Below the pieces are notes generated by a model. It was not told the origin of the DNA, searched no databases, and saw only the letters and a list, made by a program, of their open reading frames with translations. From Odiellus spinosus (taxonomy: Eukaryota; Arthropoda; Arachnida; Opiliones; Phalangiidae), in the NCBI GenBank assembly GCA_963920705.1, contig CAWUCO010000001.1, positions 953,982 through 1,017,981 on the forward strand: 64,000 bases of DNA, written 5' to 3'. Every line of letters starts with the position of its first letter. Within the stretch, counting starts at the first letter, position 1. Positions 1 through 64,000 of the stretch are shown piece after piece. Both the position numbers and the translations under genes were made by a program.

Positions 1-1320
1 CCCAACTTGTTCTTTTTGCTTGCTTTTTGAATCAAGTATATACACAACAAACAGAAGAAATTTTCGACTTTCTTAATCTTTATTCACATATTTTTCTATT
101 TGATTAACTCAAAATGAATCTTTACTTACTAAAACTGAAATTTCCACACCAAATAGCAATAACATAACGGAACAAAGTAAAATGACTACGCATATTGGAA
201 TTGTGATGTTGTAACGTGCCAAATTACAACTTTAGACAACACGGAACAATTCAATTTAAATAATTTAATATTTAAAGCTTTACTATCCAAAGCTTTGCTT
301 CGGCTGAAGCGGAGAATTACCGTTTCGATCCATCCGTAAAATTTTTTCTTTACAATTAAACAAACGAGCGAAATCAAATGATTCTACGCTAAAGATTGAT
401 GCTGAACTCGTACTGATTTATTTGATTCGCTGGCTTAACTTAGCTTTATTCAGATGTTCATCGTCGTTAATGTTTACGTCATTCGAGTGCCTCTCAAATC
501 GGAGCTAGGATTATCGGTTATGGAAGTGTACGATTACATTCTTGATCGATTCAAGGAGTGTGATTGTCTTCCAATCTCTTCGTGTTTATTATCATATCAA
601 AGATTAAAATAATGGTCCAAATTCTTCCAATCGGTATTATTGTCACTACCCTTCAGTATAGCTGGTTAAATATGCAAACATTGCTTATAAAAACTGTAAT
701 ATTATTAACTTGGATAAAATCATTAATCTTACCTGTAATAAAATTATATTCCTGTGTTAAACCTTTTGTTTTCAAGCATGAATCAATTTTTTGATGTTTC
801 TCTTATTATTAATTTGGCTAGGTTTGCCAAGGTCTTTTTTTACACTTTTGTTTTAATTAACGGAATCGGTAAAAAGTTAAATTTGGACCCGCTTCTATTT
901 TCCCGCTATGAACAATTATAAAAAAAAAGCTTAAAAATTAATCAAAATTAGCTATAAGGAATGTAATTAAAAATATAAACGTGCGGTGTCAATACAGGCG
1001 CGAAATGGCTAAAGGAGCTATGTTGGTCCTCCAGTTTTGGAATTTCTGCTTTTGTGTCACATGACTTCTCTAAGCCACGCCTAATGTATATGCTCTATGA
1101 TATTATAAACTGTTGAATCAAAATTGATCGCGAAAAAAAGTTAAGTTGAAATTCGAACGGTGCCTCAGGCACGGGAGAAAAAATAAAAACCTTGTGTAAA
1201 ATGTTAAAAGCGGATATCAGGCCTGGTTAAATTTTGTAACCAAAACGGGATAGTATCTATTAAAAATCCATATTCTTTAACAAGTCTAAGATAATCAACT
1301 CTTGACAGACGGGGAACATA
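1..1320. other. Non-coding, no recognised feature
   Basis: AT-rich sequence with only short, low-complexity reading frames and no recognisable protein, RNA or repeat structure. The start of the PARP1-like fragment that follows (first zinc-finger cysteines and initiator Met) would be expected here or further upstream, but I cannot find it. Confidence 0.5.
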
Positions 1321-1324
1321 ACAA

Positions 1325-3287
1325 AGGCTACAAATTGGTACCATTTTGGATGTTTTTTTTTTTGAAAAATTTAAAGTGAAGTCAGAGGCGGACATTTCGC
1401 ATTTTGAATCATTACGTTGGGATGACCAGGAAAAAATTCGCAATAAAATGACTGGTGAAACTTCAGGTACTTCATTAACTCCAAAAGAAACGAAAAGAGA
1501 AAGCTCAACGGGCACGCCAGGAAATACAGACCCTGCTCAATTAAGCGAATTTTCAACAGAGTACGCAAAAACAAACAAATCTTCCTGCAGGGGATGCGAA
1601 GAATACGTCGTGAAAGACGCTCCTGGCCCATTCGACCGAAATGTAGCCAAATTGGGCGGTTAAATATGGAAATCTAAAACCGCACTATTATATATATAAA
1701 TATTCAAATTTTACCAGTCTTTTAATTAATTTAATCACCAAAAAGGGTCTAAAAATTGTGGGATTTTTCCTGGAAGCGAGGCCGTTAATTACATCATTTT
1801 TTGGTAGGATAGTAGAATTAGTAGGAATATAGTAGTTTTTTTCCCCGCCAAATTTAAAGATGACCATTGACGAAAATAATGGTATAGCTTTAGAATAATA
1901 CAGTGATAGACATCCGATATTGCTACAAGGAAAAAGTTTTGACTTTTACTAACCTAACCCAACACAACGGGACCAAAGCCAAAGAACCCTTATTTAACCT
2001 AACGTAAATTTTCTAATCCGTTCTAAATAGTTGGATTTCCCAAAGAAGAAACTCCGTTAAATTTCTCATCCCCTTAAATAAATTCTTGCCCACCCAAAAC
2101 CAATATTATTAACTGAAGTCCCGCTTAGAGAAACACAAAAGTAACCAAAAGTAAAATAACACGATTAAAACACCCAATTTCAAACTTAGCTTATATTATT
2201 AACCTCAACCGCAATATTATTGAATTTTAAAATCCTCTTCTAAATTCAGCACTTGCCACGAAATTAATTTTGATAATTAAAGTTTATTCTCAAGATTTAT
2301 AACGTAATTTTAGTAAACTTACCTTCCCGAGACGAGACCCGATTCAAGATTTTCCTCGTGAAAGTCCAACGCTTTACCACTAGACCACGGTGAGACGAAG
2401 ACCCCAACGAAATCTATTATATTTATTTGAGCTTTTTTGATGGAATTTGACTTTATAATACTAGCTTGAAGTTTTCGGTTGAATGGGAAAATATTCCCAT
2501 TTAATAGAAAGCCGTCATTGGGCTAGATTTTAAAATACTGGCTAGAAGTTTTCGGACGAATGGGATTCGATCCAACGGTATTCGGTTGAATAGGTAGACT
2601 CCGTGAAAGACCAGCCTAGGATATCAAAAATTTATAGAGAAAGTAATAAATCGAGGCGATTCGGTCCATTTCCAGCTTGGTACCATGTAGATTGTTTCGC
2701 TCAAGCTAGATAAGATTTGAATTTTTTCGACGATGGCTCCAAAATTCCAGGGTTTATGACACTTGATGTTGTAGATCAGAGAGCGATCAAAGAAAAACTG
2801 AAGAAAATAGACGTTTGACCAGAAAAAAAATGAAAACTGAAAATCCTCCGGAAATCCTTGATGGAGAAAAGAAAAAAATCGAAGAACATTCTCAAATGGT
2901 TTACAAGTGGCGCGATTCTCTGGAAAACTGCTTAAAAAGAAGCGAATGATTGAACTTTTAAAATATAATGATCAGAAAATTCCAACAGGAGAAAGCGATA
3001 TTTTAGATAGGCTATCTGATATTATGGCTTTTGGCGCTTTAGTACCATGCACCGAATGCGATCAAGGACAGTTTGTTTTTGCCAGTAACGGGTATCGCTG
3101 TACGGGAAATTTAAGCGAGTGGAGTAAATGTTTAAACGTTACGAAACTCCCCGCGAGAAAAGCTTTCTGGTACTCCTGGGTTTTAAGACTCTTAACTCCC
3201 AAGGAATACCAGTTTTTTCTTCATAAAGACTGTGACCCCGTCACATATTTCACCCTACTCTACCCTCTAAATTTTTTATTTTGGTAA
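1325..3287 (+). pseudogene. PARP1-like N-terminal fragment (Zn1 end, Zn2, Zn3/PADR1), broken
   Basis: Poly(ADP-ribose) polymerase 1 senses DNA breaks through three N-terminal zinc-binding domains. Here 1333-1440 gives the end of Zn1 (NWYHFGCF, then HFESLRWDDQEKI, a PARP1 signature), 1540-1620 the start of Zn2 (FSTEYAKTNKSSCRGCEEYV), 2678-2815 the end of Zn2 (WYHVDCFAQ, then FFDDGSKIPGF and IKEKLKKI) and 2860-3200 the Zn3/PADR1 domain (KIPTGESDILDRLSD, then C-x2-C-x12-C-x9-C ending in EWSKC). Breaks are visible: a +1 shift in the T run at 1351-1361, in-frame stops after CFAQAR and after KKIDV, and a shift near 2920 just before the Zn3 reading frame. Roughly 1 kb of unrelated sequence separates the two halves of Zn2 and could be an old intron. 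No BRCT, WGR or catalytic domain follows. I infer an unprocessed, truncated pseudogene. An assembly with indel errors is the alternative. Confidence 0.75.
2322..2400 (-). repeat. Degenerate tRNA-Glu(UUC)-like sequence, perhaps a SINE head
   Basis: Read on the - strand, an A-box-like GTGGTCTAGTGGTAAAG is followed by an anticodon-loop-like ACTTTCACG (UUC) and a weak B-box-like TCTTGAATCGG. This order and spacing match tRNA-Glu, but the acceptor and T stems do not pair well. It lies in the gap between the two PARP1-like halves. It is either a decayed tRNA gene or the head of a tRNA-derived SINE. Confidence 0.4.
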
Positions 3288-3289
3288 TT

Positions 3290-3880
3290 AAGATATATTA
3301 TAAGCCTATTTTTGTTGTATTATGTGTCACCTGCCCTTTAAAAGAAACTATTTTAACTTAAAAACGGGAAAAATATAAAAAAAAACATTTCCTTCTTAAC
3401 AAAGGACCGGATAGCCAAAATTTAGCGAACTCTAAGAAACCCCAATTCTAAAGATCCCCTCTAGACCAAGTAAAACTTCATGTGACCCTATCTCTACAAA
3501 ACGATACCAATAAACCCCCACTGCCATAACCCCCTCAAGGAACTAACGAGATGACATCGACCTTCACGTTCATGGTCACCTCAAATTCCCCAAAACTTTT
3601 CCATAAACCCTAGGAAAAAACACTCGGACAGCGTTTCACTCCTCAACCCCAACCCGAAGGTTCATCACTAACCAAGGCGTAGTATGCAGTAAGATAATTC
3701 TTTGCCAGGGGCGCATTTTAAAATGAAGTTGTCTATCCCTTTCGTACCAGTTAATCACTGCTTTGTTCGAACAGGAAGAATAAAGCTAAATTTCAATTAC
3801 ATATATATAGTGTTTTATAAAATTATATTTATTTTTTCTGAATAAACGCAAATAACTGGCAAAAGACTGGGATTAAAATT
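3290..3880. other. Non-coding spacer, nothing recognised
   Basis: Lies between the PARP1-like fragment and the MULE remnant. It contains scattered stop codons and no repeat or domain that I recognise. The missing downstream PARP1 domains are not here. Confidence 0.5.
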
Positions 3881-3899
3881 TTAATTACAGACTTGATCG

Positions 3900-4733
3900 A
3901 TTAAGGCAATACGATCCATTCGGTGTCACAGCGAAACTCGCACAACCATTGGTATCCTTTTTTGGGACTTTTATTGCGCTGCTAACGCATGTGTCATGAT
4001 ACCATTCCGAGCAACCGTCACATTGAATCATTTTACTACCTTTGTATGATTTTCTGCATACGCAGTAAGCAAGACTATGCCTGCTTTCGTGCAGTACCTT
4101 TAATTCGCAAGAGTTTTTTGATCGTATTGGAAATTGTGATAGATGACTTTTTTCCAAGCAATCTTTGAGATGTGTCCGCATAGTGTTTTTTGTCGTATTT
4201 TATTGAATGCATCCGGGCTCCGAATTCAAGCAAGCATTTAGAGCATTGGCTACCGCGTGTGCTCCACATTCTACTTCTACTAGCTCGGTAACTTTTATGA
4301 ATTTTACATCTAAGTTTTCCACTTTTGTGTTTTTAAACTGGGCGCTTATAAGGGACACCAGTTGAGGCAATCTTGATAATCTGTGACTTAAGGTTTCATA
4401 TTTCAAAGAATCGTATATGGAAATACTGGCATCTTCGTCCTTATAGAACCCCGCACCGCAAATGAAGTGTGGGCCAATGTTGGCGATCTGTACGTAATAC
4501 CCTTCGTTAGGGACTGTGTTTCGAATAAAAGGGATTCTATATTATCCAAAATCTACGTTCGTCCTAGATAAGGAATTTAATCCAGCAGTCATGTTCTTGA
4601 ATTCAGATTTTAGAATCAGTTGTGCAGCGTCTATTACCTCATTGTGCATATAAACTTTGGAAAGCACAGCTGCTTTATGCTCTAATGTTAAAGTTGTCGG
4701 TTTTTTGAGCCAAATACTTATTTCTTCGACGTT
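3900..4733 (-). pseudogene. Ulp1-like cysteine protease plus PHD finger, in frame after the MULE transposase
   Basis: Immediately after the transposase stop (TAA at 4736-4734) the same frame continues as EEISIWLKKPTTLTLEHKAA. It then shows the order of catalytic-triad motifs of C48 (Ulp1/SENP) proteases: His in NIGPHFICG, Asp in SISIYDSL, Cys in VECGAHAVANAL. A MRTHLKDC segment follows, and then a PHD finger (YCVCRKSYKGSKMIQCDGC, then EWYHDTCV). In-frame TAA codons occur after NVDFG (about 4551) and at 4202-4200. The end of the PHD finger (WLCEFRC) lies in another frame, so there is a shift near 3955-3970 in an A run. Ulp1-like domains are known cargo or fusion partners of MULEs. I infer that this was one long polyprotein-like gene with the transposase. 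Confidence 0.7.
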
Positions 4734-7700
4734 TTATGTAATGTGTGGATATTCTTCATCTTTCATATTAACAGGTGATAAAGAATGTCTGTTGCTTTGA
4801 ACTCTGAGAGGACTTTTTTCAACATTTGATTTAACTCTTTTCAGTCTATTTCTTCTCAGCCCGATAACAGTTTGAAAAATACCTTTCGGTCTACCCACAA
4901 GACCCAATTTCATGGGTTCTTTAACCTCGGGCAACTTGAAATCCCCTTTTACTTCATAATCCTTAGGACAGTATCGTGCGATTTTGGCGGAGCTTCCATT
5001 CTTTTCGGTTTCTTCGAAATCTTCTTCCAGATTCCTTCTGGTCTCGTTGGGCTTGTCTCTCTTTCTTCTATCTTTTTTTAAGTCTGATGGTTTTTTAACA
5101 ACGTCTATATCTTGATTTCCCTCTCCGTCACCATATTCCCTCTTCTCTTCATCTCCATCTTGACTCTCCTCTTCCTCTCCATCATGATTTCCCTCTTCGT
5201 CACCATCTCTCTCCTCTTCCTCTCCATCTTGACTCTCCTCTTCGTTACCATCTTGACTCCTCTCCCCTTGATCTCCATCATGATTTCCCTCTTCGTCACC
5301 ATCTTGACTTTTCTCTTCGTCACCATCTTGACTTTTCTCGTCGTCATCATCTCTCTCCTCTTCCTCTCCATCATGACTCTCCTCTTCGTCACCATCTTGA
5401 CTCCTCTCCCCTTGATCTCCATCATGATTTCCCTCTTCGTTACCATCGTGACTTTTCTCTTCGTCACCATCTTCTCTCTCCTCTTCGTCACTATCTTCTC
5501 TCTCCTCTTCCTCTCCATCTTGACTCTCCTCTTCGTCACCATCTTGACTCTCATTTTTCTCAATTTCACTATCTTTGGTCTTGTCATCTTCAGTGTCATC
5601 ATCGGGGTTATACTCTTGATTATTAATGATGATCTTAAAATCTGATCTCTCTGACCAAGTCTTGACTATCTTATTTACTATTTTTATTCTTTTTTGAAAT
5701 TGTTTTTGCCCGCATGAAGACAAAATATTTCCTAAAGTTTGAAGAATTGGAAGGGCCTCGCTATATTTTTCTTGGGAGGTCTTACATTTGTTTGGTCTGG
5801 AAGGATATCGAGTTTGAAATACCATTCGTTTTTGGCTGACGCACTTAGAGGATAGGCCGTCCATCCATAGTTGTTTCGAAAGTCTTTTGGGCAAAACTTC
5901 CGCTGTTAAAATATCTTTACCCAAGTATCTCCGGGCGATAAAAATATGGACGCACGGGATTTCTTTAGTAATAAAGGTAGAGCACGAACAAGTAATACCA
6001 TTCGTGATCGTGTCAGGATATTTGTCAATTGAGACGATAATGGAGTCGCTGTTGTCGACTGGAGTAGAAATGCTTTTGCAATTTACGGCTTTCCATAGTT
6101 TTTGAACTATGTTTTCGGAAAATACTGGTACAACTTTCTCGTAATTATCCCGAGCAGCATCTCGTAAATCGTCGTTATCAAATAAGATGTTAGTAAATTT
6201 ATTCTTGGTTTTTGCCTTAAATTTCTCATGGTTGTTGATGTTCTCAACATATGCGCAAAAAACTTCCATGTCATTGTAAAAATCGTCAAGAGCAGCGTTT
6301 CGTTTGCATATGGCTTTTATTTTTTGGTTAAAAGATTCTAATCTGTTATTTGTAGCTTCGCCAAGATTGAAATGCTGCCTGCGATAGGCTTGCACCCACA
6401 TTTCTTTGATTGCAATCCAGTTGTCTTGTATGTATTTCGCGAATTCGGGGTAAATAGAAAGATTCTCGTCGGCCAACATTGCTTCGACATTTTCTTTAAA
6501 AGAGATTTCCGTAAAAGAATACGCGAGTTTTTGAGCGTACTGTCGCGCCACTAGACTCGCTGCAGTCGGCATCCTAAGTGACGAAATCTTTGACTTTATA
6601 GCCTTCAACACATGAAACAAACAAATTTCAATATCCGCCTGAGGAAAAAGTTCTCGGAGAACGTTTATTTCTCCTAGATCTTTATCGACCATGACAGTTC
6701 TAGTATTTTTCCAATTGTCATTGTAAGTCTGAAAAGCTTTGAACATCTTTTCCACATTCTCTTTTTTGCAATTTTTTCTTAAGCATAGGCCAACTATTTC
6801 GCTCTGAAGATTACCATCGACTACCATAATTATGTATAAAGGCATTCCACAACGATTAAGGCAAAACGTCGCATCACGCAACAAGTGCTCAGGATACTTT
6901 TCATGTATTTCTCTCATACGACCGCTTTGCCAAAATATCAACTCCAAGTACTTGGTCGAAGGTTCTATAGATACTTCGACTACCTATGTTAAATTAATAA
7001 AAAATATTATTGAATGTAATGGCAAAGAAAGCATAATACTATTTGCAAGTTTGTAATATGATGGTACAAATCCTGATGTTACGTAACATTTATCTAAAGT
7101 CATGATGATCTAATCTTACTTTGTACAGAGCTTATACAATATCGTGGCAAAATGGTGGCTCTATTTTCACGTGACAAAATCAGTGTCAATCCACTGGTTT
7201 CTTATGAGCTCCTGGTATTACGTAAACATATCGAGATGAAAACCATTAAAGGGAGGGTGAAGAGAAAACGGTATCACTTTTATCGATTTTATTATTAAAA
7301 ATAAGACTGGTTCGAGTATTAAAGCATTCTGAATTTTGCAAAATATCAGCAAAAATTTTGATTTTATCTTTCAATTAAAAAAAGACCCTCCGACTAATCA
7401 CAAGACGTCCACTTTTGGCTTCATCAAATATCCGCCACACGCTTTGTTGTACGCGCTATATTGTGCTCGTGAAAATAATCATAAACTAGATTTTAGAACG
7501 ATTCAGAGAGTGTGCCATGGCACGGGTCGCTGGAATATTACTAAGCCAAAGGACCTGGGGTGTCTTTGATTAATCGGAGGTTCTCATATTCCTTCTTTTG
7601 TACATTTCCTGATTGTTTTGCTACGACGCAAACATGCCTTATATTTTAGACGCTGAATCAATAAAAATTCACTTATTTTTCCTCTTCACCCTCCCTTTGT

Positions 7701-8350
7701 CTCAAATTATGCTTAATTATTTTGTAGTAGTTTTATGCCTTCCTCAACAAAAAGGAGCACAAAAGGTTTATTTGATTAAAATTTACCATTTGTGGATCAT
7801 CTTTTTGGTCTTTTTGTAATTGTAAAATAAGTCTCTGCGCAGAGTCTGCAGTTACTCTTTCCCGATCTTTGAGTGACACTTTTGATTTGAAGTTTTGTAG
7901 GGACTTGGGAATTTCATATCTGCCCGTCTCTGTTATAATCGCTTCTAGAATAAGCTTATTATCACCTCGAACTTTGACGAAATCTAACACTTTCGCCTTC
8001 TGATCTACATTTGCTTGACGCAGTGCTCGATTAGCCGGATATTTTTCATAAAGTTCTGGCCCGATGTCATGATTGTGAGCTAGATCAATAGATGATACGT
8101 ACAAAGCTTGCAATTTGGCACTCGCCGAGTACGTAACATGGGCAGGACAAGAGTTGGAGAAAGTGGACGATTTTCTTTGCCCCTTAGCTTTCGACAGGTA
8201 CTCACCATAATGTACACAAATCATTTTGACTTTGGCCTACTTGAGTTTTTCTTCCAGAGGAGTATACACTCCATTTTTGGCTTTTATACACGCAGTTTTG
8301 TTATGACTTTCGACCGATGTAGCATGTGCATTTGTGGTGATCGAGCAGCG
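4734..8350 (-). pseudogene. MULE transposase with SWIM zinc finger, two exons, N-terminus broken
   Basis: Exon 1 (about 8350-7787) carries the N-terminal DNA-binding-like region (CVHYGEYLSKAKGQRKS, then LAHNHDIGPELYEKYP). It has an in-frame TAG just before MICVHYG at 8224. The donor ATG|GTAAAT lies at 7786 and the acceptor AACATAG at 6984, giving an intron of about 803 bp that restores frame (DDPQM joined to VVEVSIEPSTKYLEL). Exon 2 (6983-4734) holds the DDE core: LLRDATFCLN (first Asp), MVDKDLGEINVL (second Asp), the CLFHVLKAI motif, and a SWIM finger CSCSTFITKEIPCVHIF. An Asp/Glu/Gly-rich repeat follows, then a basic tail. The family is recognised with confidence; activity is unlikely given the upstream stop. 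Confidence 0.8.
5110..5565 (-). repeat. Coding minisatellite: about 21-bp acidic repeats inside the transposase
   Basis: Imperfect repeats of roughly 21 bp, read on the - strand as variants of ESQDGDEE, EREDGDEE and GNHDGDQGER. Two longer blocks (GNHDGDQGERSQDG) occur twice, which shows block duplication. The tract keeps the reading frame open across about 150 residues. Because of the biased composition, antisense frames are open too, and those are not genes. Confidence 0.85.
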
Positions 8351-8455
8351 AATGGCTATAAACCCGTCGATTTATCGAACATGGCTCACATCTGACAAAC
8401 ACCCTGCTTTCACGGCTCCGAATTATCCGAATAACATATTTAATGCCTCAGTTAA

Positions 8456-8612
8456 ATGGACTATCTGTTCTGAAATTAGCCCCTTTAAAATGCTCTTCCC
8501 TTATGCACACAGCCTAGCTTTGATTGTACAATTTTTTTTTTGTACAATGTCGTCTGCTAAGCCAGAAAAGAAGGCGACTTTAAAGGGGATTTAAAAATCG
8601 CAGATAGTCCCT
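8456..8612. mobile_element. 157-bp inverted-repeat element flanked by TTAA
   Basis: Terminal repeats ATGGACTATCTG and CAGATAGTCCCT pair with one mismatch, and TTAA sits on each side (8452-8455, 8613-8616). A second, inner inverted repeat (CCCCTTTAAAATG against GACTTTAAAGGGG) lies within. TTAA duplication is typical of piggyBac and Kolobok families, but which one this belongs to cannot be told from a non-coding element. A relative lies at 12675-12808. Confidence 0.65.
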
Positions 8613-8925
8613 TTAAATGTACCTTTAGAATGATGGGGGCAAATACTTGATTTTTCGGTGGAGATCATGCAGCTCAAAAACTGCCTGCATTCGCGAGAGT
8701 TCCCCTGATTTCACCCGAGTGTCTGCCCCTCTTTTTAATATTGCGGCGGGTTTCATCTAGTTACTTCGGGGATTATGTAGTTGTATTATATATTGTTTTC
8801 AAATTTCAAAAGTTAGCCCTCCGTCTCCCGAAAGACAAATTGACCTGTTTATAATTGTATTTAAAATATTCACTTGATTCGAATTTAAAATAAATAAGGG
8901 CTACGTTACCCGATTTAATTTTATC

Positions 8926-9499
8926 GTATAGCCAGAGTGCATGACTTGGGTGAGCTTGGCAAAGTTCAGACACTTTTAGGAAAATGGTTATCCAGCGTTT
9001 TTAAAGGAACCCGCACATTCCCTCAACGTCAAATATTTCTGAAAATTGGCTATGTGGTACTTTGGAACAAGCTGATTAAAAGTTTCAATGGGCACAACGA
9101 CCAAAACATCAAAATCTTGGGCGCTATTGGCCCCCAAAGTCAAAGAAAGTCAAGAAAGGCAGAATAATTCGTATTATTTTCCAAAAAAGTCCATATGTAC
9201 TAATATGTTTCGTGTTAATTAAGAAATCGATAGATAACATTTAGAGAAAAATTCCAAATTAATTAATTAATATCCCGCCATAGGAAATACATGGGCTTTT
9301 ATTGATTTTGGCGCCCAAAATTTTGATTTTTGGTCATTGTGCCCATTGAGACTTTTAATCAGCAATTAGAATGATCTGACGTACATTATACCAAATTTTC
9401 CGAAAATTTTGCCGTCAAGCACTTTTCATAGTTAATGTGCGGGGTCCTTATAAAACCAGTAAAATTTTGCGTAAAACATTTTCTGTCGTAAGTCTATAC
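8926..9499. repeat. Foldback element with arms of about 200 bp
   Basis: The left arm (8926-9133) and right arm (9296-9499) are imperfect reverse complements along their length. The best stretch pairs GATTAAAAGTTTCAATGGGC with its partner at 9335-9360. The outer ends are GTATAG and CTATAC. The central loop is about 160 bp. No coding potential and no clear target duplication were seen. It is probably a MITE or foldback transposon. Confidence 0.65.
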
Positions 9500-10494
9500 A
9501 GGCCTATACGTTTTAACAAAATCGTGAAATATCAGAGTCACCTAACCTTTAAACTAACCTTCTACCATCGAGCTGCACCCCCTTCCTTCCCGTATACCAA
9601 AATACAGGGAAATGACAATGGAGCATAATTAAAATTGAAACGTCTGTATCTTTGTTAATAAAGGTTTCCCCCAAATAATTTTTGGACTAAAAGACGATAT
9701 TGTAACCCCACTGAATAACGATGCCTTACCTAACCATACGATATCGTATTATCCCCAATTTTTGCACCATTTTTTTGTCGCATTTTTCTCTTTCAGTAAA
9801 TGTAATTTTTTTCTGAATTCATCGCCAGGAGCTATTCTACAATATGTCAAAAATGTCTCCCGCTTACGACGTACCTACGACTCACTTGCACTTTATTATA
9901 TACATGCCAAAAGAGGGATCAGCGGATTTCAATAAAATTAGTGAAAACGCTTTTTGAGCGGCAATATTATTATATGATAGTAGCCGTAATGAGAGGCCCC
10001 ACTGTCAAATGTAAACACGTCACCCATGACATTTAGTCATAGGTTTGCCGCCAGCACCGCAACCATGCCAAATAAGTATATCATAGAGTCAAATTACCTA
10101 TTTATAAGCCAGAAATGTCGTCAAAGAAGATATACCATTGTGAAGGTTATTCATTTAGCGCTTAAGAACGGTCTGGGTAATTGCTAACATATTTAGCCCA
10201 ATGGTGTCAAAGAAAGGATCGCCCATAATCTAGTACGCAGCGTAGAACATATATTTTCTATGTACGCAGTAACGCGCATCACCGCGTACTTCGGTTTTAA
10301 AATTTGCAACGGGACCACCGTTGCCTTAAATGATATTGACTATGTCCAGACCCATGTCTCTCATAAGTTATTAAGCGTAACAAACAAAAACTAAAGGATT
10401 TTATATTAAATTTTTTCTGGCTGCAGGATTTTGACGAGCTAGAGCACCATAAAGGGACAAAATCAGATATTGTGAAACGAAAGGCCCAATGTAG
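9500..10494. other. Non-coding, nothing recognised
   Basis: No domain, RNA or internal repeat was found. Short frames here are interrupted and have no family resemblance. Confidence 0.4.
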
Positions 10495-10692
10495 ACAAGT
10501 AGAATATGTAGTCAATAAAGTTGAATATGTAGACAATAAAGTTGAATATGTAGACAATTAAGCAAAATAAGAGACAGTTTAGTGAAATAAAGAGACAGTT
10601 TAATGAAATAAAGAGACAGTTTAATGAAATAAAGAGACAGTTTAATGAAATAAAGAGACAGTTTAATGAAATAAAGAGACAATTAAGTTAAA
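10495..10692. repeat. Two adjacent 21-bp minisatellites
   Basis: About three copies of a GTAGACAATAAAGTTGAATAT-type unit (10495-10557) run into about six near-identical copies of AAAGAGACAGTTTAATGAAAT (10568-10692). Both have a 21-bp period and share a GACA core, so the second array probably derives from the first. Confidence 0.85.
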
Positions 10693-11638
10693 TTGGAAGA
10701 CAAGTAGATGATTGGGTTAAATTGGTTAATTGTCAAATATGTATGATTGTTAGACATTAGGATAAATTGGAATACAACTAAAGAAATTTAACTGATTAAA
10801 TTTATGTTTCCACAAACGACCTTTAAACTGGACGAACTAGTGATCGAATCAAGAGATTGCGGAACGGTAAAAGAAAAAAAACTTCGTAGCTATAGTATTA
10901 CAAATGCCTAAGTGCAATCTTGGTCAACAGGGTCTTCTGGTTCGCGATTTGAAATGAAAGACATTTGGTACGGCATCGTCTGCTAGGCAACGGTGACGTT
11001 ACTGTGGTTACCCTTTTGGGCGGCGGCTAAAAGTCACTAATGTTAGGTCATTACAAGCCCGAAATTACGCGCTTGCATTCAAACTTAACCAGACTTTGTG
11101 CATTAATATTATTTCACGTTTGCTGGCATATATTTTAATGTGAAAAAAAAAATTATTATTCCACGGAATATGGGTACAAACAACAAAAATAAGTTGAGAA
11201 AAACATAAGTGTGCAAAATGTTATAGCAATTTGATTTTTACGGTCGAAACTGCAGGGTTGTAAAAAAGGAATTTTTTTAAAGAGGACTTATGACCTTCGA
11301 CCACCCTGGGCTAGAATAATTAAACTGGTCCAGGGCCCTAGAGAGGAAAGACCTCACAAAATCTTTGGATTTTTTTAAATGAACCCGTGGACCACTTACC
11401 CCCCCCCCCTCCTCCGATTTAAATTTTTAAGTAGACCAGGCAATTTTTAAAGTGGTCATTTGCCCTCTGGCACGCCTTATTTCCCACGCTGAATTCGCAA
11501 GATTCGCAACCAAAACTAGCCTAATTGGCGCTGCGGTACTGATGCTTTCGTCGTCTGGTAAGATGTGATACAATTTGCTTTTAACTCAACACCTCACAGT
11601 ACAGGACACTGGACATTGTCCGATAAATTTTCTAAATG
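10693..11638. other. Non-coding, nothing recognised
   Basis: AT-rich sequence with a C9 run near 11401. No gene or transposon end was identified. Confidence 0.4.
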
Positions 11639-11640
11639 TA

Positions 11641-11816
11641 GGGTGAATCAGTGTAAGTTTGGACAATTTATAAAAAAGTGTTATTTGAAAGGCTAAAGTT
11701 CAACACTAACTAATTCACTCCCTATTAGATGAATTTCGCGCCTTTTTAGCAGACGATAGTATTTTTTTTATTAAGTGTCCAATCTTAGCCTTGTCCAAAT
11801 TTACACTGATTTACCC
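11641..11816. mobile_element. 176-bp MITE with TA duplication (Tc1/mariner-like)
   Basis: Terminal repeats GGGTGAATCAGTGTAAG and its reverse complement (ATTTACACTGATTTACCC) are about 27 bp long with few mismatches, and TA lies on each side (11639-11640, 11817-11818). There is no coding capacity. TA duplication plus this end type points to Tc1/mariner mobilisation. Confidence 0.75.
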
Positions 11817-12228
11817 TACCATAACTTTTCATTTTCTAGAAGTGTAGTTATGTAAATAACAAGCCTTATGTACAGCCCTCTTATGTATATTATATCAGTC
11901 TATGACGTGATCTAAAGTATAAAAGGCAAATAAACGCTATTATTTTAGAGTTAACTTTGTATAGTTTATAAACATACAAAACAGGTCTCAATGGACATTT
12001 CTATGATAAGAAAAGGCATTTTCTGGTACACTAAATCTGGCAATGTCAAATATTTTTTTTAAAATGACAAATAACTTTTAAATGTCCAATAAGAAAATAA
12101 CCTGATTTCCCTCCCTGCAAGACTTTAGTTATCTACCATAGATATATAAAAAAATTAACTAGATACACAGTTGTTTTTATTGTCGATGTACGAAACTACG
12201 AAATAGCTTTTCACGAGCGTGACATTTA

Positions 12229-12338
12229 AGGCGGATGCCCACAGACACGTTTTCGCGCGTTTCACGCTGGCGCGCCCATTGAAGCCTATGGGCGCGTGAG
12301 CGTGAAACGCGCGAAAATGTATCTGTGTGCATCCGGCT
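12229..12338. mobile_element. 110-bp Harbinger-type MITE with TTA duplication
   Basis: It begins AGGCGGATGCCCACAGAC and ends GTGTGCATCCGGCT. TTA flanks each side (12226-12228, 12339-12341), and the whole element folds into one long GC-rich hairpin. Its ends match those of the complete Harbinger element at 16097-20256, which is therefore a plausible source of the transposase that moved it. Confidence 0.85.
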
Positions 12339-12674
12339 TTAAACAGCCAAAGGCGAGCATTAGCGCGTGAAAATATTTCCTATTCCTGACTTTTTTGGCC
12401 GCGTGTCTTGGGTAGGTTGTGGATCTAGTTCATATTTAATCCATCTATGTTATCTACAGAGCCCGGCAAGTTGGCGCGGCGATAGTTTCCACTCCCGACT
12501 TGCGAATATTACATGTTAACTGGGCTCATAAATTAATGATTGACGTATTAATTAAGTAATTAGTAATTAGATTAGTGATTGGCGCGCCAATTATTAATCC
12601 ATGCTGGGTCATATTAAAAAAAAAATCGCCGCAAATATGACTGAAATCCTTGGCAATCCTTGTTTTGAAATTTG

Positions 12675-12808
12675 CCCCTTTAAAATGCTCTTCCCTTAAG
12701 CGCACAGTCTAGGTTTGACTGTACAACTTGTTTTGTACAACGTCGTCTGCTAAGCCAGAAAAGAAGGCGACTTTAAAGGGGATTTAAAAAAGGATAGTCC
12801 TTTTAAGC
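12675..12808. repeat. Diverged copy of the TTAA-flanked element at 8456
   Basis: It shares CCCCTTTAAAATGCTCTTCC, the TGTACAA palindrome region, GTCGTCTGCTAAGCCAGAAA and GACTTTAAAGGGGATTTAAA with the first copy, and ends in ATAGTCCTTTTAA. The left terminal repeat is not recognisable. Confidence 0.7.
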
Positions 12809-12809
12809 C

Positions 12810-14608
12810 CCGGCCAGATATGACCACTTTACATATAAGCATTCCCGATATCCCTTCTATTGTCTACTATGGTGGCCTATCTACTGTTATAATTAGCTAT
12901 TAATTAGTGATTTTATTACTGAATTCCCTTTTGGGAAAGGCAATTCGTTTTGCTTATTGTTAAAATTATTCTTTATTCTTTTTATATTACTGGCTTCTAG
13001 AAGCCTAGGCTTACCTTTCTATTCGCCATGAGGATCCACTTCGTTTTCCTTTCGTTTCTATGTTTTCTCTATTAAATAATTGTTCCCAATTTATTTTTAT
13101 GCTTTTAATCCTTTTATTTAATTATTTATTTTACTACCAAACTGTCACTGATTATAAACCTAATTATATCTAACTCGACAGTAGAAGAGTCTGAGAGGAA
13201 CTGCCTCTGTCAGAAAACGAAACGAAATTATATTTTCTCTTCTTTTTATGAAGGAGGGGAAGTGCAAGGGGGCGCCACCAGTTCTACTAAGCCCGAAAAT
13301 TGTTTTGGCGGGCTTTTCGAACTGCTGGCCCCCCGTTGCATAATGAATGCTGCGAATAAGCAAAGACGTACCTTTATTCGACGTACACCTTTAGAATGGT
13401 TTCTACTCTGGACCGCAAGCTACGGAAAATCACGTTACAACTCGCCTTCAAAGATCAATCTTTTAAAAGTTGCTCTTCAGATAAACAGGAATACAATGAT
13501 GGCATTGTTGTATATATCCGGTATTATCATGTTAAGATGAAGGCTTAACTTACTTGGCTCAGTTTGACTCCGTTGTTTGTTAAGAAGCTTCTTCTCTTCT
13601 ATTTGGGAAACTTTAGCTAACCCTGCGATTCTGTGATTCCCTTTTTTCTAAATGTTTATTTATCATTTCACCCTAATACTTCGTCGCCCTTAAATGTAAA
13701 ACCGAATAACCTCGAAAATCCCAGCAGACATCTCTAAGGAGGAGTAAGGAGGGAAGAAAACAATACTAAAAGAAAAAACCACGATAGGTAGAATTCGACC
13801 ATAGTAGGAGGAAGTAGTAGCTAACACCAGATTCGAATGGTTTATTTTACTCGTATTTGTTTTCAAGTCTTCATATTTATAAAGCAGATTTTGGTCAAGA
13901 TATTTAGTTAGCAATAATAATAATTAATGGTTTTAGGGAGATTATGGAGGATGTCAAATCAAAACTAGGCATTGACATAATATTTTCGGTAAATTTAATT
14001 ACGTAGATGATTTTTGCAACTGCTGTCAATGGTGCTCGCCGTTGTATCATCCTTAGATGAAGCATTAGTGTTAATTTTATTTTTAATAATTATAGTTGTC
14101 ATGCTGAATTTGTTTTGTTACTGTAGGTTTCAAATAAAGATAATACTGCAGAGACAGTTGTTGAGCCGCATTTAAGCTCGGTTAATTTAAGAAGTAACTA
14201 TTAATGGATCAAGTTGTGAGCGAAATAGATTCCGACGTATAATTTATTTATTTATTGCTCACTATTTAATAATATCTGCGACACGAAATAATATATGTAT
14301 ATGAAATTCTATAATAATAATGGTTAGGTGAAGTTAAGTATTTTAACTAGTTTCTCCGCTTAAGCGGTTTCTTATTAAAAATATTATGTTCTAATTTTAA
14401 ATCTAAATTAATCACAAAGCTGTTTTTAATGATGTAAATCATTTACTTTAAAATCCAGAATTTACAAAGGTATATATTAATCAAAACAAAATAATTTCAT
14501 TTTGTTGTATATACTATTTACTTTATCAGGAGCCATTATCTCCTTCAGCTTTAAATGTTGCGGTGGTTTTCAGATAAAATATTTAAGAAAAAGTGTAATT
14601 AAACTTGT

Positions 14609-14646
<38 letters not shown>

Positions 14647-16093
14647 GTGTTTCAAATTCAGGTTGCCGTGAACCTTCGGCCTTCATATTTCTTTATATCG
14701 CCTAAACTTTCATTAAAATCTCTATTTCCGTCAACTTTGTGCTTCGTCTCATGGCCCCCTCTTAGTATTACTCCTCTCTTAGGGATCCACAGCCTACAGC
14801 TTTGTATTTCCATAGAGGCAAGCGTGTGATAGGCTAGCCCGAGAGCTCCGAGTTAGCCTTGGCAATAGGGATACAAGTAATGTTTTAACTGCCGCTAGGT
14901 TCCCCGCGTGCCACTGCCAGTGAAGTGTAGGCTGCTCAAGAGTTTGTTCGTAACAAAATAACATTTTCGTGGGCGACGTCATATATATTTGCATTTCAAT
15001 TCAAAATTCGAGCCAAAAATATAGCGTACTATAATTTTCTAGAAAAATCGATAATTTTTGGAACCAGGTACTATAATTTTAGACTTTTGATCTGGCAACG
15101 CTGATTACCCTTATCAATCATATTACTTAACAGATTGATAAAGGTTTAACGAGGCCTAAAGCTCTTTGCAATTATATATTTTATTTTTCCATGAGTCTCT
15201 TCTCCTGCAATTTTTACGTGGAGTGATGACGAAGCAAAAATAACGGGAAATCAAGGCTATAGACTTTAGTCTCTGGTTTTCATTGTTATATTGTTAAAAA
15301 AATTGCTTGAAACTGTAAACTTACAGAAGGAGCGTATGAAGGGACAGCGAGAGTAGTTTTGAAAGTAAGCCCTTGGCCATTTTTAATTGGACAAGAAATC
15401 CCACTTCCGCTACAGCCATCAGCACCATCTTCCATTCCGGGGAAAGAAGCCTCAATTCCAAACACTCTAGCCGAAATGCTGTAGCGCTTTTGCTACTACT
15501 AACGGCCTAACTAAGCCAAGCGTTGACATTAGCTACTACAACTACTACGATTAAACGAAAATTAAGGATGAATAATAATTAGGGACAAGTTATTGCCATA
15601 CCAAGAGTCACATTTTAATATTAAACAAACTAAACAAAATATACGTCACTATTGACGTTATACGATTAACAAAACTACTAATCATTGATAATAATAATTA
15701 TCGATACTACTATAATTAATCGATACTAATATAATTAATCGATACTACTAAATGACATAACTAATGAAAAACACTACTACTAAATTACACTACCCCCAAA
15801 ATAATAACATGCGGCGCGTAATACTCGACCAATGCCAGATTAAATTAAATAACTACTATCTACAATATACTATATAAGCGCGTTTCAATGTACTCATCAC
15901 TTTGTTGTTGGTCTCGAGACTTGGAAGATGAAGAACGTAGAATTTAGGAAGGTGTCAATAGTGTTGAAGGAGAGAAGATTAAGGCTGAGACGATGCGTGA
16001 GGCTTCTACGAAATACGTCGGCTATAGACGTGGCGATGACGATCGGCCAAAAGTCCGGGACGGAGACTTCAGTAACCCCTGATTACATCTCGG
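12810..16093. other. Long non-coding stretch
   Basis: No convincing gene. It holds a 31-base T run at 14612-14642 (possibly a reversed retroposon tail), short AATCGATACTA-type repeats at 15700-15755 and a TATA-like TATATAAGCGCG at 15871 followed by a short unrecognised frame. The last 200 bp form the left flank of the Harbinger insertion. Confidence 0.4.
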
Positions 16094-16251
16094 TAAAGGC
16101 GGATGCACACAGACATCGCTCGAAATTTCACTTTCGCGCGAAACGCGTGAGCGCGTAGAAATTTCGCGCGTTCCACGCGAAAACCATACATATAGAATTT
16201 TTTGCCGCGTGACAGTCGCGTAAAAAACGATATTGTAGCAGACAGACGAAA

Positions 16252-17783
16252 ATGAGCGATTTCAAACAGCAGTTACTGCTTTTACGTAGGAGAAAAGTTT
16301 TAATTTCGCTCCTAATTTCAATTAAAAAGAAGAATAAACGGTCCATTTGGGTAAGGGAATTATTTCTCAAGCGACAACAGCAAGGAGATTTTCACAATTT
16401 GTTAGCGGATTTGAAAATTTCCGATCATAGAGGTAGGTTATGCCAAGGCCTAAATTGCCGTTGATCTGTATTATGGACGTAAAATTAACTGAGATTTCTA
16501 TAATAACAATAAGGATATTTCAATTACCTTCGGATGACTCCAGATGTATTTGAAGTTCTCTTACAAATGGTTGGCCAAAGTTTGGAAAAAACAGCGACAA
16601 ATTCAAGAGAGCCTATTTCACCTGCAGAAAGGCTTGCCTGTACTTTAAGGTAATTTAAAAACCGCGGGCTTCAAATGCGTGCAAACTTTACGTGCTGTCG
16701 ATTTTATACCGCTAAATTCAAACTTTCTTCATGCCTATATGGTAATACATTAATAAAACATTTTTTAGATATTTGGCTTCTGGAGATGGTATGATTAGCA
16801 TCAGCTACAGCTTCCGAATAGGTCATTCGACAGTCTCAAAAATTATTCAAGAAACTTGTCAAGTCATTTGGGACATTTTACGCTCGATTTATCTACCCGT
16901 TCCAAACGAAATAGAATGGGGCGCTATCGCGAATGACTTTTGGGATTTTTGGGACTTTCCAAATTGCGTAGGAGCTATAGATGGAAAGCACTGCGTTATG
17001 CAATGCCCAGAGAAAGGGGGCTCTCTGTATTACAATTACAAAGGGTCGCACAGTCTTGTTCTGATGGCGGTATGCGATGCTAAATATTGTTTCACATTAG
17101 TAGATATTGGTGACTCTGGTCATCATAGTGATGGTGGAGTTTTCTCCCAATGCGCTTTCGGAAAAGCCATGGAAAATGGAGAACTAAGGCTTCCACCTCC
17201 CAAGGCTCTGCCTGGAACCAGAGGGCTAAATATCCCTCATGTATTTGTGGGAGACGAAGCTTTCCCTTGTAAAACATATTTAATGCGACCCTACTCAGGC
17301 CGCGAATTAAACAATGTAAATGACGATCCGGAACTACGACTTAAGAGACAAATTTATAATTATCGTCAATCAAGAGCCAGAAGAATCATAGAAAATGCTT
17401 TCGGCATATTGACATCTCGTTGGAGGATTTACCGAAGACCAATTATAGCGAAAGTGGAAACTGTTGAGAGAATTGTACAAGCCACTTGCGCGTTGCACAA
17501 TTTCCTAAAAGTAACGGATGATACGTCAAAAAGCCCTGACAAACGCTATTGCCCTCCTTCCTACGTAGATCATGTTAATGAAACAGGAATTGTACAACAG
17601 GGAGAGTGGAGAAAAGAGGGACCCAGTTTGGGGTTACGAAATGTATCAACGTTCCATTCCAATAGAAGTTCTGAAAACGCAAAAGATATACAACACGAGT
17701 TTGTTAAATTCTTCAACAGCCCACAAGGAGAGGTACCGTGGCAATTGGAAATTGTTTTGAATGGAACCAGACCAAACAACTAA
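16252..17783 (+). CDS. Harbinger (HARBI1-like) DDE transposase, three exons
   Basis: Exons 16252-16432, 16514-16649 and 16769-17783 join at GT/AG boundaries without breaking frame (1332 bp, 443 codons plus stop). The junctions read DHRG-YFNYLRMTPDVFEVLL and LACTLR-YLASGDGMISIS, exactly the order seen in HARBI1 relatives. Catalytic residues are visible: Asp in NCVGAIDGKHC, Asp in HVFVGDEAF, Glu in RRIIENAFGILTSRWRIY. The N-terminus is basic and short. The family acts in the nucleus as a heteromer with its Myb/MADF partner, which is encoded on the opposite strand of this same element. Start chosen: first ATG in the frame that splices into exon 2. Confidence 0.92.
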
Positions 17784-18804
17784 AAATATGATCAAAATAC
17801 TTTAATCTCAACAAAAAAAGACATTTAAAGGGAGGAGATAAAGAACTTACAAGTGGTACATAACTATATAAAGTCCATTAAGGTAGTGAAAAGATTTACA
17901 CAAGGAACGAAGAAAAATTTACGTAACTTAAACGTGTATTTAATATTTAAACAAGATATATTTAAACTATATTAGTTAATATTAAAACGACATTTATGTA
18001 TCTAAACAATGTTTTATGAAATATTTAAAATTGCTATAGTAACGAGTATACATATACAGGGTGACAAACAGTGAGGGGTGACTTCATGCGAGGTTATCAC
18101 AGGTACATTCCTATATGAAGCAAATAGCCTTCTGGTCCGGTTCCTTAAATTTAAGGTCATTCAAGTTTATCAACTATTATCCAAACTTGCTATAATTGCC
18201 TGTTTAATTAACAACCATCTCGATTTATTAATGTTTCCGTGGATTATCAATATAGGTAGCTTATCAAAGCCGTACTTCTTTATGCGTCCTAATTTTGTAA
18301 CTGAAAATAAGTAATGTTCAATGGCAGGACCATTCGACGGGCACTTGTACTTTCAGGAACCAGACCAGATGTTTACAAGGTTTGTTTTTACCTAGGGTTC
18401 CATCCTCCTGACATATGTATTCAATTAAAATTAAGAAAATGTGTTTTTTCTTAAACAACGAACAAAACATTTCATGGTCTTCTTAAAAAGTATTTAAGGC
18501 ATTAATATGTGTTTCAACTTTCCATATACACTGTAGCAAGGTATTTTAAAATGGGCCATCTGTTCTAAAAAGTATATTATGAAGTTTTCTTCCATCGTGC
18601 AACTTGGTAGGATTTAGCGGCTGACTGGAAATATAAATAGCAAAAGAGCTCAATCTGATCAATGGTGGCTAGAAAACTTGGAAGTCTTCTGCAGAAACGA
18701 CAACTTTGATAAGAAGGGGTTAGTTCATGATCACATGAACCCTTTATTTCCCATTGGAAGTATGCTTGGCATTAAAAATGAAAATTCGTATTTAAACAAG
18801 GATT
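17784..18804. other. Intergenic region of the Harbinger element
   Basis: Separates the convergent 3' ends of the transposase and the MADF-BESS genes. It is AT-rich with no recognised gene, and presumably supplies both 3' untranslated regions. Confidence 0.5.
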
Positions 18805-19985
18805 CTAGTGGTTTTCATCAGTCATAAAGTTCACTTCCATTAAAATTTGTTGAATTTTAACTTTGGCCAAGGAACTTTTATAAGCTGAGAAGCTTTTTAG
18901 TTCTTCTGCAACTTGTTGACCAAAGTAATCATCTTTATCCAATGCCTTACTGGACTGACAAGCATTGATGATTAGATCGTCAGTGCTTTTCAACATATTT
19001 AACAAATGTTTCGAATCATCATCAGCCTTTTTTCTTTTCTTTCCCACTCTCGATTCTTGCACATGTTGTGGCAATTTGCTCTTACGAGAGGCAAAGCTTG
19101 AAACACTACAATTTTCGCTTTTCAAAGGTACCACACTTTCCTCATCCTCAAAATGTTTGGAACTTGAGTCACTAATTTCCTTTTCAAGTATCTTATCTTG
19201 CATTTGATCATTAATTAGACTAGAGTCTTCATCGTTGCTCTCTGTTAAATCTAAGACATCTCCATTTGCCAATGTTTCCAGAATATTCTCAGCAAGTTGA
19301 TTATCCAATAATTCTTCTTCTGATGATTTTTTATTTGATTCTTCGCGAAAAAACTGCTCTCCCAAGAGATTGTCATCATTGTTATCGGCTTTATACGATT
19401 CAGGTCTATCATTCTCCTTGCCATTATTTCCAAAGTTTGAAGATGACCTGAAATAAACCAAAATGTGTGGCATTGAGATTTTAATTGTGTATGTGGGATT
19501 ACTAGATTTTAGTAAAGTGTAATTAATATTAATTATATAACGGAAATATCTTACTGTCTATGTTGCACATGATCTGTTAAAAACAAAAGCATTTGAAACA
19601 GTGGCCAAACTGAAAGGGCGGCACTTCCACTTGGCCTTTTTCGCTCCTTTACAAACTTATCTCGGATAGCTTTCCATCTTTTTTGTACCGCTTGAACTGA
19701 AAATGAACAGAATTTATAATTCGAAACCTAGGTAATAAACCATATACAAATTAAAGTTTAAAATAAGATGATCAAATTGTTTCTGGAATTTCATCTCTAC
19801 ATAAACTTGTTAAGCCTTAGGTTTATTAGAATATTCGTAATTCACTCACCATCGGAATCCATCGATAAAGCGATGGAACGCCATGAATTTTGAACAACCT
19901 CTCGTTTCCGGTGATTCTGATGTTTAAAATTGTATATATGTTCATATTTTTTCACTTCCTCGATTAGTTTAGCATCAAAATCCAT
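18805..19985 (-). CDS. MADF-BESS protein of the Harbinger element, three exons
   Basis: Exons on the - strand are 19985-19850, 19696-19555 and 19447-18805 (921 bp, 306 codons plus stop). Introns begin GTGAGT and GTAAGA and end CAG. The N-terminus is a MADF (Myb/SANT-like) domain: MDFDAKLIEEVKKYEHIYNF, then SWRSIALSMDSD, then RWKAIRDKFVKERKR. A Ser/Asp/Glu-rich linker follows. The C-terminus has a BESS-like motif (DDYFGQQVAEELKSF, then KIQQILMEVNF) for protein-protein contact. In Harbinger elements this protein binds the subterminal DNA and brings the transposase to the nucleus and ends. It is convergent with the transposase, about 1 kb apart. Confidence 0.88.
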
Positions 19986-20259
19986 TTTACTACACCAGTA
20001 CACACGTCTCTACGAACTTAGCTACTAATTATTATGGCAGACGACGATTGTTTAAAAGGAAAAATCACGGCTGTGCTGCCGTCTGTCGCGTAAAATTTCG
20101 CGCGGGAACTTACGAAAATAGGAGTCTCGCCCAATTTCGCAAGTCGTCGCGCGAACGCGTATAAATTTCCGCGCGACGTCGCTGCCTCGATCTGCGCATG
20201 CGCACGCGCGAAATTTTCGCGCGAAATGCAGTTTCGACGTCTGTGGGCATCCGCCTTAA

Positions 20260-20816
20260 TAGTTGCGGCCAGCGCGGAGACTATTTCCCAAAGTGGCTTC
20301 CAGGGGATGAAGGATCATCTCGTCCCCTTATGGCTTCGTTCGTCTGCTTACAAGTGGTTCCAGGTTAAGAGCTGGATCCGGAATTAATTATTTACAATGG
20401 TGTGTCCGAGTTTTTAAACCCTTCGGTCACGTGGCTTCCAACATCGGTCTTGGCTTCGAACACCAATCAGAAACCGATGCGTCGGGTTTTCAATATTTCG
20501 ACTCGCCTTGGTGAAAAACCGATGACGTTGGGGTTTTCTTATTTTAGCCCTTCTTCATTCAAGTTTAGGCGGACGCGCACTTTCACACGGCGGCGTAATT
20601 ACTATACTATCTATTCAAGCTACTATATATTTTGGCATTTGGTCAGTAAGCTCTGGCAATGGTTAGAGTCATGCGGAACATGCATACTATGATATAATGT
20701 ACCCATACAAAAACAGGAAATAAAGCGAATAGGTTTAACCTTACAAAACAAAATACATCTATGACATTTGATAAATTCATGAATGCCCCTAAGAGGGGGA
20801 AATACGATTGCCGGTA
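20260..20816. other. Non-coding flank of the Harbinger insertion
   Basis: No gene recognised. The sequence joins the left flank across a single TAA to give the pre-insertion site. It may be older retroelement sequence, since a gypsy remnant starts nearby. Confidence 0.35.
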
Positions 20817-21008
20817 TGGCTTGGGTTTTTTGTAAAAGAAAAAGAGAGGGTCACGAGCGGCGAGTTCGTCTTTGTTCGGACCGCTTGGAAAGGGATGGGG
20901 ATTACTATTGGCAACGCTATTCAACTGGCCGCTTTTAAGGATCTAGGTAAAAACCCCTGGACGCCCATTACTACAAAAAGGGATAGTTAAGATTTTCTAT
21001 AGGCTATA
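20817..21008. repeat. Direct repeat, copy A, next to the gypsy remnant
   Basis: About 187 bp beginning CTTGGGTTTTTTGTAAAAG and ending GATTTTCTATAGGCT, repeated at 21634-21822 with about four substitutions. It lies just 3' of the retroelement coding end (- strand). It could be part of an LTR or 3' untranslated region. Confidence 0.75.
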
Positions 21009-21029
21009 GAGTCCTTTAACGCCGTAAAT

Positions 21030-21636
21030 TTATTTGCGAGAACGCAAATTCATGTGGAAACTATTGTCGGCTGGAGGACGAACAATATTGGGTTTCGCTT
21101 TTGGTTTGGATATTTGGGGCTCCTCATTAACTTGGTCACGCTCGGTATAGAGCTTAAGTTCCCTTAAGTTAAATGTCCCCTTCAACTCCTGGCTATTATT
21201 CTTTGGGCGTAGTTTGTATGTGTAGGGAGACATTTTTTATGCTATTACGAAGGGACCTTCCCATGTTGGTGCTAGCTTCGCGGAAAACCTGTCACCTGCC
21301 GACGATTGGAAGTGGGTTTTTTTCAAAACTATATCTCCCTCTATAAATTCAAACTCTCGCTTCTTTTTATCATAAATGGCCGCTTTCTTTTTCTGGGATT
21401 CTACTAAATTTCCCTGGGCCTTCTTTATGGCGCTACTAATTAATTTCGCTCTGCTAAGCGGGCCTATCTGCTCGCAGGCGTTTGATAATTGGTTATTGTT
21501 CACGTTCATTATGGGCGCTTCTCGAATATCTCTACCAAAATTTAAAAATGCGGGTGAAAACCCTGTGGACTCGTTTTTAGAACTGCGCAACGCCATAACG
21601 AACTGCTGTAAACCTTCATCCCAATATTGGTGACTC
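21030..21636 (-). pseudogene. Ty3/gypsy Pol remnant: C-terminal integrase region
   Basis: The - strand reads QYWDEGLQQFVMALRSSKNE, then STGFSPAFLNFGRD, the conserved region after the integrase core of gypsy-type Pol. A basic segment follows (AIYDKKKREFEF, then GDIVLKKTHFQSS, then LAPTWEGPFVIA). A TAA at 21239-21237 interrupts, and the same frame then resumes (MSPYTYKLRPKNNSQELKG) to a stop at 21030. No protease, reverse transcriptase or RNase H is present. The upstream end is cut abruptly by direct-repeat copy B. A dead fragment. Confidence 0.75.
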
Positions 21637-21822
21637 TCTTGGGTTTTTTGTAAAAGAAAAAGAGAGGGTCCCGAGCGGCGAGTTCGTCTTTGTTCGGACC
21701 GCTTGGAAAGGGATGGGAATTACTATTGGCAACGCTATTCAACTGGCCGCTTTTAAGGAACTAGGTAAAAACCCCTGGACGCCCATTACTACAAAAAGGG
21801 ATGGTTAAGATTTTCTATAGGC
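21634..21822. repeat. Direct repeat, copy B
   Basis: About 98% identical to 20817-21008 and in the same orientation, 817 bp away. It truncates the integrase frame at 21636, as expected if an internal deletion joined one long terminal repeat, or a duplicated end, to the 3' part of pol. Confidence 0.75.
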
Positions 21823-22298
21823 TTAACAAAAATAGGCGACCTCGAGTCTACAAATAGATCTTGGGTTTTTAGCAGAAGCAATTATATATAAAATATAATT
21901 TAAATAATATCGTAACGAAAAAGTTCGTTACAATGCTTAGTTTAAGATTTGACGTATCTTGATCTGAAAATAGCAAATGTTTGTGATTTCACGTGTACGT
22001 GTAAGTGCTTGTTTCCGAGTTATTTGAAAGAAAATCAATCTCAATTTCGGTTGTTTGACCCTTCACGAAAGAGCAGGGCTCTGTTGAGCACGGATTGCCT
22101 CGCACTTCTGTTACGGTACCACCTGAAAACCACATTTTGTTTTTTTTAATATTAAAGAACAGGATTCAGTGGTGTCTTCCACTTTCTATATACTCTTGTT
22201 GAAGCCAGAGTTGGCTATTTTCTATTATGGGTAGTAAATTAATGAGTTGTTACATTCACTTTAGAAAATTGTTGTCTGACCGCCTTGCCAATTTTAAT

Positions 22299-22574
22299 AT
22301 CAGCGTAATTTTAACGAAGTTGAAATATTCAAGTTTTTAAAAATTGTAAACGAACTGCTACCTTATGGAGAAAAAAGGGTTTAGATTAAACTATAATAAA
22401 ACAATGGAAGCTTTCCAGTCGTAACCTTTCATATGTTAAAGCTTATCTTACAATAAATTTATTAATCGTTCCAGTGAAAAAGTCATTAGCCCCTTTGATT
22501 TATTTTAAAACTTTCCCACTAATATTTATTTGTCATTGATCTAAATTGGGTCCTGCTTGTTTAAATTCCCTTCT
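22299..22574. repeat. 276-bp dispersed repeat, copy 1
   Basis: Identical by eye to 24404-24679. It begins ATCAGCGTAATTTTAACG and ends TTTAAATTCCCTTCT. No flanking duplication is obvious here. Confidence 0.85.
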
Positions 22575-23562
22575 ATACCAACCGGTTTCCTTGCACACAA
22601 TCTTTGTCGTATTATATATCAAAATCTATTTCGACATAATCGTATTTAAAACTTAAAGATAACGTTTTTAAACGCGTCATATTATTACAACTGGGTAGAG
22701 TGCAGTCTTACTAGTTTTTAGTTTTCTCCTACGAGCGACAAGAATCATCTCAATTCACGCGTCTCGCACTTAATAATGTTTCTACTTCTATTCATTTAAT
22801 GGTATTAAATAATATAATTTGCCACAGTCACTCTGTTATGTAAAACGTGATATATGGTATTCCTAGTAATGGCGTCTGCAAGCTGGCAAAACCAGGAATT
22901 ACCCTAAGCAGCGCGAGTTTACTGATATAACCTAACTAGTCTAATAAACCACGTTATAATTTTGCAATTCTCAGTCTCACTGAAAACTATCCCTTAAATA
23001 TAATTTACTAATTTTGGATTTTGCAAATAGTTAAAACTACTTACCACAGCTAGTAAAAGAAATGGCTTTCTGCGCTGAAGCAATGCCGCATAGTAAAGTG
23101 AAAAAAGGATTTGGTGAATCATTTTCTCAAGTATTTCTCGTCTTTTAAGTAAAGTAACGGAGAAGATAATAAACTGGAATTGAGTCTGCCGTATTTGTAC
23201 GGTTTTCAATTGGAAGAAATTCGCTTTATGGGGAAGGTGATGTATTTTATAACACCTGTTCTAAAGATTGCGTGACTTATTTAAACTTGATCTTCATCCT
23301 CTTGCATTATTCAGTTGAAGGTGGAATGAAGTTTATTCCATCGATTTCTTACCCTTCAAATAGGCAAAATTCATTTTACTTGGTTTCAAATTTAGTTATT
23401 GTAATGGGAATCCAGCAGACCTACTTGGTCCAGCTAGAAAACTAGGGTGCTTTTAAACCCCTTTTAATAGTTCTAATAAAGTCCGTGCCTCTTATTTATC
23501 GTCTTTCCGAATTGTACGTAGGACTATTATTAATGGATATCTAGCTCCATAGATAAAGACGG
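22575..23562. other. Non-coding, nothing recognised
   Basis: AT-rich, with no coding or repeat signal that I can support. Confidence 0.4.
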
Positions 23563-23715
23563 ATAACAAAACCTGGCGTTGAATAATGGCAAAAAGTGGC
23601 AAAATAAGAAACTAAGAAAATCACGCGGTCGTCTGCCACGCACTAAGTAATGTTAGTTCTATTTTTTGCCACTGTTCGACGGTAGAGGACGCTTAAGAAC
23701 GCCAGGTTTTGTTAT
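23563..23715. mobile_element. 153-bp MITE with perfect 18-bp inverted repeats
   Basis: ATAACAAAACCTGGCGTT at 23563-23580 is the exact reverse complement of 23698-23715. The pairing continues imperfectly inside. The interior contains TGGCAAAAAGTGGCAAAA-type repeats. The target duplication and superfamily are not clear. Confidence 0.75.
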
Positions 23716-23762
23716 TTCGCCATAGATCTACTATGGCCTACTTCCTGAATGAGTTGAAGATA

Positions 23763-24180
23763 CACAAGTGTGTTTCGAAAATGGTGGTATAGGATCGAAC
23801 TACAGTGGGCTCTAAATGTCATTTTTAAGGTAAGGTTCCAATTGCGCAGTTCCCTATTGCGAAATTCCCACTCACGCATTTCCTTTTGCGCAATTTTCAT
23901 TTGCGCAGTTTTCCATTTCCGCAGTTTCCATTTGCGCAGTGTTCATTTGAGGTTATGTTAGGTTACCTTAGGTTAGGTTAGTTAATCACTCGAACTAGCC
24001 TGTCCCTCTTGTTATATTATAAGATTAGGTTAGGTTAATTAATCACTCGAACTAGCCTGTCCCTCTTGTGGACTCTGAAATGGCGCCCCGTACGACAAAA
24101 CTTCATAAAACATTTTCGTCCTAAAATGACCCATAGAACCCACTGTAGCTTGGTCCTATCACCATTTTCGAAACACTCTG
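23763..24180. mobile_element. 418-bp mariner-like MITE with TA duplication
   Basis: The ends CACAAGTGTGTTTCGAAAAT and its partner CATTTTCGAAACACTCTG resemble Tc1/mariner ends, and pairing extends over about 60 bp. TA flanks both sides (23761-23762, 24181-24182). The interior holds two short repeat families: a TTTGCGCAGTT series (23838-23948) and a duplicated GTTAATCACTCGAACTAGCC segment between GGTTA-rich runs. Confidence 0.75.
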
Positions 24181-24403
24181 TATAATTACCTTTACAATAG
24201 TTTTAGGATAAGTTGGCGATTCTCGCTAGAAATTAAATTGTTTTCGAACTTCATTCTGCCATTAATATTGATTTCCCTAAAGAGCGGCGCCAAAAAAATA
24301 GATTAAGGTCTGAAAGATTAAAAGATTATCTCTCTGGAGGTAAAAACAAAATTGTTACTATGTCATAAAGAGATGGAGATAAGAGGCATCTAGTGGTACT
24401 AAG

Positions 24404-24679
24404 ATCAGCGTAATTTTAACGAAGTTGAAATATTCAAGTTTTTAAAAATTGTAAACGAACTGCTACCTTATGGAGAAAAAAGGGTTTAGATTAAACTATA
24501 ATAAAACAATGGAAGCTTTCCAGTCGTAACCTTTCATATGTTAAAGCTTATCTTACAATAAATTTATTAATCGTTCCAGTGAAAAAGTCATTAGCCCCTT
24601 TGATTTATTTTAAAACTTTCCCACTAATATTTATTTGTCATTGATCTAAATTGGGTCCTGCTTGTTTAAATTCCCTTCT
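24404..24679. mobile_element. 276-bp repeat, copy 2, with an 8-bp target duplication
   Basis: The same 276 bp as 22299-22574, here flanked by GTACTAAG on both sides (24396-24403 and 24680-24687). An exact 8-bp duplication shows that this copy arrived by insertion, and fits hAT or P-type integration. The ends are not obvious inverted repeats (ATCAGCG against AGAAGGG), so the class is uncertain. Confidence 0.75.
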
Positions 24680-24687
24680 GTACTAAG

Positions 24688-25357
24688 AGTACCACTACAA
24701 TTAAAAGAAAATTTTGAGATGATATTAAGATAAACGCGATAATGTTTAAATCAATAAAATAACCTCCATAAATTACTTAAAACCTTAAGAGGGAAAAATC
24801 CTAAAAAAAACCATCTTAAAGGGAAATTAGGTAATTTTTAATGTAGTTTTAAATGGTTTAGTCTATTTGTAAAAAGGTGTGAGAATTCTTAAGATTGATA
24901 CTTTGTGTTACAAGCCCATCGATCCAGCAGTGGCTAATTAATTTGAAACCAATCAGCCAATTTGATCAACTAGACCACCAACATACTTCCATGGGGAATC
25001 TACGATGGACGACCATGTAGCAGACGATAACTTCGAGCAAATTGAAACCTAATATTCATTTAAATTATAATTTAAAAATATCAAAGTAACTATATCTATG
25101 GTAGGGTCGCCTAATTCTGAACGCTAATAATTCCAACCGCGATAATTTGTCTAATTAATTAGACCGTTTTTAAGGGAACGTTTCCTTTTCGGTCCAGGCT
25201 TACGCGCTCAATTTCTTCGTAAAGTTAAGAGTTTCACGCTATAAAATAAACTTCTCAAGCCCAGAATTTGGCCACTAACTCTCCGCGAAAACGTAATTTC
25301 AAAATATGTCTAAGAATTTCTAATTCTTAACGGCGCGCTAAAGTATACGATAAAATC
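24688..25357. other. Non-coding, nothing recognised
   Basis: No gene or repeat structure that I can support. Confidence 0.4.
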
Positions 25358-25520
25358 CCAAAATTTGCTAAAGAAACCACTTCCGCGCCTCGGATTGAGA
25401 AACGAGTGTCACCAACCGCGCTAATTCCGCCTCTTTGTAGTTAAATTTGGCCAAGGAATCCATTGGTGACACTCGTTTCTAGATTGGAGGTGCGCGAGTG
25501 GTTCATTTTGCAAATTTTGG
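25358..25520. repeat. Inverted repeat with 58-bp arms
   Basis: 25358-25415 and 25463-25520 are imperfect reverse complements. The best stretch pairs AGAAACGAGTGTCACCAA with TTGGTGACACTCGTTTCT. A MITE-like hairpin about 140 bp before tRNA array 1. Confidence 0.7.
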
Positions 25521-25661
25521 TAGTTTTTTTTACACGTTATAAGATTACAATTTATTTATTTTCGCTTTTCTTACCAGGGGTAGGCCTACCCGTTATAAAA
25601 AAATCGAAAATAAATCGAAATTGATGTTTTAAAAGGGGTACCCCATTTAAAAAAAATCTAA

Positions 25662-28600
25662 AGGCAGGCGAGCATTCTACCTCTGAACGACCGATGCTCG
25701 GTTCCTTGGTTTAATTCTTGAAGTTCACCAATAACGAGAGGATTTTTGAATCCAAAAAGTTGCATCGGCCGGGAATCGAACCCGGGCCGCCTGCGTGGCA
25801 GTGTAGCACTCTACCACTGAACCACCGGTGCTCGGTTCCATGGTTTAATTCTTGAAGTTCACCAATAACGAGAGGATTTTTGAATCCAAAATGTTGCATC
25901 GGCCGGGAATCGAACCCGTGCCGCCCGCGTGGCAGGCGAGCATTCTACCACTGAACCACCGATGCTCGGTTCCTTGGTTTAATTCTTGAAGTTCACCAAT
26001 AATGAGAGGATTTTTGAATCCAAAAAGTTGCATCGGCCGGGAATCGAACCCGAGCCGCCCGCGAGCATACTACCACTGAACCACCGATGCTCGGTTCCTT
26101 GGTTTAATTCTTGAAGTTCACCAATAACGAGAGGATTTTTGAATCCAAAAAGTAGCGTGGCCGGGAATCGAGCCCTGGCCGCCCGCTTGGCAGGCGAGCA
26201 TTCTACCCCTGAACCACCGATGCTCGGTTCCTCGGCTTAATTCTTGAAGTTCACCAATAACGAGAGGATTTTTGAATCCAAAAAGTTCCATCGGCCGGAA
26301 TCGAACTCCGGCCGCCCGCGTGGCAGGCGAGAATTCTACCACTGAACCACCGATGCTCGGTTCATTGGTTTAATTCTTGAAGTTCACCAATAACGAGAGG
26401 ATTTTTGAATCCAAAAGTTGCATAGGCCGGGAATCGAACTCCGGCCGCCCGAGAGGCAGGCGAGCATTCTACCACTGAACCACCGATGCTCGGTTCCTTG
26501 GATAAATTCTTGAAGCTCACCAATAACGAGTGGATTTTTGAATCCAAAAAGTTGCATCGGCCGGGAAACGAACTCCGGCCGCCCGCGTGGCAGGCGAGCA
26601 TTTTACCACTGAACCACCGATGGTCGGTTCATTGGTAAAATGCTTGAAGTTCACCAATAACGAGAGTATTTTTGAATCCAAAAAGTTGCATCGGCCGGGA
26701 ATCGAACCCGGGCCGCCCGCGTGGCAGGCGAGCATTCCATCACTGAACCACCGATGCTCAGTTCCTTGGTTTAATTCTTGAAGTTCACCAATAACGAGAG
26801 GATTTTTGAATCCAAAAAGTAGCATCTGCCGGGAATCGAACCCGGGCCACCCGCTTGGCAGGCGAGCATTCCACCACTGAACCACCGATGCTCAGTTCCT
26901 TGGTTTAATTCTTGAAGTTCACCAATAACGAGAGGATTTTTGAATCCAAAAAGTTGCATCGGCCGGGAAACGAACTCCGGCCGCCCGCGTGGCAGGCGAG
27001 CATTTTACCACTGAACCACCGATGGTCGGTTCCTTGGTAAAATGCTTGAAGTTCACCAATAACGAGAGTATTTTTGAATCCAAAAAGTTGCATCGGCCGG
27101 GAATCGAACCCGGGCCGCCCGCGTGGCAGGCGAGCATTCTACCACTGAACCACCGATACTCGGTTCTTTGGTTAAATTCTTGAAGTTCACCAATAACGAG
27201 AGGATTTTTTGAATCCAAAAAGTTTCATCGGCCGGGAAACGACCTCCGGCCGCCCGCGTGGCAGGCGAGCATTTTACCACTGAACCACCGATGGTCGGTT
27301 CCTTGGTTAAATGCTTGAAGTTCACCAATAACGAGAGTATTTTTGAATCCAAAAAGTTGCATCGGCCGGGAACCGAATCCGGGCCGCCCGCGTGGCAGGC
27401 GAGCATTCTACCACTGAACCACCGATGCTCGGTTCTTTGGCTAAATTCTTGAAGTTCACCAATAACGAGATGATTTTTGAATCCAAAAAGTTGCAACGGC
27501 CGGGAATCGAACCGGGGCCACCCGCGTGGCAGGCGAGCATTCCACCACTGAACCACCGATGTTCGGTTACTTGGTCAAATTCTTGAAGCTCACCAATAAC
27601 GAGAGGATTTTTGAATCCAAAAAGTTCCATCGGCCGGAATCGAACCCGGGCCGCCCGCGTGGCAGGCGAGCATTCTACCACTGGACCACTGATGCTCGGT
27701 TCGTTGGTTCAATTCTTGAAGTTCAACAATAACGAGAGGATTTTTGAATCCAAAAAAAGTTGCATCGGCCGGGAATCGAAGCCGGTCCGCCCGCGTGGCA
27801 GGCGAGCATTCTACCACTGAACCACCGATGCTCGGTACCTTGGTTCAATTCTTGAAGTTCAACAATAACGAGAGGATTTTTGAATCCAAATAGTTGCATC
27901 GGCCGGGAATTGAACCCGGGCCGCCCGCGTGGCAGGCGAGCATTCTACCACTGAACCACCGATGCTCGGTTCCTTGGTTTAATTCTTGAAGTTCACCAAT
28001 AACGAGAGGATTTTTGAATCCAAAAAGTTGCAACGGCCGGGAATCGCCCCCGGTCCGCCCGCGTGGCAGGCGAGCATTCTACCACTGATCTACCGATGCT
28101 CGGTTCTTTGGTTTAATTCTTGAAGTTCACCAATAACGAGAGGATTTTTGAATCCAAAAAGTTGCAACGGCCGGGAATCGCCCCCGGTCCGCCCGCGTGG
28201 CAGGCGAGCATTCTACCACTGAACCACCGATGCTCGGTTCCTTGGTTTAATTCTTGAAGTTCACCAATAACGAGAGGATTTTTGAATCCAAAAAGTTGCA
28301 TCGGCCCGCGTGGCAGGCGAGCATTCAACCACTGAACCACCGATGCTCGGTTCCTTGGTTTAATTCTTGAAGTTCACCAATAACGAGAGGATTTTTGAAT
28401 CCAAAAAGTTGCAACGGCCGGGAATCGCCCCCGGTCCGCCCGCGTGGCAGGCGAGCATTCTACCACTGATCTACCGATGCTCGGTTCTTTGGTTTAATTC
28501 TTGAAGTTCACCAATAACGAGAGGATTTTTGAATCCAAAAAGTTGCAACGGCCGGGAATCGCCCCCGGTCCGCCCGCGTGGCAGGCGAGCATTCTACCAC

Positions 28601-28671
28601 TGAACCACCGATGCTCGGTTCCCTGGTTTAATTCTTGAAGTTCACCAATAATGAGAGGATTTTTGAATCCA
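25662..28671 (-). repeat. tRNA-Gly(GCC) tandem array 1 (about 23 units)
   Basis: About 23 head-to-tail units, mostly 134 bp, each a tRNA-Gly-like gene on the - strand plus a 63-bp spacer. The first unit starts inside the gene. The last stops in the spacer after GGATTTTTGAATCCAA. Units differ from one another by scattered substitutions: T-loop changed to GGCGATT at 28034, 28164, 28417 and 28547; acceptor and D-arm changes; one T-armless unit near 28300; one anticodon-less unit near 26034. Most look like pseudogenes; 27895-27965 is among the best. The short translated frames here are by-products of the repeat and not proteins. Confidence 0.95.
27895..27965 (-). tRNA. tRNA-Gly(GCC), best copy in array 1
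   Basis: A 71-bp gene with 7-bp acceptor stem GCATCGG/CCGATGC, A box TGGTTCAGTGG and anticodon loop CTGCCAC. The B box is GGTTCAATTCC (one change from GGTTCGATTCC). The sequence downstream is ACTATTTGG, so the T5 terminator found in its neighbours is broken. Confidence 0.7.
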
Positions 28672-28860
28672 ACAAGTTGGGAAACCAAAATAATACCTCC
28701 CCGACAACCACGTGATGTTAACTAACCTAACCTTACCTAAAATTTTAAAATTTATGGCATTTGTGGAAGACGAAGATTGAAAGCAAAAAGAAATAATATC
28801 TCAATTAAACACTAAATATATTAAACCAATAATTCAGATCAAAAATATACTTCTTATCAA
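28672..28860. repeat. Element end cutting array 1 (ACCTCCCCGAC type)
   Basis: The array stops and CAAGTTGGGAAACCAAAATA, then ACCTCCCCGAC and a TAACCTAACC run follow. The same series recurs at 29237-29310. The ACCTCCCCGAC motif reappears in inverted orientation at 31945-31954 and 41133-41143, as the opposite ends of elements would. Confidence 0.5.
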
Positions 28861-29130
28861 GATAAATTTGAATGCAAAAGAATCAAACTTAATTCAAAAT
28901 AAAATTTTGAGAACCAGAGTCGGAAAAAAATTTGCTGAATAATGAATTAATTTTAATATAAATGCGTATCGAGTAAAATAAGCAAGGTCAAGGTTCTTGT
29001 TTTAAAACCATATAATAATTTTGAAGGCTCTAGAGTTTTTGCAGAACAAGTAACGCCAATAGGCAAAATATTATATCACATTGAACCTATAAGCATTTCT
29101 TCAGTATACCAACACAACCCTAAATAATTC
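28860..29130. repeat. Dispersed repeat, copy 1 (partner 32180-32465)
   Basis: It shares with 32180-32465 the blocks AAGGTCAAGGTTCTT, TTTTAAAACCATAT and TATATCACATTGAACCTAT, with many substitutions between them, so the duplication is old. Confidence 0.6.
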
Positions 29131-29310
29131 TCTACTTAAAACCAAACCTAACTAGAGAAAAAAAGGAAAATATATAAGATATAACCATATAGATTTCAAG
29201 ATAAATAATCCAGTCCATAATTCAGTATTAAAACAAACAAGTTGGGAAACCAAAATATAACCTCCCCGACCCCGACGTTAAGGTAATCTAATCTAACCTA
29301 ACCCTACCTA

Positions 29311-29761
29311 AAATAAAAGATGAAAAGAAATGTAGAGTATTGGATGAGTAGAGGAAACAGCGTGCATTTCAATCATTATTCTCTATTTTACGGAGTATAA
29401 GTATTTTCCCTTAACCTCAAGGATACAGAGAATGCAAAAGAATGTCATGCGTTACCCATAATTATATGCGGCATGGCGTAGAGTTCATAATTGACACACC
29501 AAATGAAATTTATTTTCTAAATAAATATGTAAAATACATCTTCTTATAATATAAATTATCATTAGAGCATAGGCTGTACTGTGTGATTATCTTCGAGATA
29601 ATCCACTGATTTGATAAAGACGAAGGATTTAGTCTGGGATGGCAATGAAGACAAGGAATTAAAACGACGAAGATTTTGTAGCAAGTTCCTCTTAGACAAA
29701 CCAAGAAATATTGTAGACTGAATGTTCCATTTACAACCCATTTTCGGTAGATGATCGGCAA
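29311..29761. other. Non-coding, nothing recognised
   Basis: AT-rich sequence inside the block between the tRNA arrays. No supported feature. Confidence 0.35.
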
Positions 29762-30192
29762 TTACTTCCGGTACAGTTTTCGTCTAAAATTCTTGTTTTG
29801 ACGTGCTAATAGAGGACCATTACTGATATTTTCATCATGTAAGTGATCCCAGTCATTGGAAGAATCAAAGGATTGAGCTGGTCTAGAGGTTATTTTCCAA
29901 TCCGGCTGACAAGACGTTAGCTTCCACTCCTATGATAAAAAAAATATCTTGAATACTGAAATAGACTAATTTCCATACCGTTAAAATTTATACTTGAATA
30001 GCTCCTTTTATGTTTAGAATAACGAGGCCGTATGAAGAACTGTTGAGCTTTTACTGACTGTAAGAATCTCATATGTCGAGTCCGAAAACACTCACTGCTT
30101 ACGTGTTTCAATTCTTCGTAGCCAGGCCGTCTCTTTCTGGTGATAAATGAAAGCCGTGTCGCTGCTCTGTTGACTTCAAATGGTGATGACAT
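29762..30192 (-). CDS. Possible small two-exon gene, unrecognised
   Basis: On the - strand an ATG at 30192 opens MSSPFEVNRAATRLSFITRK and continues to SSINFNG, where a good donor (AACG|GTATGG) occurs near 29984. An acceptor (ATCATAG) lies at 29930. The joined frame ends quickly (VEANVLSAGLENNL then stop), while a different frame of exon 2 is longer and more protein-like (EWKLTSCQPDWKITSRPAQ to a stop at 29762). No family is recognised. It may be a decayed exon pair or chance. Confidence 0.22.
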
Positions 30193-30521
30193 TCTGCGCT
30201 GGTTGATTTTCTCACTTAAGTCACTATAGCTCTCTTTCGTCTGGTCTCACTCTACACGGCTTCTTTTGATTATGAAAATAATCGGAAATGTTTCTTGGTT
30301 TTATAGTGGAGAAATCTGAAGCCTATTTTTTTCCAACATCAGATAAGCATTTTTTATTCAAAACTGATGTTTTTTTAAACACGGGAAACCTACTGTACTT
30401 CTGTCCAAGGGGAGTTTTCACGACTATAATTTTTCTTAAGAGGTTTAACATTTTGTATCAATCCGCCTCAGCTTTAAATCTTATGTCGTTTCTATCTTGG
30501 ATGCCCGTGTAAATGTACCTT

Positions 30522-30680
30522 TATTTAGATTCTTCAATCCACCCCAAGTTTGCAGCAAGCCTTAGCCTATACTGCCCGTTATACCTTTGCTTTTTGGACT
30601 AAATGATATATGGAAAACAGCTTAGCGCGTGTTGCCAACTCAAGCTGGTATTAAACGGTCACATTTCATTAAATCTTTGT
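30522..30680. repeat. About 140-bp dispersed repeat, first of four copies
   Basis: Marked by TTCTTCAATCCACCCCAAGT, then ATGATATATGGAAAACAGCT and CAACTCAAGCTGGTATTAAA. Further copies lie at 31018-31155, 40084-40210 and 40222-40370. Confidence 0.75.
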
Positions 30681-31017
30681 TTAACTAAGAGAAGCACTCG
30701 TAAACAATAAACTATACTTTCTCTCTATTAGCTCGAATTCAATGGATATTCCTTATCATTCTACTGTTTAAGAAATAAAATTTTTGTTTATCATTTTGAA
30801 GCAATTAATACAAATAGGCTAAGCTTATGATTTCACCCTTTTGTAACCAATTCAGGCACCTTACTCTCTATTACTTCATATAATTTATCAATATTTCATT
30901 ATTTAAATCTGTGTTTAACTAGAGAAACTCTCGTACCGAAAGAAGTCTTATCAAATTTTGTCAAAGTACCTTTGTCTGTATTAATTTGAATTCAGTGGAC
31001 GGTGTAAACGCACTTTT

Positions 31018-31965
31018 ATTTAGATTCTTCAATCCACCCCAAGTTTGCAGCCATACTGCCCGTTATACCTTTGCTTTTTGGACTACATGATATATGGAAA
31101 ACAGCTAAGCGCGTGTTGCCAACTCAAGCTGGTATTAAACGGTCACATTTCATTAAATTTTTGGGAAATTTCTTAAATATCTTCTAAACTTTCTCGAATT
31201 TTTAATTGATTTTTCAGCTTCTTTATTAATTAGATTCAGTTTAACAATATTATTATATTAAATTAAAATTTAAATGAATTATACGCTTCAATTCACTAAA
31301 AGATATCGCGGCATAAGGCCAAAATAGTTAGGGCATGGAAAAGGGGTATATATAGCTTTCGCTAACCTTTATTAACCGAGCGAGTAACCGATAAGAGTTG
31401 GGGAAAACCCCCCCTTCTCAACGTCTAGACGTTTATCGTAACCCTAGGCATTCGGTAACTGCACCACAAAGACCCGTAGAGGGAGGAGATGACTGGAGTG
31501 GAAGGTTGATGTGGACTATATTAGTGAGGGACGCCTCGCTAATATGGCCCGCTGAGATCGGACACTAGAGGTTAGACCTTGGTGTGAGGATGGTCGGAGG
31601 TGATTATAACAGTGGGAGACGTCCCATTGCGTATAATCGCCTTCAACTGTCCAGCATCGAGGTTTGACCGTAAAGTGGATGGTGGCATGCGATAATATAC
31701 AATTGGAGACGTCCTGTTGTATATAATTGCACGACACCTGAAACTCATTGTGGCAGCCACGCTTAAAGGAGGTAATTCCCGTTAAACGGAATTGAACGAT
31801 AAGCTGGTATGATAATGTCTCTAGACTTTTGGCTCCACGAGCTAGGTCACGTGATTTCCGGTTACACAGGATATCCGCTTACACAGGAAGTGACACACAC
31901 ACAGACACGACCAGTGTAAAACCTCCCCCTGAACTAAAGTTCAGTCGGGGAGGTAAAAAGTCAGA
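31018..31965. repeat. About 950-bp dispersed element, copy 1, ending in a strong hairpin
   Basis: It starts with the CAATCCACCCCAAGTTTGC repeat, runs through GTGGGAGACGTCCCATTG and CAGCATCGAGGTTTGACC, and ends at a hairpin (31921-31954) in which ACCTCCCC pairs with GGGGAGGT and CTGAAC with GTTCAG. A (CA)n tract precedes the hairpin. Copy 2 is at about 40222-41150. No coding capacity was seen. Confidence 0.75.
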
Positions 31966-32179
31966 ATTAAGACAACTGAAATTAGCAACCTTTGGTAATA
32001 TGTAAAATAGCCCTTACACGAACAATTTATGTAAAGCAAATTATCAAATAAACGCCAAATAAGTCAATTAATTAAAATGAAAAATATTAATCTTACCACT
32101 ACCAAATAGCTGGCAGAAAACACAGACATCAAGATAACATTAGCAAAATAAATTTTTAACACCGGTAATCCTGAGAACT

Positions 32180-32465
32180 AGGTTCTACAAAATCTTCCTG
32201 AATAATAAATTTATTTTAATCTAAAAAATATAAAATCTTAAAAAAATATATATACAAATAACATATTGATAAACCAATTAAAATTAGATGCGAAAAACAT
32301 TTAATCTCGATATGAGATTAAATACACAAGGTCAAGGTTCTTCTTTTAAAACCATATCAGAATTTTGACGGTTGTAGAGTATTTGTAGACCAAGTAACGT
32401 GAAAAGGCAAAATGTTATATCACATTGAACCTATACATGGCTTCAGTATACAACACAACCCTAAT
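32180..32465. repeat. Dispersed repeat, copy 2 (partner 28860-29130)
   Basis: Same blocks and orientation as copy 1. It sits just outside the left end of the large palindrome. Confidence 0.6.
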
Positions 32466-33173
32466 AAACCTATCAATAAACAACTAACGCATTGGCTTTC
32501 CGTATATCAGGTTAAACTAAAAATTACGATGTAAAAGAACAACAGCAACTCCCCATAAGAGTCTGGGTCCACGTAATGTTAAAAATTTTCGTCTCTTTTA
32601 TGATAAATTCGTATTATATTATTAAAATAGGGTAGTTGGGGGATAATTTAAAGCTAAAATTCGAGCTCACAACTGTAAATTTTGGGAATTACAACGAATG
32701 GAAGGTTTCTTCCATAATGTAAAGAATAGGAAGAATCTATGACTTCCGTGCCGGATATGAAAGCCTTCCCCCACACGAAAATCTTGAACGGTTATTATTT
32801 TAGATTCATAATTATGTTAGGAAAATATTAGGAAAGAATTATTTTGTAACTGCCACGGGTATAGTGCTGGCGGCAAAATGAAATTCGTATATTTTTGGTC
32901 TACTATGCCTCGAAATCCTCGAAAACGCCTGTAGAAGTGTTCCACTTGTCAAGCATTCATGCAGTAGGCTTTTGCTAGCTTTACAGGGGCCGTGCAAAGA
33001 CTATATAGCTTACTTGAATAGTCTTTGGTGTAGAAGAAACTCGAAAAATAAATAGAGAAATCATACCAATTAGAAGATACTGGAGTAGTATCTTTAATTT
33101 TTATTTCATATTAAACAAAACACACTTGTATAAAACGGACAAATTATTCATTTAACGCTAAGGTTTTCTACGT

Positions 33174-34563
33174 TTAACGTATGTCTGGTAGTTCAAGCTC
33201 AGTGGCATCTTCACACACTACACGCAATTTTGACTGGTACCAACTGCCTCGATCTTCATGGCGACGATAACCAAGATACCAGATTACGCTGCTAACGTGA
33301 ACACAAGTACCTATCGTCAAACTACCACCTTTGCAATTGCAATACCAGCCTTTAATGGCATTTGCACCTGTCCCGTTCGGTACATAACGAATTAGAGCTT
33401 GGTGAACAGCTGAGGTGGAAAATTGACCAGGCACGCGTATACGAATTAAGTCATGTTCAACTTTGGACACTTCGACGCTGAAAGAGCCGGATTTCTCTAT
33501 AGTCAACGCCACATAAGATTCAGCGCGTTTCGTTTTAAAGTCGCTCATTACCACCTCACGTACATCACTTTCACGAAGTACAGGGAAGTCTTGAAATTCA
33601 CTATCCTCAATTCGTTGCTATTTAGACGGGTTGCGAAGCAGATTATCGCGCTCAACTACTTCCTTAAGAGGATTTTCTTTCGTAGAGACTGCCAGCATTT
33701 TTTTGACGGAGTCTTCCCAGGAACCTTTAAGATGTAACTCCGGGTGGTAGGCGTTCAACAGCGCAGCAGCAATTTGAAGAAGTTCCGGAACTAATGGTAA
33801 CATATGCACAGGTATACGGTTTTGAAAAAAACGATACACCGTCTGCAAATGCCCATTCCTAACTTCAACCGGCCACCTGAGGTACGTTACTTGTCGGGAA
33901 CGATTAACTTCTTGCGTGTTTACTTGCTTCTCGCCTTTAGACAAGAACGAAGGCATTTGTAAATCCACACCCAGTTCAGTCAGTACGCTGTTGGAGTCTC
34001 GAAAACCGCGGTCTGCCAGTACAACGTCACCAACTTGAAAGAAAGACTGGAGTTCTTCTCTCTTTTTTGATAGAATGGTTTAAAATGCGCGCGTCGTTAT
34101 TGCGACCATTAGCAAAGTAGGCTCCGATTATATCTATTATGTAACCCGTAGTTGTTACCATTAACATTGGCTTGAGGATATGCTGGCCTTTGTGCACACA
34201 GAAGGATTTGTGAAGAACGGTATAGTCCTTGGATCTTCCAACCTTGATATAGGTGCCATCTACAATGGTAATAAGACAATTAGGCTTGTTGTTAGCAAAG
34301 AGTTTTACTGCTGCTCCAGATTGATGGTTTGTTATCAGATTTGCACGTGATAAGTGTTGCAGGCCAAAATGATGTGGCACGAAATGCTCCGATAAAGCCA
34401 TAATAACCGCTTTTACCGTTGTTTTGCTATTAATTACAAGTGGTAATAACCCTTTACTAAAACGAAGAAAACGAGCAAAGCCAGCCTTTACGTGAGTGCC
34501 TATACCTCTACTTGTACTATTGGTAACTTTCCGATTGCACGCGTAACATGTATTTGGAGCCAT
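33174..34563 (-). pseudogene. DDE transposase with C-terminal SWIM finger, left-arm copy (frameshifted)
   Basis: The start MAPNTCYACNRKVTNSTSRG at 34563 gives a CxxC-type N-terminus kept only in this copy. The core has Asp in TIVDGTYIKVG, Asp in VLADRGFRDSN and Glu in RWPVEVRNGHLQ, the pattern of DDE_Tnp_4-type transposases. A T6 run at 34063-34068 (five in the other arm) shifts the frame between the two Asp motifs. After an in-frame TAG the same frame continues to a SWIM-like finger (CNCKGGSLTIGTCVHV). The mobile family is not assigned beyond DDE. Confidence 0.75.
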
Positions 34564-34677
34564 CTCCAAATTCCAAGTGACTCTCACATTGATGTTATTG
34601 ATAAGGAAAGTTCTTAAGATCATGGTTCAAACCAGATATTACAATTTTTTTAATGTTTATAAAAACAGGTTTAATTA

Positions 34678-34767
34678 TTTTTCGCCAACCTGGCTGGCAA
34701 AAAATATTAAAGACGTCTTTAATATTTTTCGCCAACCTGGCTGGCAAAAAATATTAAAGACGTCTTT
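34678..34767. repeat. 47-bp tandem duplication with perfect 30-bp palindrome at the palindrome centre
   Basis: GCCAACCTGGCTGGC followed by AAAAAATATTAAAGACGTC occurs twice. 34700-34729 reads the same on both strands, centred on AAAGACGTCTTT. It lies in the loop of the large palindrome. Confidence 0.85.
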
Positions 34768-34801
34768 ATCAACTTTATTTCATTTAACTGAAAGATCGGT
34801 A

Positions 34802-36052
34802 TCAAACACGGTAAAAGCGGTTATTATAACTTTATCGGAGCATTTCGTGCCACATCATTTTGGCCTGCAACACTTATCACGTGACAATCTGATAACAAAC
34901 CATCAATCTGGAGCAGCAGTAAAACTCTTTGCTAACAACAAGCCTAATTGTCTTATTACCATTGTAGATGACACCTATATCAAGGTTGGAAGATCCAAGG
35001 ACTATACCGTTCTTCACAAATCCTTCTGTGTGCACAAAGGCCAGCATATCCTCAAGCCAATGTTAATGGTAACAACTACGGGTTACATAATAGATATAAT
35101 TGGACCCTACTTTGCTAATGGTCGCAATAACGACGCGCGCATTTTAAACCATTCTATCAAAAAGAGAGAAGAACTCCAGTCTTTCTTTCAAGTTGGTGAC
35201 GTTGTACTGGCAGACCGCGGTTTTCGAGACTCCAACAGCGTACTGACTGAACTGGGTGTGGATTTACAAATGCCTTCGTTCTTGACTAAAGGCGAGAAGC
35301 AAGTAAACACGCAAGAAGTTAATCGTTCCCGACAAGTAACGCACCTCAGGTGGCCGGTTGAAGTTAGGAATGGGCATTTGCAGACGGTGTATCGTTTTTT
35401 TCAAAACCGTATACCTGTGCATATGTTACCATTAGTTCCGGAACTTCTTCAAATTGCTGCTGCGCTGTTGAACGCCTACCACCCGGAGTTACATCTTAAA
35501 GGTTCCTGGGAAGACTCCGTCAAAAAAATGCTGGCAGTCTCTACGAAAGAAAATCCTCTTAAGGAAGTAGTTGAGCGCGATAATCTGCTTCGCAACCCGT
35601 CTAAATAGCAACGAATTGAGGATAGTGAATTTCAAGACTTCCCTGTACTTCGTGAAAGTGATGTACGTGAGGTGGTAATGAGCGACTTTAAAACGAAACG
35701 CGCTGAATCTTATGTGGCGTTGACTATAGAGAAATCCGGCTCTTTCAGCGTCGAAGTGTCCAAAGTTGAACATGACTTAATTCGTATACGCGTGCCTGGT
35801 CAATTTTCCACCTCAGCTGTTCACCAAGCTCTAATTCGTTATGTACCGAACGGGACAGGTGCAAATGCCATTAAAGGCTGGTATTGCAATTGCAAAGGTG
35901 GTAGTTTGACGATAGGTACTTGTGTTCACGTTAGCAGCGTAATCTGGTATCTTGGTTATCGTCGCCATGAAGATCGAGGCAGTTGGTACCAGTCAAAATT
36001 GCGTGTAGTGTGTGAAGATGCCACTGAGCTTGAACTACCAGACATACGTTAA
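34802..36052 (+). pseudogene. DDE transposase with C-terminal SWIM finger, right-arm copy (N-truncated)
   Basis: It matches the left copy from TVKAVI onward. The upstream part is replaced by unrelated central sequence, so the CxxC N-terminus is missing. There is no frameshift here: one frame runs from the first Asp (IVDDTYIKVG) through LADRGFRD and PVEVRNG to TAG at 35606-35608, then on in the same frame to the SWIM-like finger and TAA at 36052. Differences from the left copy include Asp for Gly after the first catalytic Asp. Confidence 0.75.
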
Positions 36053-37239
36053 ACGTAGAAAACCTTAGCGTTAAATGAATAATTTGTCCGTTTTATACAA
36101 GTGTGTTTTGTTTAATATGAAATAAAAATTAAAGATACTACTCCAGTATCTTCTAATTGGTATGATTTCTCTATTTATTTTTCGAGTTTCTTCTACACCA
36201 AAGACTATTCAAGTAAGCTATATAGTCTTTGCACGGCCCCTGTAAAGCTAGCAAAAGCCTACTGCATGAATGCTTGACAAGTGGAACACTTCTACAGGCG
36301 TTTTCGAGGATTTCGAGGCATAGTAGACCAAAAATATACGAATTTCATTTTGCCGCCATCACTATACCCGTGGCAGTTACAAAATAATTCTTTCCTAATA
36401 TTTTCCTAACATAATTATGAATCTAAAATAATAACCGTTCAAGATTTTCGTGTGGGGGAAGGCTTTCATATCCGGCACGGAAGTCATAGATTCTTCCTAT
36501 TCTTTACATTATGGAAGAAACCTTCCATTCGTTGTAATTCCCAAAATTTACAGTTGTGAGCTCGAATTTTAGCTTTAAATTATCCCCCAACTACCCTATT
36601 TTAATAATATAATACGAATCTTATATATAAAAACCACGACGTTCGTTCGTTCGTTCGTCGTTCGTTGGTTCGTTTTTTCGCGGGGGAATTTATTCCGAGC
36701 CGTTCCGGCCCCCCACGAGTTCGCTAATTTTATTGCTCTTGGAGAAACACGCCGTCTACGGAACAAAATTTAATCTGGGTTCGTAGTTCGTTTTAAATTA
36801 AAATTAGAATTAATTGAAAAATTAAATCTTCGATTTGGTATCGTTACAAACGTTTCAGTGTTTCGTTAATTTTCTTCCTGTTAGGCCTCCGCTCAGTTTA
36901 AATTATAAAATTTAATCGGGGTTCGTACCGCTTTTTACTCTTTTTAAATTAAAATTAAAGTTAAAAATTCCAGTTCGATAAAGGCTTCCGTTCGTTAACA
37001 CGATAATCTGTCGTTTCAGGAGGATCCCGTTGCGGGATGCCTCGCCTTAACGCCGGCCTCCCATTGGTTGATAATGATTTGTATAGTGTAGGGTCTTTTT
37101 TTTTTCCCACGGAGGATTGTTAGACGCGGAGTAGTAGTCTTATATATTAAAACCCCGCTTAGCATTACAGGGAGCATTTAAAAATGGAGTGGTAATAAAT
37201 TTTAAACGGAACCTTTTAAACTAACGGAAAAAGTCGAAC

Positions 37240-38320
37240 ATCAAGATGGCCGCCTGCAAAAAGATGAGAGTTAGATGGACGCCTGAAAAAAGATGAAAAG
37301 CAAGTTGGCCGCCTGAAAAAAAAGATGAAAATTAAGATGGAAGCATGAAAAAAGATGAAAAGCAAGATGGCCGCCTTAAAGAGATGAAAAGTAAGATGGC
37401 CGCATGAAAAAAGATGAAAAGTAAGATGGCCGCATGAAAAAAGATGAAAAGTAAGATGGCCGCATGAAAAAAGATGAAAAGTAAGATGGCCGCATGAAAA
37501 AAAAGATGAAAAGCAAGATGGCCGCCTGAAAAAAAAGATGAAAAGCAAGATGGCCGCCTGAAAAAAAAGATGAAAATTAAGATGGAAGCATGAAAAAAGA
37601 TGAAAAGCAAGATGGCCGCCTTAAAAAAGAAAAGTAAGATGGCCGCATGAAAAAAGATGAGAAGTAAGATGGCCGCATGAAAAAAGATGAAGCAAGATGG
37701 CCGCCTGAAAAAAAAGATGAAAATTAAGATGGAAGCATGAAAAAAGATGAAAAGCAAGATGGCCGCCTTAAAAAAGATGAAAAGTAAGATGGCCGCATGA
37801 AAAAAGATGAAAAGTAAGATGGCCGCATGAAAAAAGATGAAAAGTAAGATGGCCGCATGAAAAAAGATGAAAAGTAAGATGGCCGCATGAAAAAAAGATG
37901 AAAAGCAAGATGGCCGCCTGAAAAAAAGGATGAAAATTAAGATGGAAGCATGAAAAAAGATGAAAAGCAAGATGGCCGCCTTAAAAAAGATGAAAAGTAA
38001 GATGGCCGCATGAAAAAAGATGAAAAGTAAGATGGCCGCATGAAAAAAGATGAAAAGTAAGATGGCCGCATGAAAAAAGATGAAAAGTAAGATGGCCGCA
38101 TGAAAAAAGATGAAAAGTAAGATGGCCGCATGAAAAAAAAGATGAAAAGTAAGATGGCCGCATGAAAAAAGATGAAAAGTAAGATGGCCGCATGAAAAAA
38201 GATGAAAAGTAAGATGGCCGCATGAAAAAAGATGAAAAGTAAGATGGCCGCATGAAAAAAAAGATGAAAAGTAAGATGGCCGCATGAAAAGCAAGATGGC
38301 CGCCGAAAATAAGGTGGAAA
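37240..38320. repeat. 30-bp minisatellite inside the Helitron (about 35 units)
   Basis: The unit is near AAGATGAAAAGTAAGATGGC then CGCATGAAAA, with AAGATGGCCGC in most copies. Blocks beginning AAAATTAAGATGGAAGCATG recur, showing higher-order duplication. The 30-bp period leaves long open frames on the - strand with hydrophobic repeats. These follow from the period and are not genes. Confidence 0.95.
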
Positions 38321-38352
38321 GGAAGAGGACCGCCCTTAAAAAGATGAAAATA

Positions 38353-38486
38353 AAAATTAGAATTAAGTGAAAAATTAAATCTTCTTAAAATTAGAATTAA
38401 GTGAAAAATTAAATCTTCTTAAAATTAGAATTAAGTGAAAAATTAAATCTTCTTAAAATTAGAATTAAGTGAAAAATTAAATCTTC
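38353..38486. repeat. 34-bp tandem repeat, four copies
   Basis: AAAATTAGAATTAAGTGAAA plus AATTAAATCTTCTT repeated. A single relative of the unit occurs at 36793-36840 on the other side of the minisatellite. Confidence 0.85.
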
Positions 38487-38616
38487 GATTTGGTATCGTT
38501 ACATGCTGTTACTAATTATAACACTGTTCAATCCTTTTCACCTCTTTTCATATGGCAGGCGCGTGGAAACTCAGATTTTAATACAATTTCATTAGGCCCG
38601 AAGCAACTGGATGAAA

Positions 38617-38633
38617 CCCGCCCGTAGGGCGGG
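38617..38633 (+). terminator. Helitron 3' terminal hairpin
   Basis: A perfect 7-bp stem CCCGCCC/GGGCGGG with loop GTA, 11 bp before the CTAG end. In Helitrons this structure marks the end of rolling-circle strand transfer. Confidence 0.9.
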
Positions 38634-38999
38634 CTTTCAGCTAGTTTATCATAAAAGAGACGAAAATTTTTAACATTACGTGGACCCAGACTCTTATGGG
38701 GAGTTGCTGTTGTTCTTTCGCTTATTTGCGCTACTCGGTCTACATATACTCTACTTGTCTGTACAGAAAGTTTTAAGTGACCTTTTTTTAAGTTAACCTT
38801 CTTTGTGGATTAAGGCTGTGAGTGAAGAATAAAATATATTCTTTTAAGGCAGGACAGATCAGAGTAAAATTACACCAAGTTGGGAAACAACGTCATATGA
38901 CGACAAACTAACTAGAATATTTTTCAAAATATTTAAGGCCTACTTCTTCGCGCGACTTTCGTCGATTTGCCGGAAATGGGCGCTTGTCTCATAGCCGCG

Positions 39000-39152
39000 C
39001 CGCCATCTTTTTGCAGTAACAGGTTGCCAGACTATTTCTAATTTTATTTCCCACAAACCAAATTCAAGTTGTAAGTCCAACACCTCCGATATGATAAAAT
39101 ATAGGAGGCGTTGGTTAGTCTGTCGCTATATTCACACTACAAAAGATGGCGG
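39000..39152. promoter_or_regulatory. CpG-rich stretch with two inverted YY1/Pho-like sites
   Basis: CCGCCATCTTT (39000-39010) and AAAGATGGCGG (39142-39152) are inverted matches to the YY1/Pho consensus. Between them lies a stem (CCAACACCTCC against GGAGGCGTTGG). The second site overlaps the ATG of the frame at 39146. It could be a real promoter or the end of another mobile element. Confidence 0.35.
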
Positions 39153-39487
39153 ACGATCACGTGACAAAAGTTTTCCCCGCCAAAATTTTCGCGAGGGTCT
39201 CTAGACTTCCGGTTTTGGAAATCGACCAGGACTATACTGCAAATCCAGCGCTTCTCCTGACACACGCGAAATTTAAACCCTCGCGCGAGTTTCAAGCATA
39301 TTTGATTTCTCGAACAACTTCAATGTGCATCCGCTTATGGAATTTTTGCAACTTGTCGAGTGTAAACCGGCTCGATCTTTTCGCGGGATCACAGTTGCGA
39401 AGTTTGTACAACTTAAAGCAAGTTCGCAAATCGAACAAGTACTCTAGTGAACTAATTGCAGACCGGAAGTGTGTGGCGGCTTATTGA
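39146..39487 (+). CDS. Possible small protein, unrecognised
   Basis: A 113-residue frame starting MADDHVTKVFPAKIF in a locally CG-rich, CpG-containing stretch that stands out from its AT-rich surroundings. There is no signal peptide, membrane segment or known motif. The start lies in a YY1-like AAGATGGCGG context that is common at true animal first exons. With no homology evidence it may still be chance. Confidence 0.3.
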   Translation: MADDHVTKVFPAKIFARVSRLPVLEIDQDYTANPALLLTHAKFKPSREFQAYLISRTTSMCIRLWNFCNLSSVNRLDLFAGSQLRSLYNLKQVRKSNKYSSELIADRKCVAAY

Positions 39488-40083
39488 ACTTGCCTACCTT
39501 AATTACCGTATAGCCTATCCTAGTAGTAGGAATGGGGCTGCTATTGAGTAGTTGTCCATTTATTAAAGTCTGGGTCTATACTCTATAGCACATCCTAGTC
39601 GCGGGACTCAAATACATTTATAAATAAAGTAGAGATTAGGATTTTAAGTATAATTGAGCACTTGGTGTAGGATGTCCAACTTGATCGTATTTTTTTTCCC
39701 TATTGTAAAGTCATACTTGCCTTACAGTCTAAGAATTGCGAATAAAGTCGCCGAAAAATAGGTACTTGCAAAGGGTTCTTGCAAGAAATACGTGCCTTAT
39801 TTAAACACACTACTCAAAATATGTGATAATAGGTGCGTTTTACCACCGCCTTAGCAACCAAGAGCCGTTGCCGAATCAATGAGGCAACACCGCTAGCGTG
39901 AAAGCCTAACGTGAACCTCTCCTCGCCCTACACAAGGTTATCATTGAGTGGGAAAAATGATAATCTCGCTTATTTATACCCCGAGAAGCGATGCTTATAC
40001 AAAGTTAAAAATTATATCTAGTCTACTTTTTAACCAAAAATAGATAAAAAACAAAAGTATACAAATTGGTCTATAATGTTATT
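39488..40083. other. Non-coding, nothing recognised
   Basis: AT-rich. CTATCCTAGTAGTAGG and CACATCCTAGTCGCGGG are weak short repeats. No gene was seen. Confidence 0.4.
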
Positions 40084-40210
40084 TAAATTCTTCAATCCAC
40101 CCCGAGTTTGCAGAAAGCCAAAACCTATACTGCCCGTTATACCTCGGCTTTTTTTACTAAATGATATATGGAAAATAGCTTAGCGCTTGCTGTCAACTCA
40201 AGCTGGTATT
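40084..40210. repeat. About 140-bp dispersed repeat, third copy
   Basis: TTCTTCAATCCACCCCGAGT through ATATATGGAAAATAGCTTAG, followed after about 12 bp by a further copy that opens the 950-bp element. Confidence 0.7.
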
Positions 40211-40221
40211 AGTATAGAAAT

Positions 40222-41149
40222 TGGCTTAAATTTTTCAATCCACCCCGAGTTTGCAGCAAGCCTAAGCCTATACGGCCCTTTATACCTTTGCTATTTTAAC
40301 TAAATGATATATGGAAAATAGCTTAGCGCGTGCTGTCAACTCAAGCTGCTATTAAACGGTCAAATATTTAGAGAATTTCTTAAATATCTTCAAAACTATC
40401 GCAAATTTAAAATTTAATTTTCAGCTACATTATTAATAAGATTAAGAGACATAATTATAATATTTTGAATTATATTTTAAATTAATATTATGTTTCAATT
40501 CACTAAAAGATATCACGCCATAATGCTACAATGTACTATACTTCCAAAGAGACTATATAAGCGAATCGAATGCCATTATACAGTATCCGATTGTTATAAG
40601 ATCTGGTGGAGATCCCACCTTATCAATGCTCAGACGTTTATCGTAACCCTGAGTGCTCACGTGTCGGCCAATTTACCCTTGGGGGGCGATGTTTGGAGAG
40701 TGGAGTGTGGACCATATTAGTGAGGGACGCCTCGCTAGTATGGCCCGCTGACATCCGACACTAGTGGTTGGACCTTGATGCGTGATGGACGGAGGTGATT
40801 ATAACAGTGGGAGACGTCCCATTGTGTATAATCGCCTTCAACTGTCCAGCATCGAGGTTTGACCGTAAAGTGGATGGTGGAAGGTGATAATATGCAATTG
40901 GAGACGTCCTGTTGCATATCATTGCACGACACTTGAAATTTAATGTTGCAGCCACGCTTAAAGGAGGTAATTCCCGTTAAACGGAATTGAACGATAAGCT
41001 GGTATAATAATGTCTCTAGACTTTTGGCTCTACGAGCTAGGTCACGTGATATCCGCGTACACAGGATATCCGGTTACACAGGAAGTGACACACACACAGA
41101 CACACACACACACAGTGTAAAACCTCCCCCTTCAGTCGGGGAGGTAAAA
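40222..41149. repeat. About 950-bp dispersed element, copy 2, abutting tRNA array 2
   Basis: Same order of blocks as 31018-31965, with a longer (CA)n tract (41088-41113) and a shortened terminal hairpin (ACCTCCCC against GGGGAGGT). Its last bases run directly into the first tRNA-Gly-like unit. Confidence 0.75.
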
Positions 41150-41799
41150 AGTTCCATAGGCCGGGAATCGAACCCGAGCCGCCCGCGTGCATACTACCGC
41201 TGAACCACCGATGCTCGGTTCGTTCGATTAATTCTTGAAGTTCACCAATAACGAGAGGATTTTTGAATCCAAAAAGTTGCGTGGCCGGGAATCGAACCCT
41301 GACCGCGTGGCAGGCGAGCATTCTACCACTGAACTACCGATGCTCGGTTCCTTGGTTAAAATCTTGAAGTTCACCAATAACGAGAGGATTTTTGAATCCA
41401 AGAATTTCCATCGGCCGGGAATCGAACCCGAGCCGCCCGCGAGCATTCTACCACTGAACCTCCGATGCTCGGTTCCTTGGTTAAATTCTTGAAGCTCACC
41501 AATAACGAGAGGATTTTTGAATCCAAAGAGTTGCAACGGCCGGGAATCGCACCCGGGCCGCCCGCGTGGCAGGCGAGCATTCTACCACTGAACCACCGAT
41601 GCTCGCTTCCTTGGTTTAATTCTTGAAGTTCACCAATAACGAGAGGATTTTTGAATCCAAAAAGTTGCATCGGCCGGGAATCGAACCCGGTCCGCCCGCG
41701 TGGCACGCGAGCATTCTACCACTGAACCACCGATGCTCGGTTCCTTGGTTTAATTCTTGAAGTTCACCAATAACGAGTGGATTTTTGAATCCAAATAGT

Positions 41800-41870
41800 T
41801 GCATCGGCCGGGAATCGAACCCGGGCCGCCCGCGTGGCAGGCGAGCATTCTACCACTGAACCACCGATGC
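41800..41870 (-). tRNA. tRNA-Gly(GCC), canonical
   Basis: Delivers glycine to GGC/GGU codons. Complete cloverleaf: acceptor GCATCGG/CCGATGC, A box TGGTTCAGTGG, anticodon arm CTCGC-CTGCCAC-GCGGG, T arm CCGGG-TTCGATT-CCCGG, discriminator A. The downstream T run is TATTT instead of TTTTT. The next unit in the direction of transcription (41666-41736) is full length with T5 but altered at loop position 32. Confidence 0.85.
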
Positions 41871-44870
41871 TCGGTTCCTTGGTTTAATTCTTGTAGTTCT
41901 CCAATAACGAGTGGATTTTTGAATCCAAATAGTTGCATCGGCCGGGAATCGAACCCGGGCCGCCCGCGTGGCAGGCGAGCATTCTACCACTGACCACCGA
42001 TGCTCGGTTCCTTGTTTTAATTCTTGAAGTTCACCAATAACGAGAGGATTTTTGAATCCAAAAAGTTGCAACGGCCGGGAATCGCCCCCGGTCCGCCCGC
42101 GTGGCAGGCGAGCATTCTACCACTGAACTACCGATGCTCGGTTCTTTGGTTTAATTCTTGAAGTGCACCAATAACGAGAGGATTTTTGAGTCCAAAAAGT
42201 TGCATCGGCCCGCGTGGCAGGCGAGCATTCTACCACTGAACCACCGATGCTCGGTTCCCTGGTTTAATTCTTGAAGTTCACCAATAATGAGAGGATTTTT
42301 GAATCCAAAAAGTTCCATAGGCCGGGAATCGAACCCGAGCCGCCCGCGAGCATACTACCACTGAACCACCGATGCTCGGTTCGTTCGATTAATTCTTGAA
42401 GTTCATCAATAACGAGAGGATTTTTGAATCCAAAAAGTTGCGTGGCCGGGAATCGAACCCTGACCGCGTGGCAGGCGAGCATTCTACCACTGAACCACCG
42501 ATGCTCGGTTATTTGGTTAAAATCTTGAAGTTCACCAATAACGAGAGGATTTTTGAATCCAAAAAGTTGCGTGGCCGGGAATCGAACCCTGACCGCGTGG
42601 CAGGCGAGCATTCTACCACTGAACCACCGATGCTCGGTTCCTTGGTTAAAATCTTGAAGTTCACCAATAATGAGAGGATTTTTGAATCCAAGAAGTTCCA
42701 TCGGCCGGGAATCGAACCCGAGCCGCCCGCGAGCATTCTACCACTGAACCTCCGATGCTCGGTTCCTTGGTTAAAATCTTGAAGCTCACCAATAACGAGA
42801 GGATTTTTGAATCCAAAGAGTTGCAACGGCCGGGAATCGCACCCGGGCCGCCCGCGTGGCAGGCGAGCATTCTACCACTGAACCACCGATGCTCGCTTCC
42901 TTGGTTTAATTCTTGAAGTTCACCAATAACGAGAGGATTTTTGAATCCAAAAAGTTGCATCGGCCGGGAATCAAACCCGGTCCGCCCGCGTGGCAGGCGA
43001 GCATTCTACCACTGAACCACCGATGCTCGGTTACTTGGTTTAATTCTTGAATTTCACCAATAACGAGTGGATTTTTGAATCCAAAAAGTTGCATCGGCCG
43101 GGAATCAAACCCGGTCCGCCCGCGTGGCAGGCGAGCATTCTACCACTGAACCACCGATGCTCGCTTCCTTGATTTAATTCTTGAAGTTCACCAATAACGA
43201 GAGGATTTTTGAATCCAAAAAGTATCATCGGCCGGGAATCGAACCCGGTCCGCCCGCGTGGCAGGCGAGCATTGTACCACTGAACCACCGATGCTAGGTT
43301 CTTTGGTTTAATTCTTGAAGTTCACCAATAACGAGAGGATTTTTGAATCCAAAAAGATGCATCGGCCCGCGTGGCAGGCGAGCATTCTAACACTGAACCA
43401 CCGATGCTCGGTTCCTTGGTTTAATTCTTGAAATTCACCAATAACGAGTGGATTTTTGAATCCAAATAGTTGCATCGGCCGGGAATCGAACCCGGGCCGC
43501 CCGCGTGGCAGGCGAGCATTCTACCAATGAACCACCGATGCTCGGTTCCTTGGTTTAATTCTTGAAGTTCACCAATAACGAGAGGATTTTTGAATCCAAA
43601 AAGTTGCATCGACCGGGAATCAAACCCGGGCTGCCCGCGTGGCAGGCGAGCATTCTACCACTGAACCACCGATGCTCGGTTCCTTAGTGTAATTCTTGAA
43701 GTTCACCAATAACGAGAGGATTTTTGAATCCAAAAAGTTGCAACGGCCGGGAATCTCACCCGGGCCGCCCGCGTGGCAGGCGAGCATTCTACCACTGAAC
43801 CACCGATGCTCGGTTCTGTGGTTTAATTCTTGAAGTTCACCAATAACGAGAGGATTTTGAATCCAAAAAGTTGCATCGGCCCGCGTGGCAGGCGAGCATT
43901 CTACCACTGAACCACCGATGCTCGGTTCCCTGGTTTAATTCTTGAAGTTCACCAATAATGAGAGGATTTTTGAATCCAAAAAGTTGCATCGGCCGGGAAT
44001 CGAACCCGAGCCGCCCGCGAGCATACTACCACTGCACCACCGATGCTCGGTTCCTTGGCTAAATTCTTGAAGCTCACCAATAACGAGAGGATTTTTGAAT
44101 CCAAAAAGTATCATCGGCCGGGAATCGAACCCGGTCCGCCCGCGTGGCAGGCGAGCATTGTACCACTGAACCACCGATGCTAGGTTCTTTGGTTTAATTC
44201 TTGAAGTTCACCAATAACGAGAGGATTTTTGAATCCAAAAAGATGCATCGGCCCGCGTGGCAGGCGAGCATTCTAACACTGAACCACCGATGCTCGGTTC
44301 CTTGGTTTAATTCTTGAAATTCACCAATAACGAGTGGATTTTTGAATCCAAATAGTTGCATCGGCCGGGAATCGAACCCGGGCCGCCCGCGTGGCAGGCG
44401 AGCATTCTACCAATGAACCACCGATGCTCGGTTCCTTGGTTTAATTCTTGAAGTTCACCAATAACGAGAGGATTTTTGAATCCAAAAAGTTGCATCGACC
44501 GGGAATCAAACCCGGGCTGCCCGCGTGGCAGGCGAGCATTCTACCACTGAACCACCGATGCTCGGTTCCTTAGTGTAATTCTTGAAGTTCACCAATAACG
44601 AGAGGATTTTTGAATCCAAAAAGTTGCAACGGCCGGGAATCTCACCCGGGCCGCCCGCGTGGCAGGCGAGCATTCTACCACTGAACCACCGATGCTCGGT
44701 TCTGTGGTTTAATTCTTGAAGTTCACCAATAACGAGAGGATTTTGAATCCAAAAAGTTGCATCGGCCCGCGTGGCAGGCGAGCATTCTACCACTGAACCA
44801 CCGATGCTCGGTTCCCTGGTTTAATTCTTGAAGTTCACCAATAATGAGAGGATTTTTGAATCCAAAAAGT

Positions 44871-44932
44871 TGCATCGGCCGGGAATCGAACCCGAGCCGC
44901 CCGCGAGCATACTACCACTGCACCACCGATGC
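44871..44932 (-). pseudogene. Anticodon-less tRNA-Gly, representative of the class
   Basis: A 62-bp version lacking 9 bp that include the anticodon loop, so GCTCGC joins GGGCGG. The acceptor stem, D arm and T arm (TTCGATT) with A- and B-box sequence remain, and T5 follows. It cannot decode but could still bind TFIIIC. It recurs many times, for example near 45373, 47785, 48023, 56364 and 57727. Confidence 0.85.
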
Positions 44933-45263
44933 TCGGTTCCTTGGCTAAATTCTTGAAGCTCACCAATAACGAGAGGATTTTTGAATCCAAAAAGTTGCAT
45001 CGGCCGTGAATCGAACCTGGTCCGCCCGCGTGGCAGGCGAGCATTCTACCACTGTACCACCGATGCTCGGTTCCTTGGTTTAATTCTTGAAGTTCACCAA
45101 TAACGAGAGGATTTTTGAATCCAAAAAGTTGCAACGGCCGGGAATCTCACCCGGGCCGCCCGCGTGGCAGGCGAGCATTCTACCACTGAACCACCGATGC
45201 TCGGTTCTGTGGTTTAATTCTTGAAGTTCACCAATAACGAGAGGATTTTTGAATCCAAAAAGT

Positions 45264-45313
45264 TGCATCGGCCCGCGTGGCAGGCGAGCATTCTACCACT
45301 GAACCACCGATGC
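45264..45313 (-). pseudogene. T-armless tRNA-Gly(GCC), representative of the class
   Basis: A 50-bp version: acceptor stem, D arm and anticodon arm (CTCGC-CTGCCAC-GCGGG) are kept, and the acceptor 3' strand follows directly. The lost 21 bp are exactly the variable loop and T arm, flanked by GGC microhomology. The B box is gone, the A box and T5 terminator remain. Dozens of copies occur across array 2, making up about three of every five units after 59.2 kb. Confidence 0.9.
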
Positions 45314-45995
45314 TCGGTTCCCTGGTTTAATTCTTGAAGTTCACCAATAATGAGAGGATTTTTGAATCCAAAAAGTTGCATCGGCCGGGAATCGAACCCG
45401 AGCCGCCCGCGAGCATTCTACCACTGAACCACCGATGCTCGGTTCCTTGGTTAAATTCTTGAAGCTCACCAATAACGAGAGGATTTTTGAATCCAAAAAG
45501 TTGCATCGGCCCGCGTGGCAGGCGAGCATTCTACCACTGAACCACCGATGCTCGGTTCCTTGGTTTAATTCTTGAAGTTCACCAATAATGAGAGGATTTT
45601 TGAATCCAAAAAGTTGCATCGGCCGGGAATCAAACCCGGTCCGCCCGCGTGGCAGGCGAGCATTCTACCACTGAACCACCGATGCTCGGTTCCTTGGTTT
45701 TATTCTTGAAGTTCACCAATAATGAGAGGATTTTTGAATCCAAAAAGTTGCATCGGCCGGGAATCGAACTCGGGCCGCCCGCGTGGCAGGCGAGCATTCT
45801 ACCACTGAACCACCGATGCTCGGTTCTTTGGTTTAATTCTTCAAGTTCACCAATAACGAGAGGATTTTTGAATCCAAAAAGTTGCATCGGCCCGCGTGGC
45901 AGGCGAGCATTCTACCACTGAACCAACGATGCTCGGTTCCTTGGCTTAATTCTTGAAGTTCACCAATAATGAGAGGATTTTTGAATCCAAAAAGT

Positions 45996-46066
45996 TGCAT
46001 CGGCCGGGAATCAAACCCGGTCCGCCCGCGTTGCAGGCGAGCATTCTACCACTGAACCACCGATGC
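45996..46066 (-). pseudogene. tRNA-Gly body with GCA (Cys) anticodon, copy 1
   Basis: The anticodon loop is CTGCAAC: position 36 is A instead of C, which would read Cys codons UGC/UGU. The T loop is also changed (TTTGATT, one B-box base lost) and the variable loop differs. T5 is kept. Probably a pseudogene spread by array amplification. Confidence 0.8.
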
Positions 46067-46890
46067 TCGGTTCCTTGGTTTAATTCTTGAAGTTCACCAA
46101 TAACGAGTGGATTTTTGAATCCAAATAGTTGCATCGGCCGGGAATCGAACCCGGGCCGCCCGCATGGCAGGCGAGCATTCTACCACTGAACCACCGATGC
46201 TCGGTTCCTTGGGTTAATTCTTGAAGTTCACCAATAACGAGAGGATTTTTGACTCCAAAAAGTTGCATCGGCCCGCGTGGCAGGCGAGCATTCTACCACT
46301 AACCACCGATGCTCGGTTCCTTGGTTTAATTCTTGAAGTTCACCAATAATGAGGGGATTTTTGAATCCAAAAAGTTCCATCGGCCGGGAATCAAACCCGG
46401 TCCGCCCGCGTGGCAGGCGAGCATTCTACCACTGAACCACCGATGCTCGGTTACTTGGTTTAATTCTTGAATTTCACCAATAACGAGTGGATTTTTGAAT
46501 CCAAAAAGTTGCATCGGCCGGGAATCAAACCCGGTCCGCCCGCGTGGCAGGCGAGCATTCTACCACTGAACCACCGATGCTCGCTTCCTTGATTTAATTC
46601 TTGAAGTTCACCAATAACGAGAGGATTTTTGAATCCAAAAAGTATCATCGGCCGGGAATCGAACCCGGTCCGCCCGCGTGGCAGGCGAGCATTGTACCAC
46701 TGAACCACCGATGCTAGGTTCTTTGGTTTAATTCTTGAAGTTCACCAATAACGAGAGGATTTTTGAATCCAAAAAGATGCATCGGCCCGCGTGGCAGGCG
46801 AGCATTCTAACACTGAACCACCGATGCTCGGTTCCTTGGTTTAATTCTTGAAATTCACCAATAACGAGTGGATTTTTGAATCCAAATAGT

Positions 46891-46961
46891 TGCATCGGCC
46901 GGGAATCGAACCCGGGCCGCCCGCGTGGCAGGCGAGCATTCTACCACTGAACCACCGATGC
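46891..46961 (-). tRNA. tRNA-Gly(GCC), canonical
   Basis: Exact canonical 71-bp gene with intact A and B boxes. The adjacent terminator is broken (TATTT). The next unit downstream, near 46778, is T-armless and keeps T5. Confidence 0.85.
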
Positions 46962-47271
46962 TCGCTTCCTTGATTTAATTCTTGAAGTTCACCAATAACG
47001 AGAGGATTTTTGAATCCAAAAAGTATCATCGGCCGGGAATCGAACCCGGTCCGCCCGCGTGGCAGGCGAGCATTGTACCACTGAACCACCGATGCTAGGT
47101 TCTTTGGTTTAATTCTTGAAGTTCACCAATAACGAGAGGATTTTTGAATCCAAAAAGATGCATCGGCCCGCGTGGCAGGCGAGCATTCTAACACTGAACC
47201 ACCGATGCTCGGTTCCTTGGTTTAATTCTTGAAATTCACCAATAACGAGTGGATTTTTGAATCCAAATAGT

Positions 47272-47342
47272 TGCATCGGCCGGGAATCGAACCCGGGCCG
47301 CCCGCGTGGCAGGCGAGCATTCTACCACTGAACCACCGATGC
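47272..47342 (-). tRNA. tRNA-Gly(GCC), canonical
   Basis: Exact canonical gene, 381 bp from the copy at 46891 within a local duplication. Terminator TATTT. The downstream neighbour near 47159 is T-armless with T5. Confidence 0.85.
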
Positions 47343-49777
47343 TCGGTTCCTTGGTTTAATTCTTGAAGTTCACCAATAACGAGAGGATTTTTGAATCCAA
47401 AAAGTTGCATCGACCGGGAATCAAACCCGGGCTGCCCGCGTGGCAGGCGAGCATTCTACCACTGAACCACCGATGCTCGGTTCCTTAGTGTAATTCTTGA
47501 AGTTCACCAATAACGAGAGGATTTTTGAATCCAAAAAGTTGCAACGGCCGGGAATCTCACCCGGGCCGCCCGCGTGGCAGGCGAGCATTCTACCACTGAA
47601 CCACCGATGCTCGGTTCTGTGGTTTAATTCTTGAAGTTCACCAATAACGAGAGGATTTTGAATCCAAAAAGTTGCATCGGCCCGCGTGGCAGGCGAGCAT
47701 TCTACCACTGAACCACCGATGCTCGGTTCCCTGGTTTAATTCTTGAAGTTCACCAATAATGAGAGGATTTTTGAATCCAAAAAGTTGCATCGGCCGGGAA
47801 TCGAACCCGAGCCGCCCGCGAGCATACTACCACTGCACCACCGATGCTCGGTTCCTTGGCTAAATTCTTGAAGCTCACCAATAACGAGAGGATTTTTGAA
47901 TCCAAAAAGTTGCATCGGCCCGCGTGGCAGGCGAGCATTCTACCACTGAACCACCGATGCTCGGTTCCCTGGTTTAATTCTTGAAGTTCACCAATAATGA
48001 GAGGATTTTTGAATCCAAAAAGTTGCATCGGCCGGGAATCGAACCCGAGCCGCCCGCGAGCATTCTACCACTGAACCACCGATGCTCGGTTCCTTGGTTA
48101 AAATCTTGAAGTTCACCAATAACGAGAGGATTTTTGAATCCAAAAAGTTCCATCGGCCGGGAATCGAACCCGAGCCGCCCGCGAGCATTCTACCACTGAA
48201 CCACCGATGCTCGGTTCCTTGGTTAAATTCTTGAAGCTCACCAATAACGAGAGGATTTTTGAATCCAAAAAGTATCATCGGCCGGGAATCGAACCCGGTC
48301 CGCCCGCGTGGCAGGCGAGCATTGTACCACTGAACCACCGATGCTAGGTTCTTTGGTTTAATTCTTGAAGTTCACCAATAACGAGAGGATTTTTGAATCC
48401 AAAAAGTTGCAACGGCCGGGAATCTCACCCGGGCCGCCCGCGTGGCAGGCGAGCATTCTACCACTGAACCACCGATGCTCGGTTCTGTGGTTTAATTCTT
48501 GAAGTTCACCAATAACGAGAGGATTTTGAATCCAAAAAGTTGCATCGGCCCGCGTGGCAGGCGAGCATTCTACCACTGAACCACCGATGCTCGGTTCCCT
48601 GGTTTAATTCTTGAAGTTCACCAATAATGAGAGGATTTTTGAATCCAAAAAGTTGCATCGGCCGGGAATCGAACCCGAGCCGCCCGCGAGCATACTACCA
48701 CTGCACCACCGATGCTCGGTTCCTTGGCTAAATTCTTGAAGCTCACCAATAACGAGAGGATTTTTGAATCCAAAAAGTTGCATCGGCCGTGAATCGAACC
48801 CGGTCCGCCCGCGTGGCAGGCGAGCATTCTACCACTGTACCACCGATGCTCGGTTCCTTGGTTTAATTCTTGAAGTTCACCAATAACGAGAGGATTTTTG
48901 AATCCAAAAAGTTGCAACGGCCGGGAATCTCACCCGGGCCGCCCGCGTGGCAGGCGAGCATTCTACCACTGAACCACCGATGCTCGGTTCTGTGGTTTAA
49001 TTCTTGAAGTTCACCAATAACGAGAGGATTTTTGAATCCAAAAAGTTGCATCGGCCCGCGTGGCAGGCGAGCATTCTACCACTGAACCACCGATGCTCGG
49101 TTCCCTGGTTTAATTCTTGAAGTTCACCAATAATGAGAGGATTTTTGAATCCAAAAAGTTGCATAGGCCGGGAATCGAACCCGAGCCGCCCGCGAGCATT
49201 CTACCACTGAACCACCGATGCTCGGTTCCTTGGTTAAATTCTTGAAGCTCACCAATAACGAGAGGATTTTTGAATCCAAAAAGTTGCATCGGCCCGCGTG
49301 GCAGGCGAGCATTCTACCACTGAACCACCGATGCTCGGTTCCTTGGTTTAATTCTTGAAGTTCACCAATAATGAGAGGATTTTTGAATCCAAAAAGTTGC
49401 ATCGGCCGGGAATCAAACCCGGTCCGCCCGCGTGCAGGCGAGCATTCTACCACTGAACCACCGATGCTCGGTTCCTTGGTTTAATTCTTGAAGTTCACCA
49501 ATAATGAGAGGATTTTTGAATCCAAAAAGTTGCATCGGCCGGGAATCGAACTCGGGCCGCCCGCGTGGCAGGCGAGCATTCTACCACTGAACCACCGATG
49601 CTCGGTTCTTTGGTTTAATTCTTCAAGTTCACCAATAACGAGAGGATTTTTGAATCCAAAAAGTTGCATCGGCCCGCGTGGCAGGCGAGCATTCTACCAC
49701 TGAACCAACGATGCTCGGTTCCTTGGCTTAATTCTTGAAGTTCACCAATAATGAGAGGATTTTTGAATCCAAAAAGT

Positions 49778-49848
49778 TGCATCGGCCGGGAATCAAACCC
49801 GGTCCGCCCGCGTTGCAGGCGAGCATTCTACCACTGAACCACCGATGC
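49778..49848 (-). pseudogene. tRNA-Gly body with GCA (Cys) anticodon, copy 2
   Basis: Same sequence as copy 1, 3782 bp further on, inside the next block of the long higher-order repeat. Confidence 0.8.
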
Positions 49849-52558
49849 TCGGTTCCTTGGTTTAATTCTTGAAGTTCACCAATAACGAGTGGATTTTTGA
49901 ATCCAAATAGTTGCATCGGCCGGGAATCGAACCCGGGCCGCCCGCATGGCAGGCGAGCATTCTACCACTGAACCACCGATGCTCGGTTCCTTGGGTTAAT
50001 TCTTGAAGTTCACCAATAACGAGAGGATTTTTGACTCCAAAAAGTTGCATCGGCCCGCGTGGCAGGCGAGCATTCTACCACTAACCACCGATGCTCGGTT
50101 CCTTGGTTTAATTCTTGAAGTTCACCAATAATGAGGGGATTTTTGAATCCAAAAAGTTCCATCGGCCGGGAATCAAACCCGGTCCGCCCGCGTGGCAGGC
50201 GAGCATTCTACCACTGAACCACCGATGCTCGGTTACTTGGTTTAATTCTTGAATTTCACCAATAACGAGTGGATTTTTGAATCCAAAAAGTTGCATCGGC
50301 CGGGAATCAAACCCGGTCCGCCCGCGTGGCAGGCGAGCATTCTACCACTGAACCACCGATGCTCGCTTCCTTGATTTAATTCTTGAAGTTCACCAATAAC
50401 GAGAGGATTTTTGAATCCAAAAAGTATCATCGGCCGGGAATCGAACCCGGTCCGCCCGCGTGGCAGGCGAGCATTGTACCACTGAACCACCGATGCTAGG
50501 TTCTTTGGTTTAATTCTTGAAGTTCACCAATAACGAGAGGATTTTTGAATCCAAAAAGATGCATCGGCCCGCGTGGCAGGCGAGCATTCTAACACTGAAC
50601 CACCGATGCTCGGTTCCTTGGTTTAATTCTTGAAGTTCACCAATAACGAGTGGATTTTTGAATCCAAATAGTTGCATCGGCCGGGAATCGAACCCGAGCC
50701 GCCCGCGTGGCAGGCGAGCATTCTACCACTGAACCACCGATGCTCGGTTCCTTGGTTTAATTCTTGAAGTTCACCAATAACGAGAGGATTTTTGAATCCA
50801 AAAAGTTGCATCGACCGGGAATCAAACCCGGGCTGCCCGCGTGGCAGGCGAGCATTTTACCACTGAACCACCGATGCTCGGCTCCTTGGTGTAATTCTTG
50901 AAGTTCACCAATAACGAGAGGATTTTTGAATCCAAAAAGTTGCAACGGCCGGGAATCTCACCCGGGCCGCCCGCGTGGCAGGCGAGCATTCTACCACTGA
51001 ACCACCGACGCTCGGTTCTGTGGTTTAATTCTTGAAGTTCACCAATAACGAGAGGATTTTGAATCCAAAAAGTTGCATCGGCCCGCGTGGAAGGCGAGCA
51101 TTCTACCACTGAACCACCGATGCTCGGTTCCCTGTTTAATTCTTGAAGTTCACCAATAATGAGAGGATTTTTGAATCCAAAAAGTTGCATCGGCCGGGAA
51201 TCGAACCCGAGCCGCCCGCGAGCATACTACCGCTGCACCACCGATGCTCGGTTCCTTGGCTAAATTCTTGAAGCTCACCAATAACGAGAGGATTTTTGAA
51301 TCCAAAAAGTTGCATCGGCCGTGAATCGAACCCGGTCCGCCCGCGTGGCAGGCGAGCATTCTACCACTGTACCACCGATGCTCGGTTCCTTGGTTTAATT
51401 CTTGAAGTTCACCAATAACGAGAGGATTTTTGAATCCAAAAAGTTCAACGGCCGGGAATCTCACCCGGGCCGCCCGCGTGGCAGGCGAGCATTCTACCAC
51501 TGAACCACCGATGCTCGGTTCTGTGGTTTAATTCTTGAAGTTCACCAATAACGAGAGGATTTTTGAATCCAAAAAGTTGCATCGGCCGGGAATCGAACCC
51601 GAGCCGCCCGCGAGCATTCTACCACTGAACCACCGATGCTCGGTTCCTTGGTTAAAATCTTGAAGTTCACCAATAACGAGAGGATTTTTGAATCCAAAAA
51701 GTTCCATCGGCCGGGAATCGAACCCGAGCCGCCCGCGAGCATTCTACCACTGAACCACCGATGCTCGGTTCCTTGGTTAAATTCTTGAAGCTCACCAATA
51801 ACGAGAGGATTTTTGAATCCAAAAAGTTGCATCGGCCCGCGTGGTAGGCGAGCATTCTACCACTGAACCACCGATGCTCGGTTCCTTGGTTTAATTCTTG
51901 TAGTTCACCAATAATGAGAGGATTTTTGAATCCAAAAAGTTGCATCGGCCGGGAATCAAACCCGGGCTGCCCGCGTGGCAGGCGAGCATTTTACCACTGA
52001 ACCACCGATGCTCGGCTCCTTGGTGTAATTCTTGACGTTCACCAATAACGAGAGGATTTTTGAATCCAAAAAGTTGCAACGGCCGGGAATCTCACCCGGG
52101 CCGCCCGCGTGGCAGGCGAGCATTCTACCACTGAACCACCGATGCTCGGTTCTGTGGTTTAATTCTTGAAGTTCACCAATAACGAGAGGATTTTGAATCC
52201 AAAAAGTTGCATCGGCCCTTGTGGCAGGCGAGCATTGTAGCACTGAACCACCGATGCTCGGTTCCCTGGTTTAATTCTTGAAGTTCACCAATAATGAGAG
52301 GATTTTTGAATCCAAAAAGTTGCATCGGCCGGGAATCGAACCCGAGCCGCCCGCGAGCATACTACCGCTGCACCACCGATGCTCGGTTCCTTGGCTAAAT
52401 TCTTGAAGCTCACCAATAACGAGAGGATTTTTGAATCCAAAAAGTTGCATCGGCCCGCGTGGCAGGCGAGCATTCTACCACTGAACCACCGATGCTCGGT
52501 TCCTTGGTTTAATTCTTGAAGTTCACCAATAATGAGAGGATTTTTGAATCCAAAAAGT

Positions 52559-52629
52559 TGCATCGGCCGGGAATCGAACCCGGGCCGCCCGCATGGCAGG
52601 CGAGCATTCTACCACTGAACCACCGATGC
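52559..52629 (-). tRNA. tRNA-Gly(GCC) with intact T5 terminator, loop position 38 changed
   Basis: Full-length gene with intact A and B boxes and a TTTTT 3 nt downstream. The only body change seen is U for C at position 38 of the anticodon loop (CTGCCAT). One of the few well-preserved bodies that also keeps its terminator. Confidence 0.75.
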
Positions 52630-54556
52630 TCGGTTCCTTGGGTTAATTCTTGAAGTTCACCAATAACGAGAGGATTTTTGACTCCAAAAAGTTGCATCGG
52701 CCCGCGTGGCAGGCGAGCATTCTACCACTAACCACCGATGCTCGGTTCCTTGGTTTAATTCTTGAAGTTCACCAATAATGAGGGGATTTTTGAATCCAAA
52801 AAGTTCCATCGGCCGGGAATCAAACCCGGTCCGCCCGCGTGGCAGGCGAGCATTCTACCACTGAACCACCGATGCTCGGTTACTTGGTTTAATTCTTGAA
52901 TTTCACCAATAACGAGTGGATTTTTGAATCCAAAAAGTTGCATCGGCCGGGAATCAAACCCGGTCCGCCCGCGTGGCAGGCGAGCATTCTACCACTGAAC
53001 CACCGATGCTCGCTTCCTTGATTTAATTCTTGAAGTTCACCAATAACGAGAGGATTTTTGAATCCAAAAAGTATCATCGGCCGGGAATCGAACCCGGTCC
53101 GCCCGCGTGGCAGGCGAGCATTGTACCACTGAACCACCGATGCTAGGTTCTTTGGTTTAATTCTTGAAGTTCACCAATAACGAGAGGATTTTTGAATCCA
53201 AAAAGATGCATCGGCCCGCGTGGCAGGCGAGCATTCTAACACTGAACCACCGATGCTCGGTTCTGTGGTTTAATTCTTGAAGTTCACCAATAACGAGAGG
53301 ATTTTGAATCCAAAAAGTTGCATCGGCCCGCGTGGCAGGCGAGCATTCTACCACTGAACCACCGATGCTCGGTTCCCTGGTTTAATTCTTGAAGTTCACC
53401 AATAATGAGAGGATTTTTGAATCCAAAAAGTTGCATCGGCCGGGAATCGAACCCGAGCCGCCCGCGAGCATACTACCACTGCACCACCGATGCTCGGTTC
53501 CTTGGCTAAATTCTTGAAGCTCACCAATAACGAGAGGATTTTTGAATCCAAAAAGTTGCATCGGCCGTGAATCGAACCCGGTCCGCCCGCGTGGCAGGCG
53601 AGCATTCTACCACTGTACCACCGATGCTCGGTTCCTTGGTTTAATTCTTGAAGTTCACCAATAACGAGAGGATTTTTGAATCCAAAAAGTTGCAACGGCC
53701 GGGAATCTCACCCGGGCCGCCCGCGTGGCAGGCGAGCATTCTACCACTGAACCACCGATGCTCGGTTCTGTGGTTTAATTCTTGAAGTTCACCAATAACG
53801 AGAGGATTTTTGAATCCAAAAAGTTGCATCGGCCCGCGTGGCAGGCGAGCATTCTACCACTGAACCACCGATGCTCGGTTCCCTGGTTTAATTCTTGAAG
53901 TTCACCAATAATGAGAGGATTTTTGAATCCAAAAAGTTGCATCGGCCGGGAATCGAACCCGAGCCGCCCGCGAGCATTCTACCACTGAACCACCGATGCT
54001 CGGTTCCTTGGTTAAATTCTTGAAGCTCACCAATAACGAGAGGATTTTTGAATCCAAAAAGTTGCATCGGCCCGCGTGGCAGGCGAGCATTCTACCACTG
54101 AACCACCGATGCTCGGTTCCTTGGTTTAATTCTTGAAGTTCACCAATAATGAGAGGATTTTTGAATCCAAAAAGTTGCATCGGCCGGGAATCAAACCCGG
54201 TCCGCCCGCGTGGCAGGCGAGCATTCTACCACTGAACCACCGATGCTCGGTTCCTTGGTTTAATTCTTGAAGTTCACCAATAATGAGAGGATTTTTGAAT
54301 CCAAAAAGTTGCATCGGCCGGGAATCGAACTCGGGCCGCCCGCGTGGCAGGCGAGCATTCTACCACTGAACCACCGATGCTCGGTTCTTTGGTTTAATTC
54401 TTCAAGTTCACCAATAACGAGAGGATTTTTGAATCCAAAAAGTTGCATCGGCCCGCGTGGCAGGCGAGCATTCTACCACTGAACCAACGATGCTCGGTTC
54501 CTTGGCTTAATTCTTGAAGTTCACCAATAATGAGAGGATTTTTGAATCCAAAAAGT

Positions 54557-54627
54557 TGCATCGGCCGGGAATCAAACCCGGTCCGCCCGCGTTGCAGGCG
54601 AGCATTCTACCACTGAACCACCGATGC
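54557..54627 (-). pseudogene. tRNA-Gly body with GCA (Cys) anticodon, copy 3
   Basis: Same changes. It is 4779 bp from copy 2, because this block carries extra units. Confidence 0.8.
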
Positions 54628-55338
54628 TCGGTTCCTTGGTTTAATTCTTGAAGTTCACCAATAACGAGTGGATTTTTGAATCCAAATAGTTGCATCGGCC
54701 GGGAATCGAACCCGGGCCGCCCGCATGGCAGGCGAGCATTCTACCACTGAACCACCGATGCTCGGTTCCTTGGGTTAATTCTTGAAGTTCACCAATAACG
54801 AGAGGATTTTTGACTCCAAAAAGTTGCATCGGCCCGCGTGGCAGGCGAGCATTCTACCACTAACCACCGATGCTCGGTTCCTTGGTTTAATTCTTGAAGT
54901 TCACCAATAATGAGGGGATTTTTGAATCCAAAAAGTTCCATCGGCCGGGAATCAAACCCGGTCCGCCCGCGTGGCAGGCGAGCATTCTACCACTGAACCA
55001 CCGATGCTCGGTTACTTGGTTTAATTCTTGAATTTCACCAATAACGAGTGGATTTTTGAATCCAAAAAGTTGCATCGGCCGGGAATCAAACCCGGTCCGC
55101 CCGCGTGGCAGGCGAGCATTCTACCACTGAACCACCGATGCTCGCTTCCTTGATTTAATTCTTGAAGTTCACCAATAACGAGAGGATTTTTGAATCCAAA
55201 AAGTATCATCGGCCGGGAATCGAACCCGGTCCGCCCGCGTGGCAGGCGAGCATTGTACCACTGAACCACCGATGCTAGGTTCTTTGGTTTAATTCTTGAA
55301 ATTCACCAATAACGAGTGGATTTTTGAATCCAAATAGT

Positions 55339-55409
55339 TGCATCGGCCGGGAATCGAACCCGGGCCGCCCGCGTGGCAGGCGAGCATTCTACCACTGAAC
55401 CACCGATGC
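55339..55409 (-). tRNA. tRNA-Gly(GCC), canonical
   Basis: Exact canonical gene with terminator TATTT. The downstream neighbour (about 55205-55275) is full length with T5 but has CATCGG-only acceptor pairing because its 3' end is altered (GTATCATCGG on the + strand). Confidence 0.85.
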
Positions 55410-55472
55410 TCGCTTCCTTGATTTAATTCTTGAAGTTCACCAATAACGAGTGGATTTTTGAATCCAAATAGT

Positions 55473-55543
55473 TGCATCGGCCGGGAATCGAACCCGGGCC
55501 GCCCGCGTGGCAGGCGAGCATTCTACCACTGAACCACCGATGC
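55473..55543 (-). tRNA. tRNA-Gly(GCC), canonical
   Basis: Exact canonical gene with terminator TATTT. Its downstream neighbour is the canonical copy at 55339, so these are two consecutive intact genes with no T5 between them. Confidence 0.85.
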
Positions 55544-55853
55544 TCGCTTCCTTGATTTAATTCTTGAAGTTCACCAATAACGAGAGGATTTTTGAATCCA
55601 AAAAGTATCATCGGCCGGGAATCGAACCCGGTCCGCCCGCGTGGCAGGCGAGCATTGTACCACTGAACCACCGATGCTAGGTTCTTTGGTTTAATTCTTG
55701 AAGTTCACCAATAACGAGAGGATTTTTGAATCCAAAAAGATGCATCGGCCCGCGTGGCAGGCGAGCATTCTAACACTGAACCACCGATGCTCGGTTCCTT
55801 GGTTTAATTCTTGAAATTCACCAATAACGAGTGGATTTTTGAATCCAAATAGT

Positions 55854-55924
55854 TGCATCGGCCGGGAATCGAACCCGGGCCGCCCGCGTGGCAGGCGAGC
55901 ATTCTACCACTGAACCACCGATGC
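55854..55924 (-). tRNA. tRNA-Gly(GCC), canonical
   Basis: Exact canonical gene with terminator TATTT and a T-armless neighbour with T5 downstream near 55741. It corresponds to the copy at 47272 in the higher-order repeat. Confidence 0.85.
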
Positions 55925-58359
55925 TCGGTTCCTTGGTTTAATTCTTGAAGTTCACCAATAACGAGAGGATTTTTGAATCCAAAAAGTTGCATCGACCGGG
56001 AATCAAACCCGGGCTGCCCGCGTGGCAGGCGAGCATTCTACCACTGAACCACCGATGCTCGGTTCCTTAGTGTAATTCTTGAAGTTCACCAATAACGAGA
56101 GGATTTTTGAATCCAAAAAGTTGCAACGGCCGGGAATCTCACCCGGGCCGCCCGCGTGGCAGGCGAGCATTCTACCACTGAACCACCGATGCTCGGTTCT
56201 GTGGTTTAATTCTTGAAGTTCACCAATAACGAGAGGATTTTGAATCCAAAAAGTTGCATCGGCCCGCGTGGCAGGCGAGCATTCTACCACTGAACCACCG
56301 ATGCTCGGTTCCCTGGTTTAATTCTTGAAGTTCACCAATAATGAGAGGATTTTTGAATCCAAAAAGTTGCATCGGCCGGGAATCGAACCCGAGCCGCCCG
56401 CGAGCATACTACCACTGCACCACCGATGCTCGGTTCCTTGGCTAAATTCTTGAAGCTCACCAATAACGAGAGGATTTTTGAATCCAAAAAGTTGCATCGG
56501 CCCGCGTGGCAGGCGAGCATTCTACCACTGAACCACCGATGCTCGGTTCCCTGGTTTAATTCTTGAAGTTCACCAATAATGAGAGGATTTTTGAATCCAA
56601 AAAGTTGCATCGGCCGGGAATCGAACCCGAGCCGCCCGCGAGCATTCTACCACTGAACCACCGATGCTCGGTTCCTTGGTTAAAATCTTGAAGTTCACCA
56701 ATAACGAGAGGATTTTTGAATCCAAAAAGTTCCATCGGCCGGGAATCGAACCCGAGCCGCCCGCGAGCATTCTACCACTGAACCACCGATGCTCGGTTCC
56801 TTGGTTAAATTCTTGAAGCTCACCAATAACGAGAGGATTTTTGAATCCAAAAAGTATCATCGGCCGGGAATCGAACCCGGTCCGCCCGCGTGGCAGGCGA
56901 GCATTGTACCACTGAACCACCGATGCTAGGTTCTTTGGTTTAATTCTTGAAGTTCACCAATAACGAGAGGATTTTTGAATCCAAAAAGTTGCAACGGCCG
57001 GGAATCTCACCCGGGCCGCCCGCGTGGCAGGCGAGCATTCTACCACTGAACCACCGATGCTCGGTTCTGTGGTTTAATTCTTGAAGTTCACCAATAACGA
57101 GAGGATTTTGAATCCAAAAAGTTGCATCGGCCCGCGTGGCAGGCGAGCATTCTACCACTGAACCACCGATGCTCGGTTCCCTGGTTTAATTCTTGAAGTT
57201 CACCAATAATGAGAGGATTTTTGAATCCAAAAAGTTGCATCGGCCGGGAATCGAACCCGAGCCGCCCGCGAGCATACTACCACTGCACCACCGATGCTCG
57301 GTTCCTTGGCTAAATTCTTGAAGCTCACCAATAACGAGAGGATTTTTGAATCCAAAAAGTTGCATCGGCCGTGAATCGAACCCGGTCCGCCCGCGTGGCA
57401 GGCGAGCATTCTACCACTGTACCACCGATGCTCGGTTCCTTGGTTTAATTCTTGAAGTTCACCAATAACGAGAGGATTTTAGAATCCAAAAAGTTGCAAC
57501 GGCCGGGAATCTCACCCGGGCCGCCCGCGTGGCAGGCGAGCATTCTACCACTGAACCACCGATGCTCGGTTCTGTGGTTTAATTCTTGAAGTTCACCAAT
57601 AACGAGAGGATTTTTGAATCCAAAAAGTTGCATCGGCCCGCGTGGCAGGCGAGCATTCTACCACTGAACCACCGATGCTCGGTTCCCTGGTTTAATTCTT
57701 GAAGTTCACCAATAATGAGAGGATTTTTGAATCCAAAAAGTTGCATCGGCCGGGAATCGAACCCGAGCCGCCCGCGAGCATTCTACCACTGAACCACCGA
57801 TGCTCGGTTCCTTGGTTAAATTCTTGAAGCTCACCAATAACGAGAGGATTTTTGAATCCAAAAAGTTGCATCGGCCCGCGTGGCAGGCGAGCATTCTACC
57901 ACTGAACCACCGATGCTCGGTTCCTTGGTTTAATTCTTGAAGTTCACCAATAATGAGAGGATTTTTGAATCCAAAAAGTTGCATCGGCCGGGAATCAAAC
58001 CCGGTCCGCCCGCGTGCAGGCGAGCATTCTACCACTGAACCACCGATGCTCGGTTCCTTGGTTTAATTCTTGAAGTTCACCAATAATGAGAGGATTTTTG
58101 AATCCAAAAAGTTGCATCGGCCGGGAATCGAACTCGGGCCGCCCGCGTGGCAGGCGAGCATTCTACCACTGAACCACCGATGCTCTGTTCTTTGGTTTAA
58201 TTCTTCAAGTTCACCAATAACGAGAGGATTTTTGAATCCAAAAAGTTGCATCGGCCCGCGTGGCAGGCGAGCATTCTACCACTGAACCAACGATGCTCGG
58301 TTCCTTGGCTTAATTCTTGAAGTTCACCAATAATGAGAGGATTTTTGAATCCAAAAAGT

Positions 58360-58430
58360 TGCATCGGCCGGGAATCAAACCCGGTCCGCCCGCGTTGCAG
58401 GCGAGCATTCTACCACTGAACCACCGATGC
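58360..58430 (-). pseudogene. tRNA-Gly body with GCA (Cys) anticodon, copy 4
   Basis: Same changes. It is 3803 bp from copy 3. No copy of this variant was seen in the 607-bp repeat zone beyond 59.2 kb. Confidence 0.8.
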
Positions 58431-59861
58431 TCGGTTCCTTGGTTTAATTCTTGAAGTTCACCAATAACGAGTGGATTTTTGAATCCAAATAGTTGCATCG
58501 GCCGGGAATCGAACCCGGGCCGCCCGCATGGCAGGCGAGCATTCTACCACTGAACCACCGATGCTCGGTTCCTTGGGTTAATTCTTGAAGTTCACCAATA
58601 ACGAGAGGATTTTTGACTCCAAAAAGTTGCATCGGCCCGCGTGGCAGGCGAGCATTCTACCACTAACCACCGATGCTCGGTTCCTTGGTTTAATTCTTGA
58701 AGTTCACCAATAATGAGGGGATTTTTGAATCCAAAAAGTTCCATCGGCCGGGAATCAAACCCGGTCCGCCCGCGTGGCAGGCGAGCATTCTACCACTGAA
58801 CCACCGATGCTCGGTTACTTGGTTTAATTCTTGAATTTCACCAATAACGAGTGGATTTTTGAATCCAAAAAGTTGCATCGGCCGGGAATCAAACCCGGTC
58901 CGCCCGCGTGGCAGGCGAGCATTCTACCACTGAACCACCGATGCTCGCTTCCTTGATTTAATTCTTGCAGTTCACCAATAACGAGAGGATTTTTGAATCC
59001 AAAAAGTATCATCGGCCGGGAATCGAACCCGGTCCGCCCGCGTGGCAGGCGAGCATTGTACCACTGAACCACCGATGCTAGGTTCTTTGGTTTAATTCTT
59101 GAAGTTCACCAATAACGAGAGGATTTTTGAATCCAAAAAGATGCATCGGCCCGCGTGGCAGGCGAGCATTCTACCAATGAACCACCGATGCTCGGTTCCT
59201 TGGCTTAATTCTTGAAGTTCACCAATAACGAGAGGATTTTTGAATCCAAATAGTTGCATCGGCCGGGAATCGAACCCGGACCGCCAGCGTGGCAGGCGAG
59301 CATTCTACCACTGAACCACCGATGCACGGTTCCTTGGTTTAATTCTTGAAGTTCACCAATAACGAGAGGATTTTTGAATCCAAAAAGTTGCATCGGCCCG
59401 CGTGGCAGGCGAGCATTCTACCACAGAACCACCGATGCTCGGTTCCTTGGTTTAATTCTTGAAGTTCACCAATAATGAGAGGATTTTTGAATCCAAAAAT
59501 TTGCATCGGCCCGCGTGGCAGGCGAGCATTCTACCACTGAATCACCGATGCTCGGTTCCTTGGTTTAATTTTTGAAGTTCACCAATAATGAGAGGATTTT
59601 TGAATCCAAATAGTTGCATCGGCCGGGAATCGAACCCGGGCCGCCCGCGTGGCAGGCGAGCATTCTACCACTGAACTACCGATCCTCGGTTCCTTTGTTT
59701 AATTGTTGAAGTTCACCAATAACGAGAGGATTTTTGAATCCAAAAAGTTGCATCGGCCCGCGTGGCAGGCGAGCATTCTACCACTGAACCACCGATGCTC
59801 GGTTCCTTGGTTTAATTCTTGAAGTTCACCAATAATGAGAGGATTTTTGAATCCAAATAGT

Positions 59862-59932
59862 TGCATCGGCCGGGAATCGAACCCGGGCCGCCCGCGTGGC
59901 AGGCGAGCATTCTACCACTGAACCACCGATGC
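59862..59932 (-). tRNA. tRNA-Gly(GCC), canonical
   Basis: Exact canonical gene in the 607-bp repeat zone with terminator TATTT. The downstream neighbour at 59749-59798 is T-armless with T5. The spacer just upstream of the gene reads CCGT instead of CCGA. Confidence 0.85.
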
Positions 59933-60941
59933 ACGGTTCCTTGGTTTAATTCTTGAAGTTCACCAATAACGAGAGGATTTTTGAATCCAAAAAGTTGCAT
60001 CGGCCCGCGTGGCAGGCGAGCATTCTACCAATGAACCACCGATGCTCGGTTCCTTGGCTTAATTCTTGAAGTTCACCAATAACGAGAGGATTTTTGAATC
60101 CAAATAGTTGCATCGGCCGGGAATCGAACCCGGACCGCCAGCGTGGCAGGCGAGCATTCTACCACTGAACCACCGATGCTCGGTTCCTTGGTTTAATTCT
60201 TGAAGTTCACCAATAACGAGAGGATTTTTGAATCCAAAAAGTTGCATCGGCCCGCGTGGCAGGCGAGCATTCTACCACTGAACCACCGATGCTCGGTTCC
60301 TTGGTTTAATTCTTGAAGTTCACCAATAACGAGAGGATTTTTGAATCCAAAAAGTTGCATCGGCCCGCGTGGCAGGCGAGCATTCTACCACTGAACCACC
60401 GATGCTCGGTTCCTTGGTTTAATTCTTGAAGTTCACCAATAATGGGAGGATTTTTGAATCCAAATAGTTGCATCGGCCGGGAATCGAACCCGGGCCGCCA
60501 GCGTGGCAGGCGAGCATTCTACCACTGAACCACCGATGCACGGTTGCTTGGTTTAATTCTTGAAGTTCACCAATAACGAGAGGATTTTTGAATCCAAAAA
60601 GTTGCATCGGCCCGCGTGGCAGGCGAGCATTCTACCAATGAACCACCGATGCTCGGTTCCTTGGTTTAATTCTTGAAGTTCACCAATAACGAGAGGATTT
60701 TTGAATCCAAAAAGTTGCATCGGCCCGCGTGGCAGGCGAGCATTCTACCACAGAACCACCGATGCTCGGTTCCTTGGTTTAATTCTTGAAGTTCACCAAT
60801 AATGAGAGGATTTTTGAATCCAAAAATTTGCATCGGCCCGCGTGGCTGGCGAGCATTCTACCACTGAACCACCGATGCTCGGTTCCTTGGTTTAATTCTT
60901 GAAGTTCACCAATAATGAGAGGATTTTTGAATCCAAATAGT

Positions 60942-61012
60942 TGCATCGGCCGGGAATCGAACCCGGGCCGCCCGCGTGGCAGGCGAGCATTCTACCACTG
61001 AACCACCGATGC
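60942..61012 (-). tRNA. tRNA-Gly(GCC), canonical
   Basis: Exact canonical gene with terminator TATTT. The T-armless neighbour downstream has a changed anticodon loop (CAGCCAC, loss of U33). Confidence 0.85.
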
Positions 61013-61301
61013 TCGGTTCCTTGGTTTAATTCTTGAAGTTCACCAATAACGAGAGGATTTTTGAATCCAAAAAGTTGCATCGGCCCGCGTGGCAGGCGAG
61101 CATTCTACCACAGAACCACCGATGCTCGGTTCCTTGGTTTAATTCTTGAAGTTCACCAATAATGAGAGGATTTTTGAATCCAAAAATTTGCATCGGCCCG
61201 CGTGGCAGGCGAGCATTCTACCACTGAACCACCGATGCTCGGTTCCTTGGTTTAATTCTTGAAGTTCACCAATAATGAGAGGATTTTTGAATCCAAATAG
61301 T

Positions 61302-61372
61302 TGCATCGGCCGGGAATCGAACCCGGGCCGCCCGCGTGGCAGGCGAGCATTCTACCACTGAACCACCGATGC
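61302..61372 (-). tRNA. tRNA-Gly(GCC), canonical
   Basis: Exact canonical gene, 360 bp from the previous intact copy (134+113+113). Terminator TATTT, T-armless neighbour with T5 downstream. Confidence 0.85.
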
Positions 61373-63842
61373 ACGGTTCCTTGGTTTAATTCTTGAAGTT
61401 CACCAATAACGAGAGGATTTTTGAATCCAAAAAGTTGCATCGGCCCGCGTGGCAGGCGAGCATTCTACCAATGAACCACCGATGCTCGGTTCCTTGGCTT
61501 AATTCTTGAAGTTCACCAATAACGAGAGGATTTTTGAATCCAAATAGTTGCATCGGCCGGGAATCGAACCCGGACCGCCAGCGTGGCAGGCGAGCATTCT
61601 ACCACTGAACCACCGATGCTCGGTTCCTTGGTTTAATTCTTGAAGTTCACCAATAACGAGAGGATTTTTGAATCCAAAAAGTTGCATCGGCCCGCGTGGC
61701 AGGCGAGCATTCTACCACTGAACCACCGATGCTCGGTTCCTTGGTTTAATTCTTGAAGTTCACCAATAACGAGAGGATTTTTGAATCCAAAAAGTTGCAT
61801 CGGCCCGCGTGGCAGGCGAGCATTCTACCACTGAACCACCGATGCTCTGTTCCTTGGTTTAATTCTTGAAGTTCACCAATAATGAGAGGATTTTTGAATC
61901 CAAATAGTTGCATCGGCCGGGAATCGAACCCAGGCCGCCAGCGTGGCAGGCGAGCATTCTACCACTGAACCACCGATGCACGGTTCCTTGGTTTAATTCT
62001 TGAAGTTCACCAATAACGAGAGGATTTTTGAATCCAAAAAGTTGCATCGGCCCGCGTGGCAGGCGAGCATTCTACCAATGAACCACCGATGCTCGGTTCC
62101 TTGGTTTAATTCTTGAAGTTCACCAATAACGAGAGGATTTTTGAATCCAAATAGTTGCATCGGCCGGGAATCGAACCCGGACCGCCAGCGTGGCAGGCGA
62201 GCATTCTACCACTGAACCACCGATGCACGGTTCCTTGGTTTAATTCTTGAAGTTCACCAATAACGAGAGGATTTTTGAATCCAAAAAGTTGCATCGGCCC
62301 GCGTGGCAGGCGAGCATTCTACCACAGAACCACCGATGCTCGGTTCCTTGGTTTAATTCTTGAAGTTCACCAATAATGAGAGGATTTTTGAATCCAAAAA
62401 TTTGCATCGGCCCGCGTGGCAGGCGAGCATTCTACCACTGAACCACCGATGCTCGGTTCCTTGGTTTAATTCTTGAAGTTCACCAATAATGAGAGGATTT
62501 TTGAATCCAAATAGTTGCATCGGCCGGGAATCGAACCCGGGCCGCCAGCGTGGCAGGCGAGCATTCTACCACTGAACCACCGATGCACGGTTCCTTGGTT
62601 TAATTCTTGAAGTTCACCAATAACGAGAGGATTTTTGAATCCAAAAAGTTGCATCGGCCCGCGTGGCAGGCGAGCATTCTACCAATGAACCACCGATGCT
62701 CGGTTCCTTGGCTTAATTCTTGAAGTTCACCAATAACGAGAGGATTTTTGAATCCAAATAGTTGCATCGGCCGGGAATCGAACCCGGACCGCCAGCGTGG
62801 CAGGCGAGCATTCTACCACTGAACCACCGATGCACGGTTCCTTGGTTTAATTCTTGAAGTTCACCAATAACGAGAGGATTTTTGAATCCAAAAAGTTGCA
62901 TCGGCCCGCGTGGCAGGCGAGCATTCTACCACAGAACCACCGATGCTCGGTTCCTTGGTTTAATTCTTGAAGTTCACCAATAATGAGAGGATTTTTGAAT
63001 CCAAAAATTTGCATCGGCCCGCGTGGCAGGCGAGCATTCTACCACTGAATCACCGATGCTCGGTTCCTTGGTTTAATTTTTGAAGTTCACCAATAATGAG
63101 AGGATTTTTGAATCCAAATAGTTGCATCGGCCGGGAATCGAACCCGGGCCGCCCGCGTGGCAGGCGAGCATTCTACCACTGAACTACCGATCCTCGGTTC
63201 CTTTGTTTAATTGTTGAAGTTCACCAATAACGAGAGGATTTTTGAATCCAAAAAGTTGCATCGGCCCGCGTGGCAGGCGAGCATTCTACCACTGAACCAC
63301 CGATGCTCGGTTCCTTGGTTTAATTCTTGAAGTTCACCAATAATGGGAGGATTTTTGAATCCAAATAGTTGCATCGGCCGGGAATCGAACCCGGGCCGCC
63401 AGCGTGGCAGGCGAGCATTCTACCACTGAACCACCGATGCACGGTTGCTTGGTTCAATTCTTGAAGTTCACCAATAACGAGAGGATTTTTGAATCCAAAA
63501 AGTTGCATCGGCCCGCGTGGCAGGCGAGCATTCTACCAATGAACCACCGATGCTCGGTTCCTTGGTTTAATTCTTGAAGTTCACCAATAACGAGAGGATT
63601 TTTGAATCCAAAAAGTTGCATCGGCCCGCGTGGCAGGCGATCATTCTACCACAGAACCACCGATGCTCGGTTCCTTGGTTTAATTCTTGAAGTTCACCAA
63701 TAATGAGAGGATTTTTGAATCCAAAAATTTGCATCGGCCCGCGTGGCTGGCGAGCATTCTACCACTGAACCACCGATGCTCGGTTCCTTGGTTTAATTCT
63801 TGAAGTTCACCAATAATGAGAGGATTTTTGAATCCAAATAGT

Positions 63843-63913
63843 TGCATCGGCCGGGAATCGAACCCGGGCCGCCCGCGTGGCAGGCGAGCATTCTACCACT
63901 GAACCACCGATGC
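63843..63913 (-). tRNA. tRNA-Gly(GCC), canonical
   Basis: The last complete canonical gene before the window end. Terminator TATTT, T-armless neighbour with T5 downstream. Confidence 0.85.
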
Positions 63914-64000
63914 TCGGTTCCTTGGTTTAATTCTTGAAGTTCACCAATAACGAGAGGATTTTTGAATCCAAAAGGTTGCATCGGCCCGCGTGGCAGGCGA

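Follow-up and report, generated by a model that had tools for sequence, protein, structure and literature searches.

The window analyzed here, a stretch of 64,000 nucleotides from Odiellus spinosus, carries two parts of a tandem array of tRNA-Gly(GCC)-derived units, both on the minus strand. The left part, array 1, occupies positions 25663 to 28672 and was delimited by anchors, TRF, unit types, divergence and sequence; the right part, array 2, extends from 41146 to 64000 (anchors, TRF and the count of tRNA 5' ends), and about 12.5 kb of nested repeats (28673 to 41145) lie between the two. Elsewhere in the window, an exon-like ORF at 2862 to 3287 on the plus strand encodes PADR1 N-terminal and zinc-ribbon domains, a pairing that we take to be that of PARP1, and this ORF is possibly a piece of a host gene. 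An ORF at 4734 to 6983 on the minus strand encodes a MULE/ZSWIM-like transposase with a long acidic repeat tail, and another at 16746 to 17783 on the plus strand encodes a DDE_Tnp_4 domain protein that presumably resembles HARBI1.

The number of units was determined with two independent anchors. A fuzzy spacer anchor located 205 tandem units on the same strand, 23 in array 1 and 182 in array 2, with spacings of 111 to 136 bp inside each part. The tRNA 5'-end anchor gave 205 units too, and of its 204 spacings 203 were no longer than 140 bp, the single jump being 12,597 bp. ARAGORN called 119 tRNAs (18 in array 1 and 101 in array 2), and Rfam at its gathering score found 115 (21 and 94, respectively) with scores of up to 66.7 bits; every one of these calls and matches was on the minus strand. 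TRF reported periods of 134, 113, 125 and 247 bp, among others, over the array stretch. The first-pass annotation of this DNA had placed about 180 units in 22.9 kb, plus about 23 in array 1, and had described them as lying on one strand and as continuing at the window end. All of this was borne out. Array 2 runs off the window with the final bases still within a unit, and the start that the annotation gave for array 2, 41150, was right within a few bases (about 41,146). The unit statistics below take the 203 complete units, anchor to anchor, of the 205 anchors (22 in array 1, which is the more diverged part, and 181 in array 2), leaving out the outer-edge stretches. Among these 203 units there are 101 distinct sequences.

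The unit of about 134 bp is made up of a 71-nt tRNA and a spacer of about 63 bp, arranged head to tail. The column consensus of the 203 units reads as a 71-nt tRNA-Gly(GCC), AC-TTTTT, then GGATTCAAAAATCCTCTCGTTATTGGTG and AACTTCAAGAATTAAACCAAGGAACCGA up to the next tRNA, with the T5 Pol III terminator 2 bases 3' of the tRNA. The segment GGATTCAAAAATCCTCTCGTTATTGGTG behind the terminator contains a 5-bp dyad, GGATT/AATCC, and has fewer distinct variants than any other part of the unit (for example, at anchor 41243). For single units we used a strict gene test, which allows at most one gap and demands that all 21 stem pairs be standard, that the B box read RGTTCRANTCC, and that a run of four or more T residues lie within 20 nt of the 3' end. 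The consensus tRNA, which presumably resembles the arthropod type, satisfies this test, with 21 of 21 standard stem pairs and a canonical B box. A unit with the exact consensus was predicted to fold into acceptor, D and T stems plus a shifted anticodon arm, at -35.2 kcal/mol. Because the consensus is that of a perfect tRNA gene, the founder of the array is, judged by its sequence, an ordinary Pol III tRNA gene.

The repeats between the two array parts are nested. The outermost element has inverted copies of ACCTCCCCGAC at 28695 and 41135. A second copy of the same element lies inside the first at 29238 to 31961, as seen by self-comparison and from its edge sequences; its outer limits are approximate and its ends carry ACCTCCCCGAC at 29260 and 31944-31954. 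The sequence CTAACCTAACC, which we take to resemble the arthropod telomere repeat, is found at 28722-28732 and 29293-29303, just inside the left ends of both copies. Self-comparison also revealed a 6.2-kb element at 32534 to 38718 whose 74-bp inverted ends match perfectly. Inside this element, two 1.8-kb copies with 99.2% identity lie in inverted orientation, and a DDE_Tnp_4 transposase ORF was found in the one of these two copies that was scanned. A 1-kb array of 30-bp repeats is also contained in this element. A scan of viral contigs with the transposase gave one pattern match and no relative, which says little in such a collection.

When the array edges on both sides of the repeats were joined, they matched an intact part of the array, 42,205 to 42,458, over 254 bases at 98.4% with 4 mismatches; the join was made by a script, and this gap-free match was the best of four joints tried. 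Units at the two edges are also related. Four units at the edge of array 1 (27,994, 28,128, 28,375 and 28,509) carry the changes C46A, T52G, T53G and A67T. Just one full unit of array 2, at 42,032 near its left edge, has all four changes, and it is among the array-2 units closest to each of the four, with 3 to 4 differences. The unit without a T arm at 28,262, which sits amid these edge units, is closest to 60,208 and 61,648 instead. Because the joined flanks match intact array and related units are found at both edges, the two parts are one array and not two, and the simplest reading is that the repeat element inserted into a formerly continuous array.

Alignment of the 203 complete units showed that 113 of them (20 in array 1 and 93 in array 2) contain a full-length tRNA, whereas the T arm is missing from 64 and the anticodon loop from 23, and 3 have some other change. 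The T-armless type, for example at 43359 to 43407 (minus strand), arises from a 21-bp deletion that removes the variable loop, the T arm and, with it, the B box; the type without the anticodon loop, for example at 42314 to 42375 (minus strand), has a 9-bp deletion. Thus, either the T arm or the anticodon loop is gone from 87 of 203 units, which have been multiplied in that state. The length of the 21-bp deletion is that of the variable loop plus the T arm, and the 7-bp acceptor stem is still able to pair. We considered whether the T-armless units encode a conserved RNA of their own. An identical 49-nt core is present in 27 of the 64, but the predicted fold has the acceptor stem and no D or anticodon arms, and the idea was rejected. 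A real tRNA-Cys(GCA) was rejected as well, since the four ARAGORN calls of this type all represent a single haplotype, which carries C35A and C46A and has an altered B box (C54T). The units had been described in the first-pass annotation as tRNA-Gly(GCC) genes. Their derivation from tRNA-Gly stands, and the word "genes" does not: 90 of 203 are deletion derivatives, and most of the 113 full-length units have lesions.

The strict gene test, a rule that is not calibrated on a working tRNA array, was passed by 4 of 203 units, 2 of 22 in array 1 and 2 of 181 in array 2. When the invariant bases T8, A14, GG and T33 were added, 3 units passed, 1 in array 1 and 2 in array 2. The two in array 2 are at 41666 to 41736 (unit 41631, with all stem pairs, the B box and T5) and at 52559 to 52629 (unit 52525). 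Those in array 1 are at 26687 to 26757 (unit 26653), which has the stems, B box and terminator but is altered in the invariant D-loop GG, and at 27089 to 27159 (unit 27055), where C2T still allows a G-U pair; all four are on the minus strand and were examined with Rfam and by haplotype. A relaxed rule, requiring a canonical B box, tolerating one broken pair and ignoring the terminator, was passed by 40 of 203 units, 35 in array 2 and 5 in array 1. Most units do not have the intact cloverleaf, B box and terminator of a functional tRNA cluster. These results serve as a warning that the counts of tRNA finders, 119 and 115 here, exceed the number of usable genes in such arrays.

The exact consensus tRNA occurs in 10 units, all in array 2, and all 10 have CTATTT in place of CTTTTT and therefore no T4 terminator. 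One of them, at 46891 to 46961 on the minus strand, was analyzed with Rfam (71 nt, 66.7 bits), by haplotype and by folding. Among the full units of array 2, a T4 or longer run was missing from 29 of 46 with a canonical B box versus 2 of 47 in which the B box is changed. These 29 units are not independent events, since the CTATTT units appear to belong to a single lineage that spread by block copying. The next unit downstream was of the T-armless type in 21 of 31 full units without a terminator versus 15 of 62 full units with one.

We then compared the distribution of base changes along the unit. Each distinct change was counted once per column and regions were compared by permuting columns, which lowers the weight of block copying; the P values are approximate, as the units are related through block copying even though variants were counted in this way. 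In the 113 full units, the tRNA had 61 distinct variants in its 71 sites, against 59.7 expected. When the arrays were taken alone, the tRNA had more variants than expected in array 1 (43 versus 35.5, P = 0.03) and slightly fewer in array 2 (28 versus 32.3, P = 0.15). Disabling variants, defined under the simplified rule set of this analysis as those that break a pair or change an invariant loop base, accounted for 39 of the 61 (0.64), compared with 0.57 expected for random changes at the observed transition share. By both measures, the gene part is under no more constraint than the spacer, and we see no clear sign in these sequences that tRNA function filters the changes.

Within the tRNA, the B box of the full units had 12 distinct variants in 11 sites versus 9.2 expected (P = 0.20) and was not depleted. 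When mismatch frequency was used as the measure, the worst-kept 27-base stretch of both arrays was at about tRNA positions 45 to 71, which contain the B box. Positions 1 to 27 of the tRNA were better kept by frequency in array 2 than the other stretches listed, being exact in 68 of 93 full units; this conservation, together with the slight deficit of variants in array 2, could also be explained by weak selection. The spacer beside the tRNA 5' end had 38 variants versus 22.7 expected and was richer in changes than any part of the tRNA. Decay of CpG sites was considered as the main driver and rejected: among 11 CpG sites in the 113 full units, two had many units with C-to-T or G-to-A changes (27 and 29 units), and the others had 0 to 8.

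Unit-by-unit comparison within array 2 showed higher-order repeats with lags of 30, 68 and 98 units. A block of 3.7 kb, or about 29 units, at 46801 to 50500 recurs 8,582 bp further on at 55383 to 59082 (both on the minus strand) with 99.78% identity, that is, 8 mismatches and no gap over 3,700 bp. A second block of 2,250 bp recurs at 99.64% (7 mismatches and 1 gap), and a third of 2,050 bp at 99.85% (3 mismatches). The array is therefore homogenized block-wise, and this recurrence is the pattern expected of unequal exchange or block amplification, a mechanism that we infer from the sequence.

Taken together, these data suggest that the array is probably satellite DNA, derived from one tRNA-Gly(GCC) gene with its flank, that grows by unequal exchange while the gene part decays roughly neutrally. 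It is a long head-to-tail array of a short unit, and the unit derives from a tRNA gene. The sequence shows that two small deletions, of 21 bp and 9 bp, arose inside the head-to-tail unit of about 134 bp and were multiplied along with it, that multi-kilobase blocks were duplicated, and that the array was split by a repeat element in which further insertions are nested. We propose that the array grew through unequal crossing over or a comparable exchange. The tRNA parts would now be mostly pseudogenes decaying roughly neutrally, and tRNA output would not be the reason why the array is kept. Pol III may still transcribe a minority of units, some of them as two-unit read-through transcripts, because the exact-consensus tRNA units have lost their own terminator. 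A satellite was one of the readings put forward in the first-pass annotation, and it gains support from the decay of the units, the multiplication of the deletion types and the higher-order blocks.

Several observations stand against this reading or its details. The 40 units that pass the relaxed rule do so with the terminator ignored, and in principle the 3' processing of tRNAs is able to trim long trailers. The tRNA in array 2 is slightly short of variants, and its positions 1 to 27 are well kept there. As for the decay itself, the B box is not significantly worse than expected by distinct variants, and the 5' spacer exceeds every part of the tRNA in changes. If the satellite origin is right, a single locus shows a housekeeping Pol III gene turning into a satellite, with the founder, the multiplied deletions, the higher-order blocks and the transposon insertion all readable.

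One alternative is that the satellite is kept for a candidate DNA-binding box in the spacer, GGATTCAAAAATCCTCTCGTTATTGGTG, which in the consensus lies 29 to 56 bp upstream of each tRNA, and that the tRNA is a passenger. The 27 sites behind the terminator had 9 distinct variants in the full units versus 22.7 expected (P of about 0.0001) and, in array 1, 4 versus 13.5 (P = 0.0006). Furthermore, the spacer 28-mer was found within 2 edits upstream of all 205 tRNA 5' ends and was exact in 106. However, the depletion was weaker in array 2 (6 versus 12.3, P = 0.02), where by mismatch frequency the box is worse kept than tRNA positions 1 to 27 (43 versus 68 of 93 exact), and over all units two positions in the box are highly variable, with A in 21 and 53 of 203. 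The same picture would arise from a mutational cold spot or by chance during block copying, and we consider selection for the box unlikely.

A related possibility, which we judge rather improbable, is that the array is kept for the 27- to 28-bp spacer box and not for tRNA, and that expansion was possible only for lineages of units whose tRNA gene was disabled, since working tRNA-Gly genes in their hundreds would do harm or drain Pol III factors. The gene could be disabled in several ways: the B box lost or changed, the anticodon lost, the stems broken, or the terminator lost. Units without a terminator would, on this account, yield read-through transcripts joined to the next downstream unit. 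If the spacer box, or the near exclusion between B box and terminator, is real, the array would offer a testable case that only crippled tRNA genes become satellites.

The array could also be a functional one, in which working tRNA-Gly(GCC) genes supply the dosage needed for a Gly-rich product such as silk or cuticle. The perfect consensus gene, the calls of ARAGORN and Rfam, the 10 exact-consensus tRNAs in array 2 and the 40 units that pass the relaxed rule are all consistent with this proposal, which was made in the first-pass annotation. It is disfavored, and we hold it to be very unlikely: only 4 of 203 units pass the strict test, the 87 units without T arm or anticodon loop have been multiplied as such, and the tRNA is not conserved beyond the spacer, its variants having accumulated at the spacer rate.

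The same annotation suggested a chromatin boundary, at which clustered B boxes would recruit TFIIIC and the tRNA product would be irrelevant. A canonical B box is indeed present in 82 of 203 units (56 full-length and 26 other), and array 2 holds 71 of these in its 22.9 kb, a density of about one per 320 bp. But across the units the B box is not conserved: 64 of 203 have lost it to deletion, and 57 of the remaining 139 carry a changed form. It shows no depletion of variants, and it sits in the worst-kept 27 bases. B-box binding thus does not look like the feature for which these sequences are kept, and a boundary function is disfavored as highly improbable. The chance is fainter still that a short array was inflated through misassembly, for although near-identical blocks of 2 to 3.7 kb are what assemblers can duplicate, the 101 distinct sequences make the expansion of a single unit by assembly error, named in the first-pass annotation as a refuter, unlikely, the copies in the three block pairs are set apart by 8, 7 and 3 mismatches and by one gap, and the joined array edges match a separate intact place in the array.

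Outside the array, a tRNA-derived SINE was rejected as an explanation, since no dispersed unit beyond the two array parts was found in the 64-kb window with either the spacer or the tRNA 5'-end anchor. Exact scans with two spacer words in viral contigs, and with one spacer word and one tRNA word in bacterial and archaeal genomes, gave no match, an absence that says little in such collections.

Satellites are known to arise from Pol III genes, as from 5S rDNA in fishes, and tRNA gene clusters are known too. Among the latter are the nuclear Ser/Tyr and Pro clusters of Arabidopsis and the tRNA clusters of zebrafish, which are called as intact genes. The array analyzed here resembles these clusters in having many tRNA genes of one or a few isoacceptors in tandem on one strand, but it differs in that 4 of 203 units pass the strict gene test. 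With tRNA-derived SINEs it shares a tRNA-derived repeat with internal A and B boxes; unlike them, it is strictly tandem, head to tail, has a terminator 2 bases behind the tRNA, and is confined within the window to the array itself. The array also resembles the 5S rDNA-derived satellites of fishes, in which a Pol III gene and its spacer are likewise repeated in tandem and homogenized in blocks, and in which most copies have a degenerate gene part. The differences are that the founder here would be a tRNA-Gly(GCC) gene, that the spacing is 111 to 136 bp, and that two internal deletions of tRNA arms or the anticodon loop were multiplied with the unit. Judged by its sequence organization, the array appears to be a fresh case of a known kind, a satellite derived from a Pol III gene.
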